Assembly: GCF_014197755.1 (NCBI RefSeq)
Contig: NZ_JACIGE010000009.1
Coordinates: 1 to 64,000, forward strand
Reading direction: 5' to 3'
From: Rhodocyclus tenuis
GTDB taxonomy: Bacteria > Pseudomonadota > Gammaproteobacteria > Burkholderiales > Rhodocyclaceae
DNA length: 64,000 bases
The position numbers were made by a program, and so were the translations under genes. Below the pieces are notes generated by a model. That model was not told the origin of the DNA. It searched no databases and worked only from the letters and a program-made list of their open reading frames with translations. Positions 1-64,000 of this stretch are shown piece by piece (the stretch's first letter is position 1; each line of letters starts with the position of its first letter).

Positions 1-98
1 GTCCCCTCGAAATGATCAAGATGGTGCAGGATCTCCGGCGCCACACTGTTGAGCAGGAAGGCAAGCAGAAACAGGCCGAGGATTTTGGCGTAATTCAT
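1..98 (-). CDS. Small membrane protein, truncated by window edge
   Basis: The visible reading frame starts at an ATG at 96-98 and encodes MNYAKILGLFLLAFLLNS followed by a polar stretch with two His residues (LHHLDHF). The N-terminus looks like a single membrane anchor or signal segment. It lies 115 bases downstream of rnfD on the same strand, so it may belong to the nif-linked rnf operon. I do not recognise the family. The end of the gene lies outside the window, and I see no strong Shine-Dalgarno sequence. Confidence 0.45.
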   Translation of the reverse strand, partial: MNYAKILGLFLLAFLLNSVAPEILHHLDHFEG

Positions 99-213
99 GG
101 GAGGGTGTTCGCGTCTTGACGACGCGCACTTTCGCAGGGGGTAAGCAACAGCGATGCTCAGGAAGTGGCGATTGAGCGTTGCCACTCGATCGCCTGCTTG
201 TTCATCCGGACAG

Positions 214-1287
214 CTACCTGGCGGCGCCCTTGCTGTCGCGACCGTAGATGCGCGGTCTGACGTAGCGGTTGATGATCGGCGTCAGCGAATTCATCAGCAG
301 CACGGCAAAGGCGACGCCTTCGGGATAGCCGGCCCAGGTGCGGATGACGTAGGTGAGCACGCCACAGCCGGCACCGAAGATCAGTTGCCCGCGCGTGGTA
401 TTCGGCGAGGTGACGTAGTCGGTGGCGATGAAGAAAGCGCCGAGCATCGCTGCGCCCGAGAGCAAATGCGTGCTGACGTCCATGTAACGCGCCGGATCGA
501 TCATGTGCATGATCGCCGCCGGAATGGCGATTCCGGCGAGCATCGCCAGCGGTGTGTGCCAGGTGATGACGCGCAAGGCCATCATCAGCAGACCGCCGGC
601 GGCGATCAGCAAGGCCGCGGTTTCGCCGAGGCTGCCTGGACGGTTGCCGTACCAGCTTTGCGCCGGCGCATTGCTCAGTGACTGCAGCAGATCGACACCG
701 CGCGACAGCTCGGTCTTGGCAAAGCCGAGCAATGACGCGCTGGAGACGGCGTCAAGGCTTTGCGGGATACCCTGCAAGGTGATCAGCAGCCCGGCGATCG
801 GTCCCGGCGCGGCGGCCATGCCGAGCGGCAAGGGGGCGACCCACGAGGTCATCTGTACCGGGAAGGAAACGAGCAGAGCGACGCGCGCGACCATCGCCGG
901 GTTGAACAGGTTCTGGCCGAGTCCGCCGAACACTTGCTTGCTGAGAATCGTCGCGAACAGACCGCCGAGCGCACCGATCCACCACGGCGCCCAGGGCGGC
1001 AGCGACAGAGCGAGCAGCCAGCCGGTAAGGATCGCCGAACCGTCAGCGAGCGTCGGCGCGGCAGGGCGCTGCATCAGGCGCAGGCAGATGCCTTCGCCAA
1101 GCATGGCGAAGCCGATGGTGATCGCCCACAGATAGATCGCCGGCCAGCCGTAGAGCCAGAAGCCGAACAGCGTTGCCGGCGTCAGCGCCAGCATGACGAT
1201 CGTCATCACACGCCGCACGCTGTTCGACGTGGTCGTGTGCGGCGCGGCGAGCGGTGTTCCGGGCAGTGTCGTGTCGATCAGTGACAT
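214..1287 (-). CDS. rnfD: Rnf electron transport complex subunit RnfD
   Basis: This 357-residue polytopic membrane protein belongs to the RnfD/NqrB family, a flavin-carrying subunit of the ion-translocating ferredoxin:NAD+ oxidoreductase in the inner membrane. Family features seen are the DGSAILTGWLLALSLPP loop near residues 82-98, the GQNLFNPA motif near 124-131 and the GAMLGAFFIATDYVTSPN region near the C-terminus. The place of the usual flavinylation motif (S/T-G-A-T) reads DAVSSAS at 179-185, with Ser185 where the FMN-linked Thr is expected. It starts 10 bases after the rnfB stop, so the genes are co-transcribed. It follows rnfB directly, unlike the usual A-B-C-D order. Confidence 0.93.
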   Translation of the reverse strand: MSLIDTTLPGTPLAAPHTTTSNSVRRVMTIVMLALTPATLFGFWLYGWPAIYLWAITIGFAMLGEGICLRLMQRPAAPTLADGSAILTGWLLALSLPPWAPWWIGALGGLFATILSKQVFGGLGQNLFNPAMVARVALLVSFPVQMTSWVAPLPLGMAAAPGPIAGLLITLQGIPQSLDAVSSASLLGFAKTELSRGVDLLQSLSNAPAQSWYGNRPGSLGETAALLIAAGGLLMMALRVITWHTPLAMLAGIAIPAAIMHMIDPARYMDVSTHLLSGAAMLGAFFIATDYVTSPNTTRGQLIFGAGCGVLTYVIRTWAGYPEGVAFAVLLMNSLTPIINRYVRPRIYGRDSKGAAR

Positions 1288-1297
1288 GGTTTTTCTC

Positions 1298-1825
1298 TCA
1301 GGCGATAGCCGGTTTCGGCCAGACCCAGTGTTGCAGTGTGACGGGGACGGGAATCATGCTCATGGCCTCGGTCGGGCAGCGATCGACGCAGGCGCCGCAA
1401 CCGGTGCAGGCTTCGCGCATGACGTTGTGGATCTGCTTCTGCGCGCCGAGTATCGCGTCGGTCGGGCAGACCTTGAGGCAGCGGCAGCAGCCGATGCAGA
1501 TGTCTTCGGACACATGCGCCAGCTTCGGCCCTTCGTCGGCCATCGCCGACAGGTCGACGCTGACGCCGAGTTTGGCGGCAAGCGCTTCCGCCAGTGCCTT
1601 GCCGCCCGGCGGACAAAGCGTGACCGGTGCTTCACCCTTGGCCAGTGCGCTGGCCGCTTGCGAGCAGCCGACAAAACCGCATTGGCCGCACTGCGAACCT
1701 GGCAGCATCGCCAGTACTTCGGCATCAAGCGGGTCTTCCTCGACGGCGAAGTAACGCGCTGCGCTGCCGAGCAGGGTGCCGAAAGCGAGGCCCATCGCGG
1801 TGAGGCTGCCAACTGCGATCAACAT
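1298..1825 (-). CDS. rnfB: Rnf complex iron-sulfur subunit RnfB
   Basis: RnfB is the electron-entry iron-sulfur subunit of the Rnf complex. The 175-residue protein has an N-terminal membrane anchor (about residues 1-20). An Fe-S domain follows with Cys46, Cys49, Cys54 and Cys71 (CGQCGFVGC pattern). Two ferredoxin-type 4Fe-4S motifs come next: Cys110/113/116/120 and Cys140/143/146/150. All expected cysteines are present, so it should be functional. Length and domain order match the family. It sits 18 bases after rnfA and 10 bases before rnfD in a tight operon. Confidence 0.94.
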   Translation of the reverse strand: MLIAVGSLTAMGLAFGTLLGSAARYFAVEEDPLDAEVLAMLPGSQCGQCGFVGCSQAASALAKGEAPVTLCPPGGKALAEALAAKLGVSVDLSAMADEGPKLAHVSEDICIGCCRCLKVCPTDAILGAQKQIHNVMREACTGCGACVDRCPTEAMSMIPVPVTLQHWVWPKPAIA

Positions 1826-1843
1826 GACGATTCTCCCTTTCTC

Positions 1844-2425
1844 TTAAATTGTTCCGATGCCGGAAAAGCCCATGAAGGCCATGGCCAGCAGGCTGGCGAC
1901 GATGAGGGCAATCGGCGCGCCGGAGAACAGGCCGGGCACTTGCGCCAGCACGAGCCGTTCGCGCAGGCCGGCGAAGATGATCATGACCAGACTGAAGCCG
2001 AGTGCCGAGGCAAAGGCGAACAGTATCGAAGCGAGAAATCCCATCTTCGCGTCGACCACCAGCAGCGCGACGCCAAGCACCGCGCAGTTGGTGGTGATCA
2101 GCGGCAGGTAGATGCCGAGCATGCGGAACAGCGACGGCGACACCTTGCGGATGACCATTTCGGAAAACTGCACGGTGCTGGCGATGACCAGGATGAAGGT
2201 GACGATGCGCAGGAAGCCGAGGTCATAGGCTTCCAGCAGATAGTGCTGGACCGTCCAGTCCATCATCGCCGAGAAGGTCATGACGAAGGTCGTTGCCAGC
2301 CCCATCCCGGCAGCCGTGTCGATACGCGAGGTGACGCCCATGAACGGGCAGAGACCGAGGAAGCGCGCCAGGAGCACGTTGTTGACCAGCGCAGCGCTGA
2401 CCATCATCAGGAGCATTTCTTTCAT
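1844..2425 (-). CDS. rnfA: Rnf complex membrane subunit RnfA
   Basis: A 193-residue, six-helix membrane protein of the RnfA/NqrE family. It has the paired signature regions NNVLLARFLGLCPFMGV near the N-terminus and LPLITTNCAVLGVAL near residue 110, each carrying one of the conserved membrane cysteines thought to hold an Fe-S centre between RnfA and RnfE. It lies 9 bases downstream of the rseC-like gene and 18 bases upstream of rnfB. Length is standard for the family. Confidence 0.95.
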   Translation of the reverse strand: MKEMLLMMVSAALVNNVLLARFLGLCPFMGVTSRIDTAAGMGLATTFVMTFSAMMDWTVQHYLLEAYDLGFLRIVTFILVIASTVQFSEMVIRKVSPSLFRMLGIYLPLITTNCAVLGVALLVVDAKMGFLASILFAFASALGFSLVMIIFAGLRERLVLAQVPGLFSGAPIALIVASLLAMAFMGFSGIGTI

Positions 2426-2434
2426 TTTCGGCCC

Positions 2435-2941
2435 TTAGTCCGCGTTGCAGGATTCGCCGGGCGCTGCCCGGCGCAGGTAGTGCGGTGCCAGCTCGCCGCG
2501 CGCCGCCAGTCGCCGCGCGACGAGACGTGCGACCAGCAGGCCAGCGATCAGCCCGAGCGACATCGCGGCCAGCGACAGCAGATCGCTGCCATAGAGACTT
2601 TCGGCGATGCTGCCGGCGCCGATGGCGACGACGAGCGGGATCATGTAGGCGGTGAGCGATGCTTTGAGCAGCGAGCTTTCGTCGACGGTCACGACCACCC
2701 GTTCGCCGGCTTGCAGGTCGGCGCTGTTGGCGAGCGGGAAGCGCCGTTTCTCAAGGCGGCTGCCGCTCGAGCCAAGGCCGTTCGAACCACAGCTGGCGGC
2801 CGAGGCGCAGTGTCCGCAGGCCGACGTCTGTTCGGGTTCGAGCCATGCGGTGCCGCCGTCAACGCTGAGCACCCTGGCGATGCTGCGGACGCGGCGCGCG
2901 CTTGGCGAAGCTTGTGCCGGCATGGTGACCAGATCGCTCAT
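2435..2941 (-). CDS. rseC: RseC-family protein (SoxR-reducing system)
   Basis: This 168-residue protein has a cysteine motif (CGHCASAASCG) near residues 42-52, a short beta-rich N-terminal domain and two closely spaced membrane helices near residues 90-140, as in the RseC/MucC family. In Escherichia coli, RseC works with the Rnf-like Rsx complex to reduce SoxR. The start at 2941 (MSDLVTMPAQ) leaves 4 bases after the rnfE stop; a longer in-frame start at 2992 would overlap rnfE by about 45 bases and is less likely. An RseC gene inside an rnf operon suggests a role in assembling or reducing the complex. That role is inferred. Confidence 0.85.
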   Translation of the reverse strand: MSDLVTMPAQASPSARRVRSIARVLSVDGGTAWLEPEQTSACGHCASAASCGSNGLGSSGSRLEKRRFPLANSADLQAGERVVVTVDESSLLKASLTAYMIPLVVAIGAGSIAESLYGSDLLSLAAMSLGLIAGLLVARLVARRLAARGELAPHYLRRAAPGESCNAD

Positions 2942-2945
2942 GGCT

Positions 2946-3623
2946 TCAGGCCAGGCTGGGGACGGCGCTGGCTTGCTGCGCGCGGCGTTCACTACGCTGA
3001 TCGATCAGCCGCTTGGCGACGATCAGCAGACCGAGAACGAGAAAGGCACCGGGCGGCAGGATCATGATCAGCACGCCCATGTCCTCGGGCAGCAGGCGCA
3101 TCTCGATGACCTTGAACGCCGGGCCGAGCAGCAGCGAGGCGTCGGCGAACAGCGTTCCGGAGCCGATCACTTCGCGGACGGCACCCATCAGCGTCAGCGC
3201 GAAGGTGAAGCCGAGGCCGGTGAACAGGCCGTCAATCACCGAAGGCAGCAGCGGCTGCTTCGACGAGAAGGACTCCATTCGCGCCATCGGCAGGCAGTTG
3301 ACGACGATCAGCGGAATGAACAGCCCGAGCACCTTGTACAACTCGTGCAGCCAGGCGTTCATCGCCATGTCGACCACGGTCACCATGACCGCCGAGATGA
3401 CGACGAAAATGGCGATCCGGACTTCCTGGGTGATGACCTTACGGAACAGCGAGACCAGGAAACTGGTGGCGATGATGACGACCAGCGTCGCCATGCCCAT
3501 GCCGAAGCCGTTGGTGGCACTGGTGGTCATTGCCATCGACGGACACAGCCCCAGCATCATGCTGAAGACGCCGTTGCGGTTCCACAGGCCGTCCTTGGCC
3601 AGCGTCTTGAAGTCGTTGCTCAT
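2946..3623 (-). CDS. rnfE: Rnf complex membrane subunit RnfE
   Basis: A 225-residue, six-helix RnfE/NqrD-family protein and the structural partner of RnfA. Signatures seen are GLWNRNGVFSMMLGLCPSMA near residues 12-31 and LFIPLIVVNCLPMARM near 100-115, each with a conserved cysteine. The start is one base after the rnfG stop, so translation is probably coupled. The C-terminal tail is basic and ends in QQASAVPSLA. Confidence 0.95.
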   Translation of the reverse strand: MSNDFKTLAKDGLWNRNGVFSMMLGLCPSMAMTTSATNGFGMGMATLVVIIATSFLVSLFRKVITQEVRIAIFVVISAVMVTVVDMAMNAWLHELYKVLGLFIPLIVVNCLPMARMESFSSKQPLLPSVIDGLFTGLGFTFALTLMGAVREVIGSGTLFADASLLLGPAFKVIEMRLLPEDMGVLIMILPPGAFLVLGLLIVAKRLIDQRSERRAQQASAVPSLA

Positions 3624-3624
3624 G

Positions 3625-4224
3625 TCAGTCAGCCTCCGTCAGCTTGCCCTTGTTCGCGGCAAAGAACTCCATGCCGCCACGGACTGCCGTCACCACGCCG
3701 CGCGGGGTGATCGTCGCGCCGGCAAACTGGTCGAACACGCCGCCGTCCTTTTTCACCTTCCAGCGCTCGAGTGGCAGGTTCTCGAAGGAGAGACCGGTGA
3801 AACGCAGAATCCAGTCGCCCTTCTTAACTTCGATCTTGTCGCCCAGCCCGGGTGTTTCCTTGTGCGCCAGGACGCGGACGCCGAGAACCTGCCCCGTGGC
3901 GTCGACGCCCAGCATCACGCGGATCTCGCCGGAATAGCCGCTGCCGTAGACTTCGTAGGCAACGCCAGTGATCTTTCCTGCCTTGCGCGCGCGGAAGACG
4001 GTGATCTCGCGTCCTTGCTGGTTGGTCATCGTGATCGGATCGGCGACGAGGCTGTTGTCGTGGATGTCGTCGGGGAGGACCTGGGCCAGCGAATTCTGCT
4101 TGTCCTCAAGCGCCCGCGCCGCGACGTCGTTCTTTGTTGCGTCGTTGGTCAGCGCCAGCAGGGAACCGAAGCCCAGACAGAAAGCGCCGAGGACCAGGCC
4201 GTGAATCATCGAGTTCTGTTTCAT
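3625..4224 (-). CDS. rnfG: Rnf complex flavoprotein subunit RnfG
   Basis: RnfG carries covalently bound FMN on the outer face of the membrane. The 199-residue protein has one N-terminal membrane helix (about residues 8-25) and an FMN-binding domain. The flavinylation motif DQFAGATITP places the acceptor at Thr171, which is intact. Conserved GLGDKI is seen at about residues 126-131. It is the first gene of this rnf operon, with a good ribosome site (GGAGG, 8 bases before the ATG). A sigma-54 promoter and a NifA site lie upstream. Confidence 0.94.
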   Translation of the reverse strand: MKQNSMIHGLVLGAFCLGFGSLLALTNDATKNDVAARALEDKQNSLAQVLPDDIHDNSLVADPITMTNQQGREITVFRARKAGKITGVAYEVYGSGYSGEIRVMLGVDATGQVLGVRVLAHKETPGLGDKIEVKKGDWILRFTGLSFENLPLERWKVKKDGGVFDQFAGATITPRGVVTAVRGGMEFFAANKGKLTEAD

Positions 4225-4333
4225 TCCATCGCCTCCATGGCGGGAAGCGCTCTGGCGCCTGTGCCGGATGGGGATTGCCGCGTGTTGTTCGGATATCTCA
4301 TGTCAAACCCGTTGGTGCGTTCGCCTGCAATGG

Positions 4334-4349
4334 CGCACATTCCGTGCCA
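4334..4349 (-). promoter_or_regulatory. Sigma-54 promoter of the rnf operon
   Basis: Read on the minus strand, the sequence is TGGCACG-GAAT-GTGCG. It matches the -24 element TGGCACG perfectly and the -12 element in the TGC core. The spacing between the GG and GC pairs is correct. Transcription would begin near 4323, about 100 bases before rnfG. A NifA-type activator site lies about 130 bases upstream. Confidence 0.8.
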
Positions 4350-4468
4350 GCGCTGCTGTTGGTCCGCCGACTGCGCTTGGGTGCTGCTAACTCCGCAGCA
4401 GCATGAAGATTTCGGCGCTGCCCCGGCGTCTGCGGGGGGCGAGGGGCGTCAGCGAATCAGTTCCCTTG

Positions 4469-4484
4469 TGTCGCAAGTCCTACA
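4469..4484 (-). promoter_or_regulatory. NifA upstream activator site for rnf
   Basis: The 16 bases TGT-CGCAAGTCCT-ACA match the NifA consensus TGT-N10-ACA exactly. The site lies about 150 bases upstream of the predicted rnf transcription start, within the usual NifA range. The motif is symmetric, so the strand given is that of the gene it is expected to control. Confidence 0.75.
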
Positions 4485-4817
4485 CGCTGCAAGAAATCCC
4501 ACAAGGCGAGAAGGGCTGTTGCGCTGGCCGAGCGGATGTCCCGACGGCCATCCGCTCGGCCGGCGGCAGCGTGCTGCCGCGGCGGATGCGCGTGCGCGTT
4601 TGCAACAGGGTCTGCTGGGCAGTCGGCAGCATGCTGCTCGGGCGACAGGGGCAAGGTGAACGCCTGGCAGTGAACGGGGGGCTCGTTGGTGCCGATCGGG
4701 CCGCGCTGCCGCGCTTTGCCCGGGCTGCGAGGGCGGGAAATTGCCCGGCGGAGTGTACGGCAGCGAGCGGCTGGCGCCGCTCGCTGTTGCCGGAATGGCC
4801 GTGCCGGCCGGGTCTGA
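4485..4817. other. Non-coding stretch between nifM and the NifA site
   Basis: This stretch has no convincing gene. It is GC-rich with several imperfect inverted repeats built on GGCAGCATGCTGC-like and CGGCCATCCGCTCGGCCG-like elements near 4540-4640, which may form stem-loops ending the nifM transcript. No T-run marks a clear intrinsic terminator. Confidence 0.4.
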
Positions 4818-5720
4818 TCAGCCGGCGGCGCGTTGCGTGCCCTTGTCGCGTGCTTCGTCGCCGAGCAATTCGCGAATCCAGGCCTTGCGCTTCGCCGCGC
4901 GGCGCGACTCGGTCAGTTGTTCGGTGATGCGTTCGCGCAGCAGCGGCAGTGGCAGGGGGCCGGCGGCGAGCACTTCGTCGCAGCGCAGCAGGTGCAGGCC
5001 GATCGGCGATTCGACAATGGCCGACAGTTCGTTGGCGGCGAGCGCGAAGGCTGCCGGTTCGAGTTCGCTGTAGAGCTGACCGCGCGAGATTTCGCCAAGC
5101 AGACCGCCGTTCATCGCGGTCGGGCATTCGGAGTGCTTCAGCGCCTGTTCGGCGAAGCGTTCCGGTGCCTTGAGGCAGCGCGCGCGCACCGCTTCCAGGC
5201 GTGCCATCACCTCGCCGCGCGTGTTGCCGGGCAGTTCCTCATTGAGTGTGATCAGGATGTGGCGCAGGCGGCGTCGTTCGGGCGCGTTGAAGCGATCGCG
5301 ATGCATCAGGTAAAAGATCTCGACCTCGGTTTCGCTGGGCGGCGCGACACGGCTGGCCACCTGGTCGAGTATGGCTTCAACCTGCAGTTCACGGCGCAAG
5401 GCTTCGCGCAGATCGGCTTCGCTCAGGTCGAGGCGTTCGAGGTCGGCATTGAAGGCCTCGTCGCTGTCGTAGCGCTGGCGGATTTCCGCGTAGCCTTGGT
5501 CGACCGAGGCTTCCGGCAAGGCGACGCAGGCGGCGTCGGCGGTGGCGAAGATGCGCTGCTCGATCAGTTGCAGCCGCGCGGCGACGCTGCGCAGGCGGTC
5601 TTTCTCGTCGCTGCCGAGTTCGGCGGGCGTCTTGCTGAACAGGCCGTGCGCCAGTTTCAGCGTCAGATAGGGCGAAGGCTCGGACAGGTCTGTTCCGGGC
5701 ACAGATGCTTCAGGCGGCAT
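4818..5720 (-). CDS. nifM: Nitrogenase maturation peptidyl-prolyl isomerase NifM
   Basis: NifM is a parvulin-type prolyl isomerase needed to mature the nitrogenase iron protein NifH. The 300-residue protein has an alpha-helical N-terminal region and a PpiC-type domain from about residue 165: RRRLRHILITLNE, then a Gly-rich core and the C-terminal GLHLLRCDEV. The start at 5718-5720 overlaps the end of nifZ by 11 bases; the frame extends further upstream, but that would lie deep inside nifZ. It is the last gene of nifVWZM. Confidence 0.88.
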   Translation of the reverse strand: MPPEASVPGTDLSEPSPYLTLKLAHGLFSKTPAELGSDEKDRLRSVAARLQLIEQRIFATADAACVALPEASVDQGYAEIRQRYDSDEAFNADLERLDLSEADLREALRRELQVEAILDQVASRVAPPSETEVEIFYLMHRDRFNAPERRRLRHILITLNEELPGNTRGEVMARLEAVRARCLKAPERFAEQALKHSECPTAMNGGLLGEISRGQLYSELEPAAFALAANELSAIVESPIGLHLLRCDEVLAAGPLPLPLLRERITEQLTESRRAAKRKAWIRELLGDEARDKGTQRAAG

Positions 5721-6207
5721 TGCTGCTCTCCGTGGTACTGGCAGTGGTTTCGTTCGTTGCCGAACTTTCCTCGGCGACAAGTGCACTTTCCGGAACCCGG
5801 AAGATGCGTCCGGGCAGCGACTCGAAGTGCACGTGGTAACTCGCCGGCGCGCTTTCGCGCGCGACGTGCATGATTTCGCCGCGTGTGCCGGCGGCGATGC
5901 TGGTCTCGCCGCCAAGCGCCAGCGTGCAGCGCGCGCGAACGAACTGCCGCGTATCGAAGGCGCTCTCGACCCAGGGCTCGTCGATGTCGATCAGTTCCTC
6001 TTCGCGGCAACCGACGACGCGGTCGCCATCAAGGAAATGCACCGAGTAGATGATCTGGTCAAAGAGGAAGGTGCCAATATCGACGACGTTGCCGATGCTG
6101 CCGCAGCGCACCAGCAGGTCGCCGGCGTTGGCGCCGGGGTAGGTACCGTCGTCACGCACGTTGCGCGTCAGGCGTACCGGGTCACCGAAAGTCCAGCGCG
6201 TGTGCAT
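5710..6207 (-). CDS. nifZ: Nitrogen fixation protein NifZ
   Basis: This 165-residue protein contains a NifZ domain at about residues 8-110 (FGDPVRLTRNVRDDGTYPG and GDLLVRCGSIGNV). NifZ helps build the P-clusters of the MoFe protein. The second half carries a repeat of the same SH3-like fold (GGETSIAAGTRGEIMHVARE). A Ser/Thr/Glu-rich tail follows. It starts 2 bases after nifW and overlaps nifM. Confidence 0.88.
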   Translation of the reverse strand: MHTRWTFGDPVRLTRNVRDDGTYPGANAGDLLVRCGSIGNVVDIGTFLFDQIIYSVHFLDGDRVVGCREEELIDIDEPWVESAFDTRQFVRARCTLALGGETSIAAGTRGEIMHVARESAPASYHVHFESLPGRIFRVPESALVAEESSATNETTASTTESSNAA

Positions 6208-6209
6208 GG

Positions 6210-6539
6210 CTAGCGCCGCGTGATGCTCGAGACCGGAACAAAGACCGTCTTCGGCTCGTGCATGTGGAAGACGCGGAAAACCTTTTCGGTCTGCGCGTCG
6301 GAGACGACGAAGTCGGCGTAAGCCTGCTCGAGCCAGCGCCGGTAATCGGCGCGGCCGGGTTCGCCCGCGACTTTGCCCAGATAGTCGTGGAAGCGTTGCA
6401 GGATGTGCAGGCGCTTGACGCGAACGACGTCCGGATCGTAAGCCACGCCGAAATAGTCGAGAAAGTCCTCGGCCGAGCGCAGTTCGGATACTTCGTCGGC
6501 GAAATCTTCGTCGCCGGGGGCGTCTGTGCGAGTGCTCAT
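6210..6539 (-). CDS. nifW: Nitrogenase-stabilising protein NifW
   Basis: NifW protects or stabilises the MoFe protein. The 109-residue frame shows the family pattern: an AEDFLDYFGVAYDPDVV segment at about residues 23-39, HILQRFHDYL at 45-54 and FRVFHMHEP at 88-96. The start has a clear AGGAG site and leaves 38 bases after nifV. Its position between nifV and nifZ is the classical nif order. Confidence 0.92.
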   Translation of the reverse strand: MSTRTDAPGDEDFADEVSELRSAEDFLDYFGVAYDPDVVRVKRLHILQRFHDYLGKVAGEPGRADYRRWLEQAYADFVVSDAQTEKVFRVFHMHEPKTVFVPVSSITRR

Positions 6540-6577
6540 GGGAATCTCCTGCGCCGTGGCGCCGTGGTGGGTTGCGT

Positions 6578-7726
6578 TCAGACCGATGCGCGCAGTTTGC
6601 GCATCATGTGTTCGTGGGCGGTGAGCAGTTCGTCGTCGCGCGGCGAGCGTTTGCGCCGACCGACGAAATCGCGCACCCAGGCGAGCAGCAGCGTCGCCTC
6701 GGTCGTTGTCAGCGTCTTGCCGAGGCGCTGCAGGACCAGCGCGACGGCGCTGGCGCCCGAATGCTTGCCGAGAACGATGCGGTGGCTGCGGCCGACCGCT
6801 TCCGGCGCGAAACCCTGATAGTTGTCCGGGTGCTTGATCAGGCCATCGACGTGGATGCCAGCTTCGTGCGTGAACACGCCTTCGCCGACGACGCTCTTCT
6901 GCCAGGCAACCGGCCGGCCGGAGGCACGGGCGACGCGTTCCGACAAGGCCGGAAAGCGGCGCAGGTCGACGCCGGTGTCGATGTCGTAGCATTGGCGCAG
7001 GCCGAGCGCGACCTCTTCGAGCGGCGCATTGCCGGCACGTTCGCCCAGGCCATTGACCGTCGTATTGACGTGCGTGGCGCCGGCGCGCACGGCGGCGAGG
7101 GTGTTCGCCGTCGCCAGACCGAGATCGTCGTGCGCGTGCATTTCAATGTCGAGGCTGGTGGCGCGGCGCAAGTCGCCGATGCGTTCAGCGGTGGCGAAGG
7201 GGTCGAGCACGCCGAGCGTATCGGCGAAGCGGATGCGGCAGGCGCCGGCGCGTTCGGCGGTTTCGGCGATGCGCTTGAGAAAGTCGGGGTCCGCGCGCGA
7301 GGCGTCTTCGGCACCGATGCAGACGGCCAGCCCGGCGTCGCGCGCCTGCGCGACGTAGCCGCCGATCTGACCGAGCAGCCAGTCGCGATCGCGGCGCAGC
7401 TTGTAAGCGAGGTGCTGGTCGGAGGCCGGCAGGGAAATGTCGATCAGATGCGCGCCAAGATCACTGCAGGCGTCGATGTCGGCGGCGTGCATGCGGCTCC
7501 ACACCATCAGCCGGGCGCGCAAGGGCAGCGCGGCGACGGCTCGGATGCTCTCGCGCTCGGCGTCACCCATGGCCGGAATGCCGACTTCGAGCTCGGGTAC
7601 GCCAAGCGCGTCAAGCTCGTGCGCGATCGCCAGCTTCTCGTTCAGCGAGAAGGCGACGCCGGCAGATTGTTCGCCGTCGCGTAGCGTCGTGTCGTTGATA
7701 ACGACCGGAAGTTTGGGCGGGTGCAT
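6578..7726 (-). CDS. nifV: Homocitrate synthase NifV
   Basis: NifV condenses acetyl-CoA and 2-oxoglutarate to homocitrate, the organic ligand of the iron-molybdenum cofactor. The 382-residue enzyme has the DRE-TIM metallolyase signature NDTTLRDGEQ at residues 10-19, the metal-binding HAHDDLGLA motif and NTTVNGLGERAGNA. I chose the start at 7726 because a GGAG site lies 8 bases upstream. The only longer ATG start (7768) would lie upstream of the sigma-54 promoter. First gene of nifVWZM. Confidence 0.95.
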   Translation of the reverse strand: MHPPKLPVVINDTTLRDGEQSAGVAFSLNEKLAIAHELDALGVPELEVGIPAMGDAERESIRAVAALPLRARLMVWSRMHAADIDACSDLGAHLIDISLPASDQHLAYKLRRDRDWLLGQIGGYVAQARDAGLAVCIGAEDASRADPDFLKRIAETAERAGACRIRFADTLGVLDPFATAERIGDLRRATSLDIEMHAHDDLGLATANTLAAVRAGATHVNTTVNGLGERAGNAPLEEVALGLRQCYDIDTGVDLRRFPALSERVARASGRPVAWQKSVVGEGVFTHEAGIHVDGLIKHPDNYQGFAPEAVGRSHRIVLGKHSGASAVALVLQRLGKTLTTTEATLLLAWVRDFVGRRKRSPRDDELLTAHEHMMRKLRASV

Positions 7727-7749
7727 GTGATCTCCTCGAGGAGATTCGA

Positions 7750-7765
7750 AGCAATTCCCGGTCCA
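7750..7765 (-). promoter_or_regulatory. Sigma-54 promoter of nifVWZM
   Basis: On the minus strand the sequence is TGGACCG-GGAA-TTGCT. The -12 element TTGCT is perfect and the -24 element keeps the GG pair, with correct spacing. The predicted start near 7739 gives a leader of only about 12 bases that begins at the ribosome site of nifV. Confidence 0.75.
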
Positions 7766-7848
7766 CACTTTTTCCGCTCAAGGAAAGCGAGCGCTTTCAG
7801 GGGGATGCCAGCTGCCGCGGCTGGCGTCAGCGCGACAGCCTCTGCGTT

Positions 7849-7864
7849 TGTTGCGAATGCGACA
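7849..7864 (-). promoter_or_regulatory. NifA upstream activator site for nifV
   Basis: TGT-TGCGAATGCG-ACA matches the NifA consensus TGT-N10-ACA exactly. It lies about 118 bases upstream of the predicted nifV transcription start. The same promoter-plus-site arrangement precedes rnfG. Confidence 0.78.
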
Positions 7865-7929
7865 AAGGCGCGGAGGCTCGCGAGCACTTGCCCGGATCGC
7901 CGCGTGGCAAGCGCGGCGATGTTGTCTTG

Positions 7930-8334
7930 CTAGCTGTCCGGAGACAGGCCGCAGGAGTTTTCCAGCACCCGCAAGTCGTTGTCCTGCGCAAAATGAAGAA
8001 CGAAGCGATAGGCCATCGGTTCGAATTCTTCAAGCTGTCCATCGACGAAGACGGCCTTGTAGCCGTCGAGTTCGCCGGGGCCGACATACGGCGAATACTG
8101 AACCCGTTTGCCCGAACCGAAAGCCGACAGTGCGCCACACAGGCGTTCGGCCCAGTCGCTTGGACGGAAGCGCTTGCCGGCCGTCGTCTGGCCGACAATG
8201 ATGAAGGAACGGGAGTGCGCTGCTTCGCTCTCGCTGCTCATCGCGCCGCGCTCAGACGGTGCTGCCGGCGTTGGTGTGACAACACCGGATTGCGGCAATT
8301 CCTGTGCCGCTTGCAAGTTCACAAATTGCTGCAT
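7930..8334 (-). CDS. DUF3579 family protein
   Basis: The protein carries the DUF3579 pattern FIIVGQTTAGKRFRPSDWAE, then YSPYVGP, MAYRFVLHFAQDNDLRVLE. The family is small, mostly betaproteobacterial and of unknown function, often found next to argD as here. The start is uncertain: 8334 (MQQFVNLQ) gives 134 residues, 8376 gives 148 and 8241 gives 103. None has a clear ribosome site, and the conserved region begins after the last of these. Confidence 0.8.
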   Translation of the reverse strand: MQQFVNLQAAQELPQSGVVTPTPAAPSERGAMSSESEAAHSRSFIIVGQTTAGKRFRPSDWAERLCGALSAFGSGKRVQYSPYVGPGELDGYKAVFVDGQLEEFEPMAYRFVLHFAQDNDLRVLENSCGLSPDS

Positions 8335-8370
8335 ATAGTCGAGGCATATGGTTGAAATATAGGTGCTTTC

Positions 8371-8598
8371 ATGCATACCGCACTGAACGCAAAATTCGGT
8401 TTCCGCATCCGTACCCGCAATGGCGCTGTGGTCGACAACCTGACCATTTCCGGCCGCGACGAACCCGAGGCGGAACGCAAGCTCAGACAGATCTATCTCG
8501 GCTGCGAAATTCTCGAAACACGTCGGCTACTCATCCAGGCACCACGCAATGGTCCGCTCACCTACGAAGATGTCGTCGACCTCATTTCGGGTCGCTAG
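8371..8598 (+). CDS. Hypothetical 75-residue protein
   Basis: I do not recognise this protein. It is short and soluble, with a charged segment RDEPEAERKLRQIYLGCEIL in the middle and ends in ISGR. It is transcribed away from the DUF3579 gene, and its last 17 bases overlap the end of the convergent parA-like gene. The codon use resembles its neighbours, so it is probably a real gene. Confidence 0.6.
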   Translation: MHTALNAKFGFRIRTRNGAVVDNLTISGRDEPEAERKLRQIYLGCEILETRRLLIQAPRNGPLTYEDVVDLISGR

Positions 8599-9388
8599 TC
8601 TTCACTCCACCACTCGCCACCTGACTTAGCAGTCCTTGACCAGCAAGTTCATGGCGAAGTTCCGCATAGTCGCGCGCGCCAGTGCTGGCGGCGTTGTGAC
8701 TGAACACATCGCGGTTTTCCGAAGGGCTTTCGGCAACCGCTACATTCTCTGAAATCACCGTTGCGCACACCTCGTCCGGATACAGCGCAAGCAGGCGCTG
8801 GCGCACGTCCTCGCTCATGCGCCGGCGACGGTCGAAGCGGGTGAGCAGATAGCGTCGTTGAATGCGCCGTTTGACCACCGGTTCGAGAATGGCCAGCGTT
8901 TGCGTCATGCGCTCCGCTGCTTGCAAAGAGAGGTAATCGGTCGATACCGGGATGAGCAGCAGGTCGCAGGCGAAGATCGCGTTCAGCGACAGAACGCCGA
9001 TGTACGGGCAGCAATCGATCAGCGTGACGGTGGCGCCGCCGTTCTCGGCGTCGAGGGCGTCAAGCCCGCCGCGCAGCTTGTTGAGGATCGCCGGTCCCTT
9101 GCCGAAGATCGAGTCGACCTTGATCAACTGCTGGTGCGAGGGCACCAGCCGGCCGATGCCGTCCCACGCAACGATCAGATCCTTCAGGGTGCGTGCGTCC
9201 TGATAGAAACCGAACAGGCTGTGCGCCGAATCCTGTGGTGAGGAGCCGTGAATCGCACTCAGGTGGCACTGCGGATCGAGATCGATCAGTAGCGGCGAGC
9301 CGCCGTCGCGCGCGACGGCGGCGGCGAGGTTGAGTGTCGTCGTCGTTTTGCCGACGCCGCCTTTTTGATTGAAAACAGCGATTCGCAT
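8582..9388 (-). CDS. ParA family ATPase
   Basis: A 268-residue P-loop ATPase of the ParA/MinD/Soj group. It has the deviant Walker A motif KGGVGKTTTTLN at the N-terminus, the switch motif LIDLDPQCH near residue 38 and the DCCPYIGVLSLNA segment near 120. There is no ParB-like gene beside it and no helix-turn-helix extension. The role could therefore be positioning of a protein cargo rather than DNA. The start is the ATG at 9388; a TTG two codons upstream is an alternative. Confidence 0.88.
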   Translation of the reverse strand: MRIAVFNQKGGVGKTTTTLNLAAAVARDGGSPLLIDLDPQCHLSAIHGSSPQDSAHSLFGFYQDARTLKDLIVAWDGIGRLVPSHQQLIKVDSIFGKGPAILNKLRGGLDALDAENGGATVTLIDCCPYIGVLSLNAIFACDLLLIPVSTDYLSLQAAERMTQTLAILEPVVKRRIQRRYLLTRFDRRRRMSEDVRQRLLALYPDEVCATVISENVAVAESPSENRDVFSHNAASTGARDYAELRHELAGQGLLSQVASGGVKTSDPK

Positions 9389-9580
9389 AGCCAATTGTAG
9401 CCCGACGCGCTTATGTACAAGGCGCTATTTTTCCCTTAACATTCCTCCCCTTGCAAGGCCGCTAGCAGTGCTGTGCAGCCGTTCGGCGGCGAAGTTGATG
9501 ATGTTTCACGGATAATTTTTTCGATCTCCCGGCGGCGCAAGCCGCCGTTTCAGTTTCAGAGCCTCCAACAGAGGATTCTT

Positions 9581-10765
9581 ATGTCTCACCTGATGAATAC
9601 CTATGCCCGCCTGCCTGTCGCTTTCAGCCACGGTCAAGGCAGCTGGGTGACCGATGTCGGGGGCAAGCGCTACCTCGACGCGCTCTCGGGAATCGCCGTG
9701 TCGACGCTGGGCCACAACCACCCGGCACTGGTTGCGGCCATCGCCACGCAGGCGTCGCGGCTGCTGCACACCTCCAATCTCTATCGCATTCCCGAGCAGG
9801 AAGCCCTCTCCGACCGGCTGGCGGCCTTGTCCGGCATGGACGAGGTGTTCTGCTGCAACTCCGGTTGCGAGGCCAACGAGGCAGCGATCAAGCTGGCGCG
9901 CTTCTACGGCCATCGCCGCGGCATCGACAGCCCCAACATCATCGTCATGGAGCATGCCTTCCACGGGCGCACCATGGCGACCTTGTCGGCGACCGGCAAC
10001 CGCAAGACGCAGGCCGGCTTCGAGCCGCTCGTTTCCGGTTTCGTGCGCGTTCCGTTCAACGATCTGCCGGCGGTGCAGGCCGTTGCCGGCCACAACAGCA
10101 ACGTTGTTGCCGTGATGCTCGAAGTGCTGCAGGGCGAGGGTGGCATCCACCTCGCCGATCCCGACTACCTGCGCGGCCTGCGCGCCCTGTGCGACGAGCG
10201 CGGCTGGCTGCTGATCTGCGACGAAGTGCAGTGCGGCATCGGCCGCACCGGCAAGTGGTTCGGCTATCAGCACGCCGGCATCCTGCCCGACGTGGTGACG
10301 CTGGCCAAGGGTCTTGGTGGTGGTGTGCCGATCGGCGCCTGTCTCGCCAGCGGCCGCGCTGCCGGCCTGTTCGGTCCGGGCAACCACGGTTCCACCTTCG
10401 GCGGCAATCCGCTGGCGTGCAGCGCGGCGCTGACGACGCTGGCCGTCGTCGAACAGGAAGGCCTGATCGAACACGCCGTCGCCATCGGCGAACTTATCCG
10501 TTGTGGCTTGCAGAGCGAGCTCGCGGGCAAGGCCGGCGTCGTTGACGTCCGTGGCCGCGGCCTGATGATCGGTATCGAACTCAGCCGGCCTTGCGGCGAA
10601 CTGGTCAGGCGCGCGCTGGAAGCCGGTCTGCTCATCAACGTCACCGCCGACTCGGTCGTGCGCCTGCTGCCGGCGCTCAACTTCAGCGCTGATGAAGCGC
10701 GCGAACTGGTGCAGCGGCTGTCGGCGCTGATCTCGGCTTTCCTTGCGGAAAAGGCGGCCTCATGA
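9581..10765 (+). CDS. argD: Acetylornithine aminotransferase
   Basis: A class III PLP-dependent aminotransferase of 394 residues that converts N-acetylglutamate semialdehyde to N-acetylornithine in arginine synthesis. Key motifs are NSGCEANEAAIKLAR, HAFHGRT, ICDEVQCGIGRTGKWF and the PLP lysine Lys243 in LAKGLGGG. The ATG at 9581 has an AGAGGA site 6 bases upstream. It overlaps argF by 4 bases (ATGA), so the two are translationally coupled. Confidence 0.94.
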   Translation: MSHLMNTYARLPVAFSHGQGSWVTDVGGKRYLDALSGIAVSTLGHNHPALVAAIATQASRLLHTSNLYRIPEQEALSDRLAALSGMDEVFCCNSGCEANEAAIKLARFYGHRRGIDSPNIIVMEHAFHGRTMATLSATGNRKTQAGFEPLVSGFVRVPFNDLPAVQAVAGHNSNVVAVMLEVLQGEGGIHLADPDYLRGLRALCDERGWLLICDEVQCGIGRTGKWFGYQHAGILPDVVTLAKGLGGGVPIGACLASGRAAGLFGPGNHGSTFGGNPLACSAALTTLAVVEQEGLIEHAVAIGELIRCGLQSELAGKAGVVDVRGRGLMIGIELSRPCGELVRRALEAGLLINVTADSVVRLLPALNFSADEARELVQRLSALISAFLAEKAAS

Positions 10766-11688
10766 GTTCCGCGATTCGGCACTTCCTGCAGTTCAAGGAT
10801 TTTTCACGCGCCGATTTCGACTACCTGTTCGAGCGCACGCTGTGGATCAAGCGCCAGTTCAAGGCTTACCAGCGCTACTGGCCGCTGGCCGACCGTACGC
10901 TGGTGATGATCTTCGAGAAGGCGAGCACGCGCACGCGTCTGTCCTTCGAGGCCGGTATCCAGCAGCTCGGCGGTTCGGCGATCTACCTCAATACGCGCGA
11001 CTCGCAGCTTGGTCGCGGCGAACCGGTCGAGGACGCGGCGCAGGTCATTTCGCGCATGAGCGATCTGGTGATGATCCGCACCTTCGAACAGGACATCATC
11101 GAGCGCTTTGCCGCCAACTCGCGCGTGCCGGTGATCAACGGCCTGACCAACGAGTACCACCCGTGCCAGATCATGGCCGACATCTTCACTTACATCGAGC
11201 ATCGCGGCCCGATCCAGGGCAAGACCGTGGCCTGGATCGGCGACTCGAACAACATGTGCAACACCTGGCTGCAGGCCGCCGAGGTGCTCGACTTCCGCGT
11301 CCGCGTGTCGACGCCGCCCGGCTATGAAGTCGAGCCCGAGCGCGCCGGTCTGGTCGGTACCGCCCACTTCGAGCAGTTCGCCGACCCGATGGAAGCGGCA
11401 CGCGGCGCCGACATCGTCACCACCGACGTGTGGACCTCGATGGGCTTCGAGGCCGAAAACGACGAGCGTCTGAAAGACTTTGCCGACTGGCAGGTCGACG
11501 GCGACATGATGCGCGTCGCCAAGCCCGACTCGATCTTCCTGCACTGCCTGCCGGCACATCGCGGCGAGGAAGTCACCGGCGAGGTAATCGACGGTCCGCA
11601 GAGCCTCGTCTGGGACGAGGCCGAGAATCGTCTGCACGCACAGAAAGCGCTGATGGAGTATCTGCTCCTCGGCCGCATCGAATCCTGA
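10762..11688 (+). CDS. argF: Ornithine carbamoyltransferase
   Basis: A 308-residue enzyme that makes citrulline from ornithine and carbamoyl phosphate. The carbamoyl-phosphate motif STRTR is near residue 54, HPCQ near 134, and the ornithine loop FLHCLPAHRGEEV near 262. It overlaps argD by 4 bases and lies 63 bases before argG. Length is typical for the family. Confidence 0.96.
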   Translation: MSSAIRHFLQFKDFSRADFDYLFERTLWIKRQFKAYQRYWPLADRTLVMIFEKASTRTRLSFEAGIQQLGGSAIYLNTRDSQLGRGEPVEDAAQVISRMSDLVMIRTFEQDIIERFAANSRVPVINGLTNEYHPCQIMADIFTYIEHRGPIQGKTVAWIGDSNNMCNTWLQAAEVLDFRVRVSTPPGYEVEPERAGLVGTAHFEQFADPMEAARGADIVTTDVWTSMGFEAENDERLKDFADWQVDGDMMRVAKPDSIFLHCLPAHRGEEVTGEVIDGPQSLVWDEAENRLHAQKALMEYLLLGRIES

Positions 11689-11751
11689 GACGAAGGCTGC
11701 GGCGAACGAAAGCCGGCGGTCAGCGTCCATCCAGCAAGCGGAGAAAAACCA

Positions 11752-12981
<1,230 letters not shown>

Positions 12982-13002
12982 GCGGGGCGAGCGCGCCGCG
13001 CC

Positions 13003-13212
13003 ATGTTCGGGCTGAGCGAGGAGCAGATCGCCGATTTCGGCATGACCTTCGGCATCGGCGCCTTCATGCTGTTCATGCTGTTCATCATCGGTGAACTGGC
13101 GTGGAAGGCGAAGGCGGGCAAGGCCGGAACGGTCATCCTGTTCTTCGTTCTCGCCTTCGGCATGCTCGGCTTCGTCGCCAAGGCCATCATCCAGAAAGTC
13201 TGGGGGATGTGA
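13003..13212 (+). CDS. DUF2788 family membrane protein
   Basis: A 69-residue protein with two predicted membrane helices (about residues 15-32 and 43-62) joined by a basic loop (WKAKAGKAG). The N-terminal MFGLSEEQIADFGMTFGIG is characteristic of DUF2788. The function is unknown. It begins 21 bases after argG and may be read from the same transcript. Confidence 0.82.
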   Translation: MFGLSEEQIADFGMTFGIGAFMLFMLFIIGELAWKAKAGKAGTVILFFVLAFGMLGFVAKAIIQKVWGM

Positions 13213-13288
13213 GCCGCATCCCCGGCACCATCCCGGCCTGATTCTGGTTTACGTCGGACCCCCGGCGTGGTTTTTCACGGAGGTCGCC

Positions 13289-13723
13289 ATGGACATGGAT
13301 AACCCTGCCAGCGTCATCAGCGTCGCGCACGTCATCCAGACGGCGGTGGCGCCGGTGTTCCTGCTTACCGGCATCGGCGCGATTCTCGGCGTGCTGGTCA
13401 ATCGCCTCGGTCGCATCGTCGACAGGCGACGCAAACTTGCCGAATTCACGGCCGAGATGCGCCTGCTGCATGCCGAAGAGCTGCGCATGCTGTGGCGGCG
13501 TACGCGCTGGATTCATCGCTCGATCACCCTGTGCACACTCTCGGCCTTGCTGGTTTGCCTGGTGATCGTTGCGCTCTTCGTTGGCGCCGAACTGCGCATC
13601 GATCCGGGCGAGATTGTCGCCGCACTGTTCATCGCCGCGATGCTCGGACTGATCGGCGGCCTGTTCTGTTTTCTGCGCGAGATAGCGCTGGCAACCAGTC
13701 GCTTCCAGGCGAGCGAGAGCTGA
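13289..13723 (+). CDS. DUF2721 family membrane protein
   Basis: A 144-residue protein with three predicted membrane helices. The conserved stretch [20 protein letters not shown] near residues 22-41 is followed by a charged region with RRRKLAE and then a helix pair (about 80-103 and 112-132). This fits DUF2721, of unknown function. The ATG at 13289 follows a GGAGG site; an in-frame ATG two codons later is also possible. Confidence 0.8.
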
Positions 13724-13880
13724 GCGGCACCGTCGCGCTCGCCGGAAACGACGAAAAAATGGGAAAATTCGCGCCTCGTACCCGCTTGAGTTTCCGGGGC
13801 GGGCTCCGGCGAGGCGGTTCCCGCGCATAGATTTCCGGTCCTCGCAGGACCGGCTCATTCATCGACTTTCAGGAAAAGAC

Positions 13881-14201
13881 ATGTCCGCATCCCCGCAATT
13901 CGACCAGGTCAGCGTCGTCAAGGCCGCCAACGTCTACTTCGACGGCAAGTGCGTCAGCCACACGGTGATTCTCGCCGACGGCACACGCAAGAGCGTCGGC
14001 GTCATCCTGCCGTCCTCGCTCACCTTCAATACCGGCGTGCCGGAAATCATGGAATGCGTCGCTGGCTCGGCGCGCGTGCGCATCGCCGGCGAGCGCGAGT
14101 GGAAAACCTACGCCGCCGGCGAATCCTTCACCGCGCCGGGAAACTCGTCCTTCGACATCGCCTGCGACGAGCCCTATCACTACGTCTGCCACTTCGGCTG
14201 A
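13881..14201 (+). CDS. ppnP: Pyrimidine/purine nucleoside phosphorylase PpnP
   Basis: A 106-residue single-domain cupin. Family members cleave several nucleosides with phosphate to give a base and ribose 1-phosphate. Conserved features are [13 protein letters not shown] near residue 17, [13 protein letters not shown] near 32 and the C-terminal [15 protein letters not shown] followed by YHYVCHFG. It lies 12 bases before yajQ. Confidence 0.93.
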
Positions 14202-14213
14202 GCGGAGCCTGCA

Positions 14214-14708
14214 ATGCCATCCTTCGATTTTTCGTCCGAACTGGACATGGTGGCGCTGAAGAACGCCATCGACGCGACCGGCAAGAAGATCATCGGCCGC
14301 CACGATTTCAAGGGGACCAGCGCCAAGGTCGAGCTCAACGAAAAGGACAAGGTCGTCACCCTGTTCGCCGACTCCGACTTCCAGCTCAACCAGATCAAGG
14401 TCATCCTCTTTCCCGAGATGGAAAAGAAGGAAGCCGACTGCACCAAGCGCCTCGATGCGCAGACGATGCAGAAGGTGTCGGGCGACAAGGTCAAGCAGGA
14501 GCTGAAGATCAAGAGCGGCATCGACAGCGAGCTCGCCAAGAAGATCGTCAAGCTGCTCAAGGATTCCAAGCTCAAGGTGCAGGCGGCGATCCAGGGCGAG
14601 GAAGTGCGCGTCACCGGCGCCAAACGCGATGTGCTGCAGGAAGCGATCGCGCTGATCAAGAAGTCGATCACCGATTTCCCGATCCGCTCCGGCAACTTCC
14701 GCGACTGA
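14214..14708 (+). CDS. yajQ: YajQ family nucleotide-binding protein
   Basis: A 164-residue protein with the full YajQ signature: MPSFDFSSELDM at the start, RHDFKGTSA near residue 29, and VTGAKRDVLQEAI before the terminal DFPIRSGNFRD. Members bind nucleic acids or cyclic di-GMP; which applies here cannot be told. A hairpin terminator follows about 60 bases downstream. Confidence 0.95.
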   Translation: MPSFDFSSELDMVALKNAIDATGKKIIGRHDFKGTSAKVELNEKDKVVTLFADSDFQLNQIKVILFPEMEKKEADCTKRLDAQTMQKVSGDKVKQELKIKSGIDSELAKKIVKLLKDSKLKVQAAIQGEEVRVTGAKRDVLQEAIALIKKSITDFPIRSGNFRD

Positions 14709-14770
14709 GCGCTGCGCGACGTTCCCTGGCGCGTTTTTTTGCCCGTTTTCTTCGCGCGATTCGTCAGGCT

Positions 14771-14814
14771 GTCAGGGCCGCTCCGGCAGACGCCGCGGCG
14801 GCCCTGACTGTTTT
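14771..14814 (+). terminator. Intrinsic terminator after yajQ
   Basis: Perfect 11-base arms GTCAGGGCCGC (14771-14781) and GCGGCCCTGAC (14798-14808) form a GC-rich hairpin followed by TGTTTTCT. It ends the ppnP-yajQ transcript and may also stop the convergent amidotransferase message. Confidence 0.8.
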
Positions 14815-15561
14815 CTAGTCGCGGACCAGACCCCTCAGCCACTGCCCGTAGAGGCGGTCGGCAAGCCGGCGCATGGCGGCGAGCCGCGCCGGTGTTGCTG
14901 CCTGCATCACCGCCGGCGTCTGCACGCTGGCCGGCAGGTTTTCGCCGAGACCGGCGACTTCCTCGGGCCAGCTTTCGCACCAGCGCTCGATCATCGCCTC
15001 GGTCATCTCGACATGGCACTGCATGCCGAGGTGCGGGCCGAGCGCGAACATCTGGTTGGCGCATTCGGCATTGCTGAACAGACGTTCGCTGCCCGGCGGC
15101 AGGCTGAAGGTTTCGCCGTGCCACTGGAAGACGACGGCCTTGCCGTCGCGGTCGATCACCGCGTCGTCGCCAGCGCGCGGGCCAAGCCAGCGCGCCGCCG
15201 TATCATTCTCCTCGGCCTGCACCGTCGACCAGCCGATTTCCTTGACCGGATTGCGTGTCACCGTGCCGCCGAGCGCACGGCTGATCAGCTGGCCGCCGAG
15301 ACAGTGGCCGAGCACCGGCACGCCGCGTGCGACGGCGTCGCGGATCAGTGCGCATTCGGCCTCGATCCACGGCAGCGGGTCGTTCACGCTCATCGGTCCG
15401 CCCATGAAAACGATGCCTGCGTAATCGGCGGCGCTGGCCGGTATCGGCTCGTTGCGGTCGATGGCGACCAGCGTCCAGCGAATCCGGTGTGCTTCGAGGA
15501 ATGTGGCAAAATAGCCCGGACCTTCCGTGGCCAAGTGACGAAAAATGACGACTGGCTTCAT
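14815..15561 (-). CDS. Class I glutamine amidotransferase-like protein
   Basis: A 248-residue stand-alone GATase domain of the GMP-synthase-like type. The catalytic Cys is in VLGHCLGGQLISRALGG, and a His-containing segment (GMQCHVEMT) supplies the rest of the triad. Such proteins release ammonia from glutamine or gamma-glutamyl compounds; the substrate is unknown. The start at 15561 (MKPVVIFRHL) fits the family. The gene is divergent from the protease gene, whose most likely start lies 25 bases away. Confidence 0.85.
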   Translation of the reverse strand: MKPVVIFRHLATEGPGYFATFLEAHRIRWTLVAIDRNEPIPASAADYAGIVFMGGPMSVNDPLPWIEAECALIRDAVARGVPVLGHCLGGQLISRALGGTVTRNPVKEIGWSTVQAEENDTAARWLGPRAGDDAVIDRDGKAVVFQWHGETFSLPPGSERLFSNAECANQMFALGPHLGMQCHVEMTEAMIERWCESWPEEVAGLGENLPASVQTPAVMQAATPARLAAMRRLADRLYGQWLRGLVRD

Positions 15562-15586
15562 GATCGACGCGCTTTGCCCGCTGGCG

Positions 15587-16243
15587 ATGAAAGCCGCCGA
15601 TTCTACGCGCGCCGCATTGACCTGTGTATGTCTGCTCGCCGGCATGGCCAGTACACCGGTGCTCGCCGCCGATGTCGGTCTGGCCGGAGTTTTTCCCGGC
15701 AAGGCCTTGCTGACGATCAACGGCGGTGCGCCGCGTACCGTTGCCTTCGGCAGCACGACCGCCGAGGGCGTGCGTGTGCTCGTCGTTGATGGCGAGTCGG
15801 CGACGCTCGAAGTCGACGGGCGGCGGCGCGCCTTGCGCGTCGGTCAGAACGTCGCCGCGCAGCGCGCCACGGAAGGCGAGAAAGCGGTGCTGAGCGCCGA
15901 TGGCCAGGGCCATTTTCTGACCACTGGACTGATCAACGGCCGCAGCATGCGCTTTCTTGTCGATACCGGCGCCTCCGTGGTATCACTCGGCGCCGGCGAT
16001 GCCGCCCGGCTCGGCATCGACGCGCGCAACGGACAGCCGGGATTTGCCAATACCGCCAACGGGCAGACGCCGGTGCGCCGCGTCAGCCTCGACAGCGTCC
16101 GTGTCGGCGAGATCACGCTCTACAACGTCGACGCCATCGTGCATGAGCACGATCTGCCTTTTGGCCTGCTCGGCATGAGTTTTCTCAACCGCATGGAAAT
16201 GCAGCGCGAAGGCTCGACGCTGACCCTTAAAAAACGTTTCTAG
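15587..16243 (+). CDS. Retropepsin-like aspartic protease (TIGR02281 type)
   Basis: A 218-residue secreted or membrane-anchored protein. After an N-terminal signal-like segment (residues 1-25, ending in PVLA) comes a variable domain and then a clan AA protease domain with the catalytic FLVDTGASVVSLG motif and the flap-end segment FGLLGMSFLNR. I chose the start at 15587 because it gives a clean signal peptide; in-frame starts at 15545 and 15560 would overlap the divergent gene. Confidence 0.85.
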   Translation: MKAADSTRAALTCVCLLAGMASTPVLAADVGLAGVFPGKALLTINGGAPRTVAFGSTTAEGVRVLVVDGESATLEVDGRRRALRVGQNVAAQRATEGEKAVLSADGQGHFLTTGLINGRSMRFLVDTGASVVSLGAGDAARLGIDARNGQPGFANTANGQTPVRRVSLDSVRVGEITLYNVDAIVHEHDLPFGLLGMSFLNRMEMQREGSTLTLKKRF

Positions 16244-16253
16244 GAGACACACC

Positions 16254-16520
16254 ATGCCCCATCGCGACCACGAAATCGCCCTGTTGCGCCGCGAACTTGA
16301 ACTGCTCATGGGCGAACGCCAGACCTTGCTGCAAGTTGTCGGCGCCGCCGCGGCACTGATCGCCGGACTCGACAGCAAGCATCTGCCTCTCGCTTCCGTC
16401 GAGGCCGCCGATCTGGCGGCGACGACGATCAACGCCTTGTCCGAAGAAACCCTGCACGACGCGCTGGCCGCCGTTCATGCCGAGATCGCCGGCAACGAGG
16501 AAAACAGCGCACGCGCCTGA
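16254..16520 (+). CDS. Hypothetical helical protein
   Basis: This 88-residue protein is not recognised. It is predicted almost entirely helical, with a charged N-terminal coiled-coil-like stretch (EIALLRRELELLMGERQTLL) and an Ala-rich middle. It starts 10 bases after the protease gene behind a GGAG site. It ends 17 bases before the Nudix gene, so it is likely part of a three-gene operon. Confidence 0.65.
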   Translation: MPHRDHEIALLRRELELLMGERQTLLQVVGAAAALIAGLDSKHLPLASVEAADLAATTINALSEETLHDALAAVHAEIAGNEENSARA

Positions 16521-16537
16521 GCGGCGAGCGACCTGAC

Positions 16538-17206
16538 ATGTTTGCCGATATCGGCACCGACGAACTGCGGCGGCGTCTTGCCGCCATCCTGCAGCCGGCC
16601 GGCGGTGAGCTGATCGGCGATGACGTAGCCGGCAGCGCCCACCTCGCCGGCGCAGCGGTGCGTGCTGGCGGCGCGGCGATTGCGGCCTCGGTGCTGGTGC
16701 CGATTGTGTTGCGCCAGCCGGCGCCGACGCTGCTGCTGACGCGGCGCAGCGAGCATCTGCGCGATCATCCGGGGCAGATCAGCTTTCCCGGTGGCCGCGT
16801 CGAGCCGCGCGATACGAGTCCTGCGCATACCGCGCTGCGCGAAGCCGCCGAGGAGATCGGCCTCGATGCCGCGCATGTCGAGGTGCTCGGTTTCCTGCCT
16901 GACTATCTGACTGTCACCGGTTTTCGCATCACGCCGGTGGTGGCCTTGCTGACGCCGCCTTTCAAACTGGCGGCCGATGCTTTCGAGGTCGCCGAAATCT
17001 TCGAGGTGCCGCTTGGCTTCGTGCTCGATCCGAACAACCATCAGCGCCATGCCTACACGTTGCGCGGCCGTTCCGGGCACTACCGCGCGATTCCCTGGGG
17101 CGACTACAACATCTGGGGCGCCACGGCGGGAATGATCTGCGATCTTTCGACGCGTCTTGCTGATGCGCCTGTCAAAGCGGCGGCGCATGCTGCCGGCAAG
17201 CCGTAG
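16538..17206 (+). CDS. Nudix hydrolase, CoA pyrophosphatase-like
   Basis: A 222-residue Nudix protein. The UPF0035-like region LLTRRSEHLRDHPGQISFPG precedes the Nudix box (GGRVEPRDTSPAHTALREAA, continuing EEIG), as in CoA pyrophosphatases of the NudL/YeaB type, which cleave CoA to 4'-phosphopantetheine and 3',5'-ADP. The N-terminal 40 residues are an extra helical segment. A divergent substrate is possible. Confidence 0.86.
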   Translation: MFADIGTDELRRRLAAILQPAGGELIGDDVAGSAHLAGAAVRAGGAAIAASVLVPIVLRQPAPTLLLTRRSEHLRDHPGQISFPGGRVEPRDTSPAHTALREAAEEIGLDAAHVEVLGFLPDYLTVTGFRITPVVALLTPPFKLAADAFEVAEIFEVPLGFVLDPNNHQRHAYTLRGRSGHYRAIPWGDYNIWGATAGMICDLSTRLADAPVKAAAHAAGKP

Positions 17207-17307
17207 CGGCGCCTCGGCTTTGCGGCGATCACGGCTGCCTGTGTTATCGTCAGTCCTTCAATCGACCGGGGTAAGGCCTTCGCGGCCGCGCCAATTCTGA
17301 TATCGGG

Positions 17308-18270
17308 ATGAGTCTGCTTTCTCTTGTCGTCGCCCTGCTGCTCGAGCAGTTGCGCCCCTTGCCCTACCGGCGTTTCGTCCGCGAACCGCTGCAGGCACTG
17401 GCCGATTTCCTTGAGGCGCGTCTCAATGGCGGCGCGCGCCAGCACGGCACGCTGGCCTGGTTGCTTGCCGTGCTCGTGCCGGCGCTGTTGGCCGGTCTGG
17501 TTTTCTACGCACTGCATGCGCTTTCGCCGCTTCTCGCCTGGTTGTGGAATGTCGGCGTTCTTTACCTGACGCTGGGTTTCCGCCAGTTCAGCCACTATTT
17601 CACCGACATCCAGCTGGCGCTGCGCATGGGCGATCTGCCGCACGCTCGGCAACTGCTTGGCGAATGGCGCGGCAGCCCGGCCGACGACTGCAAAGCGGAC
17701 GTAAACGCGGACGAAAATTCGCATGAAATCGCGCGCGCGGCGATCAGCATGGCGCTGGTCGCTTCGCACCGGCATGTTTTCGGCGTGCTCGTCTGCTTCG
17801 TCCTGCTGCCCGGGCCGAGCGGTGCGGTGCTTTACCGCATCGCGGATTTCCTCGCCGATTACTGGGGGCGGTCGCTCGGCCGACACGACGGCGCAAGCCT
17901 CGGCGCCTTTGGCGCTTTCGCGGCGCGCGCCTTCGCCGTCATCAACTGGCTGCCGGTGCGTGCCACGGCAGCCGGGTTTGCCATCGTCGGCAATTTCGAG
18001 GATGCGGTCTATTGCTGGCGCACGCAGGCCGACAAGGAGAGCGACGCCGGCATCGGCATCGTTCTCGCCAGCGGTGCCGGCGCGCTCGGCGTTCGCCTGG
18101 TGCCGTCGGCAGCGCCGAACGAAGTGGCTGAAGACATCGTTGAAGTCGGTGCCGGAGAAGACGCCGACGCCGATCACATGCAAAGCGCCGTCGGGCTGGT
18201 CTGGCGGGCGCTGCTGCTCAGCTTGCTGTTACTGCTGTTGCTGGGGTTCGCCGGTCTTGCCGGCGCTTGA
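17308..18270 (+). CDS. CobD/CbiB-family integral membrane protein
   Basis: A 320-residue protein with about five membrane segments (notably residues 49-90, 150-175 and 298-319). It resembles the CobD/CbiB group annotated in many betaproteobacteria (LLLEQLRPLP, LGFRQFSHYF). True CobD makes adenosylcobinamide, but no cobalamin genes lie nearby. A role like that of AmpE, which is distantly related, is equally possible. The thiolase gene follows after 24 bases. Confidence 0.7.
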   Translation: MSLLSLVVALLLEQLRPLPYRRFVREPLQALADFLEARLNGGARQHGTLAWLLAVLVPALLAGLVFYALHALSPLLAWLWNVGVLYLTLGFRQFSHYFTDIQLALRMGDLPHARQLLGEWRGSPADDCKADVNADENSHEIARAAISMALVASHRHVFGVLVCFVLLPGPSGAVLYRIADFLADYWGRSLGRHDGASLGAFGAFAARAFAVINWLPVRATAAGFAIVGNFEDAVYCWRTQADKESDAGIGIVLASGAGALGVRLVPSAAPNEVAEDIVEVGAGEDADADHMQSAVGLVWRALLLSLLLLLLLGFAGLAGA

Positions 18271-18294
18271 TTTTCACTTGCCAAGGAGTTGTTG

Positions 18295-19476
18295 ATGAAC
18301 AAGGAAGTCGTTGTTCTGAGCGCGGTTCGTTCCGCCATAGGGTCGTTCGGTGGTTCACTCAGCAGCTTCGAGCCGGCCGAACTCGCCGGGATCGTCATGA
18401 AGGAAGCGGTGGCGCGCTCCGGCGTCGAGGCCGATCGCCTCAAGTACGTCACCGTCGGCAACACCATTCCGACCGAAGCGCGTTTCCCGTACGTGGCGCG
18501 CATCGCCTCGATCCAGGCCGGTCTGCCGATGGATTCGGTGGCGATGGCGGTCAACCGCCTGTGTGCCTCGGGCCTGCAGGCGATCGTGTCGACGGCGCAG
18601 TCGATCATCCTCGGCGATACCGAGTTCGGCGTCGGCGGCGGCGTTGAAGTGATGTCGCGCGGGGGTTACCTGTCGACGGCGATGCGCAATGGCGCGCGCA
18701 TGGGCGACACCAAGCTGACCGACATGATGGTCGCCGTGCTGACCGACCCCTTTGGCGCCGGCCACATGGGCGTCACCGCGGAAAACCTCGCGACCAAGTG
18801 GAACATCTCGCGCGAAGAGCAGGATGCGCTGGCGCTGCAGTCGCAGGAGCGCGCTGCCGCTGCCATCGCCGACGGCCGTTTCAAGTCGCAGATCGTTCCG
18901 GTCACCATCAAGAGCCGCAAGGGCGACATCGTTTTCGATACCGACGAGTATCCGAAGGCGACGTCGCTGGAAAAGCTCGCGGCGCTGAAGCCGGCGTTCA
19001 AGAAGGAAGGCGGCACCGTCACCGCCGGCAACGCCTCGGGAATCAACGACGGCGCGGCCTTCTTCGTGCTCGCTTCGGCCGATGCCGCCGCCGCCGCCGG
19101 TCATAAGCCGATCGCGCGGCTGGTGTCGTGGGCGCTGGCCGGCGTGCCGAGCCACCTGATGGGTGAAGGCCCGATCCCGGCGTCGAAGCTGGCGCTGCAA
19201 CGCGCCGGTCTGACGCTCGACGACATCGACGTGATCGAGTCGAACGAAGCCTTTGCCGCGCAGGCGATCTCGGTGTCGCGCGGTCTTGGCCTCGACCCGG
19301 CGAAGACCAACGTCAACGGCGGCGCCATCGCCCTCGGCCATCCGGTCGGCTGCTCGGGGGCGTTCATCGCCACCAAGGCCTTGTACGAACTGCAACGTGT
19401 CGGCGGCCGTTACGCGCTGGTGACGATGTGCATCGGCGGCGGTCAGGGCATCGCGACCATCTTCGAACGCCTGTAA
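18295..19476 (+). CDS. Acetyl-CoA acetyltransferase family thiolase
   Basis: A 393-residue thiolase. The acyl-binding cysteine is in VNRLCASGLQ near residue 89, the C-terminal residues in NEAFAAQA, LGHPVGCSGA and CIGGGQG. It condenses two acyl-CoAs or cleaves 3-ketoacyl-CoA. In organisms like this it can feed polyhydroxybutyrate synthesis, and it resembles BktB/PhaA enzymes, but no phaB or phaC is adjacent. An AAGGAG site precedes the ATG at 18295. Confidence 0.92.
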   Translation: MNKEVVVLSAVRSAIGSFGGSLSSFEPAELAGIVMKEAVARSGVEADRLKYVTVGNTIPTEARFPYVARIASIQAGLPMDSVAMAVNRLCASGLQAIVSTAQSIILGDTEFGVGGGVEVMSRGGYLSTAMRNGARMGDTKLTDMMVAVLTDPFGAGHMGVTAENLATKWNISREEQDALALQSQERAAAAIADGRFKSQIVPVTIKSRKGDIVFDTDEYPKATSLEKLAALKPAFKKEGGTVTAGNASGINDGAAFFVLASADAAAAAGHKPIARLVSWALAGVPSHLMGEGPIPASKLALQRAGLTLDDIDVIESNEAFAAQAISVSRGLGLDPAKTNVNGGAIALGHPVGCSGAFIATKALYELQRVGGRYALVTMCIGGGQGIATIFERL

Positions 19477-19489
19477 GCTGCAATAAACC

Positions 19490-19526
19490 AAACGGCCGGC
19501 GCCTCCTTGCGGAGCGCCGGCCGTTT
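19490..19526. terminator. Bidirectional intrinsic terminator
   Basis: Thirteen-base perfect arms AAACGGCCGGCGC and GCGCCGGCCGTTT enclose a short loop. Runs of T (plus strand) and A (minus side) are built into the arm ends. It lies between the converging thiolase and nrdG genes and probably stops both. Confidence 0.85.
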
Positions 19527-19582
19527 CATTGGTGGCAATGCGATCAGGATGTTACTGGCCAGCCGCCAGCCGTCAGCCGGCT

Positions 19583-20251
19583 TCAGCGTACCTCGCTGTC
19601 GGCGATGAGCGCCTGCAGTTCCGGCAGCCAGTTGCGCAGATCGGGTTTCACCACGCTGTCGGGCAGGCCGCGGCAGGTCTGCAGCCGCCAGCGACGCACG
19701 CCGGCGGCGGCGAGTTCTGTGGCCAGTTGCAGCAGAGCCGCCTGGTCGAACAGCCGCGGATCGACGGTGGTCCTGACCTCATGGTCGACGCCGCTGGCGA
19801 TCATCGCGGCGAGGCTCGCTGCCACCACCGAGCCGGCTTTGCGGCCGGACGCGGCAAGATAGTCGGCGGCGGTCGCCTTGACGTCGAAGCCCACCCAGTC
19901 GCAGTAAGGCAGGACGCGACCCAGTGCCAGCGGATTGATGCCGGCGGTATGCAGACCGACGGCATAGCCGAGCGCGCGCACCTCCTGCATCGCTGCCGCC
20001 AGTTCCGGCTGCGCCAGCGGCTCGCCGCCGCTGAACACCACCGCATCGAGCAGTCCGCGGCGCGCCTGCAGCAGCGTCAGCGCGTCCGCCCACGACGGCT
20101 GGCCGGCGCTGCGCTCCCTGGCAAAAAGCCGTAGATGCGGGTTGTGGCAATACGGACAGTCCCACGGGCAGCCCTGGCAGAAGATCACGGCCGCCAGGCG
20201 TCCGGGGTAGTCCACGCTGGAAAACGGCTGAATGCCGCCGACGCTCAGCAT
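19583..20251 (-). CDS. nrdG: Anaerobic ribonucleotide reductase activating enzyme
   Basis: A 222-residue radical SAM protein that installs the glycyl radical on class III ribonucleotide reductase. The Fe-S motif CPWDCPYC (CxxxCxxC) follows QPFSSVDYPGRL near residue 28. FSGGEPLAQ near residue 73 is the SAM-binding GGE motif. It is the third gene of the nrdD operon, 33 bases after the small glycyl-radical gene. Confidence 0.93.
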   Translation of the reverse strand: MLSVGGIQPFSSVDYPGRLAAVIFCQGCPWDCPYCHNPHLRLFARERSAGQPSWADALTLLQARRGLLDAVVFSGGEPLAQPELAAAMQEVRALGYAVGLHTAGINPLALGRVLPYCDWVGFDVKATAADYLAASGRKAGSVVAASLAAMIASGVDHEVRTTVDPRLFDQAALLQLATELAAAGVRRWRLQTCRGLPDSVVKPDLRNWLPELQALIADSEVR

Positions 20252-20284
20252 GCGCTGCCGATCCTGGCAGCGCCGCTGAGTTGC

Positions 20285-20533
20285 TCAGGCTGCCAGCGCC
20301 GCATCGTCGTGAGCGATGCTTGCCGCACGGGCGGTGGCGAGCGATGACGCGTGCACGGATTCCGCAGCCGCCGCCTGCAGTCCGGCCGGTTCGTTGAAAT
20401 GGCAGCGCTCGGCGTGTTCGGCCTGCTTGCCGGGATTGAATTCGGAAACCGGGCGGTGGTAGCCCATGACACGGGTCCACACTTCGCAACGCGTGCGTTC
20501 GTGGTCTTCAAGACGGATGGTATCGGTTTGCAT
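20285..20533 (-). CDS. nrdD: Separate glycyl-radical domain of class III ribonucleotide reductase
   Basis: This 82-residue protein contains CEVWTRVMGYHRPVSEFN at residues 16-33, the glycyl-radical segment normally found at the C-terminus of NrdD; the radical would sit on Gly24. HAERCHF follows, then an Ala-rich tail. It has its own start and a strong AGGAG site, so it is translated as a distinct polypeptide and is not a frameshift product. The main NrdD gene upstream ends without an RVxGY motif. Confidence 0.82.
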   Translation of the reverse strand: MQTDTIRLEDHERTRCEVWTRVMGYHRPVSEFNPGKQAEHAERCHFNEPAGLQAAAAESVHASSLATARAASIAHDDAALAA

Positions 20534-20611
20534 GCTGTTCTCCTGTTGAGGAAGTCTGTTCGGGGTTTGCCGCAGTGATCTGGGCTCAGGCGGCGGGATC
20601 GGACGGTGTAC

Positions 20612-22708
20612 TCAGGCGACGGCGAGGCCGGCGGCGCGGCGCTTGCGCGCGAGCGCTTCCTCGTCGCAGCGCGGGCAGAACTCGTGCTCGCCGGCGAGGT
20701 AGCCGTGCTGCGGGCAGATCGAGAAGGTCGGCGTCACCGTCACGTAGGGCAGGCGGAAGTTGCTCAGCGATTTCTTCACCAGTTCGCGGCAGGCTTGCCA
20801 GGACGAGACGCGCTCGTTCAGGTAGAGGTGCAGCACGGTGCCGCCGGTGTAGCGTTTCTGCAGCGCTTCCTGACGCGCCAGCGCCTCGAAGGGGTCGCTG
20901 GTGAAGCCGACCGGCAGCTGGCTGGAGTTGGTGTAGTAAGGCTTCTCCACGGTGCCGGCCTGGATGATCTGCGCATAGCGCTTGCGGTCCTCGCGCGCGA
21001 AACGGTAGGTGGTGCCTTCAGCCGGCGTTGCCTCGAGGTTGTAAAGGTGGCCGGTACGTTCCTGGAACTCGCGCATGCGCTCGCGCAGACGGTCGAGCAG
21101 GCGCAGCGCCAGCGCCTCGCCGGCCGGCGTGGTGATGTCCTCGCAGTCGAGACTGAAGTTGCGGATCATCTCGTTGATGCCGTTTACGCCGATCGTCGAG
21201 AAGTGGTTGCGCAGCGTGCCGAGGTAGCGCTTGGTGAACGGGAACAGGCCCTGGTCCATCAGCCGCTGGATCACCTTGCGCTTGATTTCGAGGCTCTGGC
21301 AGGCCAGTTCGGCGAGGCGGTCGAGGCGCGCCATCAGCGCGGCTTCGTCGCCGGCGAAGACGTGGCCGAGACGCGCGCAGTTGATCGTCACCACGCCGAC
21401 CGAGCCGGTCTGCTCGGCCGAACCGAAGAGGCCGTTGCCGCGCTTCAGGAGTTCGCGCAGGTCGAGCTGCAGGCGGCAGCACATCGAGCGCACCATGTTC
21501 GGCGTCAGTTCCGAATTGATGAAGTTCTGGAAGTAGGGCAGGCCGTACTTGGCGGTCATCTCGAACAGGCGTTCGGCGTTGTCGCTTTCCCAGGGGAAGT
21601 CCGGCGTGATGTTGTAGGTCGGAATCGGGAAGGTGAACACGCGGCCCTTGGCGTCGCCGGCGCTCATCACCTCGATGAAGGCGCGGTTGATCATGTCCAT
21701 CTCGGCCTGCAGCTCGCCGTAGCTGAACGGCTGCTCCTCGCCGCCGATGATCGGGATCTGCTCGCGCAGGTCTTCCGGGCATACCCAGTCGAAGGTGAGG
21801 TTGGTGAACGGCGTCTGCGTTCCCCAGCGCGAGGGCACGTTGAGGTTGTAGACAAACTCCTGGATCGCCTGACGCACTTCGTCGTAGGGCATGCCGTCGC
21901 GGCGGATGAAGGGTGCGAGGTAGGTGTCGAAGGAGCTGAAGGCCTGCGCACCGGCCCATTCGTTCTGCAGCGCGCCGAGGAAATTCACTGCCTGGCCGAG
22001 CGCCGACGACAGGTGCTTGGGCGGTCCGGCCTCGACCTTGTTCGGCACGCCGTTGAGGCCTTCGTGCAGCAGCTGGCGCAGCGACCAGCCGGCGCAGTAG
22101 CCGGCGAGCATGTCGAGGTCGTGGATGTGGTAGTCGCCGTCGCGGTGCGCCTGGCCGACTTCCGGCGGGTAGACGTGCGACAGCCAGTAGTTGGCGGTCA
22201 TCTTGCCGGAAACGTTGAGGATCAGGCCGCCGAGCGAGTAGCCCTGGTTGGCGTTGGCCTGCACGCGCCAGTCGGCGCGGTCGAGGTATTCATTGATCGA
22301 TGCGGCGGCGTCAACGAAGGTGCGGCGGTCGGCGCGCAGCCGGGCGTGCGCGTCGCGGTAGGCGATGTAGGCACGCGCGGTGCGCGTGTGGTTGCACGAG
22401 ATCAGCGTCTGTTCGACGACGTCCTGCACTTCCTCGACGCTCGGCGGCCGCTTGGCAAAGCGGTGGCGCAGCACTTTCAGGACCTGCGCGGTGAGCAGGT
22501 GTGCCTCGTCGGCGTCGAAGTCGCCGCTGGCGGCACCGGCGCGCTGCAGGGCCGAGACGATTTTCGCGGCATCAAAGGCGGCAGTGCTGCCGTCGCGCTT
22601 GAGGATCTGTGCCGGCGTCGACTCGCTGCCGGTCGAGCGGCCGTCGGTGTCTGCTACCGGCGCGCCGGAGGCTGCCATTTCTGGCGGATTGAACGGGGTT
22701 TGCATCAT
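20612..22708 (-). CDS. nrdD: Class III ribonucleoside-triphosphate reductase, catalytic part
   Basis: Oxygen-sensitive reductase that makes deoxynucleotides under anoxia. The 698 residues include an N-terminal ATP-cone (ILKRDGSTAAFDAAKIVSAL), the NrdD barrel with MCCRLQLDLRELLKRGNG, SVGVVTINCARLG and a C-terminal zinc site in CPQHGYLAGEHEFCPRC. It ends 20 residues later without the RVxGY glycyl-radical motif, which is on the next gene. The start at 22708 has a GGGAG site; a longer frame is non-coding leader. A cobalamin riboswitch precedes it. Confidence 0.93.
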   Translation of the reverse strand: MMQTPFNPPEMAASGAPVADTDGRSTGSESTPAQILKRDGSTAAFDAAKIVSALQRAGAASGDFDADEAHLLTAQVLKVLRHRFAKRPPSVEEVQDVVEQTLISCNHTRTARAYIAYRDAHARLRADRRTFVDAAASINEYLDRADWRVQANANQGYSLGGLILNVSGKMTANYWLSHVYPPEVGQAHRDGDYHIHDLDMLAGYCAGWSLRQLLHEGLNGVPNKVEAGPPKHLSSALGQAVNFLGALQNEWAGAQAFSSFDTYLAPFIRRDGMPYDEVRQAIQEFVYNLNVPSRWGTQTPFTNLTFDWVCPEDLREQIPIIGGEEQPFSYGELQAEMDMINRAFIEVMSAGDAKGRVFTFPIPTYNITPDFPWESDNAERLFEMTAKYGLPYFQNFINSELTPNMVRSMCCRLQLDLRELLKRGNGLFGSAEQTGSVGVVTINCARLGHVFAGDEAALMARLDRLAELACQSLEIKRKVIQRLMDQGLFPFTKRYLGTLRNHFSTIGVNGINEMIRNFSLDCEDITTPAGEALALRLLDRLRERMREFQERTGHLYNLEATPAEGTTYRFAREDRKRYAQIIQAGTVEKPYYTNSSQLPVGFTSDPFEALARQEALQKRYTGGTVLHLYLNERVSSWQACRELVKKSLSNFRLPYVTVTPTFSICPQHGYLAGEHEFCPRCDEEALARKRRAAGLAVA

Positions 22709-22878
22709 TGACTCCCTGCTTCGCGTGGGATTCCAGACAGCGCGAAAGCGGGGAGTCGACGTGGCGGAAAGTATGCAGCGGCACGCGGGCGCGCGCCGGC
22801 AGCCGCCAGCGTCTGGTCCTCGTGAGCGCGCGAGTCCAGCGTAAGCAGCGCGGTGGTCCACAGGGCCGCGCCGCATCT

Positions 22879-23068
22879 CCGGCCGGTCTTCGGACTCAGG
22901 GGCGGACCTCACGAGGAGGCTTGCCTGGGCTGCGGCTTCCCGGCCTTGTGGCCAGTGCCTGCGGTTTTCCCGCCAGCAGCTTCGTTCCCCAATACCGCTG
23001 CGCGTCAGTTCCGGATTCACACCGGATTCCCTTCTCGGGCAAGGGTGGGTGGAGGCTTATGCACTCGC
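22879..23068 (-). promoter_or_regulatory. Cobalamin riboswitch upstream of nrdD
   Basis: The minus strand shows the cobalamin-element pattern: GGGAATCCGGTGTGAATCC at about 23031-23013, an ACTGACGCGCAGCGGTA variant of the B12 box at about 23009-22993, GGCACTGGCC at 22959-22950, CCGGGAAGCCGCAG at 22943-22930 and the closing GAGTCCGAAGACCGGCC ending near 22881. It lies 170 bases before nrdD, leaving room for an expression platform. It predicts repression of the class III enzyme when adenosylcobalamin is plentiful. Ends are approximate. Confidence 0.88.
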
Positions 23069-23575
23069 ACGCACGCTTGTTTGACGCCGGAGATGGAGGG
23101 CATTGTAGCTGCAGCAAACGGCGCTAACAATGCTCAGTGGCAAATAAGTTACTGCCGGTAGTCGAAAATATCATTCGGGCTACTACAGGTAGTGGCTTTT
23201 TCCCGGGTCGCGCGTTTGCCGCGAAAGCCTGCGCCCAATGGTGCAGCGCGCGAAGCGCGCGGCGGCCAGCCGCTGTCGCACACGCCGCAGTCGCGCATTC
23301 GCCGGCATCCGCCTTGGTGCGTTGATGCCCCGCAATGGTGCATATGGTTTTCGCGTGGCCGCATCGGGGCTGCCGGCGGTGCGTCGACGACAGCCGGAAA
23401 GCGGGCCGATTAAGCGAAATCGCTGCGTCTTTCGGCGGCTTGGTGGAAAATTGCCGGCGGCTCGGCGGCAACTCGCCCGCATCGTCGCGATTCCGCGTCT
23501 GGCATGTTTTCTGCTGAGTTATCGTCGCACTGGCAAGCAAATTCGCAGGCAAACCGCAATCCTGGACTGGTCACG
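23069..23575. other. Non-coding region between nrdD leader and ATP-grasp gene
   Basis: No convincing gene is seen; short frames on both strands lack family features or ribosome sites. The stretch near 23150-23195 holds two similar segments, CTGCCGGTAGT and CTACAGGTAGT, separated by AT-rich DNA. This might be a regulator site for the nrdD promoter. The rest is ordinary GC-rich sequence that must contain the promoter for the gene starting at 23576. Confidence 0.4.
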
Positions 23576-25000
<1,425 letters not shown>

Positions 25001-25001
25001 C

Positions 25002-25940
25002 ATGCTGAGCCGTACCGCCGATCACCTCTACTGGATGTCGCGCTGCACCGAGCGCGCCGAAAATCTTGCCCGTCTGCTCGACGTCACCTACCAGATGTCT
25101 CTGGTGCCGCAGACCGTCGACGCCGAGGAACGCAACTGGGGCGCGATCCTCGCGCTGAACAGTCTCGAATCGGCTTTCGCCGTTTCCTTCGACCGCGTCA
25201 CCGCCGAGAACGTCCTGCGCTTCATGGTCGCCGACAGCCACAATCCTTCGTCGATCATCAGCTGCCTGCGCAGCGCGCGCGAGAACGCGCGTGCCGTTCG
25301 TGGCACGCTCACCGCCGAAATGTGGGAAAGCATCAACGTCACCTGGCTGGAGATGCGCACGCAGAATTTCGACAGCATTCTTGCCGGCGGCGTCAGCGAG
25401 TTCTTCGACTGGGTCAAGCGTCGCTCGGCGATGACGCGCGGCGTCACCTTCGGCACCATGCTGCAGGACGAAGCGCTGTCGTTCATCCACCTCGGCGGCA
25501 AGCTCGAACGCGCCGACAATACGGCGCGCATCCTCGACGTCAAGTACCACGTGCTGCGCCCGAACGGCGACGAGGAGACGACCGACTTCTACCAGTGGGG
25601 TGCGCTGCTGCGCTCGCTGTCGGCGTTCGAGGTCTATCGCAAGGTCTATCGTGACGTGATCACGCCGGCGCGCGTCGCCGAACTGCTGATGCTGCGCGAG
25701 GACATGCCGCGCTCATTGCGCGCCTGTACCGCCGGTATCGCGCGCGCGCTCGACCTGGTCGCCAATGCGCAGTCGGCCGAAACCGTCCGTCGTGCCGGCC
25801 TGCTCAGTGCGCAATTGCGTTATGCGCGGCTTGACGACATCATGGCGCATGGCCTGCACCCTTACCTCACCGACTTCATGGACAGCATCTTCGACCTCGG
25901 CGAACGCATCAACAGCGACTTCCTGGCGACCGCCAGCTGA
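25002..25940 (+). CDS. Alpha-E domain protein
   Basis: A 312-residue helical protein of the alpha-E family, beginning MLSRTADHLYWMSRCTERAE, which contains the typical W-x-x-R-x-x-E-R-A-E helix. These proteins accompany circularly permuted ATP-grasp enzymes and are thought to be partners or scaffolds. It is translationally coupled to the ATP-grasp gene (1-base gap). No catalytic motif is apparent. Confidence 0.88.
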   Translation: MLSRTADHLYWMSRCTERAENLARLLDVTYQMSLVPQTVDAEERNWGAILALNSLESAFAVSFDRVTAENVLRFMVADSHNPSSIISCLRSARENARAVRGTLTAEMWESINVTWLEMRTQNFDSILAGGVSEFFDWVKRRSAMTRGVTFGTMLQDEALSFIHLGGKLERADNTARILDVKYHVLRPNGDEETTDFYQWGALLRSLSAFEVYRKVYRDVITPARVAELLMLREDMPRSLRACTAGIARALDLVANAQSAETVRRAGLLSAQLRYARLDDIMAHGLHPYLTDFMDSIFDLGERINSDFLATAS

Positions 25941-26068
25941 GGCGTTCGCCTTGCCATCGGGCGGGCGATGCCAGCGTATTTCGCAGCAAGGCTGCCTTTG
26001 ACCCGGCGCAGGACGCCCGTTATCCTGCGCCGCCTATGCCCAATCACCGTACCGAATCCGAAGCGAAA

Positions 26069-26803
26069 ATGACCTACTGCGTTGCCATGCGGCTCAATGC
26101 CGGCCTTGTTTTCCTCTCCGATTCGCGCACCAACGCCGGCGTCGACCACATCAACACCTTCCGCAAGATGGCGGTTTTCGAGCAAGCGGGCGAGCGCGTG
26201 CTGACGCTGCTGACGGCCGGCAACCTGTCGATCAGCCAGTCGGTGGTGACGATGCTGCGCGAGCGCATCGCCGACAGCGAGGGCGAGAACCTGTTCAACG
26301 TGCCCAACCTGTTCGAGGCGGCACGCCACATCGGTTCGGTGCTGCGCGAGGTGTACGAGCGCGATGCCGACGCCTTGCACGAGTTCAGCATCGACTTCAA
26401 CGCGTCGATGATTCTCGGCGGCCAGATCGCCGGCGAGGAACAGCGGCTGTTCCATATCTACGCCGCCGGCAACTTCATCGAAGCCTCGGACGACACGCCT
26501 TACTTCCAGATCGGCGAGTCGAAGTACGGCAAGCCGATCGTCGACCGCGTCACGCGGCGCGAGATGACGCTCGAGCAGGCCGCCAAATGTGCGCTGGTGT
26601 CGATGGATTCGACCATCCGCTCGAACCTCTCGGTCGGCCTGCCGCTCGACCTGCTGATCTACGAGCGCGACTCCTTCCGCGTTCGCCAGCACTGTTCGAT
26701 CACGCAGGACAACGTGTACTTCAGCCAGATCCGCGCGCAGTGGAGCCAGCGCCTGCGTCAGGCCTTCTCCGAACTACCCGACCCCGACTGGTCAACCTTC
26801 TGA
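26069..26803 (+). CDS. Anbu proteasome-like peptidase
   Basis: A 244-residue Ntn-hydrolase of the Anbu (bacterial proteasome homologue) family. If translation starts at 26069, the protein begins MTYCVAMRL, putting the catalytic Thr at position 2 to become the N-terminus after Met removal, as in HslV and proteasome beta subunits. FLSDSRTNAG follows, with the conserved S-D-x-R, and GKPIVDRV near residue 165. A longer frame from 26036 would bury the Thr and is unlikely. Its neighbours are ATP-grasp, alpha-E and transglutaminase genes. Confidence 0.9.
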   Translation: MTYCVAMRLNAGLVFLSDSRTNAGVDHINTFRKMAVFEQAGERVLTLLTAGNLSISQSVVTMLRERIADSEGENLFNVPNLFEAARHIGSVLREVYERDADALHEFSIDFNASMILGGQIAGEEQRLFHIYAAGNFIEASDDTPYFQIGESKYGKPIVDRVTRREMTLEQAAKCALVSMDSTIRSNLSVGLPLDLLIYERDSFRVRQHCSITQDNVYFSQIRAQWSQRLRQAFSELPDPDWSTF

Positions 26804-26843
26804 GCCAGTAGGCTGCGGCGCGTAGCAGCGCCTGCGCTGCAAC

Positions 26844-28010
26844 TCAGCGGCGGGCGCCGGCGGCAAGGCGTTCGGTCATGGCGCGCAGTGCGAGGATCTG
26901 CACGCCTTTCTGGTTGGCGTAGTTGGCGCCGGTATACCCCCACCAGTCCCAGCAGCCGTTCGGGTTGCGCGCCGGGATCGACAAGGCCTGCGGGAACAGG
27001 ATCACCAGCCGGTTGTTGTCGGCCCAGCGGTCGTAACCGGCGTTGCGCACGAAGGTCGTTCCGTAATACAGCCCGCCGCCGGGCGGCGCTTGCAGCGGCA
27101 GGTAGCTCTGCCCCTGCTTGCAGCCATGCAGCGCGATGTGCAGGCGGCAAGGCGCCCCCCTGGCGCAGCTGTCCGGCACATAGACCCAGCCGCTGCTGTC
27201 GATGCCCGAATTCCACGCGAAGTTGATGCTCTCGTCGTTGGGTATGAAGGGTTTCTGGTCGAAGCGGATGAAGCGTCCTTTCGCCTTGTTGCCCGTGCGC
27301 GGCTGCAGCGGTCCGTAGATCCAGCCGAGGATCGACCTGGCGCTGTCGAAACCGCATTTGCCGAGGTAGGGCTCTTCGGTCAGCGCGCAGGCCTTGCCGA
27401 AATCGGTTGTCGGCAGCGTGTGACCGGCGTTGTCGAGCGTCACCATGCTGATGTTCTGCGCCGGCACGCCGACGCCACGGTAGTAGTCGGCCAGTTGCGC
27501 GGCAATCGGTTTTGGCACCAGCGCATCCTTGCCGCCGGCAATGCTGATGACGCGCTGTGCCTGCAGATTGGCCGGATCGTCGATCAGCTTGCGGCTGAAC
27601 ATGCTGGCGGTGGCGGCGAGCAGCGCCGGAACGTCGGCACTGTTCGCGCTGACCGCGCAATGCAGATAGGGTTCGCCGGTACAGGAGCAGCGCGTCGTCG
27701 CGGTGACGACGCTGTTTTGCGAACAGTAGAACGGGCCGCCGGCGACGATGCCGGCGCCCTTGACGATCGACGAATGCGCTACCTGGAATTGCGCCGCCAT
27801 GAAGCCGCCCGAGGAAATTCCCGACAGCGAGGTCTGCGTGATGTCGATGTTCAGCGCCGGCAGGGGCTGCAGCGCGTCGGCGCGGCAGGCGCCTGCGTGC
27901 AGCATGGCCGCCGCAAGCAGGCAGACGCCAGCGGCCAGACGGGTGCTTCGGGCGGCTGGCGCAACGGCGCTCACGCCGATTCGCCTGGAATAATCGCTGC
28001 TTCGGATCAT
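26844..28010 (-). CDS. Secreted PHB depolymerase-family esterase
   Basis: A 388-residue exported hydrolase with an N-terminal signal segment ending near residue 45 (HAGACRADA). The lipase box GISSGGFMA holds the nucleophile Ser. GGKDALV and AGHTLP supply the Asp and His expected for the triad. Similar enzymes cut poly-3-hydroxybutyrate or its oligomers outside the cytoplasm. The gene is on the opposite strand to the Anbu cluster it interrupts, 40 bases after anbu. Several cysteine pairs suggest disulfides. Confidence 0.83.
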   Translation of the reverse strand: MIRSSDYSRRIGVSAVAPAARSTRLAAGVCLLAAAMLHAGACRADALQPLPALNIDITQTSLSGISSGGFMAAQFQVAHSSIVKGAGIVAGGPFYCSQNSVVTATTRCSCTGEPYLHCAVSANSADVPALLAATASMFSRKLIDDPANLQAQRVISIAGGKDALVPKPIAAQLADYYRGVGVPAQNISMVTLDNAGHTLPTTDFGKACALTEEPYLGKCGFDSARSILGWIYGPLQPRTGNKAKGRFIRFDQKPFIPNDESINFAWNSGIDSSGWVYVPDSCARGAPCRLHIALHGCKQGQSYLPLQAPPGGGLYYGTTFVRNAGYDRWADNNRLVILFPQALSIPARNPNGCWDWWGYTGANYANQKGVQILALRAMTERLAAGARR

Positions 28011-28253
28011 GGAGTTCTCCGCGAGGTTTGTGTGTCGGGTTGGTCGGCATCGAGCGTGCGCCGGTCGCGGCTTGCTATACGATCAGCATAGACGCTGGCG
28101 GCGGCACGCGCCATGCCGTTGTCACAGACTCCGGTGGCGCTGCGACGGCGCAGTTCGCCGTGCCTGCGCAGGCTGTCTTGGTCGGCCCGTGTTTACGTTA
28201 GACTGAGAACGCCTCCCAACAGTCGTGGCGCTTGCGCGCCACGCCCCGCCGAA

Positions 28254-30761
28254 ATGCCGCGCACCTTGCTGTCGAACTACCCGGCTAGCAACAACCGCTT
28301 CGACGAAATGATCGATGCGGCCGGAACTGTGCGTCCCGACTGGCGCGCCTTCGTCGAGAGGCTGGCGACGGCGACGCCGGAAGAGATGCGCCGCCGTGCC
28401 GACATCCTGCGCCGGCGCATCCAGGAAAACGGCGTCGCCTACAACGTCTATAGCGATCCGCAGGGCGCCGACCGGCCGTGGGAGCTCGATCCGCTGCCGC
28501 TGATCCTCGGCGCCGACGAATGGCGCGGCATCGCCGCCGCAGTCAGCCAGCGCGCGCGCCTGCTCAATGCCCTGCTTGCCGACATCTACGGCGAACAGCG
28601 CCTGCTGCGCGAAGGCCGCCTGCCGCCGGCGCTGATTTACGGCCACAGCGGTTTCCTCTGGCCCTGTCACGGCATCGTGCCGCCCGGCGGCGTGCATCTG
28701 CATCTCTACGCCGCCGATCTGGCGCGCTCGCCCGACGGCACCTGGTGGGTCGTCGCCGACCGCACGCAGGCGCCTTCCGGCGCCGGTTACGCGCTGGCCA
28801 ACCGGCAGATCGTCTCGCGCGTCTTTCCCGAAGCCTTCCGCGACCTCAAGGTGCAGTCGCTCGGCACCTTCTTTCGTGCGCTGCAGGACAGCCTTGCGCA
28901 CTGGGCGCCCTGTGGTGACGAAACGCCGCTGATCGTCCTGCTGACGCCGGGGCCGGCCAACGAAACCTACTTCGAACACGCCTGGCTGGCGCGTCACCTT
29001 GGTCTGCCGCTGGTCGAAGGCCAGGACCTGACGGTGCGCGGCGAAACGGTCTACCTACGCACGCTTTCCGGGCTGCGCCGCGTGCATGCCATCCTGCGCC
29101 GGCAGGACGACGACTACTGCGATCCGCTCGAACTGCGCGGCGACTCGGCGCTCGGCCTGCCCGGACTGGTGCAGGCGGTGCGCGCCGGACGCGTGCTCGT
29201 CGCCAACGCGATCGGCAGCGGCCTGATCGAATCGGGCGCGCTGTCCGGCTTCCTGCCCGGCGCCTGCCGCGCGCTGCTCGGCGAAACACTGCAGATGCCG
29301 GCGGTGGCCTCGTGGTGGTGCGGCGAACCGGCGGCGCTCGAATTCACCTGCAGCTACCTCGAACGGCTGGTGATCAAGGGCGCTTTCCCGGCGCAGCGCA
29401 TCGAGCCGGTGTTCGGCGCCGACCTCGACGCCGCCGGTCGCGCGGCGATGATCGAACGCCTGCGCGCGCAGCCGCAGCAATGGACGGCGCAGGAACTGGT
29501 CGAGTTTTCGCAGGCGCCGGCCTGGGCCGGTGCCGCCGGTCTGCGTCTGCAGCCGCGCGGCGTCGGCCTGCGCGTCTATGCCGCGGCAACGCCCAACGGC
29601 TACGTCGTCATGCCCGGCGGGCTGACGCGCGTTGCCGGCAGCAACACGCGCGTCGTCTCGATGCAGCGTGGCGGCCTGTCCAAGGATTGCTGGGTGCTCG
29701 GCGGCTCGACCAATGCCGCGCTCAGCCTGGCCAAGGGCGACATCGGCGTCGGCGATCTGGTGCGCAGCGGGCGCAACCTGTCGTCGCGCGCCGTCGAAAA
29801 CCTCTACTGGTTCGGCCGCTACGCCGAGCGCTGTGACGACAGCGCGCGTCTCCTGCGCACCGTGCTTTCGCGCCTGATCGAAGCCGGCGCCGACACGCAG
29901 CCGGCGTTGGTTTCGGCCGCCGATCTCTGCCACCAGCTGGGGCTGCTGCCGGCCGGCGGCGGCACGCTGAAGGCCGCCGAACTGCAGAACGCGCTGCTCG
30001 CGGCCATCTACGAGGAACAGCAGAGTCGCGCGCTGGCCGGCGACATCCGCCGCCTGTTGCGCAGCGGCGCGCAGGTGCGCGAACGCTTCTCCGGCGACCA
30101 CTGGCACGCGCTCAACCGCCTGCAGGCCGATCTTTCGGGTAGCGGCGGCGCGCATATCGACGCCAGCGAAGCGCTTGCCTTCCTCGACCGCGTGCTGCTC
30201 GCCTCGTCGGCGCTGGCTGGTTTTGCCATGGACAGCATGACGCGCGACGACGGCCGCCGCTTCCTGATCATCGGCCGGCGCATCGAGCGGCTGATGTTTC
30301 TCGCCAACGCGCTGGCCTGCTTCCTGCGCCTCGAATCGGCGCGCAGCGAAGGCAGCATCGAATGGCTGCTTGAGGTTGGCGACAGCATCATCACCTACCG
30401 CGCGCGCTACATGAACATCCCCGAGCTGCTGCCGGCGCTCGACCTGATCGTGCTCGACGACAGCAATCCGCACGCCGTCTGCTTCCAGCTGAAGAGCCTG
30501 ATCCGCTACCTGCAGCCGCTGGCCGGCGAACTCGGCGAGCCGGGCGTCGACGCGCTGCGCCGCGATCTTGACGGGCTGCTGGCGCTCGATCTCGCTCCCT
30601 TCGCCGCCGATTCGCCGCCGGGCCTCGTCGGTGCCGCGCGCCTGGCACTGGCGGCGCGGCTCGACACCGTCGCTTCCTCGGCCTACTGGCTCTCGGAACA
30701 GCTGGCCATGCGCTACTTCACCCACGTCGGCGATGTCGGCCGGCAGACGCTCGCTGCCTGA
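28254..30761 (+). CDS. Fused circularly permuted ATP-grasp / alpha-E protein
   Basis: An 835-residue fusion. The first part (about residues 1-495) is an ATP-grasp of the same family as the gene at 23576, with ADRTQAPSGAGYALANRQ and [11 protein letters not shown]. From about residue 515 (SRAVENLYWFGRYAERCDDS) an alpha-E domain follows. Where the first copy has a Gly-rich nucleotide loop, this one reads VIKGAFPAQRIEPVFG, so the ATP site is divergent. The start at 28254 lies well inside a longer frame. It ends in TGATG, sharing a base with the transglutaminase start. Confidence 0.9.
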   Translation: MPRTLLSNYPASNNRFDEMIDAAGTVRPDWRAFVERLATATPEEMRRRADILRRRIQENGVAYNVYSDPQGADRPWELDPLPLILGADEWRGIAAAVSQRARLLNALLADIYGEQRLLREGRLPPALIYGHSGFLWPCHGIVPPGGVHLHLYAADLARSPDGTWWVVADRTQAPSGAGYALANRQIVSRVFPEAFRDLKVQSLGTFFRALQDSLAHWAPCGDETPLIVLLTPGPANETYFEHAWLARHLGLPLVEGQDLTVRGETVYLRTLSGLRRVHAILRRQDDDYCDPLELRGDSALGLPGLVQAVRAGRVLVANAIGSGLIESGALSGFLPGACRALLGETLQMPAVASWWCGEPAALEFTCSYLERLVIKGAFPAQRIEPVFGADLDAAGRAAMIERLRAQPQQWTAQELVEFSQAPAWAGAAGLRLQPRGVGLRVYAAATPNGYVVMPGGLTRVAGSNTRVVSMQRGGLSKDCWVLGGSTNAALSLAKGDIGVGDLVRSGRNLSSRAVENLYWFGRYAERCDDSARLLRTVLSRLIEAGADTQPALVSAADLCHQLGLLPAGGGTLKAAELQNALLAAIYEEQQSRALAGDIRRLLRSGAQVRERFSGDHWHALNRLQADLSGSGGAHIDASEALAFLDRVLLASSALAGFAMDSMTRDDGRRFLIIGRRIERLMFLANALACFLRLESARSEGSIEWLLEVGDSIITYRARYMNIPELLPALDLIVLDDSNPHAVCFQLKSLIRYLQPLAGELGEPGVDALRRDLDGLLALDLAPFAADSPPGLVGAARLALAARLDTVASSAYWLSEQLAMRYFTHVGDVGRQTLAA

Positions 30762-31714
30762 TGCTGTCGACACTCCTCTACCACGTGGTGCACGAAACGC
30801 GTTACGCCTACAGCGTGCCGGTTTCGCTGTCGCGCCAGCTGCTGCACCTGACGCCGCGCGATACGCTGTGGCAGAACTGCCGCTCGCACCGCCTCTTCGT
30901 CGAGCCGCTACCGACCTGCCAGCGCGAGCGCATCGACGCCCTCGGCAATCTGGTCAACGAGTTCGCCATCGAGGCGCCGCACCAGTTCCTGCACGTGCGT
31001 GCCGAAAGCGTCGTGGCGCTGATACCGCGCAGCGGCGGCTCGCTGCAGCCCGGCTCGGGCGACTGGCTGGCGGCGTCGCCGTCCTGGGAAGACGTCAGTC
31101 GCACGCTGGCCTACCACGGCACGCCGGCGCAGCCGGAAGTGAGCTGCTTCCAGTTTGAGTCACCAGCAGTCGAGGTCGGCCGCGACTTTGCCGACTTTGC
31201 CAGCCACTCCTTCCTGCCCGGCCGGCCGCTGCTGCAGTCGGCCTACGCGCTGATGCAGCGCATCTTCGACGAGTTCGATTTCGACCCGGAAGCGACGACA
31301 GTATCGACGCCGGTGCGCGAGGTCTTGCAGCGCCGCCGCGGCGTCTGCCAGGACTTTGCGCACCTGATGCTCGCCTGCCTGCGTTCGCTCGGCTTATCCG
31401 CGCGCTACGTCAGCGGCTACCTGCTGACGCAGCCGCCACCCGGCGAACCGCGCCTGATCGGCGCCGACGCGTCGCACGCCTGGGTCTCCGTTTTCTGTCC
31501 GAAATTCGGTTGGGTCGATTTCGATCCGACCAATTCCATGTTGCCCACGCACGAGCACGTCACGCTCGCCTGGGGGCGCGATTTCACCGACGTTTCGCCG
31601 ATGCGTGGCGTGATTCTCGGTGGCGGTGAACAGCAACTCGACGTTGCCGTGACGGTCACTCCGCTCACTACCGACAGCAGCGGAGAAGAGGGAACGGAGC
31701 ATGCCTTTCAGTGA
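30761..31714 (+). CDS. Transglutaminase-like cysteine protease family protein
   Basis: A 317-residue bacterial transglutaminase-like protein. An N-terminal beta domain (ETRYAYSVPVSLSRQLLHL) precedes the core with catalytic Cys in RRGVCQDFAHLML (near residue 194), His in GADASHAWVSVF (near 239) and Asp in WVDFDPTN. Members probably hydrolyse or transfer amide bonds. It is translationally coupled to the fused ATP-grasp/alpha-E gene, and its last 14 bases overlap the Crp/Fnr gene. Confidence 0.92.
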   Translation: MLSTLLYHVVHETRYAYSVPVSLSRQLLHLTPRDTLWQNCRSHRLFVEPLPTCQRERIDALGNLVNEFAIEAPHQFLHVRAESVVALIPRSGGSLQPGSGDWLAASPSWEDVSRTLAYHGTPAQPEVSCFQFESPAVEVGRDFADFASHSFLPGRPLLQSAYALMQRIFDEFDFDPEATTVSTPVREVLQRRRGVCQDFAHLMLACLRSLGLSARYVSGYLLTQPPPGEPRLIGADASHAWVSVFCPKFGWVDFDPTNSMLPTHEHVTLAWGRDFTDVSPMRGVILGGGEQQLDVAVTVTPLTTDSSGEEGTEHAFQ

Positions 31715-32417
31715 TACCGAAATTGCCCTGATCAAATCGGCGCAGTTGCTCAGCGACCTGCCGCCGCCGGTGGTCGACGCGGCGCTGTCGGCGGGCGAGG
31801 GCGAGCAGTTGCGCCTGCCGCCGGATACCGTATTCCTCGAAGCCGGCATGCCGCAGCCGGGGCTGTGGGTGATTGCCCACGGCACCATCGAAACCTTCGT
31901 CGTCGACGCTACCGGCCGCGAGAAGATCGTCGACTTTGCCCAGATCGGCGGCACGCTTGGCGAAGAAAGCCTGTTCGACGGGCGCGCGCTGCCGTATTCG
32001 GCGCGCAGCCTCACCCAGGCCGCCGTGCTGCAACTGCCCGAGCCGCTGGTCGGCGAATGGATGGCCACGTACCCGGCCTTCGGACGGCGGCTGATGGCAC
32101 TCGTCGCCGAACGTATCGACTACGTGAGCCGCGACGTACTCACCTTCTGCACCAAGAAAGCCGCGGCGCGGCTGGTCTGCTACCTCGTCTGCCACTTCGA
32201 CCGCCGGCCCGATTCGCCCGATGGCACGCACAGCCTGCATCTGGCCATCCCGCGCAACAAGCTCGCCTCGCGCCTGGGAATCAGCGACTCGCACCTCTCG
32301 CGCGCCTTCCGCGAGCTGGAAGAAAAAGGCCTCATCGCCAAGCAGGGGCGTGGCTACTTCATTCCTGACGTGCACGCGCTATCGCATTACGTCTGCCCGG
32401 CCGGCTGCGACTTCTAG
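31701..32417 (+). CDS. Crp/Fnr family transcriptional regulator
   Basis: A 238-residue regulator with an N-terminal cyclic-nucleotide-like sensory barrel (FLEAGMPQPGLWVIAHGTIE near residue 45), a long dimer helix and a winged helix-turn-helix (LHLAIPRNKLASRLGISDSH near residue 180). It lacks the Fnr N-terminal cysteine cluster; the effector is unknown. It overlaps the transglutaminase gene, so it probably serves the ATP-grasp/Anbu locus. The C-terminus is CPAGCDF. Confidence 0.88.
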   Translation: MPFSDTEIALIKSAQLLSDLPPPVVDAALSAGEGEQLRLPPDTVFLEAGMPQPGLWVIAHGTIETFVVDATGREKIVDFAQIGGTLGEESLFDGRALPYSARSLTQAAVLQLPEPLVGEWMATYPAFGRRLMALVAERIDYVSRDVLTFCTKKAAARLVCYLVCHFDRRPDSPDGTHSLHLAIPRNKLASRLGISDSHLSRAFRELEEKGLIAKQGRGYFIPDVHALSHYVCPAGCDF

Positions 32418-32438
32418 CCGGCTGCGGCGCCGGGGCGG

Positions 32439-33704
32439 CTAGCCGGCGAGCTGGAACGCCGGCGCCATCCACTCCTGCTCCCTGCGGGCAATTCCCAGCG
32501 CATCGGCGATCTTCGGCCACTGCCGGACGATCTTTTGAATCCGCGCGATCTCCGTTTCTGCCTCAGCGGGCGTGTAGCGGAAGTACTCGGCGACTTCCAT
32601 CGCCAGCGTGAGGTCCAGCGCGTTGTCCTTTTCGGTGATGTTGAGCTTGAGGCCGCGGGCGGCGGGCGTCGGGTTGAGGTCGTAGGCGGGCGATAGCTCC
32701 CAGCCCCTGCCGGGCGCCAGCAGAAAGCCGTGATTGCGCAGGTGGTCGTCGCAATTGCTCACGCACAGGTTGAAGACAACGCGGCGCCACAGCTCGCGCA
32801 GGTCTGTCCTTGCCTGCGCACCATGGTCGTAGAGCACCTGCGCGATCTCCAGATAGGAGACGCCGGTGGACGCGTCTTCGCCATCGACATGCCCGGTGAG
32901 CGTCATCGCCGAGGCGAAGTGGCGGCGCAACTGCGGCGCCGGCCGGTCGAAGCGGCGCACGAGGAAAGTGCGCTGTGCCGAGGCATAGCGGTTTGACTCG
33001 GCAGCGGTGACGCGCAGTCCTGCGGCTTCGGCGAGGATGTAGGTGAGATGCTCCCAGGCGCCGAGATCGTAACTGTCGTGCAGGCTGGGGAATTTGGCGA
33101 TCCAGGCATTGCCGGCCGCGTCGACCACACCCGCTTTCGGCCGGGCGCCGCCGAGCGAGCCACCGGGCGCGAGCAGCAGACGTAGCCATTCGTCGACGGC
33201 GGCGCTGTCTTCGCCTTTTTCGATCTCGCGGCAGGCGTGTTCGAGTTCGCGCAGACGGGTCATCGGCGGCGCGGCCATGCCGGTCTGATCGGCGACGAAG
33301 GGGCCGGCGTCATCGACGCGCAGACGGATCGCCCCGACGCGGAAGAGGTCGTGTACGCCGATCAGGTAATCGGATTCGATCAGGCGCGCGCCCGGCTCGA
33401 CACGCCCGGCTTTCCTGTCCCGCTCGAAACGCCGCTCGATCAGCGTGCGCCCCCAGCGGTCGGGTGCGATGTCCTGCAACAGGCCGAAGCTCTTGTGCCC
33501 CTGGGCGGGGTACTGCGGTCCGCGCAGCCAGCGGATGGCAGGATCGAGCGGCGCGCCCAGGCTTTCGAGTCGCGGAATTTCGTCTGCCAGCAACTCCAGT
33601 TCGAAGGTTTCGCTCCGCCCGGCGCGATGGCAGTGCAGCTTGGCAAAGCAGGTCGGCTCGCCGGTCTGCGCCCAGTCCGCATGGAGCGCGAGTTCGCGCG
33701 ACAT
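32439..33704 (-). CDS. hipA: HipA-family serine/threonine kinase toxin
   Basis: A 421-residue HipA-like kinase. It has the activation-region motif GGARPKAGV near residue 185, a catalytic loop VSNCDDHLRNHGF near 316 and the metal motif YDLNPTP near 341, all intact. HipA enzymes phosphorylate targets such as glutamyl-tRNA synthetase and slow growth. It starts 3 bases after the hipB stop, so the antitoxin is made first. Confidence 0.9.
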   Translation of the reverse strand: MSRELALHADWAQTGEPTCFAKLHCHRAGRSETFELELLADEIPRLESLGAPLDPAIRWLRGPQYPAQGHKSFGLLQDIAPDRWGRTLIERRFERDRKAGRVEPGARLIESDYLIGVHDLFRVGAIRLRVDDAGPFVADQTGMAAPPMTRLRELEHACREIEKGEDSAAVDEWLRLLLAPGGSLGGARPKAGVVDAAGNAWIAKFPSLHDSYDLGAWEHLTYILAEAAGLRVTAAESNRYASAQRTFLVRRFDRPAPQLRRHFASAMTLTGHVDGEDASTGVSYLEIAQVLYDHGAQARTDLRELWRRVVFNLCVSNCDDHLRNHGFLLAPGRGWELSPAYDLNPTPAARGLKLNITEKDNALDLTLAMEVAEYFRYTPAEAETEIARIQKIVRQWPKIADALGIARREQEWMAPAFQLAG

Positions 33705-33707
33705 GGC

Positions 33708-34145
33708 TCAGTCCCGCTCCAACAGGTGCAGGAAGTCGCGATTGCTGACCGCGCCTTCGCCGCTCACCGGCTCGTCCGGCACGGTCGCCGGAACTGCCGC
33801 GGGCGCCTCTGCCGCTGCTCGCGGCAGCGTGCGCGAAATCCGCCGGCGCTTTGCCGGCGCGAGCAGCTTGCTGTCCTGCAGCAGCCGTCCGCTGGCATCC
33901 TCGCGTGCCACCAGCGCCAGATCGGACTGCAACTGCAGCACCTGCAGCGCCGCCAGATAGTGCCCCATTGCCACCGAGGCATCGCCCGACTCGATCTTGC
34001 GGTAAGTGACCAGGCTGACGCCGACACGCTCACTCATCTGTTCGCTGGTGATGCCGCGCCGGAGCCGGGCGAGCCTGATCCTCTCACCCAGATCGGTGAG
34101 CAACCGCGCACTACGTGGCAACAACCTGACGGCGGAACGCCCCAT
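33708..34145 (-). CDS. hipB: HipB-like antitoxin, XRE family
   Basis: A 145-residue protein with an XRE helix-turn-helix at about residues 18-75 (GERIRLARLRRGITSEQMSE, then KIESGDAS). The Ala/Pro-rich C-terminal half is probably flexible and binds HipA. It lies upstream of hipA in a two-gene operon. An AT-rich region with an inverted repeat precedes it. Confidence 0.85.
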   Translation of the reverse strand: MGRSAVRLLPRSARLLTDLGERIRLARLRRGITSEQMSERVGVSLVTYRKIESGDASVAMGHYLAALQVLQLQSDLALVAREDASGRLLQDSKLLAPAKRRRISRTLPRAAAEAPAAVPATVPDEPVSGEGAVSNRDFLHLLERD

Positions 34146-34165
34146 GGATGTCTCCTCAAATATGA

Positions 34166-34206
34166 AAATACTCTAGCGCATAAATTCACAAAGCGACAGA
34201 GTATTT
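34166..34206. repeat. Inverted repeat, candidate hipBA operator
   Basis: Nine-base perfect arms AAATACTCT (34166-34174) and AGAGTATTT (34198-34206) are separated by 23 AT-rich bases just upstream of hipB. The position is suitable for HipB autorepression, but the arm sequence differs from the known E. coli operator. Confidence 0.5.
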
Positions 34207-34425
34207 ACTGTTAGTGCCTGGCGTGCCGTCTGCTGCCCGGCCCTGCACCGCGAACGCAAGCGTCGGCAGAAGCTTGCGCAGGGGGCTGAAACACTTCCGC
34301 GGTAGAATCCGCCACCGGGCGAGTGCCGCCGTTCGCAGTGTGCGAACCGGGTTTTCTCGATGGCTGCCGGGCAGGCAACTCGAGCTTGCTGCGCGCGCAT
34401 GCCTTTCCCCAACGGACTGGCCTAC

Positions 34426-35163
34426 ATGACCAAGAAAAAGAAACCGCACAGCCTGCCGGACCCGAAGCGCAACCGCCTGCTGGCGTCGCTTCCCGCCAAG
34501 GATTACGAACGTCTGCTGAGCGAGCTTGAACTCGTCGACATGCCCAAGGGCTGGACGATGTCGGAGTCGGGCGATCACGTGAACTATCTGCACTTCCCGG
34601 TCTCCGGGATCGTCTCGCTGATCTACTCGCTCGAAGACGGCTCATCAAGCGAAACGGCGCTGGTCGGCAACGAAGGCATGGTCGGCATCTCGATCTTCAT
34701 GGGTGGCGAGAGCATGCCGACCAGCACCGATGTGCAGAGCGCCGGCCAGGCTTACCGGCTCAGCCGCAAGGTGATGAAGCACGAGTTCTCGCTCGGCGGG
34801 CAGTTGCAGCACGTGGCGCTGCTGTTCACGCAGGCGATGATCGCGCAGACCTCGCAGACTGCCGTCTGCAACCAGCACCATTCGCTGGATCAGCGCATGT
34901 GCCGCTGGCTGTTGATGTCGCTCGACCGCAGCGACGGCGATGTGCTGGCGATCACGCACGAGGCGATCAGCAAACTGCTCGGCGTTCGCCGCGAAAGCGT
35001 CACCCAGATTCTCGGCCAGCTGGAAAAAGACGAGCTGCTGGCGCTCGCCCGCGGCCGCATCACCATCCGCGACCGTGCCGAGCTCGAAAAGCGCGTCTGC
35101 GAGTGTTACGCGGTCGTTCAGGAAGAATACGAGCGCCTGCTGCCGGGCGGCTGCGACTTTTAA
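34426..35163 (+). CDS. Crp/Fnr family transcriptional regulator
   Basis: A 245-residue regulator with an N-terminal sensory barrel (MTKKKKPHSLPDPKRNRLLA opens the protein) and a C-terminal helix-turn-helix (ITHEAISKLLGVRRESVTQI near residue 177). It is divergent from hipBA. The start at 34426 is preferred because the Lys-rich beginning is followed at once by conserved sequence; upstream in-frame starts add a low-similarity stretch. The C-terminus LLPGGCDF resembles that of the regulator at 31701. Confidence 0.84.
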   Translation: MTKKKKPHSLPDPKRNRLLASLPAKDYERLLSELELVDMPKGWTMSESGDHVNYLHFPVSGIVSLIYSLEDGSSSETALVGNEGMVGISIFMGGESMPTSTDVQSAGQAYRLSRKVMKHEFSLGGQLQHVALLFTQAMIAQTSQTAVCNQHHSLDQRMCRWLLMSLDRSDGDVLAITHEAISKLLGVRRESVTQILGQLEKDELLALARGRITIRDRAELEKRVCECYAVVQEEYERLLPGGCDF

Positions 35164-35234
35164 CCTACGCGCAGGTTCAAGACGGTGCGGGGCGTCGGCC
35201 CCGTCCGCGTGTTCGGTATGCCGATAGCGCGGCG

Positions 35235-37736
35235 TCAGCCCGCGGCGGCCGCGCTCCCGGTGGCGATTCCCCGCAGTAGGGGGAAGAAGCGCCGGTCGTC
35301 ACCGAGCATGTGCCGCGCCACCAGGTCTTGAACGAGGAACTGGAGCAGTTCGCCGAGCGCCAGCGTGCCCGCGTCGTACCGGCCGGCGAGCGCCACGGCC
35401 TGGTCGAGCAGCTGGCCGTGGATGCGGGCGTGCGCGGCGGCATCGGCGAATCCGATCTCTGCGAGGACCGCTTCCTCGTCGCGCGAGTGCTGCGCCACGT
35501 CGTTCATCAACGTGTCGATAAGGGGGCGCATCCTGTCGTTCGGCAGATCGGCGAGCAGTGCGGCGATGATCGCGTTGGCGTCCTCGAACAGCTTGCGGTG
35601 CTGCTGGTCGATCAGCGCATGGCCGCACGCGTAGTCGGCATGCCAGACGAGATGCAGGAGCTTCATCCGGTCGGCGTCGCTCACCTGCCGGGTGGCGTCG
35701 GCTTCCTCGGCCAGACGCACCGCGTCACGGCCGCCCACCTTGGCCTGATACATCGCCGTGTCGGCGCGCTGGAGAATGTCCTCGGCGCAGGCGTCGTCGC
35801 CGCAGAACAGCGTCAGCCCGATGCTCGCCGTGCACCGGTGCGCGATGGCGAGCGCGTTGCCATCGGCCTTGGGGACGCTCAGCGCGTAGGACGCGGCGAG
35901 CGCGATGCGAATCTTCTCGGCGATCTGGCTGGCCTGGCGCGACGATTCCGTGCGTCCGGCCGAGAGACTGCTGATCATCACCACGAACTCGTCGCCGCCG
36001 AAGCGCGCCACCGTGTCCAGCTCGCGCACGCAGCTACGCAGGCGGCGGGCGGCCTCGATCAGCAACTGATCGCCGGCTTCGTGTCCGTGCGCATCGTTGA
36101 GCGGCTTGAAGTTGTCGAGGTCGATGAACATCAAGGCGCCATAGCCGCCGCCGCGCCGCATCGCGGCCATGGCCAGATGCAGCCGGTCGTCGAGCAGGCG
36201 GCGGTTGGGCAGCTGCGTGAGCGGATCGTGGAAGGCCAGTTGCCGCACCTGCGCTTCCATCTGGCGGCGTTCGCTGATGTCGCGTGTCACGCCGAGAATG
36301 CAGACGAACTCGCCGGCGGCGTTCTTCATGCCGGCGGTGGTGACTTCGGTCCACACCGTGCTGCCGTCCTTGCACGGTTGCTCCAGCTCGCCGCGGAACT
36401 CGGGAATCGGCAGGCCCGCATTTGCCGCGGCGACCGTGCGCGCGAGCGCGTCAAGCGCGATGGGCGCCGATTCCGGCGTCACCAGTTCGTCGATCGACTG
36501 GCGCAGGACTTCCGCGCAGCTGTAGCCGCGCAGCTTTTCCACTGACGGACTGACGTAGGTGATCTGGCCGGCCAGGTTCATCGTCCAGATGACGTCGGTG
36601 GCGTGGTCGGCAAGCAGCCGGTGGCGCTCCTCGGAGACGCGCAGCGCTTCCTGCGCCGTCCGGCTTTCGGTGAGGGCGTGGCTGAGACGGCGGTTGAAGC
36701 GGTACACGAACACCGCAGCGCCACTCGCCAGCACGAGGATCGCCAGCGCCACATACCAGGGGGTGCGGTCGGGCTCGGGACTCGGGTCGTAGAGAAAACC
36801 GTCGAGCGGGTAGGCGCGCGGCAGCAGGCCGAGATCGGCGTAGGTGTCGGCAATATGGCGCCAGCGCCCCGGATTCATGTAGCCAACCTCGATCAGGTCG
36901 GTGCGCAGCAGCGGCGCCATGCGCCGCGCCTCGGCCATATAGAAGTCGCGCGGATGCTGCTGCGAGTATTTGGCGTGGATCAGCTCGGCAATTTCTTCCG
37001 GGTGCTCCATCGCATACTGCCAGCCACGCAGGCTGGCCTCGCGCATGGCGCGCACGCGGTCCGGGCGCTGGGCGATTTCGCGCTCGGTGGTGAACAGGTT
37101 GTCACCGTAGAAATCGATGCCGGCGGCGCGGGGCGTGTAGGTGTGGTAGCTGATCCCGGCCTGATCGAGGTAATAGGTTTCGTTGGTGACGTAGGCCGAC
37201 ATCGCATCGACTTTGCCGTCAACGAGGTCCTGATAGCGGAAGCTGTGCGGGAGCAGGGTGATGCGCTCCGGCGAAATGCCTTCCTGGCGCAGGTAGGCGA
37301 TCAGTTCGTCCGACTGGTGCTCGATCATGAAGCGCTTGCCGACGAGATCGTGAATGCCCTGCGTGGCATCGCTCGCGCGGACCAGCAGCACCAGCGGCGA
37401 ATGCTGGAATACCACTGCCAACGCCACCACCGGCTGGCCGCTCCTGCGTGCCAGCAGCAGGCTGCTGTTGCCGACGCCGTATTCAGCCTGGCCGTCGACC
37501 ACGCTCCTGACCGGATCGCTCCCCGGCCGTGCCTCGCGGATGTCGACGTCCAGCCCGACGTCGCGGTAGAAGCCCTTCTCGGCCGCCGCGTAGTAGCCGG
37601 CAAACTGGAAGGCGTGCGTCCATTTCAACTGCAGCGCCACCCGCTCCAGCGCGCACGCAGGAGACGTCCCGAAGGCCAGCAGCGCCAGGCTCAACGCCAG
37701 GGCCGCGCGGAATCGGGAGGGAAAGCGCAGATGCAT
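35235..37736 (-). CDS. Periplasmic-binding / PAS / GGDEF / hemerythrin signalling protein
   Basis: An 833-residue sensor. After a signal peptide comes an NMT1/THI5-like substrate-binding domain (about residues 28-300), then a membrane helix (about 325-345), a PAS domain (about 370-490, DVIWTMNLAGQITYVSPSVE), a diguanylate cyclase domain with intact RFGGDEF and an RELD inhibitory site 5 residues upstream, and a bacteriohemerythrin domain with the H-x3-D and HxxxE-type ligands (GHALIDQQHRKLF). It probably joins solute and oxygen sensing to cyclic di-GMP. Start 37736 gives the clean signal peptide. Confidence 0.88.
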   Translation of the reverse strand: MHLRFPSRFRAALALSLALLAFGTSPACALERVALQLKWTHAFQFAGYYAAAEKGFYRDVGLDVDIREARPGSDPVRSVVDGQAEYGVGNSSLLLARRSGQPVVALAVVFQHSPLVLLVRASDATQGIHDLVGKRFMIEHQSDELIAYLRQEGISPERITLLPHSFRYQDLVDGKVDAMSAYVTNETYYLDQAGISYHTYTPRAAGIDFYGDNLFTTEREIAQRPDRVRAMREASLRGWQYAMEHPEEIAELIHAKYSQQHPRDFYMAEARRMAPLLRTDLIEVGYMNPGRWRHIADTYADLGLLPRAYPLDGFLYDPSPEPDRTPWYVALAILVLASGAAVFVYRFNRRLSHALTESRTAQEALRVSEERHRLLADHATDVIWTMNLAGQITYVSPSVEKLRGYSCAEVLRQSIDELVTPESAPIALDALARTVAAANAGLPIPEFRGELEQPCKDGSTVWTEVTTAGMKNAAGEFVCILGVTRDISERRQMEAQVRQLAFHDPLTQLPNRRLLDDRLHLAMAAMRRGGGYGALMFIDLDNFKPLNDAHGHEAGDQLLIEAARRLRSCVRELDTVARFGGDEFVVMISSLSAGRTESSRQASQIAEKIRIALAASYALSVPKADGNALAIAHRCTASIGLTLFCGDDACAEDILQRADTAMYQAKVGGRDAVRLAEEADATRQVSDADRMKLLHLVWHADYACGHALIDQQHRKLFEDANAIIAALLADLPNDRMRPLIDTLMNDVAQHSRDEEAVLAEIGFADAAAHARIHGQLLDQAVALAGRYDAGTLALGELLQFLVQDLVARHMLGDDRRFFPLLRGIATGSAAAAG

Positions 37737-38418
37737 GTTTCGTTCTGATGAGGTGGGGGGGCGTGCGAGTCGATGCACGCATCCGGCATCATGCCAGAAA
37801 GCGGTGCGCGCCCGGTCGCTGGCATGAGGGCACGCAGCGCTACGGCGCCGGAGTGGCAAAAACGGCGTGGTGCAGCCGAGTGCCAGTCACCGCGCCGATG
37901 CCAACGTTGCTGGTGCGGCCGATTGCCATGCGTATGGGTGACGTTGAGGATTGAAGAATGGCGTGGCAGCGGGAAAAGGGCATTCCGGGGCGCTTTTGTT
38001 GTAAAGGCGGTTGCAGGCGCTACCCTGTCGGCTCGGGTGTGGTCCCGGTGTAAGTACAGCAATCGTGCGGGTCGATTGACGTGTATTCGGTCTTTGTGGA
38101 CGTATATGCCGAGGTGCTATATTGGCGCTTTCGGCCAGAAGGGGGCAGCGGCACGGCGGCTCCATAGCGGACCTACGTGCCGGTGAGATTCGCATTTCCA
38201 CCGAATAATCAGCGAATCGCTGGCAGCTATCGACAAATTCTGAGCAAGGCAATGCCCTCCGGGGTGGTTCAGGCGCCAGCTCTTGATTTTACGGAAAGAC
38301 GGGTTTGATTAGGGTGTGCTAAAAGTTCCTACATCTATGTTTTCAAATAGATTTCATCGCAAAGCTCAAGATTATTTGACGCGATGGCGGATTATTTTCC
38401 GTCTTTTAGAAAGTCCAC
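37737..38418. other. Non-coding stretch left of the integron cassettes
   Basis: No gene with recognisable features is seen. GC content falls from about 38,280 onward, marking the edge of the transferred segment. No integrase gene is present here, although an integron integrase would normally lie on this side. The frames at 37773-38186 and 37691-38062 lack ribosome sites and family features. Confidence 0.5.
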
Positions 38419-38425
38419 GTTAGAC
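38419..38425 (+). other. Possible cassette-insertion core (GTTAGAC)
   Basis: GTTAGAC fits the integron core GTTRRRY and lies at the left edge of the first cassette. No paired RYYYAAC element is found upstream, so this is more like an attI or a secondary site than an attC. Confidence 0.45.
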
Positions 38426-38441
38426 ATTAGGACCAATAACA

Positions 38442-38642
38442 GTGTCCGATCAATCCATTCAAGGAATGACCGTAAATGAGCGGCTATATCACTTCGGCTT
38501 GATGGAAGCCTTCGACGCAGCGGCGCGGTCGAGAGACTTAGATGCGCTGCAAAGCGTGTTGCTCCAGGTTCGCTTTTCCGAAGAACAAGCGAGATACACG
38601 GCTACGACAGTCTTGGAAAATCCTACGCGCTATGGCTATTAA
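38442..38642 (+). CDS. Integron cassette protein, 66 residues, unknown function
   Basis: The first cassette gene starts at a GTG (38442) or at an ATG at 38466. It encodes a small helical protein, with EAFDAAARSRDLDALQSVLL in the middle and the end TTVLENPTRYGY. I do not know a function. It is followed 37 bases later by an attC site, the usual layout of a mobile cassette. Base composition is lower in GC than the surrounding genes. Confidence 0.72.
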   Translation: MSDQSIQGMTVNERLYHFGLMEAFDAAARSRDLDALQSVLLQVRFSEEQARYTATTVLENPTRYGY

Positions 38643-38678
38643 TCGCGATTTTCTTCAGACGGCTGTTCGCGCGTTGAT

Positions 38679-38774
38679 GTTTAACCCTGCAGTCGAGCGG
38701 GACAGCCAACAAGCTGCGCTTGTTGCTTCCCCCCGTGCTTCGCACTCCGGCTGCCCCTCACTTCCACGTTGGGC
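38679..38774 (+). repeat. attC recombination site of cassette 1
   Basis: The 96-base site opens with GTTTAAC (RYYYAAC) and closes with GTTGGGC (GTTRRRY). Inside it AGCGGGACAGCC is nearly complementary to GGCTGCCCCTC. The loop contains perfect AACAAGC/GCTTGTT arms and a small GTGC-TTC-GCAC hairpin. This folded-strand layout is characteristic of attC sites. Confidence 0.88.
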
Positions 38775-38804
38775 GTCATAGACAGATGACGTTGCGACTA
38801 GAGA

Positions 38805-39986
38805 ATGCGCAAACTTGTCCGATCACTTAAGGAACACCAACTTTCCAAGGCATTTACTAGAGATGATTGGAGCATTGCCACACGAAGCGCATTCACGCCG
38901 TACTTTCGTCGCCAGCAGCAATTAAGCAAGAACATTGACTCGTTCCACATCGAACTAAGAAATCTTGCGCGCATTGCTCTATTTCCAGAATACACATACC
39001 TTCTTTCGTGGTGTTTGCGTTTGCATCGTCGGGTTCTTCGGATTGATCGCCAAGGGGCGTACGAAAATTTACTAAAGTACTTTGCGAATATGCAGACATC
39101 GGACGACCGATGGCTAAACATGTTTGAAACTTCGGTTCCGCTTGAGGCAGATGCAGCTATACACGACAAGATCTATCAGTTGTTTTCTACAATCGATGGG
39201 GTTGCCGAGGGTTGCTTCAAACCCCAACTCCAGATTCTGTTTTCGTTCGCGCAAAGATGCTCCGGGAACCCGTGGCCGAACGACGTCACTAAGATGGATT
39301 TCGGTGCCCTTGTTGCTGAGTTTCCGGGCAGTCTGCGCAGTCAAGCATCGGCGTTGCTGACGGACCCTGAATTATCAATCAATATTAATCAGTGGCGCAA
39401 TATTGCGGCCCACAAGACGTTTCAGCTAGTCGGGCCGCGGACAATCGAAATCAAATATGGGAAGGGAACTGCTCACGTTCGTCGACTCGGCTTACATCGA
39501 CTCAGAAAGGTGTGGCATTGGCTTTTACGAATACACACGGCAACGCGGCTCGCTAACACAATTACCTACATAGAGCACATGCCAGAATTGCACGCATTGG
39601 GAATTCCGACAATCAACAGGCGCCTGTCGGCTACGCTGCTGCATATCGCCCACGGCCTGTCAACCGTTGGCTTCGAGAGTGTTGCATGGAAATGTGTTAA
39701 GCGAGATGGTGTTCTTGTCGTACGTGATCGCCAGGGCAGACCAGCACGGCACGCACTAATACACGCCTCTCAAATGCTCGATCAACTCAGTGTTGGAATC
39801 CTTCTTGATCCTTCCACACGGAATGCGTTGGATAGAGCTGGAATCTCGTTAGTCCTAAAAGACGGGACGCCCTACGGTACAGCTCTGGTTCCAGTGCAAG
39901 TCGCAGACGCGTTTACTCTCCGCAAAATAGATTTGGCCGACTACATGGACAACATCCAATGGGTAATAGAAAAGTCGCAGAACTGA
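38805..39986 (+). CDS. Integron cassette protein with RNxxxH motif
   Basis: A 393-residue protein filling the second cassette, not recognised as a named family. Charged helices dominate. Residues Arg198-Asn199-Ile-Ala-Ala-His203 (in QWRNIAAHK) match the R-x4-6-H motif of HEPN RNase domains. The C-terminal part (from about residue 270) has a mixed composition. The ORF ends 2 bases before the attC site. HEPN proteins often act in phage defence, so an RNase or abortive-infection role is a guess. GC content is lower than the genome. Confidence 0.78.
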   Translation: MRKLVRSLKEHQLSKAFTRDDWSIATRSAFTPYFRRQQQLSKNIDSFHIELRNLARIALFPEYTYLLSWCLRLHRRVLRIDRQGAYENLLKYFANMQTSDDRWLNMFETSVPLEADAAIHDKIYQLFSTIDGVAEGCFKPQLQILFSFAQRCSGNPWPNDVTKMDFGALVAEFPGSLRSQASALLTDPELSININQWRNIAAHKTFQLVGPRTIEIKYGKGTAHVRRLGLHRLRKVWHWLLRIHTATRLANTITYIEHMPELHALGIPTINRRLSATLLHIAHGLSTVGFESVAWKCVKRDGVLVVRDRQGRPARHALIHASQMLDQLSVGILLDPSTRNALDRAGISLVLKDGTPYGTALVPVQVADAFTLRKIDLADYMDNIQWVIEKSQN

Positions 39987-39987
39987 C

Positions 39988-40053
39988 GCCCAACCCATAA
40001 TCCACCGGACATGCGCGAATAGCCGCGCAGGCCGGTGATTTCAACCGTTGAGC
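39988..40053 (+). repeat. attC recombination site of cassette 2
   Basis: The 66-base site opens with GCCCAAC and closes with GTTGAGC. CACCGG pairs with CCGGTG, and TGCGCG with CGCGCA around an AATAGC loop. Both core elements fit the attC consensus. It directly follows the cassette 2 stop codon. The following 200 bases to 40,261 hold no gene I can support. Confidence 0.87.
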
Positions 40054-40261
40054 GACCGCTTTCTTAGGGCGCCAATGACCGGAATAGCTCGGGAGTGAGC
40101 GGTTGTCGGGACTGGGAGCGGACGTTCGTTACGCTGAGCCACCCTCGTCAGCTACCGACCGCAAAGGCCGATCTGGTAGCCAAGCATGGAGAACGCCCGT
40201 CCCCCGACCCGAAATACGCCCGCATCTCCCCGAAGCCGGTGAACGCCGCTCTCCCAACCCC

Positions 40262-41008
40262 CTACCCCGCCATCAGCGCGAACACTCCCCAGCCGAGGTA
40301 TTCACGCGTGTAGGTGGCATGGCGCGTCGGTTCCGTGTTCAGCAGGGTTCGCACTTCCGCCGCCAGCTCGTCGTCGGGGTTGGCGTCCAGCCAGCGGCGC
40401 AGGGTGAGCCATTTGGCCGCCTCGTAGCGGTCCCAGCCGTCCTGGTCGGCGAGAACCATTTCCACGACGTCGTAGCCGAGTTGGCCGAAGGACGCGAGCA
40501 GTTCGGGCAGCGCCATAAAGTCGGCAACCGATTGGGCAAGGCAGCCCCTGGCGATTTCCTCCGTCGGCGGCACTTGTCGCCAGTAGGGCTCGCCGATCAG
40601 GATGATTCCGCCGCTGCGCAGGCTCCTTGCCAGTAGCTCGACCGTGCCGTCAACGCCGCAGCCGATCCAGGTGGCGCCGACGCACGCCGCCACATCGACC
40701 TTTTCGTCGGCAACGTAGCCGGCGGCGTCGCCATGGATGAAGCTGACTTGCCCGCTGACGCCGAGTTCTTCGGCGCGGTGCCTTGCCTGCGCGGTGAAGA
40801 GCGGGCTCATGTCGACGCCGGTGCCGACGATGCCGTGATCGCGCGCCCAGGTGCACAGCATTTCGCCCGAGCCGCTGCCGAGGTCGAGCACGCGGTTTTC
40901 GGGTTCGAGGCGCAGGGCCTCGCCGAGCGTTGCAAACTTCTGCGCGGTGAAAGGGTTGTGAATGCGGTGGGCGCTTTCGCTGATGTTGAAGATGCGTGGG
41001 ATGTCCAT
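40262..41008 (-). CDS. SAM-dependent methyltransferase
   Basis: A 248-residue class I methyltransferase. Motif I is VLDLGSGSGEMLC near residue 40, followed by the acidic loop VGTGVDMS near 62, the GDAAGY segment near 93 and IGEPYW. The substrate is unknown. The ATG lies in ATGGACATCCC, with no strong ribosome site visible. The gene lies just right of the cassettes but has normal GC. Confidence 0.86.
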   Translation of the reverse strand: MDIPRIFNISESAHRIHNPFTAQKFATLGEALRLEPENRVLDLGSGSGEMLCTWARDHGIVGTGVDMSPLFTAQARHRAEELGVSGQVSFIHGDAAGYVADEKVDVAACVGATWIGCGVDGTVELLARSLRSGGIILIGEPYWRQVPPTEEIARGCLAQSVADFMALPELLASFGQLGYDVVEMVLADQDGWDRYEAAKWLTLRRWLDANPDDELAAEVRTLLNTEPTRHATYTREYLGWGVFALMAG

Positions 41009-41070
41009 GGTGTGTGTTCCTTGCAGGTGTGAGCGGGCAAGGGCCAGCGGCTGGCCCTGCCCGCAGTGGC

Positions 41071-41328
41071 TTACTGGTTGTCGAGCTGTGCACGAACCGC
41101 GCGCAGGCCAGCCTTGTTGATGCGGTAGGGCTGTCCGTTCTGCGAGGCGATCAGGCGCTTGCTGCGCAGCTTCTTGAAGACGGGCAGCGTGCAGTCCGCC
41201 AGCAGCAGGCCGTCGCGGGTGTAACAGTCGATCGAAGAGATGTGGCCAGCGGCATCGCGGCTGTGCACGATGCGACCGCCCTTGGCGAGGACGTGCAGCG
41301 TCCTCTGCTCAGGCTTTGAAATGTTCAT
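41071..41328 (-). CDS. yjhX: YjhX family protein
   Basis: This 85-residue protein matches the YjhX (UPF0386) family, starting [20 protein letters not shown], with a DNA-binding-like fold and [19 protein letters not shown]. In E. coli, YjhX has been described as a toxin with the YjhQ acetyltransferase as antitoxin; no partner gene is seen here. The start at 41328 agrees with family length. Confidence 0.86.
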
Positions 41329-41553
41329 TGTGGAGATTCTCAAGCAATCAAAATGCATGACAGGCGACTGACCCATAGGGTCGTCACCGATTCTTTGCAT
41401 AGCGATAACTGGCACACCGAAAAGCGCGGCAGTTATCGGATTGCGACAATCTCCAACATATCCAGGAAGCCTGTTTTGATTGAAAAGCTGGCGGCCTTGC
41501 ACCGGCCAGCGGAAGCAATTATAGCGCTGCGCGGCGTCTGGCTGGCTTGCTGC

Positions 41554-42895
<1,342 letters not shown>

Positions 42896-42903
<8 letters not shown>

Positions 42904-44758
42904 GGCGTGCCGCGAGAGGAAGTTCGAGGGTGAACACGGCGCCGCCGTCGGGATGGTTGGCGCCGTGCAGGTGGCCGCCGAAATCGCGCACGATGCCGGC
43001 GGAAATCGCCAGCCCGAGGCCGAGTCCGTCGCCGGCGGCTTTGGTGGTGAAGAAGGGCTCGAACAGGTGCGCCGCCGCCTCGTCGGAAAGGCCCGGCCCG
43101 TGGTCGCGCACGTGCAGGCGCACCTGCGTCTCGCTGCATTCCCAGCCGACTTCGAGGCGCGGCTGTGGCTGGCCGGCCATGGCGTCGAGCGCGTTGCCGA
43201 TCAGGTTCACCAGCACCTGCTCGAGCCGGTTGGCGTCGCACAGGGCCACCGGGTCTTCGCTCGGGCAGCTGCGTTCGACCACGGCGCCGGCGCGGCGCAG
43301 CCGCGATTCGAGCAGCGCCAGCGCGTTGTCGAGCGCGCGGCACAGCGGCACTTCGGCGCTCTGCCCGCTCGACTTGCGCGCGAAGGTGCGCAGCTGGCCG
43401 CTGATGCGCCCCATGCGGTCGACCATCTCGGCGATGCGGCCGAGGTTGGTGCGCGTGGTGTCGACGTCGCCGCGTTCGAGGAACTTGCCGGCGTTGGCCG
43501 AGAGCGTGCGCAGCGCCGCCAGCGGCTGGTTGAGTTCGTGCGCGATGCCGGCCGAAAGCTGGCCGATCACGGCCAGCTTGCCGGCCTGCACCAGCTCGTC
43601 CTGCGCCGCGCGCAGCGTGCGTTCGGCGCGGATGCGCTCGCCCACCTCGTCCTGCAGCTGCTGGTTGGCGGTGGATAGGTCGGCGGTGCGCTCCTCGACC
43701 TTGCGTTCGAGCTGGTCGTGCGCGCGCTGCAGTTCCTCGCGCGCCGCCAGCCGGTCGCGCAGGTGGCGGCGGCGCTCGTTGACGATGATGCCGAGCATGC
43801 ACAGGCAGGCGGCGGCAATGGCGGCCAGCGCGGCGCGGCTCTGCGCCAGTTCGTCGACCTGCTCGAGTTGCGAGAGCACGGTCAGCGTCCACGGCGTACC
43901 GGGCAGCGCGCGCGACTGTTCGAGGAAGCGCCCGCTCACCGGATAGACCGAAACGGTTTCCGGTCGCGTCGTAGCAATGCGCACCAGCCGCGTGCCGCCC
44001 TCATAGGTCGCCAGCTGCTGCAGGCCGAGCGGCGGCAGCGGGCGCCGGTTGTACTGCTGCGTGCGCTCGAAGTTGGCGCGGGTGGCGTCGTCGAGCCCGC
44101 GCAGTGCGGTGAATTTCCAGCCGGGAACGGCCGAAAGGATGACGACGCCGTTCTCGTCGGCGACGAACACCGGCGCTTCGACCGTCGCCCACGACTTTTC
44201 CAGCTGTTCGAGGCTGACCTTGGTCACCGCCACGCCGAGCGTTCCCTTGTCGCCGGTCAGCGCTGTGGCGAGGTAGTAGCCGGGTTCGCTGCGCGTGGTG
44301 CCGATGCCGAAGAAGCGGCCGCTGCCGCTGACGAGCGCGTCCTTGAAGTAGGGGCGGAACGACAGGTCTTCGCCGAGAAAGCTGTCCGGCCGCCGCCAGT
44401 TGCTCGTCGCCAGCACGCGGCCCTGCGTATCCATGATGTAGATCGAGAGCGTGCCGGCGCGCTCGTTGAGCTTTTCCAGGTAGGCATTGACGCGTTCGCG
44501 CGTGCGTCTGTCAACCTTGCCGGCAAGCACGTCGAGCACCTCCTGCTCGAGGCTCAGCGTGCCGGGCAGGAAGGCGTACTTGCTGATCTCGCGTTCGAGG
44601 CTGCCGGCGTAGATTTCCAGTCGGTGCAGACCGGTCGCCTGCAGCTCGGCGATGCCGAGACGCTGGCCGATGCGGTAGGCCGAGAAGCCGCATAGCCCGA
44701 CCAGCAGCAGGCAGAGCAGCAGCAGGGACAGCGCGCGGAGCGTGCGGGCTTGGGGCAT
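42896..44758 (-). CDS. dctB: C4-dicarboxylate sensor histidine kinase DctB
   Basis: A 620-residue kinase with two membrane helices (about residues 8-28 and 305-325) flanking a periplasmic dCACHE sensor with LGEDLSFRPYF and SEPGYYLATAL, typical of DctB. A coiled coil follows. The phospho-His is in GIAHELNQPLAAL, and the ATP-binding segments include NLIGNALDAM and GLGLGLAIS. It pairs with DctD, overlapping by 8 bases. Confidence 0.92.
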
Positions 44759-44844
44759 CGGCGTCGGTTCGCTGGGGATGCGCGGAGCGGGGAGTGGTTG
44801 GAAAGTGCCTGGAGGCCGAGCTGCGGGCTATGGTAGCAGCGGCA

Positions 44845-45600
44845 TCAGCCGATCAGGTCGGCGATCTGCTTGGCGATGAGCACCACCACCACACCGAGGA
44901 AAGCCTTGCGGATGAAACCGGCGCCGTGCTTGAGCGCCAGCCGGACGCCGAGGTAGGAGCCGGCGAGGTTGCACACCGCCATGATCAAGCCGATCTGCCA
45001 CAGGATCGGGCCGTGGCCGGCAAAGAAGGCAATCGCCGAAAGATTGGTGGCGAAATTGATCATCTTGGCGCTGGCCGAGCTTTGCACGAAATCCATGCCG
45101 AACAGGCGCACGCAGCCGAAGATCAGGAAGCTGCCGGTGCCCGGCCCGAAGAAACCGTCGTAGAGGCCGATGACGCCGCCGAAGAGTGCGCCTTTCCAGC
45201 GGTCGGCGGCATTGAGCTCGCGCGTCGCATGCTGGCCGAGATCCTTGCGCATGAAGGTGTAGACGGCCACCACTATCATCAGCACGACGACCAGCGGACG
45301 CATCGTCTCGCGCGGCAGCCAGGCGACCAGCGCGGCGCCGCCCCAGGCGCCGACCAGCGCCGCCAGCGTCGCCGGCAGTACCACCAGCCAGGGAATGCGC
45401 ACGCTGCGCGAGTAGCGCCACAGCGCGGCGCCGGTGCCGGCGATGCTCGCTATTTTGTTGGTGCCGAACAGCGTCGGGATCGCTGTTTGCGGAAACTGCG
45501 CCAGCAGCACCGGAATCTGGATCAGTCCGCCGCCGCCGACGACGGCGTCGACCATGCCGGCAAAGAAGGCGGCAGCCGCCAGGATGGGCCAGTCGATCAT
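44845..45600 (-). CDS. TSUP family (TauE/SafE-like) transporter
   Basis: A 251-residue membrane protein with about seven helices and the duplicated family motifs AGMVDAVVGGGGLIQIPVL near residue 14 and GGVIGLYDGFFGPGTGSF near 140. TSUP members export sulfite, sulfoacetate or other organic sulfur compounds. The substrate is unknown here. It lies between dctA and dctB, with a terminator in front. Confidence 0.86.
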   Translation of the reverse strand: MIDWPILAAAAFFAGMVDAVVGGGGLIQIPVLLAQFPQTAIPTLFGTNKIASIAGTGAALWRYSRSVRIPWLVVLPATLAALVGAWGGAALVAWLPRETMRPLVVVLMIVVAVYTFMRKDLGQHATRELNAADRWKGALFGGVIGLYDGFFGPGTGSFLIFGCVRLFGMDFVQSSASAKMINFATNLSAIAFFAGHGPILWQIGLIMAVCNLAGSYLGVRLALKHGAGFIRKAFLGVVVVLIAKQIADLIG

Positions 45601-45623
45601 GCGTTGTTCACGATTCTTTCAGG

Positions 45624-45692
45624 AAAAAAGCCCGGTGCAGCGCACCGGGCCGAAGATGCTACGGAAAGCAGGGTGGCCGGTAAAGGCCACCC
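45624..45692 (-). terminator. Two terminator hairpins after dctA
   Basis: On the minus strand the first hairpin is GGGTGGCC/GGCCACCC (45671-45692). The second has perfect nine-base arms GCCCGGTGC/GCACCGGGC (45630-45650) followed by TTTTTT, a classical intrinsic terminator. Together they should end the dctA message before the transporter gene. Confidence 0.85.
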
Positions 45693-45711
45693 CCGCTTTG
45701 GAACTGCATGT

Positions 45712-47016
45712 TCAGGCAGTCGGCGCGAGCGCCAGTTCCGAGGCCGGCGTCAGCGCTGCGTCCTCGTCGGCCAGCGCCGGGTCAACCGGATCGATCGCAT
45801 TTTCCCACTTGGCGACGACGGCGGTGGCGATGGCGTTGCCGAGCACGTTGGTGACGGTGCGGCCCATATCGAGGAAGTGTTCGATGCCGAGCACTAGCAG
45901 CAGGCCGGCTTCGGGCAGGCCGAACATCGGCAGCACGGCGGCGACGACGACCAGCGAGGCACGCGGCACGCCGGCGATCCCCTTGGACGACACCATCAGC
46001 ACCAGCAGCATGGTGAACTGCGTGGTCAGGCTCATCTCGATGCCGTAGGCCTGTGCGATGAACAGCGTCGCGAAGGTGGTGTAGATCATCGAACCGTCGA
46101 GGTTGAACGAGTAGCCGAGCGGCAGCACGAAGCCGGTGACGCGGCTGCGCACGCCGAACTTCTCCAGCTGTTCCATCAGCTTCGGATACGCCGACTCGCT
46201 GCTCGCCGTCGAGAAGCCGAGCAGCATCGGGCCGCGCACCAGCTTGAGCAGGCGGAACACCTCCTTGCCGAGAACGAAATAGCCGGCGGCGATGAGCACC
46301 AGCCACAGCGCGCCGAGCGCAACGCAGAAGCCGAACAGCAGCTTGCCGAAGACGAGCAGCATGCCGACGCCCTGCGTGGTGATGACGCCGGCCACCGCGC
46401 CGAAGACACCGACCGGCGCAAAGCGCATCACGTAGTCGGTCACCTTGAGCATCACGTGCACGATCTCTTCCATCGTGTTCACCAGGCTGCGCGCCGCCTG
46501 GTTGTGCAGGTGGCCGAGCGCCAGCCCGAAGAAGACGGCGAAAACGAGGATCTGCAGGATCTCGTTGGCGGCCATCGCCTCGACGATGTTCTTCGGGAAA
46601 ACGTGGGTGATGAAGTCCTTGAGGTTGAGCGCACTGGTTTTCAGATTCAGCGCCGCGCCCGATTCGGGCAGCGGCACGCTGAGCCCGGCGCCCGGCTGCA
46701 GCAGGTTGGCAAAGACCAGACCGAGCAGCAGCGAACAGAACGAGGCGCCGACAAACCAGCCGAGCGCGCGGGCGCCGATGCGGCCGACCGTCTTCGAGTC
46801 GCCCATGCCGGCCAGACCGGAAACCAGCGTGGCGAGGATCAGCGGCGCGATGATCATCTTGATCAGGCGCAGGAAGATGTCGGTGAGGATGCTGAAATAG
46901 CCGGCAATTTCCTTGGCCGCTTCGGGGCTGCCGGCCTGCGTGTTGCAGATGTAGCCGACGATGATGCCGAGGACCATGGCGATGCCGATCCAGGAGGTCA
47001 GCCGATTCATTTTCAT
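45712..47016 (-). CDS. dctA: C4-dicarboxylate:cation symporter DctA
   Basis: A 434-residue DAACS-family carrier for succinate, fumarate and malate. Family signatures are SILTDIFLRLIKMIIAPLIL near residue 42, the substrate loop LGFSTASSESAYPKLM near 268, PLGYSFNLDGSM near 301, and the C-terminal DMGRTVTNVLGNAIA. The start at 47016 (MKMNRLTSWI) has an AAGGAA site 6 bases upstream; the longer frame is leader. Sigma-54 promoter and DctD-type sites lie upstream. Confidence 0.94.
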   Translation of the reverse strand: MKMNRLTSWIGIAMVLGIIVGYICNTQAGSPEAAKEIAGYFSILTDIFLRLIKMIIAPLILATLVSGLAGMGDSKTVGRIGARALGWFVGASFCSLLLGLVFANLLQPGAGLSVPLPESGAALNLKTSALNLKDFITHVFPKNIVEAMAANEILQILVFAVFFGLALGHLHNQAARSLVNTMEEIVHVMLKVTDYVMRFAPVGVFGAVAGVITTQGVGMLLVFGKLLFGFCVALGALWLVLIAAGYFVLGKEVFRLLKLVRGPMLLGFSTASSESAYPKLMEQLEKFGVRSRVTGFVLPLGYSFNLDGSMIYTTFATLFIAQAYGIEMSLTTQFTMLLVLMVSSKGIAGVPRASLVVVAAVLPMFGLPEAGLLLVLGIEHFLDMGRTVTNVLGNAIATAVVAKWENAIDPVDPALADEDAALTPASELALAPTA

Positions 47017-47102
47017 GGGAATTTCCTTTGAACGGGGCGAATGGAGCGAGGGGCCGGCGCGGACGGTCGGCTGGGCCGGGGCGAGTGCGCTGCCAGCTTG
47101 TT

Positions 47103-47118
47103 CGCACGCTCCGTGCCA
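47103..47118 (-). promoter_or_regulatory. Sigma-54 promoter of dctA
   Basis: The minus strand reads TGGCACG-GAGC-GTGCG. The -24 element is perfect and the -12 element keeps the TGC core with correct spacing, the same pattern as the rnf promoter. Start expected near 47091, about 75 bases before the dctA ATG. Confidence 0.82.
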
Positions 47119-47178
47119 GCGCGACAGGCGCCGGGGCACTGGTTTCAAAGGGCTTTTTTCGGGTTGTCGGGCGCGCCG

Positions 47179-47225
47179 GTCGGAAAACCGGATGTGCGCG
47201 CCGGCAGCCGTCCGGAAAACCGGAC
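47179..47225 (-). promoter_or_regulatory. Twin palindromic sites, likely DctD operators
   Basis: GTCCGGAAAACCGGAC (47210-47225) is a perfect palindrome. A partial copy, GTCGGAAAACCGGAT, sits at 47179-47193 with centres 32 bases apart, about three helical turns. They lie 60-120 bases upstream of the -24 element and resemble DctD sites of rhizobia. Confidence 0.72.
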
Positions 47226-47251
47226 GACGGGGGCTGGCCGGGCAGGCTCGC

Positions 47252-48022
47252 CTAGGCTTGCGTGGCGAAGGGCGCGAAGGCGTCCGGGTCGCCGGCGAAC
47301 AGGCGTTCGAGCAGGCGTTTTTCGCCGCGCGCGACGCCGTCGAGGAACTCGCTGGCGTCGTCGCCCATCCGGCGGAAGGCGGCGAAGCCGTGGGCGAGGA
47401 AGGCGTGCAGTTCGCCAAGCCCGGCCAGTTGCGCCGGTCCGGCCATCAGCTTCAACAGCGTCGACAGCAGGGACTTCCGTGCCAGATGCTCAAGGATGGC
47501 GCCGACTTCGCCGATCAGCGCGATCTGGCGCAGGCGTTCAGGGCGGCGGCCGACGGTGACGTAGGCGGCGACGTAACGGCCGACGTCGATTTCGCCGACG
47601 CGGCCCGGCGCCGTTGCGGGCGCTGCCGTGCGGCGCAGTTCGGCGATCATCGCCGCGTCGAGATCTTCGGAGAGGGCGTCGAGCTCGACCGCCAGCGCCA
47701 TCGCCTGCAGCGCCGATTCGGGCAGCATCGCCACCAGCATCGGCAGGATGCGTTCGACTTCCTCGTCGCGTTCGGAGAAGTCCTTCGGGCCGTAGAGGTC
47801 GTCGAGGAAAAAGCGCGACGCTTCGCCGAAGCGCTCGCTTGCGAGGAAATGCGCGTGGCTCTCGGCCAGCCGTGCCGCCTGCCAGGCGCGCAGGGCAAGG
47901 CGGTCGTCGCCCTCGGTGCTACCGGGCGGCGCGCGCCGGCGCAGTTCGGCAGCGGCCGACAGGTGTCGGCGCAACGCGGCGGCGAGCGCCTCCTTGCTTT
48001 CTTCTTCTGGCAGTTCGCTCAT
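47252..48022 (-). CDS. FFLEELY-type hypothetical protein
   Basis: A 256-residue all-helical soluble protein with RFFLDDLYGPKDFSERD near residue 70, the signature of a conserved group annotated as FFLEELY proteins. Function is unknown. The rest is Ala/Leu-rich, and the C-terminus ends in FAPFATQA. It is upstream of dctA on the same strand but separated by the dctA promoter region. Confidence 0.75.
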   Translation of the reverse strand: MSELPEEESKEALAAALRRHLSAAAELRRRAPPGSTEGDDRLALRAWQAARLAESHAHFLASERFGEASRFFLDDLYGPKDFSERDEEVERILPMLVAMLPESALQAMALAVELDALSEDLDAAMIAELRRTAAPATAPGRVGEIDVGRYVAAYVTVGRRPERLRQIALIGEVGAILEHLARKSLLSTLLKLMAGPAQLAGLGELHAFLAHGFAAFRRMGDDASEFLDGVARGEKRLLERLFAGDPDAFAPFATQA

Positions 48023-48215
48023 GATCGGCGGGCTTGTGATGGCGCGCGGGCAGGGTGCGCCGGCGCGGCGAGGGGATTATGCGCCGAGCGCGCGTCCGGG
48101 GTTTAGAGGAAAACGCCTAGGCAGGGAATTCGCCAAGGTCATACACTGCAGTTCCGCGCATGGCCGCGCCGGATCGATTGCCGCCGGCCAGACCGGCAGG
48201 AGAAAGGAGCGACCC

Positions 48216-49670
48216 ATGAACACACCCGTCAGCCCGGATGTTGCCGCTGCGGCCGCTGACAGCGTTGCCGCCGCTGCGACGCTCGGCGAACGTTTCGCCC
48301 GCCTGCACGCGGCCTCGCGCGCCGATCCTTTCCCCGATCTTGCCGCGCGCGATCGCCGGCTGGCGCGGCTGGAAACGCTGCTCGCCGACCACGCCGAGGC
48401 GCTGGCCGACGCCGTCAGCCGCGATTTCGGCCATCGCTCGCCGGCCGAAACGCGGCTCGCCGAACTCTTTCCCAGCCGCGAGGCGATCCGTCAGGCGCGG
48501 CGCGAATTGCGCGGCTGGTTGCGGCCGCAGTCGCGCTCGACCTCGTTCTGGTTCCTGCCCGGCCGTTCGGAAGTGCGCTGGCAGCCGCTCGGCGCGGTCG
48601 GCATCATCGTGCCGTGGAATTACCCGATCTTTCTCGCCGTCGGTCCGCTGGTCGGCGCGCTCGCCGCCGGCAATCGCGCGCTGGTGAAGATGTCCGAATT
48701 CACGCCGGCGACGGCGCGGCTGTTCGCCGAGCTGATCGCCAAAAACTTCGCCGACGACGAAGTGGCGGTGGTTGAAGGCGACGCCAGCGTCGCCCAGGAA
48801 TTTTCGCAGCTGCCCTTCGATCACCTGCTGTTTACCGGCGCCACTTCGGTCGGCCGGCTGGTGATGCGCGCGGCAGCGGCCAACCTGACGCCGGTGACGC
48901 TCGAACTCGGTGGCAAGTCGCCGGCGATCATCGGCCCCGAAGCGAATTTCGCGCGCGCCGTCGAGCGCATCGTCGTCGGCAAGTGCCTCAACGCCGGGCA
49001 GACCTGCATCGCGCCCGACTACGTGCTGCTGCCGCAGGGGCGCGAGCAGGAGTTCGTCGAAGCGGCGCGGCAGGTGGTCGCGCGCTGTTACCCCGATCTG
49101 GCGACGACGCCCGACTACAGCAGCATCATCAACGAGCGGCACTACGCGCGGCTCACCGGCTACCTCGACGAAGCGCTGGTGCAGGGCGTCGAGGTGGTAC
49201 CGCTGGCGCCGGGTGTCGCCGCCGACCCGGCGCGTCGCCGCCTGCCGCCGGTGCTGCTGCTCAAGGTCGCCGACAGCATGCGCGTGATGCAGGACGAGAT
49301 CTTCGGGCCGATCCTGCCGCTGATTCCCTACCGCGATTTCGACGAGGCGATCGCTTTCGTCAATGCGCGGCCGCGGCCGCTGGCACTGTATCTCTTCGAT
49401 GCCGAGGGCGCGCGCGTCGAGCGTCTGCTCGAGCGCACCGTCGCCGGCGGCGTGACGATCAACGACACGCTGCTGCACATCGCGCAGGACGACCTGCCTT
49501 TCGGCGGCGTCGGGCCGAGTGGCATCGGTGCCTACCACGGCCGCGCCGGCTTCGAGACCTTCTCGCACCGCAAGTCGGTGTTCCGCCAGTCGGGCGTCAA
49601 TGGCGTCGGCCTGTTCAAGCCGCCTTACGGCAGACTTTTCGAGCGCCTGCTGGCGTTCCTGATGCGATGA
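48216..49670 (+). CDS. Coniferyl/fatty aldehyde dehydrogenase family protein
   Basis: A 484-residue NAD(P)-dependent aldehyde dehydrogenase of the coniferyl-aldehyde group. Motifs are GIIVPWNYPIFLAVGPLVG, LFTGATSVG, the catalytic Glu in LELGGKSP, the Cys in NAGQTCIAPD and QDEIFGPILP. The C-terminal FSHRKSVFRQ segment and overall length fit the group, which also includes enzymes for long-chain aldehydes. It overlaps the Tat gene by 4 bases. The start at 48216 has an AAAGGAG site. Confidence 0.88.
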   Translation: MNTPVSPDVAAAAADSVAAAATLGERFARLHAASRADPFPDLAARDRRLARLETLLADHAEALADAVSRDFGHRSPAETRLAELFPSREAIRQARRELRGWLRPQSRSTSFWFLPGRSEVRWQPLGAVGIIVPWNYPIFLAVGPLVGALAAGNRALVKMSEFTPATARLFAELIAKNFADDEVAVVEGDASVAQEFSQLPFDHLLFTGATSVGRLVMRAAAANLTPVTLELGGKSPAIIGPEANFARAVERIVVGKCLNAGQTCIAPDYVLLPQGREQEFVEAARQVVARCYPDLATTPDYSSIINERHYARLTGYLDEALVQGVEVVPLAPGVAADPARRRLPPVLLLKVADSMRVMQDEIFGPILPLIPYRDFDEAIAFVNARPRPLALYLFDAEGARVERLLERTVAGGVTINDTLLHIAQDDLPFGGVGPSGIGAYHGRAGFETFSHRKSVFRQSGVNGVGLFKPPYGRLFERLLAFLMR

Positions 49671-50182
49671 CTAAGGTGATGAAATTCTCTCGCCGACAGT
49701 TCCTCGCCGCCGGCACTGCCGGCAGCCTGCTCCTCGCCGTCAGCGGCTGGCTCAACGCCGCCGGCGCGCGCCGCTTCTCGGGTGAAGAGCGCGACATGCT
49801 CGCCGCCATCGTTCCCGCGATCCTCGAAGGCACTTTCCCGGACGATCCGGCGCAGCGCCGTGCACGCATCCAGCGCGTCGTCGACGGGCTCGAGCAGACG
49901 GTTGCCGGCCTGTCGCTGGCAACGCAGAAAGAGATCGGCGAACTGTTCGGCCTGCTCGTCGTCGCGCCGGGACGCTGGCTCATCGCCGGCGTCAGCCGGC
50001 CCTGGCGCGAGGCTTCGGTGGCCGAAGTGACGGGCTTCCTCGAATCTTGGCGCAACAGCCGCTTCGCCTTGCTGCAGGGCGCTTACGCCGCGTTGCACGA
50101 TCTGGTGTTCGGCGCGTGGTACGCGCAGACCGAAAGCTGGAGCGCCATCGGCTATCCCGGCCCGCCGGAGTTGTTCAAATGA
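49667..50182 (+). CDS. Tat-exported small subunit (gluconate dehydrogenase subunit 3-like)
   Basis: A 171-residue protein with a twin-arginine signal SRRQFLAAGTAG near residues 8-19, followed by a helical domain (FSGEERDMLAAIVPAILEGT). Such proteins carry flavoprotein partners to the periplasm by hitchhiking. It is coupled to the dehydrogenase (ATGA overlap) and to the GMC gene (overlap of 4 bases), so the three form one unit. Confidence 0.84.
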   Translation: MTKVMKFSRRQFLAAGTAGSLLLAVSGWLNAAGARRFSGEERDMLAAIVPAILEGTFPDDPAQRRARIQRVVDGLEQTVAGLSLATQKEIGELFGLLVVAPGRWLIAGVSRPWREASVAEVTGFLESWRNSRFALLQGAYAALHDLVFGAWYAQTESWSAIGYPGPPELFK

Positions 50183-51777
50183 AGGATCGCATACGCGCCG
50201 GACTCGCCGCCGGCTGGAAGCACGTCGACGCTTCGCTGCTCACCGCCTCGGCGACACACGAGTTCGATGTCGTGATCGTCGGCAGCGGCGCCGGCGGCGG
50301 TGTCACTGCCGACATTCTTTCCGCCGCTGGCCTGCGCGTTGCGCTGGTCGAAGAAGGACCCTTGCGCTCGTCGACCGATTTCCACATGCGCGAGGCCGAG
50401 GCGTATCCGTCGCTGTATCAGGAGTCGGCGGCGCGCAAGACCGCCGACAAGGCGATCAACATCATGCAGGGGCGTTGCGTCGGTGGCTCGACGACGGTGA
50501 ACTGGACCAGCAGTTTCCGCACGCCGCCGGCAGTACTCGACTTCTGGGCGCGCCAGTACGGGCTGTCGCCGCTCACCGGCGAGGCGCTGACACCGTGGTT
50601 TGCGGCGATGGAATTCAAGCTTTCGGTGCGCCCCTGGGAGACTTCGCCGAACGCCAACAACCAGACGCTCGCCCGTGGTGCGGGCAAGCTCGGCGTCGAT
50701 TTCGGACTGATCCGGCGCAACGTCAAGGGCTGCTGGAATCTCGGCTACTGCGGCATGGGCTGTCCGACCGACGCCAAGCAGTCGATGCTGCTCACCACCA
50801 TTCCGGCTGCGCTCGACCGCGGCGCCACGCTCTACTCGCGGCTGCGCGCCGAACGCCTGCTCTTTCGCGGCGAACGCGTCATCGCCCTCGACGCGGCGGC
50901 GCTCGGCGCCGACGGCATCCGTCCGTCGGGTCGGCGCCTGAGCTTGCGCGCGCGCCATTTCGTGCTGGCCGGCGGCGCCATCGGCAGCCCGGCGCTGCTG
51001 CTGGCGAGCGGCGTACCCGATCCCTACCGCCTGCTCGGCAAGCGCACCTTCCTGCATCCGACGGTGGTTTCGTCGGGGCTGATGCCTGAACCGGTCAACG
51101 GGTTCGCTGGCGCGCCGCAGTCTGTCTATTCCGATCATTTCCTGCAGCAGGGGCCGATCGACGGGCCGCTCGGCTTCAAGCTGGAAACGCCGCCGCTGCA
51201 TCCGGTCCTGTTCTCGACCACCTTGCAGGGCTTCGGCGAAAGCCATGCGCAGCTGATGCGCGACTTTACCAACGCGCACGCACTGATCGCGCTCTTGCGC
51301 GACGGTTTCCATCCGGAAAGCCGCGGTGGGCAGGTGCGTCTCGGTGATCACAACCTGCCGGTGCTCGATTACCTGCTCGGCGAGGTGTTTTGGGAAGGCG
51401 CGCGGCGGGCCTTGCTGGCGATGGCCGAAATCCAGTTTGCCGCCGGCGCGCGCTGGGTAACGCCGGTACATGAAATGAGCGCCGGCTATACCAGCTGGGC
51501 GGCGGCGAAGAAGGGTATTACGGAATTGCCCCTGAAACCGCTGCTTTGCCGTATCGTCAGTGCCCACGTCATGGGTGGTTGCGGCATGGCCGATGCACCG
51601 GTGCGCGGCACGGTCGATCATCGCGGTCGCCACTTCTGGCTGTCGAACCTGTCGGTGCACGACGGCTCGGTGTTCCCTACCAGCCTTGGCGTCAATCCGC
51701 AGCTGTCGATCTACGCGCTGGTTGCGCGCAACGCCAGCCTGCTCGCCGCAGACCTCGGCCGCGTTGCCGCCGGCTGA
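50179..51777 (+). CDS. GMC-family FAD oxidoreductase
   Basis: A 532-residue flavoenzyme with the FAD motif VIVGSGAGGGVTADIL near residue 33, the GMC motif GGSTTVNWTSS near 109 and the C-terminal catalytic-region SAHVMGGCGM, ending LGVNPQLSIYALVARNAS. It oxidises alcohols. It may accept long-chain fatty alcohols, given its lipid-gene neighbours, but this is inferred. The small Tat subunit suggests a periplasmic complex. Confidence 0.88.
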   Translation: MKDRIRAGLAAGWKHVDASLLTASATHEFDVVIVGSGAGGGVTADILSAAGLRVALVEEGPLRSSTDFHMREAEAYPSLYQESAARKTADKAINIMQGRCVGGSTTVNWTSSFRTPPAVLDFWARQYGLSPLTGEALTPWFAAMEFKLSVRPWETSPNANNQTLARGAGKLGVDFGLIRRNVKGCWNLGYCGMGCPTDAKQSMLLTTIPAALDRGATLYSRLRAERLLFRGERVIALDAAALGADGIRPSGRRLSLRARHFVLAGGAIGSPALLLASGVPDPYRLLGKRTFLHPTVVSSGLMPEPVNGFAGAPQSVYSDHFLQQGPIDGPLGFKLETPPLHPVLFSTTLQGFGESHAQLMRDFTNAHALIALLRDGFHPESRGGQVRLGDHNLPVLDYLLGEVFWEGARRALLAMAEIQFAAGARWVTPVHEMSAGYTSWAAAKKGITELPLKPLLCRIVSAHVMGGCGMADAPVRGTVDHRGRHFWLSNLSVHDGSVFPTSLGVNPQLSIYALVARNASLLAADLGRVAAG

Positions 51778-51819
51778 AGCTTCGTCGCCTCAACGTTTTC
51801 CTGAAGGGTTTTATCGGTA

Positions 51820-52740
51820 ATGCTTGCGATTGCGCTGTCGGTTCTTCTCGCGTTCGAGTGTTCGCTGTACGTTCTCGTTGCCCGTCATTTCTTCGACGCC
51901 TCGCCCATGCAATGCCTCGTCGCCGCGCTCGGCGGCGTACTCGGGCTGCGCGCCGGCATCAACGTCGTCACCTGGTCCTTCGCTTCGGCACTGCGCACGC
52001 CGTGGCCGGAACTCGGCTTCCTGCGCTTTGCGCGCATGCTGCTGATCGAGTACGCGGCTTTCGTCTTCTGCTTCGTTTTCCTGCTGCCCGGCGAGCGCTT
52101 CTGGCTCGGCCCCGACCGGCTGCGGCCGTCGCCGGATCGTCCACCGCTGTTGCTGGTGCATGGCTACGGCTGCTCGCGTGGCGCCTGGTGGTGGTTACGC
52201 CGCCGGCTGGAAGCAGCGGGCTGGGTGGTGGCGACGATCACTCTCGAGCCGGTCTATACCAGCATCGACAATTTCGTCGATCCCGTGGCAAAGCGCATCG
52301 AAGAGGTGTGCGCGGCGACCGGATCGGCGCGCGTCATCCTGATCGGGCACAGCATGGGCGGGCTGGTTTCGCGCGCCTATCTGCGCCGCTACGGCCCGCA
52401 GCGCGTGGCGCGGCTGCTGACGCTCGGGACGCCGCATCGCGGCAGCGCGCTGGCGCGCATCGGCTTCGGCCAGAACGGCCGGCAGATGGAGCCCGGCAGC
52501 GACTGGCTGCGCACGCTGGCGACGACGCCCCCCGGCGTCGACACCATCGTTCTCTACAGTCCGCACGACAACTACGTGATGCCGCAGGCGCTGCTCGAAC
52601 TGCCCGGTGTGCCACACCGGCGCATCGACGGCGTCGGCCACCTGTCGATGTTGTTTTCCTTGCGCGTCGCTTCGGCGCTGCAGGCAGCACTGCAGTTGCC
52701 GAGCAGTTCCAGCGCCGGCTGGAAGCTGCGCGGCCTCTGA
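51820..52740 (+). CDS. Membrane-anchored lipase/esterase, alpha/beta hydrolase
   Basis: A 306-residue protein. The first 85 residues hold two or three membrane segments. The hydrolase domain starts PPLLLVHGYGCSRGAWWW (near 107) with nucleophile box LIGHSMGGLVSRAY (near 171), and the His is in DGVGHLSMLF near 275. It resembles LipA/PGAP1-like triacylglycerol lipases. The start at 51820 follows the GMC gene by 42 bases, so it may be part of the same transcript. Confidence 0.83.
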   Translation: MLAIALSVLLAFECSLYVLVARHFFDASPMQCLVAALGGVLGLRAGINVVTWSFASALRTPWPELGFLRFARMLLIEYAAFVFCFVFLLPGERFWLGPDRLRPSPDRPPLLLVHGYGCSRGAWWWLRRRLEAAGWVVATITLEPVYTSIDNFVDPVAKRIEEVCAATGSARVILIGHSMGGLVSRAYLRRYGPQRVARLLTLGTPHRGSALARIGFGQNGRQMEPGSDWLRTLATTPPGVDTIVLYSPHDNYVMPQALLELPGVPHRRIDGVGHLSMLFSLRVASALQAALQLPSSSSAGWKLRGL

Positions 52741-52770
52741 GGCGGCCGCGCCTGCCTTGCTGCCGCTCGT

Positions 52771-54762
52771 TCAGAAGTATATGCCGCGCATCATCTGCGT
52801 GAAGGCGATCTGATCGGCCGAAGGCTTTTCTGCGGCATCGGCCGGGTGCTGGTGCCGCGCGGCAGACGAGTCGGGGAACATGCGGAAGCTGGTGTTCATG
52901 ATGATCTGCGCGACGCGCGGCATCAGCGAATGCAGCGTCGCACCGAAGATGCCGAGCCGCGTGGCGATGCGCACCGGCTTGTGCACGATGGCCTCGACCA
53001 CCAGATCGGCGGCTTCGTCGGGGCTCAGCGTCGGCACGTGATCGTAGAATCTGGTCGGCGCGATCATCGGCGTCTTCACCAGTGGCATGTTGATCGTCGT
53101 GAAGTGGATGCCACGGTCGGTGTATTCGGATGCGGCACAGCGCGTCCACGCGTCGAGCGCCGCCTTCGAGGCGACGTAGGCGGAAAAGCGTGGCGCGTTG
53201 GTCAGTACGCCGATCGACGAAATGTTGATCACCTGTCCGCGCCGCCGTTCGGCCATCGCCGGCAGCACGCCGAGCGTGATGCGCAGCGCGCCGAAGTAGT
53301 TGAGCTCCATCGTCCGCTCGAAGTCGTGGATGCGCTCGTAGGAATTCTCGATGCCGCGGCGGATCGAGCGGCCGGCGTTGTTGACCAGGATATCGACGGC
53401 GCCGTATTTCTCCTTGATCGTCTTGACCAGTTCCGCGCATTGCTCGGGGATGGTCAGGTCGACCACGTAGGCGTCGAGCTGCAGACCGGCGGCGGCGAAC
53501 TCCTGGCGCGTCTCTTCCAGTTGCTCGGCCTCGCGCGCGATGGTGATGGTGATCGCGCCGGCCTCGGCGAGCTTCTTCACCGTCGCCTTGCCGATGCCTG
53601 ACGAGCCGCCGGTGACGAGAACGACGCGACCTGCGACCTGGCCTTTCAGCGTGCGGTCGATGAACAGATCGGGGTCGAGGTGGCGTTCCCAGTAGTCCCA
53701 CAGGCACCAGGCGTAGCTTTCCAGCTGCGGTACGGAGATATTGGTGCTCGCCAGGACACGCCGCGTTTCGCGGCAGTCGAAACGCGTCGGGTAATTGATG
53801 AAATCGAAGACGCTGTCAGGCAGGCCGAGGTCCTTCATGATCGCGCTGCGGATGCGCTTCACCGGCGTCAGCGCCAGCAGCGCCTTGCGCATGTGCCGTG
53901 GGATGAAACTGAACAGCGCGGCGTTGACGCGCATCGTCATCTGCGGCGCGTGCGCGGCGCGGGCGATGGTGTTGAGCAGGTCGCCGACGCGCATCGGCGT
54001 CGGGTCGGTGAGGTGGAAGCAGCGCCCGTCCTCGCCCTTGGCGTGCGCGATGTGGTCCATCGCGGCGACGACGAAATCGACCGGTACGACGTTGATGCGC
54101 CCGCCTTCGATGCCGATCATCGGCATCCACGACGGCACCAGCTTGCGCATCTTCTGGATCAGCTTGAAGAAGTAGTAGGGACCGTCGATCTTGTCCATCT
54201 CGCCGCTGCGCGAGTCGCCGACGACGATGCCGGGACGGAAGATGCGCCAGGGAATGCCGCACTCGCGGCGGACGATGCCTTCCGAATCGTGCTTGGTGCG
54301 GAAGTAGGGGTTGTCGAGGCCTTCGGCTTCTTCGAACATGTCCTCGCGGAAGATGCCTTCGAACATGCCGGCGGCGGCGATCGAACTGACCAGATGGAAG
54401 TGTCTGGCAGCGATCGACTCGGCGAAACGGACGGTGTTGCGCGTGCCGTCGACGTTGGCGCGCTGCTGCACTTCGGCGCTGGCGGAAAGGTCGTAGATGG
54501 CGGCCAGATGGAAGAAGTGTTCGACCTTGCCCTTGAGCTTGTGCGCTGCCTTGGCGTCGATGCCGAGCAGCGCTTCGGTCAGGTCGCCGACCAGCGGAAT
54601 GACGCGCTTGGCGTCGACCTGCCAGTAGTCGATGAGGGCGGGAAAAGTCTCCTGTTCGCAGTCGCGGATGAGCAGATGGACGACGCTGCCCGGCCGCGCC
54701 AGCAGGCGCGCAACCAGCCGTTTGCCGATGAAACCGGTGCCGCCGGTGACAAAATAGTTCAT
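52771..54762 (-). CDS. Two-domain fatty acyl-CoA reductase-like protein
   Basis: A 663-residue protein with an N-terminal extended SDR (GGTGFIGKRL at residues 7-16; YFRTK catalytic pair) and a C-terminal classical SDR (GGSSGIGKA near 380, NNAGRS, NISSIGV, YVASKAALD). The architecture and length are those of the bacterial fatty acyl-CoA reductases that make fatty alcohols (Marinobacter type). A wax ester synthase and acyl-CoA-binding protein lie nearby. It is divergent from the phasin gene. No biochemical data support the substrate. Confidence 0.82.
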   Translation of the reverse strand: MNYFVTGGTGFIGKRLVARLLARPGSVVHLLIRDCEQETFPALIDYWQVDAKRVIPLVGDLTEALLGIDAKAAHKLKGKVEHFFHLAAIYDLSASAEVQQRANVDGTRNTVRFAESIAARHFHLVSSIAAAGMFEGIFREDMFEEAEGLDNPYFRTKHDSEGIVRRECGIPWRIFRPGIVVGDSRSGEMDKIDGPYYFFKLIQKMRKLVPSWMPMIGIEGGRINVVPVDFVVAAMDHIAHAKGEDGRCFHLTDPTPMRVGDLLNTIARAAHAPQMTMRVNAALFSFIPRHMRKALLALTPVKRIRSAIMKDLGLPDSVFDFINYPTRFDCRETRRVLASTNISVPQLESYAWCLWDYWERHLDPDLFIDRTLKGQVAGRVVLVTGGSSGIGKATVKKLAEAGAITITIAREAEQLEETRQEFAAAGLQLDAYVVDLTIPEQCAELVKTIKEKYGAVDILVNNAGRSIRRGIENSYERIHDFERTMELNYFGALRITLGVLPAMAERRRGQVINISSIGVLTNAPRFSAYVASKAALDAWTRCAASEYTDRGIHFTTINMPLVKTPMIAPTRFYDHVPTLSPDEAADLVVEAIVHKPVRIATRLGIFGATLHSLMPRVAQIIMNTSFRMFPDSSAARHQHPADAAEKPSADQIAFTQMMRGIYF

Positions 54763-54934
54763 GCCTTCCTCCTTGTGCTTGTCTTTTCTGGCGGATGCCG
54801 CCGGATGGTCGGATCACCGCTTCTCTTTAGTATGCTTACTCTAGGCATTTTCACTACAGTGGCATCGTGCGGCAAGAGAAATGCGCCCGAGCGGCGCACT
54901 TCACCATCATCAAGCGAATTTTCAGGAGAAGATC

Positions 54935-55519
54935 ATGGGCAAGAAACTCAAAGCACTGACTGCCGGTGTGAACGAAACGCAACTGGCGACCACCGTCAAG
55001 GAATCGGCACATCAGATCTGGCTGGCTGGGCTGGGCGCTTTCGCCAAGGCGCAGGAGGAGGGTGGCAAGGTTTTCGACGCGCTGGTCAAGGAAGGCGAAG
55101 TGATCCAGGCGCGGACGCGCAAGATCACCGAAGAGAAGATCGCTGAAGTCGCCGGCAAGACCGCCGGCACCTGGGATCGTCTGGAACATGTGTTCGAGGA
55201 TCGCGTCGCGCGTGCGCTCGGCAGCCTCGGCGTGCCGACCAAGAAGGACATCGACAAGCTGGCCAGGCGCGTTGCCGAACTGACCGCCGTGGTGCAGGAA
55301 CTCAGCGAGCAGACCGCCAAGGTGCCGGCCAAGGCAGCAGCGAAACCGGCGGCAAAGCCGGCCGCGAAGCCCGCTGCGAAGGCCGCTGAACCCGTCGCGG
55401 CAGCGCCTGCCGCAGCGCCCGCTCCGGTGAAGAAGGCAGCAGCGCGCAAGCCGGCGGCCAAGGCACCGGCGGTGACGCCGGCCGATGTGCTCAATACCAT
55501 CGTCAAGAGCAACGCCTGA
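54935..55519 (+). CDS. Phasin, PhaF/PhaI-like, with histone H1-like tail
   Basis: A 194-residue granule-associated protein. An amphipathic helical phasin domain (about residues 15-110, IWLAGLGAFAKAQEEGGKVF) is followed by an AAKPAAKPAAK-type lysine-alanine-proline tail (about 130-180). PhaF proteins coat polymer granules and bind DNA through such tails to distribute granules at division. The clear start has an AGGAG site. It sits between acyl-CoA reductase and patatin genes, so it may coat lipid droplets as well as PHA. Confidence 0.87.
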   Translation: MGKKLKALTAGVNETQLATTVKESAHQIWLAGLGAFAKAQEEGGKVFDALVKEGEVIQARTRKITEEKIAEVAGKTAGTWDRLEHVFEDRVARALGSLGVPTKKDIDKLARRVAELTAVVQELSEQTAKVPAKAAAKPAAKPAAKPAAKAAEPVAAAPAAAPAPVKKAAARKPAAKAPAVTPADVLNTIVKSNA

Positions 55520-55621
55520 AGCGCGCAGACTTTCCGGTGACGACGCCTGACGTCGTCACCGGGATGCACTCGCCGGCAGCGGCTGGCGTTTGCCGCTGAT
55601 GTTTTTTCAAGGGGTCATTCG

Positions 55622-56854
55622 ATGAGTCCTGCACGGCGGCGTTCGCGTCCGGTCATTGGTCTGGCGCTGGCCGGCGGTGGGCCGGTCGGCGGCATTTATG
55701 AAGTTGGCGCGCTGGCGGCGCTCGACGAGGCGCTCGACGGCGCCGATCTGAGTGATCTCGACATCTACGTCGGCGTCAGTTCCGGCGCCTTCGTCGCCGC
55801 CATGCTGGCCAACGGCCTGCGTCCGGCGAAGCTGGCGCGCATGCTCATGGAGAACGACGCCGACGAGGTGTTCGATCCGGACATCCTGCTGCGTCCGGCC
55901 TTCGGCGAGTACGGCAAGCGCCTGCGCCGGGTGCCGCCGCTGTTCTGGTCTTCCTTGCTGCGCTATCTCTCCGATCCGCTGCATGCCGGCCTGTTCGAGT
56001 CCTTCCAGCGCATGAGCCGCGCCTTGCCGGCGGGAATTTTCGACAGCGCCGGCATCGACGCGCTGCTCTGCCGGCTGTTCAGCGGCGATGGGCGCACCAA
56101 CGATTTCCGTCAGCTGCGCAAGAAGCTCTTTCTCGTCGCCACCGATCTTGAGTCGGGCGCGTCGGTGGCTTTCGGCGGCCCCGGCCGCGACAGCACGCCG
56201 ATATCGACTGCCGTGCAGGCGAGTGCGGCGCTGCCGGGGCTTTTCCCGCCGGTCGAGATCGACGGCAATTTCTATGTCGACGGCGCGCTGATCAAGACAT
56301 TGCACGCCTCGGTCGCGCTGCGCGAGGGGGCCGATCTGGTGCTGTGCATCAACCCGCTGGTGCCTTTCGATTCGGGTCTGGCGGCACAGAAGCCGCGGGC
56401 GGCAACGCCCGACGACACGCCGCCACGGCTGGTCGACGGCGGCTTGCCGGCGGTGCTGTCGCAGACTTTTCGCGCCATCATCCGCTCGCGCATGCAGGTC
56501 GGTATGGGCCGTTACCAGCGCGAGTTCGAGAACGCCGATGTGGTGCTGTTCGAGCCGGCCGCCGACGATGCCGAGATGTTCTTCACCAATGTCTTCAGCT
56601 ACGGTAGCCGGCGCAGCGTCTGCGAACACGCCTATCAGCGCACGCGCAGCGAGTTGTACCGGCGCCGCGAGGAACTGGCGCCAATCCTGGCCCGCCACGG
56701 CATCCGCCTGAATCTGGCCTTGCTGCGCGATCGCCGCTGTTCGCTGCTGCCGGATTCGCGTAACGGTCGTCTGGCGACGCTCACCGACTCGCTCGAGCAT
56801 TCGCTCGACGAACTCGCGCACTGTCTGCAACTGCGCGCGGACAAGGCGGCCTGA
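55622..56854 (+). CDS. Patatin-like phospholipase
   Basis: A 410-residue lipid acyl hydrolase. The oxyanion motif is GLALAGGGPVGGIYEVGAL near residue 13, the nucleophile GVSSGAF near 57, and the catalytic Asp in NFYVDGALI near 219. The C-terminal half is mostly charged helices. It could release fatty acids from membranes or storage lipid. The start is just downstream of a terminator-like region after the phasin. Confidence 0.87.
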   Translation: MSPARRRSRPVIGLALAGGGPVGGIYEVGALAALDEALDGADLSDLDIYVGVSSGAFVAAMLANGLRPAKLARMLMENDADEVFDPDILLRPAFGEYGKRLRRVPPLFWSSLLRYLSDPLHAGLFESFQRMSRALPAGIFDSAGIDALLCRLFSGDGRTNDFRQLRKKLFLVATDLESGASVAFGGPGRDSTPISTAVQASAALPGLFPPVEIDGNFYVDGALIKTLHASVALREGADLVLCINPLVPFDSGLAAQKPRAATPDDTPPRLVDGGLPAVLSQTFRAIIRSRMQVGMGRYQREFENADVVLFEPAADDAEMFFTNVFSYGSRRSVCEHAYQRTRSELYRRREELAPILARHGIRLNLALLRDRRCSLLPDSRNGRLATLTDSLEHSLDELAHCLQLRADKAA

Positions 56855-57003
56855 GGCCCGCGGCGTTCCGGGCGAGCTTTTCTCCGCGCTGATGCCGGCG
56901 TTGCCTGACAGCTCACCGGCATTTTTCGACTTGTTCCGGGCGTGCCCGATGATGCTATGCTCATCGCTGGAGACAACCACGACCGGATAACCGGCAGACG
57001 CTG

Positions 57004-57654
57004 ATGGAACGCAAACCCCCGCGGCGCACGCGCGAGCGAATTCTCGAAACGAGCCTTCGCCTGTTCAACGATTTCGGCGAACCGAACGTCACGACGACGG
57101 TGATCGCCGACGAGATGAACATCAGTCCGGGCAATCTCTACTACCACTTCCACAGCAAGGGCGAGATCGTCGAGGCGATCTTTGCCGTCTTCGAGCGCGA
57201 GATCGAGGCCACGCTGGCGGCGCCGACGCGGCGTTCGGCGACGGTCGACGACATCTGGCTGTTCCTGCATCTGCTCTTCGAGCACATCTGGAAGTACCGC
57301 TTCTTCTATCGCGATCTCAATGATCTGCTGACGCGCAACCGCACGCTGGAAATCCACTTCAAGCAGATCCTCGCGCACAAGGTGCGCACGGCGACGGCCT
57401 TGTGCGAGGGCCTCGTCAGCAGCGGCGCGATGCGCGCCAGCTCGGCCGAGTTGCGCGCGCTGGCGATCAACATGACGGTTATCGCGTCGTGGTGGCTGTC
57501 TTTCGAGTACGCGCGCGACCCGCGCGGCGGCGACGAAAGCGAGCGCATCGGTCGCGGCGTTTTCCAGTCGATGGCGATGCTCTCGCCTTTCCTGCTCGGC
57601 GATTCGCGCGCGTTGTTCGAACGCCTCGCCGCCGAATACTTGAAAAGCCCGTGA
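57004..57654 (+). CDS. TetR-family transcriptional regulator
   Basis: A 216-residue repressor with an N-terminal helix-turn-helix (RERILETSLRLFNDFGEPNV and ISPGNLYYHFHSKGEIVEAI) and a divergent ligand-binding domain. Such regulators in lipid loci often respond to acyl-CoAs. GATGA and TCATC half-sites spaced by 8 bases lie at 56948-56965 ahead of the gene and could be its operator. It probably governs patatin, TPR and other lipid genes. Confidence 0.87.
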   Translation: MERKPPRRTRERILETSLRLFNDFGEPNVTTTVIADEMNISPGNLYYHFHSKGEIVEAIFAVFEREIEATLAAPTRRSATVDDIWLFLHLLFEHIWKYRFFYRDLNDLLTRNRTLEIHFKQILAHKVRTATALCEGLVSSGAMRASSAELRALAINMTVIASWWLSFEYARDPRGGDESERIGRGVFQSMAMLSPFLLGDSRALFERLAAEYLKSP

Positions 57655-57714
57655 ACGGGTTCTGATCGCAGTGCCGCAACGCGCCTCGCCGGCGCGCAGA
57701 CAAGGAGGAAGCGC

Positions 57715-58491
57715 ATGCCCTGGAAGAAATTTCCCCATCCCGACAAGGCTTACGTCCATGCCGGCGAGTCGCTGAAGAAACACTGGGCGCGCCTGCATCG
57801 CGGCGACGCCGAGCCTTTCCCCGGCGACGCCGCGGTGCAGGAGGCTTGGCGCGCCTTTCATGCTGGCGATTTCGCGCGCGCCGTCGAACTCGGGCTGGCC
57901 GCCGGCGGCGCCGGTCTGGTTGCCGCGAACAAGGCGGCGATCATCTACGCCACGTATCTGGAGAGTGACGACGAGAAAAAGCTCGCGCTGTTCCTCGAAG
58001 TCGCGAAGCGCTGCGAGACGCTGCAGCTAGAAACGCCCGACTGTGCCAACGTCTGGTATCAGCACGCCAATGCGCTCGGGCGTTACAGCCAGGGCATCTC
58101 GGTGAGCAAGGCGCTGGCGCAGGGGCTGGGCGGCAAGATCCGGCGCAGCCTCGACCGCGCCGTCGAGATCGAGCCGAAGCACGCCGACGCGCATATCGCA
58201 TTGGGAACTTACCACGCCGAGGTGATCGACAAGGTGGGTGCGCTGGTCGGCGGCCTGACCTACGGCGCACGCAAGGATGCCGGCGTCGAACACTTCGAGA
58301 CGGCCTTGCGCCTGAACCCGGATTCGGCGATCGCGCGTGTCGAGTTCGCCAACGCGCTGGCGATGATGTACGGGCGTTCGCGCCTCAAGGACGCCGAGCG
58401 TCTTTACGCCGAAGCGGCGGCGTGCGTGCCGGTCGATGCGATGGAGCGGCTCGACGTCGAACTGGCGCGCGCCGAGCTCGCCGACGACTGA
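57715..58491 (+). CDS. TPR-repeat hypothetical protein
   Basis: A 258-residue helical protein. TPR-like repeats are seen near residues 130-225 (SLDRAVEIEPKHADAHIALG, then HFETALRLNPDSAIARVEFA). There is no signal peptide. The N-terminal MPWKKFPHPDKAYVHAGESL is not recognised. It lies 60 bases after the TetR gene in the same direction and may assemble a lipid-body complex; that is a guess. Confidence 0.72.
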   Translation: MPWKKFPHPDKAYVHAGESLKKHWARLHRGDAEPFPGDAAVQEAWRAFHAGDFARAVELGLAAGGAGLVAANKAAIIYATYLESDDEKKLALFLEVAKRCETLQLETPDCANVWYQHANALGRYSQGISVSKALAQGLGGKIRRSLDRAVEIEPKHADAHIALGTYHAEVIDKVGALVGGLTYGARKDAGVEHFETALRLNPDSAIARVEFANALAMMYGRSRLKDAERLYAEAAACVPVDAMERLDVELARAELADD

Positions 58492-58507
58492 GTTCGTCGC
58501 CAGCCGT

Positions 58508-60184
58508 TCAGACAGCTGGCCGACGGCGGCGCGCTCTGGCAGGCGCGCCGGTTTCTTTTGCGACGGGCAGCGCGGCGTCTTTGGCGTCGTCCGCCTTGCC
58601 GGCCGGCCGCGCTCTTGCCTTCGGTTTTTTCGTCGCGGCCACTGCGGCCGGTCTGGCTGCAGTGGCCGCGCTTTCCTCTGTCGCCGAGGAACGGCGCTGG
58701 CTCTCGCTGGCCGCCGCCTGCAGCGCTTCCTCGACCGCCTGTGGCTGGTCGAGTCGCTCCCAGGGTTCCATCAGCACCAGCCAGAGCAGCTTCTCGAACT
58801 CGACGGCGAAGCGTTCGACGATTTTTTCCGGGTCGGGGACCATTCCCTGATCGGTGATCAGCCCGAGCTGCACCTTGCCGTCGTAGGACAGGATGCTCAG
58901 CCCCATGCCGATGTCGCCCGACTGCGGCACCCAGAACATCTGTTGCGCGATGCGCGAGCCGGCCAGATAGCGCGCCTGCTGCGGCCCGGGGACGTTGGTC
59001 ATCACCGCCGTCGCTTTGTTGGCGAGCAGGTCGAGCACCTTCTGCTGCAGGAACTTCGGCACCATGCCGACGACGCCGAGGATCGAGAAGGTGAGCGCCG
59101 CCTGATACGACTCCTTCAGCGCTTCCATGCGTTGCCGGGTGACGTAGAGCCGCGCCAGCGGGTTTTCGATGCCAAGCGAGTGTTCAAGGGCAACGAGGCC
59201 GAAGCGGTTGCCGAGCTCGCCGATGTCGCCGGGCGGGCGCAGGTTGACCGGCACCAGCGCGCGGATTTCCGTGTCGGGCGCGAGTTCGCCGTGCTCGGCA
59301 AGATAGCGGCACAAGGCGCCCGCCGCCGAAGAGAGCAGCAGGTCGTTGATCGAACAGCCGAGCACTTTGCTCACCGCCTTCATCTCGGGCAGGGGAATCG
59401 GCTCCGACCACGCAACGCATTTGGCGGTGCCCGGCCGCCCCTTGAAGCGCGTCGGCGTGTCGTTGGGCATCAGCGCCAGCTTGGCGATTTCCTGGGTAAA
59501 CGAGGCGACGATGCGCGCGTAGTCGAAGGCGCGCGTCGGCGACAGCAGCATTTCGAAGTACTTGCTCCACAGGCTGCTGCCAATGCGGATCGAAGCCAGC
59601 GTCGCCTCGTTGATCGGCTCGTACAGGTGGCGCCAGAAGACGTCGTTTTCGTGCCAGTCGTCGTCTGCGCTGGCGGCGAGCGTCAGCCCGGCGATCTCTT
59701 CGTCGTCGGCGGCGTCTTCGGCCGCGGCGTCGGCATCGGTGAGCGAGGTGATGACGCCGACCAGCGCGATGCCGTCGGCAATGGCGTGATGGATGCGCAC
59801 GACCATCGCCGAATTGCCGTCGGCCAGTTCGACCAGATTGAATTCCCAGCGCGGCCTTGCCGGATTGAGCGGGTTGGCGATCAGTTCGCTGACGAATTGC
59901 TGCAGTTCGGCCTTGCCGGCCGGTGCCGGCAGCAGCGAACGGCGCAGGTGCGCGTCGAGCGAGAAAGCCGGATCGTCGACCCACCAGGCGCCGTTATCTT
60001 CAACGACGGCGATCTGGCGGAAACGCCGGTAACGCAGCAGACGGTGCGCGACAACACGGCGCAGCCGGGCGAAATCGAGCTTGCCGTCGAACACCATGAC
60101 GCCGACGATCTGCATCAGGTTCACCGGCCGGTCCATGCGCAACCATGCCGTATCGACGTGCGACATGCGTTCGCGATGGCTCAT
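58508..60184 (-). CDS. Wax ester synthase/diacylglycerol acyltransferase
   Basis: A 558-residue WS/DGAT that joins acyl-CoA to fatty alcohol or diacylglycerol. It opens MSHVDTAWLRMD after six residues, has the catalytic HHAIADG at 132-138 and the C-terminal MTNVPGP and GMGLSILSYDGKVQL segments. The last 75 residues are an unusual Ala/Lys/Arg-rich tail (AATKKPKARARPAGKADD), resembling the H1-like tail of the phasin. The start at 60184 fits the family. It is divergent from the acyl-CoA-binding gene. Confidence 0.9.
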   Translation of the reverse strand: MSHRERMSHVDTAWLRMDRPVNLMQIVGVMVFDGKLDFARLRRVVAHRLLRYRRFRQIAVVEDNGAWWVDDPAFSLDAHLRRSLLPAPAGKAELQQFVSELIANPLNPARPRWEFNLVELADGNSAMVVRIHHAIADGIALVGVITSLTDADAAAEDAADDEEIAGLTLAASADDDWHENDVFWRHLYEPINEATLASIRIGSSLWSKYFEMLLSPTRAFDYARIVASFTQEIAKLALMPNDTPTRFKGRPGTAKCVAWSEPIPLPEMKAVSKVLGCSINDLLLSSAAGALCRYLAEHGELAPDTEIRALVPVNLRPPGDIGELGNRFGLVALEHSLGIENPLARLYVTRQRMEALKESYQAALTFSILGVVGMVPKFLQQKVLDLLANKATAVMTNVPGPQQARYLAGSRIAQQMFWVPQSGDIGMGLSILSYDGKVQLGLITDQGMVPDPEKIVERFAVEFEKLLWLVLMEPWERLDQPQAVEEALQAAASESQRRSSATEESAATAARPAAVAATKKPKARARPAGKADDAKDAALPVAKETGAPARARRRRPAV

Positions 60185-60275
60185 CGAAGCGGCTCCCGGC
60201 GGTGGATGACGTGCCCATATAATAGCAAGCACCGTCGACCGGCGGTAAGACCGGAATTCCACAGGAGGAAATGCA

Positions 60276-60533
60276 ATGAGCGATCTGCAATCGCGCTTCG
60301 AGGCCGCCGTCGCTGGCTCGAAGACCCTCAATGAGCGCCCGGAGAACAGCGTCCTGCTCAAGCTCTATGCGCTGTACAAGCAGGCAACGGAGGGCGATGT
60401 CGCCGGGCGCCGTCCCGGTTTCACCGACATGGTCGGTCGCGCCAAGTTCGACGCCTGGGATGCGCTCAAGGGAACGGCCAGCGATGAAGCCAAGCAGCGC
60501 TACATCGCGCTGGTCGAATCGCTGCGCGTCTAG
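60276..60533 (+). CDS. Acyl-CoA-binding protein (ACBP)
   Basis: An 85-residue four-helix ACBP: LKLYALYKQATEGDV and GRAKFDAWDALKG are the acyl-CoA-binding signatures. Length is standard, so the protein is complete despite an IS element starting 2 bases after its stop. It would deliver long-chain acyl-CoA to the wax synthase next door. A clear AGGAGG site is seen. Confidence 0.93.
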   Translation: MSDLQSRFEAAVAGSKTLNERPENSVLLKLYALYKQATEGDVAGRRPGFTDMVGRAKFDAWDALKGTASDEAKQRYIALVESLRV

Positions 60534-61477
60534 GTGTGTAAACCCGCCACGTTGTTCAGCGCATTGACTCGGGAGATAGGCGGCAGATATTGAAGACTGG
60601 CATGAGGCCTGTGCCAGTTGTAATGGTGCAGCCAGAGCGGCAGATGCTGGGCGCGGTGATCAGACGACTCGTAGCGGCGCGCATAGGCCCATTCCCGTAA
60701 GGCGGTCTGGATGAAGCGCTCGGCCTTGCCGTTGGTTTGTGGGGTGTAGGGCTTGGTGCGCAGGTGGCGCAAACCCAGTCGCTGGCAAAGCCGGGCGAAG
60801 CGGCGGGATTTGTAGCAGGCGCCGTTATCGGTCAGGACTCGCTGGAAGGTTACGCCCAGCTGGCGATAGTGACGCAAGGCCGAGAGCAAGGCTTGGCAAG
60901 CACTGCGACCGCTTTCATCCGGCTGGATGTCGGCAAAGGCGACTCTCGAATGATCGTCGAGTGCGACATGGACGAATTCCCAACCCGCGCGGCGGGAGTT
61001 CTGTGTGCGGTCGGCCGTGACCCGATGTCCTGGCCGTTGGAAACGTCCCAGCTTCTTGATGTCCAGATGGAGCATGTCGCCCGGCTCGGGGTGCTCGTAG
61101 CGGACAATGGGATTTGCCGGTTCGAGAGCGGCCAGGCGGTTGAGGCCAGCACGTTGAAGCCAGCGGGCGATGGTGCTCTGGCCGATCCCGCATTGCTGGC
61201 TCATCTGGCGATACGTCTGGCGGCTGCGCCGCTGTGCGATCACTTGCACATGAACAGCTGCTGGCAAGGCGTGCGGGCAGGATTTCGGGCGGGACGAGCG
61301 ATCGTTGAGTCCGGCTTCCCCCTCTTCGCGGAAGCGCCGTAGCCATTTGTAGGCCGTGCGGACGCTCACCCCGCAGGCTTGTGCGGCTTCCTCGGGACGC
61401 AGCCCATCATCGAGTATCCGACTGACCAGCAGGGCTCGACCGCGCGGCGTTAATCGGGCATTTTTATGGACGTTCAT
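60530..61477 (-). CDS. IS481-family transposase
   Basis: A 315-residue transposase. The N-terminal helix-turn-helix (GLRPEEAAQACGVSVRTAYK) is followed by a DDE core with HLDIKKLGRF, LTDNGACYKS and PQTNGKAERF. Its stop codon (60530-60532, TAG on the minus strand) lies outside the element, in the CTAG target, which is shared with the stop of the ACBP gene. The start at 61477 gives MNVHKNARLTPRGR. Confidence 0.9.
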   Translation of the reverse strand: MNVHKNARLTPRGRALLVSRILDDGLRPEEAAQACGVSVRTAYKWLRRFREEGEAGLNDRSSRPKSCPHALPAAVHVQVIAQRRSRQTYRQMSQQCGIGQSTIARWLQRAGLNRLAALEPANPIVRYEHPEPGDMLHLDIKKLGRFQRPGHRVTADRTQNSRRAGWEFVHVALDDHSRVAFADIQPDESGRSACQALLSALRHYRQLGVTFQRVLTDNGACYKSRRFARLCQRLGLRHLRTKPYTPQTNGKAERFIQTALREWAYARRYESSDHRAQHLPLWLHHYNWHRPHASLQYLPPISRVNALNNVAGLHT

Positions 61478-61560
61478 TCGGGGCCTCGGAGGCTTGTTTG
61501 GTTGGCGCCTCCAATTCTCCGGGGAGAACCCCCGAGTGAACAACCTACAGAGAGATCACA
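60535..61560 (-). mobile_element. IS481-family insertion sequence
   Basis: The 1,026-base element is bounded by TGTG at 60535 and CACA at 61560, with imperfect terminal repeats (TGTG-N10-A, then GTTGTTCA on both ends). The left flank is TCTAGG, matching the NCTAGN target known for IS481. The right flank reads GCTGGG, so a clean duplication is not seen. The transposase fills the element. Confidence 0.82.
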
Positions 61561-61606
61561 GCTGGGCGGCAAGCGTCGCCGCGCAAGGGGCGCGGCGGCA
61601 GTGCAC

Positions 61607-61885
61607 TCAGGCCGGGAAATTCTCGTCGAAGAAGCGGTGCGCTTCGCGTTCGATCATCGGTTTCAGTGCCGAGAGCAGGAAGCCGAGACGGATGTTGAGT
61701 TCGGCTTCTGTGTCATCCAGCCTGAGATCGCCGGAGACGCCGGAGCGGGTAAAGCGCAGGCAGTCGTCGTCCCACTCGTAGGCGAGGTCGAATTCTTCTT
61801 GCAGTTCGCGCGCCAGGCGCTCGGCCGAGGCGCGCGCGGCGGCGTGGGTCTGGCCGTGGCGACGGCGGATGCTGATTTCACTCAT
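61607..61885 (-). CDS. Polyhydroxyalkanoic acid system family protein
   Basis: A 92-residue protein matching the PHA_gran_rgn family (TIGR02610-like): MSEISIRRRHGQTHAAARAS, RFTRSGVSGDLRLDD and LGFLLSALKPMI. It is linked by family to PHA or granule genes, but its exact role is unknown. It starts 9 bases after rsgA and ends the operon, 46 bases before the IS. Confidence 0.87.
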   Translation of the reverse strand: MSEISIRRRHGQTHAAARASAERLARELQEEFDLAYEWDDDCLRFTRSGVSGDLRLDDTEAELNIRLGFLLSALKPMIEREAHRFFDENFPA

Positions 61886-61894
61886 GCGGCTCTT

Positions 61895-62767
61895 CTAGGT
61901 TTGTCCGGCCTGCGCGCGCAAGCTACGGAAGACTTCGTAACGGCGTGCGTCGATGTCGCCGCGCTCGACGGCGGCACGGATCGCACAGTCGGGTTCGCGC
62001 TCGTGGCGGCAGTCGCGGAAACGACAGTCGCCAAGAAAGGGGCGGAAGTCGACGAAAGCGTGTTCGATGCTGCCCACCGGTAGATGGTGCAGGCCGAATT
62101 CCTGCAGTCCCGGCGAATCGATCAGTGCCGAAGCAGCGTCGAAGCGGTAGAGCGTCGCATGCGTCGTCGTGTGCTTGCCGGAATCGAGCGCGGCGGAAAT
62201 CTCGCGCGTGGCGACCTTCGCTTCCGGGATCAGTGCGTTGATCAGCGTTGATTTGCCCATTCCCGACTGGCCGACAAGCACGCTCAGCTGGCCGGCGAGA
62301 TGCGGGCGCAAGGCTTCGGCGCATTCAAGCGCCGACAGTTGCAGCAGCGGGTAGCCGAGCCGCACGAAAGGCGCCAGCGTCGCCAGCGCCGCCGGTACGC
62401 GCTCGGCGAGATCGCACTTGTTGAGCACGATCAGCACGCGCAACTCCTGTTCCTCGGCGGCAACCAGGCAGCGGGTCAGCAATTCGGCGGAGAAGCCCGG
62501 TTCGACGGCGACGACGAAGACAATCTGCGTGACGTTGGCGGCGATCAGCTTCTTGCGGTATTCGTCGGAACGGTAGAGCAGCGAACTGCGCGGCGCGATC
62601 GAATCGATCACTGCCTGCCCGTCGCCGCTGCGGTTCAGGACGACGCGGTCGCCGCAGGCGACTTCGCTCTTCTTGCCGCGCGGAAAGGCGAGCAGCGTCG
62701 TGCCGTCAGCCAGCGCCACGCGATACTGGCGGCCGTGCGCGGCGACGACTTCAGCGTCGAGGTTCAG
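61895..62767 (-). CDS. rsgA: Ribosome small subunit GTPase A
   Basis: A 290-residue circularly permuted GTPase for 30S maturation. The OB-fold domain with RGKKSEVACGD comes first, then G4 NKCD, G1 GQSGMGKST, G3 DSPGLQEFG and the C-terminal zinc site (CRFRDCRHEREPDC). No ATG, GTG or TTG fits near the expected start; a CTG at 62767 overlaps the upstream stop (CTGA) and gives family length. This assignment is a best guess. Part of the M48-pterin dehydratase-rsgA operon. Confidence 0.9.
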   Translation of the reverse strand: MNLDAEVVAAHGRQYRVALADGTTLLAFPRGKKSEVACGDRVVLNRSGDGQAVIDSIAPRSSLLYRSDEYRKKLIAANVTQIVFVVAVEPGFSAELLTRCLVAAEEQELRVLIVLNKCDLAERVPAALATLAPFVRLGYPLLQLSALECAEALRPHLAGQLSVLVGQSGMGKSTLINALIPEAKVATREISAALDSGKHTTTHATLYRFDAASALIDSPGLQEFGLHHLPVGSIEHAFVDFRPFLGDCRFRDCRHEREPDCAIRAAVERGDIDARRYEVFRSLRAQAGQT

Positions 62768-63120
62768 GATGCTGCCCCTGCTCCAGGCGCTTCCTTGCCG
62801 CTGCGGGCCAATGTTGCGACGCGGCCGGCACAGCGGAAGTCCTTGTCCGACAGCCCGCCGCAGTCGTGCGTGGTGAAGCTGACGCCGACGCGGCCATAGC
62901 CGACGGCGAGATCGGGGTGGTGATCTTCTTCTTCGGCGATGGCGGCAACGGCGACGACGAAGCGGATGGTTGCCGCGTAATCGGCGAAGCGGAATTCCTT
63001 GCACAGCTGACCGCCGGCGACTTCGCCTTCGATTCGCCAGCCGGGCAGCGCGGCGAGCAGGGCGGCAGCGTCGGCAGCGGCAAGGTGCTTGTCGGCGCCG
63101 GCGGGAGTGTCCTGTTTCAT
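62764..63120 (-). CDS. phhB: 4a-hydroxytetrahydrobiopterin dehydratase
   Basis: A 118-residue pterin-4a-carbinolamine dehydratase. The active-site region is EEEDHHPDLAVGYGRVGVSF, with the catalytic His pair, and the middle has EFRFADYAATIRFV. It regenerates tetrahydrobiopterin cofactor. It overlaps the M48 gene by 4 bases (ATGA) and rsgA by 4. Confidence 0.92.
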   Translation of the reverse strand: MKQDTPAGADKHLAAADAAALLAALPGWRIEGEVAGGQLCKEFRFADYAATIRFVVAVAAIAEEEDHHPDLAVGYGRVGVSFTTHDCGGLSDKDFRCAGRVATLARSGKEAPGAGAAS

Positions 63121-64000
63121 ATGGCCTCCGGATTCTGCAGCCGCGCAATGCGCAAGGCGGCGGGTGGGTGCGAGTCGTAGAACAGCGAATGCAGCGGGTC
63201 GGGCGTCAGCGTAGCCGCATTGTCCTCGTAGAGCTTGACCAGCGCACTGACCAGATCGTTCGCCGACGCGTTCTCGGCGGCGTAGCGGTCGGCCTCGAAT
63301 TCGTGTCGGCGCGAGAGCAGGCTCATCAGCGGCGTCAGCGGGAAGGAGAACACCGGCGCGGCGAGGAAAAAGAGCAGCAGCGCCTGTGCCTTGCCGGCAT
63401 CGGCGACGCCGAGCCCGTGGAAGAACCACGGTGCCGCTGCCAGTTGTCCGAGCAGGCCGAGAAAGACCAGCGCCAGCGCGAACATCAGCACGATGCGTTG
63501 CAGCACGTGGCGGCGGCGGAAATGACCGAGCTCGTGGGCCAGCACCGCCTCGACTTCGGCCGGCTGCAGGCGGCCGAGCAGCGTGTCGAAGAAGACGATG
63601 CGCTTGTTGCGCCCGAAGCCGGTGAAGTAGGCATTGCCGTGACTTGAGCGGCGCGAGCCGTCCATGACGAAGAAGCCCGACGCGGCAAACCCGCAGCGCT
63701 TGAGCAGGCCTTCGATGCGCGCTTTCAGTGGCGCATCGTCGAGCGGCGTGAAGCGGTTGAACAGCGGCGCGATCCAGGTCGGAAAGATGAACAGCAGCAA
63801 CAGGTTGAGTCCACACCAGAAGGCCCACACCCACAGCCACCAGGCGTCGCCCATGCGTTCCATCAGCCACAGCGCTGCGGCGATGGCTGGAATACCGATC
63901 ACCGCGCCGAGCGCCGCCTGACGCAGCAGGTCGCCGAAGAACAGACGCGGCGTCGTGCGGTTGAAGCCGAAACGCGCCTCGATGACGAACTGCCGCCACC
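63117..64000 (-). CDS. M48 family metallopeptidase, Ste24-like (truncated)
   Basis: The C-terminal 293 residues of an integral-membrane zinc peptidase are visible. The HELGH motif (AHELGHFRRRH) and the Glu in EFEADRYAAE supply the zinc ligands. Several membrane helices flank them, and FGFNRTTPRLF is in the N-terminal visible part. This is the CAAX protease 1/Ste24 group. The rest lies beyond the window's right edge. Confidence 0.9.
   Translation of the reverse strand, partial: WRQFVIEARFGFNRTTPRLFFGDLLRQAALGAVIGIPAIAAALWLMERMGDAWWLWVWAFWCGLNLLLLFIFPTWIAPLFNRFTPLDDAPLKARIEGLLKRCGFAASGFFVMDGSRRSSHGNAYFTGFGRNKRIVFFDTLLGRLQPAEVEAVLAHELGHFRRRHVLQRIVLMFALALVFLGLLGQLAAAPWFFHGLGVADAGKAQALLLFFLAAPVFSFPLTPLMSLLSRRHEFEADRYAAENASANDLVSALVKLYEDNAATLTPDPLHSLFYDSHPPAALRIARLQNPEAI

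What the first reader, a model, noticed from the sequence alone, without database searches (positions are those of the whole stretch)
48216..61885. A neutral-lipid metabolism region in a diazotroph
Wax ester synthase/DGAT, a fatty acyl-CoA reductase-like protein, ACBP, phasin, patatin, lipase, aldehyde dehydrogenase and a TetR regulator lie within about 13 kb. Together they can make fatty alcohol, condense it with acyl-CoA, store it in coated droplets and degrade it. A PHA-system protein lies just beyond.
Basis: partly seen in the sequence, partly recalled or inferred. Interest (0 to 1): 0.65.

Follow-up and report, generated by a model that had tools for sequence, protein, structure and literature searches.

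The report
Conserved bacterial wax-ester storage gene cluster

Summary
All named genes are present and uninterrupted; a GMC oxidoreductase and a TPR-like protein were overlooked. The "reductase-like" protein is a two-domain fatty acyl-CoA reductase (FAR); the acyltransferase exceeds the curated WS/DGAT cut-off and keeps HHxxxDG.

The grouping is not chance. Among 80 FAR relatives, FAR and phasin are divergent in 77 of 77 loci where both were found; of 62 loci with enough flank, 56 keep patatin, 54 TetR, 50 TPR, 37 WS/DGAT; 23 of the 25 without a local WS/DGAT have one elsewhere. In the family, 21 of 22 FAR genomes have WS/DGAT, against 9 of 128 others; in the class, 10 of 12 against 12 of 357, though there only this genome has the two within 10 kb. 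The oxidase/aldehyde dehydrogenase side is accessory. The host carries nifH, nifV, bchL, bchX: a phototrophic diazotroph, probably Rhodocyclus (inferred).

Best reading: a locus for wax-ester synthesis and turnover with a phasin coat. Product, coating and regulation are untested. Galvan et al. 2023 already reported WS/DGAT, ACBP, FAR-like and PHA genes together on betaproteobacterial scaffolds, so this is a better-defined member of a known kind.

The parts
47252..48022 (-). FFLEELY-motif protein (NF047641), unknown function; neighbour of the accessory module
   Evidence: NCBIfam 219.5 bits, cut-off 55; in the downstream flank of 27 of 64 loci
48216..49670 (+). aldehyde dehydrogenase (fatty aldehyde oxidation proposed); accessory
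   Evidence: PF00171; GQTC and ELGGK; 13 of 64 loci
50179..51777 (+).
   Evidence: PF00732 1.3e-46, PF05199 6.6e-18; 23 of 64 loci
51820..52740 (+). alpha/beta-hydrolase, lipase-like (GHSMGG); accessory
   Evidence: PF00561 4.8e-14; GHS[ML]GG here but in only 15 of 34 relatives; 30 of 64 loci
52771..54762 (-). two-domain fatty acyl-CoA reductase (FAR), Maqu_2507 type
   Evidence: PRK07201 992 bits, residues 1-662; PF07993 + PF00106; TGxxGFIG, YxxxK, TGGSSGIG, YVASK
54763..54934 (.). FAR/phasin intergenic region with the conserved element TAGAGNNNGCAYACTAA (54827-54843, minus strand)
   Evidence: single match in the own genome at up to one mismatch
54935..55519 (+). phasin (PF05597); the ORF opens at 54881, but the ATG at 54935 matches relatives
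   Evidence: PF05597 1.5e-37; only PF05597 match in the genome; divergent from FAR in 77 of 77 loci with both
55622..56854 (+). patatin-like phospholipase/lipase (GVSSG, DGA)
   Evidence: PF01734 1.5e-28; GxSxG in 69 of 70 and DG[AG] in 68 of 70 relatives; 56 of 62 loci
57004..57654 (+). TetR-family regulator with PF13972 domain
   Evidence: 54 of 62 loci; best solved chain 3nnr
57715..58491 (+). TPR-like protein, unknown role
   Evidence: weak TPR matches; no NCBIfam match; 50 of 62 loci
58508..60184 (-). wax ester synthase/DGAT (HHAIADG); the only one in the genome
   Evidence: TIGR02946 372 bits, cut-off 310; single PF03007 match in the genome; best solved chains 7nxg and 6chj; start chosen
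60276..60533 (+). acyl-CoA-binding protein
   Evidence: PF00887 1.2e-27; solved ACBPs from 1.7e-17; 33 of 62 loci
60530..61543 (-). IS481-family transposase between ACBP and the PHA_gran_rgn gene; not part of the pathway
   Evidence: PF13011 and rve_3; ACBP and PHA_gran_rgn matches are 7-119 bp apart in 21 of 26 relatives with both
61607..61885 (-). putative polyhydroxyalkanoic acid system protein (PHA_gran_rgn)
   Evidence: PF09650 1.8e-25; TIGR02610; 32 of 62 loci

Best explanation
A dedicated wax-ester synthesis and turnover locus. The FAR reduces fatty acyl-CoA (or acyl-ACP) with NADPH to fatty alcohol; WS/DGAT joins the alcohol to a second acyl-CoA, delivered by the ACBP, giving wax ester (and possibly some TAG); the divergently transcribed phasin coats the resulting granule; the patatin and the alpha/beta-hydrolase reopen the ester; in this genome the GMC oxidoreductase and aldehyde dehydrogenase return freed alcohol to fatty acid. 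The TetR protein senses an acyl ligand and controls the FAR/phasin divergent promoter. Shown here: the genes, their family assignments, catalytic motifs, conserved order, FAR/WS co-occurrence and a conserved element between FAR and phasin. Inferred: all activities, the product, the coating and the regulation.
For: Family assignments above curated cut-offs. FAR and WS/DGAT co-occur: 21 of 22 FAR genomes have WS/DGAT against 9 of 128 without FAR in 150 genomes of the family (Fisher p = 1.3e-17); 10 of 12 against 12 of 357 in 369 genomes of the class (p = 3.5e-12). By the coordinates, the two lie within 10 kb in 13 of the 22. Of 25 FAR loci without a WS/DGAT in the fetched flank, 23 genomes have one elsewhere. 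FAR and phasin are divergent in 77 of 77 loci with both, 74 of them with matches under 350 bp apart. The conserved element has 7 matches in 6 genomes that carry it, 6 of them at this locus (one search places against ranges). Betaproteobacterial SDR proteins beside ws/dgat and ACBP are reported as about 59% identical to MAQU_2507 (PMC10351704, passages), which makes fatty alcohol from acyl-CoA/ACP (PMC7744569, passages).
Against: No biochemical or lipid data for any member of this locus. WS/DGAT is not near the FAR in 25 of 62 loci, and two of those genomes have none at all (G532, G538); G077, G160 and G359 also have FAR without WS/DGAT. In the class sample the two genes are within 10 kb only in this genome, 1 of 12 (coordinates), so physical linkage is mainly a feature of this family and near relatives. 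The WS/DGAT scores 119 bits against Pfam, where many others in the family score 150-251, so its substrate may differ. Phasin and PHA_gran_rgn are PHA-associated by name, and the genome has three PhaC matches. The two other genomes of the genus lack the FAR. The lipase motif GHS[ML]GG is in only 15 of 34 relatives.
Confidence: 0.72

Rival explanations
1. The acyltransferase makes mainly TAG or other acyl esters from diacylglycerol, and the FAR serves a separate need for fatty alcohol or aldehyde.
For: WS/DGAT enzymes are commonly bifunctional (established knowledge). The FAR-linked WS/DGAT is a distinct type: a profile built from such proteins (circular in part, duplicates included) gives at least 600 bits on 52 rows, under 200 on 16 (one or more of them fragments) and between on 3. 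In the class sample FAR and WS/DGAT are not neighbours except here.
Against: FAR and WS/DGAT co-occur tightly even when unlinked, as expected if FAR supplies the WS substrate.
Confidence: 0.13
2. The locus belongs to PHA metabolism: phasin, patatin, TetR and PHA_gran_rgn manage PHA granules, and the FAR/WS enzymes handle acyl-CoA overflow.
For: Phasin PF05597 and PHA_gran_rgn names; three PhaC matches in the genome; many carriers are Accumulibacter MAGs and two are Competibacteraceae, named as PHA storers in PMC9003127 (passage).
Against: No PHA synthase or thiolase among the cluster genes (a thiolase lies far off at 18289-19476); the PhaC matches lie on other contigs and two PF09361 phasins over the cut-off lie elsewhere; the most constant neighbour of this phasin, in loci found through FAR, is FAR.
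Confidence: 0.1
3. A catabolic locus for environmental wax esters or long-chain alcohols, with FAR and WS/DGAT as a secondary sink.
For: GMC oxidoreductase, aldehyde dehydrogenase and lipase lie together, a layout that recalls the LaoABCR alcohol-oxidation system (recalled; seen only in passages of other papers).
Against: The oxidation module is the least conserved part (GMC 23, ALDH 13 of 64), while FAR, phasin and patatin occur without it, for example in Accumulibacter loci L031, L032, L036.
Confidence: 0.04
4. Chance clustering of unrelated lipid genes.
For: None beyond the lack of experiments.
Against: Conserved order over many genera.
Confidence: 0.01

Closest known systems
Marinobacter wax-ester system (FAR Maqu_2507, WS/DGAT)
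   Same: Same two-domain FAR layout and WS/DGAT family
   Different: Here FAR and WS/DGAT share a locus with phasin, patatin, TetR and ACBP; that the Marinobacter genes are dispersed is recalled, not checked
Betaproteobacterial ws/dgat scaffolds of Galvan et al. 2023 (PMC10351704)
   Same: ws/dgat next to ACBP, SDR about 59% identical to MAQU_2507 and a PHA-system protein on two scaffolds, phasin on another (passages)
   Different: The words patatin and TetR do not occur in its main text (figures and supplements not seen). The fixed FAR-phasin-patatin-TetR-TPR order, genome-wide co-occurrence and conserved element are shown here
Acinetobacter Acr1 and WSD/AtfA
   Same: WSD family; the best solved match is 7nxg, 'O-acyltransferase WSD' (its organism is recalled)
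   Different: Acr1 is listed as aldehyde-forming (PMC7744569 table); the FAR here has an added N-terminal PF07993 domain
Mycobacterial FCR1 (Rv3391)
   Same: Two-part FAR; its deletion lowered fatty alcohol and wax ester; 40% identical to MAQU_2507 (PMC3522743, abstract and passages)
   Different: Not compared here by sequence or neighbourhood
LaoABCR long-chain alcohol oxidation
   Same: Recalled: GMC dehydrogenase, aldehyde dehydrogenase and TetR regulator together; LaoA/LaoB are subunits of an alcohol dehydrogenase (PMC13291428, passages)
   Different: No LaoB-like gene was looked for and no Lao sequence was at hand, so kinship is not tested

Membership tests
WS/DGAT (TIGR02946/PF03007) | Score above curated cut-off over both domains | tested here: met
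   TIGR02946 372.2 vs 309.95 bits; PF03007 115.9 vs 23.6; PF06974 126.9 vs 20.7
WS/DGAT (TIGR02946/PF03007) | HHxxxDG acyltransferase motif | tested here: met
   HHAIADG in the window protein; 40 of 42 relatives
WS/DGAT (TIGR02946/PF03007) | Wax ester or TAG synthesis activity | not testable with these tools
   needs an assay
Alcohol-forming FAR, Maqu_2507 type | PF07993-type N-terminal plus SDR C-terminal domain in about 660 aa | tested here: met
   PF07993 at 5-235, PF00106 at 379-569, 663 aa; PRK07201 over residues 1-662
Alcohol-forming FAR, Maqu_2507 type | Nucleotide-binding and YxxxK motifs in both domains | tested here: met
   TGGTGFIG, Y153..K157, TGGSSGIG, Y529..K533 in the window protein; T6 G7 G10 F11 I12 G13 and these Tyr/Lys columns at least 98% conserved in 81 rows. 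The regex TGG[TA]GF[IL]G as typed matched 0 of 80 relatives because position 8 varies
Alcohol-forming FAR, Maqu_2507 type | Direct similarity to Maqu_2507 | not tested
   sequence not fetched; rests on published identity of homologues
Alcohol-forming FAR, Maqu_2507 type | Acyl-CoA to alcohol activity | not testable with these tools
   needs an assay
Phasin (PF05597) | Family profile above cut-off | tested here: met
   128.9 vs 28.8 bits; TIGR01837 95.8 vs 94.7
Phasin (PF05597) | Granule surface localisation | not testable with these tools
   needs microscopy or proteomics
LaoABCR | LaoA/LaoB orthology | not tested
   no Lao sequences at hand; a plasmid search with the GMC protein gave only matches under 60% identity

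The most novel reading that the evidence does not exclude
FAR, phasin, patatin and TetR form a widespread wax-ester organelle module with its own phasin coat in bacteria known as PHA, polyphosphate or glycogen storers (Accumulibacter, Competibacteraceae) and in a purple phototroph, where wax esters serve as a second, more reduced store and NADPH sink during anaerobic or light-driven carbon excess.
Probability: 0.15. Interest if true: 0.7.

Novelty: new member of a known kind. Interest (0 to 1): 0.4.

Why it matters
If true, organisms described mainly as PHA accumulators, including uncultured bacteria of enhanced phosphorus removal, would have an overlooked reduced-carbon store, and lipid budgets and redox models of them would need a wax-ester term. 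It would also give a natural case of a phasin coating non-PHA inclusions, testable by deleting single genes in a culturable relative.

Tried and rejected
A C-terminal Ala/Lys/Pro-rich tail on the WS/DGAT resembling the phasin tail looked like a tether, but it is not conserved: median 31.5 residues and net charge -1 over 52 linked-type rows, many ending without it. Rejected.

The conserved FAR/phasin element as the TetR operator: loci with the GCACACTAAA core at up to 1 mismatch have TetR proteins more like the window's (mean 69% identity, 34 loci) than those without (58%, 31 loci), but both may track phylogeny, so this is no proof; the one inverted repeat reported in the window's FAR/phasin region (54878-54902) does not overlap the element. 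Left open. The core occurs with up to 2 mismatches in 51 of 81 upstream regions, so 30 lack it. The 9-mer counts printed are doubled by the script. In one search the 11-base core with up to 2 mismatches has 5 matches in the window, fewer than chance expects (10.5), but only the one at 54825 is exact.

Promoter and terminator scans were uninformative. A plasmid-record search with the GMC protein found 139 records, all under 60% identity.

Errors corrected: the WS/DGAT and SDF queries were cut in the wrong frame; one search mended the coordinates, and WS/DGAT counts use only. Overlap filtering in the printed lines hides some ORFs; one search counts without it. Dropped before counting: 18 of 80 loci with under 9 kb upstream, 16 of 80 with under 7 kb downstream.

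The '1 TGA' in the second nifH match is the natural end of the gene. No structure was predicted; sequence evidence sufficed.
Full report
What is there. The region 48.2-61.9 kb holds, in order: aldehyde dehydrogenase (+), GMC oxidoreductase (+), lipase-like hydrolase (+), fatty acyl-CoA reductase (-), phasin (+), patatin (+), TetR regulator (+), TPR-like protein (+), WS/DGAT (-), ACBP (+), IS481-family transposase (-) and PHA_gran_rgn protein (-). The frames have no internal stops and key motifs are kept: HHAIADG in WS/DGAT; TGGTGFIG/YxxxK and TGGSSGIG/YVASK in the two FAR domains; GVSSG in patatin; GHSMGG in the hydrolase; GQTC in the aldehyde dehydrogenase. In relatives HH...DG is in 40 of 42 WS/DGATs, GxSxG in 69 of 70 patatins, but GHS[ML]GG in only 15 of 34 lipases, NVPGP in 35 of 42 and G[SA]GAGG in 14 of 27 GMC proteins. 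The probable phasin start is 54935: the start-like 9-mers ATGGTCAAG and ATGGGCAAG occur in about 37 and 16 of 81 upstream regions (printed counts halved).

The FAR. The 663-residue protein matches NCBIfam PRK07201 over residues 1-662 (992 bits, cut-off 549), with a PF07993 N-terminal and a PF00106 C-terminal domain. In the 60 shown of 435 solved chains, each best stretch covers one domain only. Galvan et al. 2023 (PMC10351704; abstract and passages read) report betaproteobacterial SDR proteins on scaffolds with ws/dgat and ACBP as about 59% identical to MAQU_2507. A review lists Maqu_2507 as forming fatty alcohol from acyl-CoA/ACP (PMC7744569, passages). I did not align with Maqu_2507 itself.

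Conservation of the locus. Of 62 loci with at least 9 kb upstream: phasin 59, patatin 56, TetR 54, TPR 50, WS/DGAT 37, ACBP 33, PHA_gran_rgn 32; 30 have phasin, patatin, TetR, TPR and WS/DGAT all together. Of 64 with at least 7 kb downstream: lipase 30, FFLEELY protein 27, GMC 23, aldehyde dehydrogenase 13. FAR and phasin are divergent in all 77 loci where tblastn found both, 74 with match edges under 350 bp apart, three 2.3-3.0 kb apart. Of the 25 loci without WS/DGAT in the fetched upstream flank, 23 genomes have one elsewhere; G532 (L088) and G538 (L100) do not (how complete those genomes are is not told, and some copies may lie just beyond the flank). The sample was drawn by similarity to this FAR and is not phylogenetically balanced.

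Co-occurrence. In 150 genomes of the family (this one included), FAR (E <= 1e-60) is in 22 and WS/DGAT in 30, both in 21; the FAR genome without WS/DGAT is G077 (85% complete); G014 counts as FAR on a partial match (residues 374-646). Fisher p = 1.3e-17. In 369 genomes of the class, FAR (E <= 1e-100) is in 12 and WS/DGAT in 22 (21 over the cut-off), both in 10; G160 and G359 have FAR only (p = 3.5e-12). These p-values ignore shared ancestry. By coordinates the two genes lie within 10 kb in 13 of the 22 family genomes with FAR, but in the class sample only in this genome (1 of 12); so linkage is mainly a feature of this family and near relatives, while co-occurrence reaches further.

Own genome. 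One WS/DGAT, one PF05597 phasin, the one here, three PhaC_N matches on other contigs, two PF09361 phasins over the cut-off and a third below it. PHA synthesis is thus probably present but separate. nifH (C13, 468.9 bits; C1, 459.2 bits), nifV in the window, bchL on C19 and bchX on C12 mark a phototrophic diazotroph; the genus Rhodocyclus is my inference from these and from relatives named. The two other genomes held of the genus lack FAR and WS/DGAT, so the locus is patchy, by loss or gain.

Regulatory element. Between FAR and phasin a composite sequence CAGTcTAG...cTAGAGga.GCACACTAAag recurs; the 10-base core is found with up to 2 mismatches in 51 of 81 upstream regions, this window included. 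In six whole genomes chosen because they carry it, TAGAGNNNGCAYACTAA with up to one mismatch has 7 matches, 6 of them by coordinates at the FAR/phasin locus; the backwards control has 1. So where present it is nearly unique to this locus; whether TetR binds it is open.

The IS element. An IS481-family transposase lies between ACBP and PHA_gran_rgn; the matches to these are 7-119 bp apart in 21 of 26 relatives with both, 205 and 309 bp in two and over 1 kb in three. ACBP still reads to 85 residues and matches solved ACBPs. Clear terminal repeats were not established.

Prior work. Open-access full-text searches: phasin + wax ester (29 papers, 15 listed), fatty acyl-CoA reductase + wax ester synthase + phasin (1), Accumulibacter + wax ester (1, a reference-list mention), Accumulibacter + triacylglycerol (5, listing only), Rhodocyclus + wax ester (0), Rhodocyclaceae + wax ester (3; one opened), a four-term betaproteobacterial query (0), a five-term gene-cluster query (1, on yeast). 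In these I saw no report of wax esters in Rhodocyclus or Accumulibacter; subscription papers are mostly not held. A Zoogloea genome paper says the gene for TAG or wax ester formation was not predicted there (PMC5648520, passages). Galvan et al. is the closest precedent and limits novelty.

Verdict. It is a well-defined member of a known kind. The constant FAR-phasin pairing is its most distinctive part. On checking I added the class-sample linkage result and the weaker motif counts; the odds stay as first written, since co-occurrence, not linkage, carries the argument there.

Noticed in passing
own genome: L121 (C19), L122 (C12), L123 (C1), L124 (C13): bchL, bchX and two nifH genes; the ORF after the C1 nifH looks like an alternative (iron-only) nitrogenase subunit by eye (recalled, not searched).
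   Followed up: partly
window 22885-23031 (-): Cobalamin riboswitch (RF00174, 69.1 bits) at the 5' end of the anaerobic ribonucleotide reductase ORF 20612-23020 (-), whose called start it overlaps.
   Followed up: no
window 38001-40000: GC drops to 0.508 against about 0.65 around it; the ORF 38805-39986 has no Pfam match at 0.001: possible recent acquisition.
   Followed up: no
window 41071-41502 (-) and 32439-33704 (-): YjhX-like putative toxin-family protein (PF09857) and a HipA_C protein (PF07804).
   Followed up: no
window 47252-48022 (-): FFLEELY-motif protein of unknown function keeps company with the GMC/lipase module in relatives (27 of 64 loci).
   Followed up: partly
window 57715-58491 (+): TPR-like protein of unknown role, kept in 50 of 62 loci.
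   Followed up: partly
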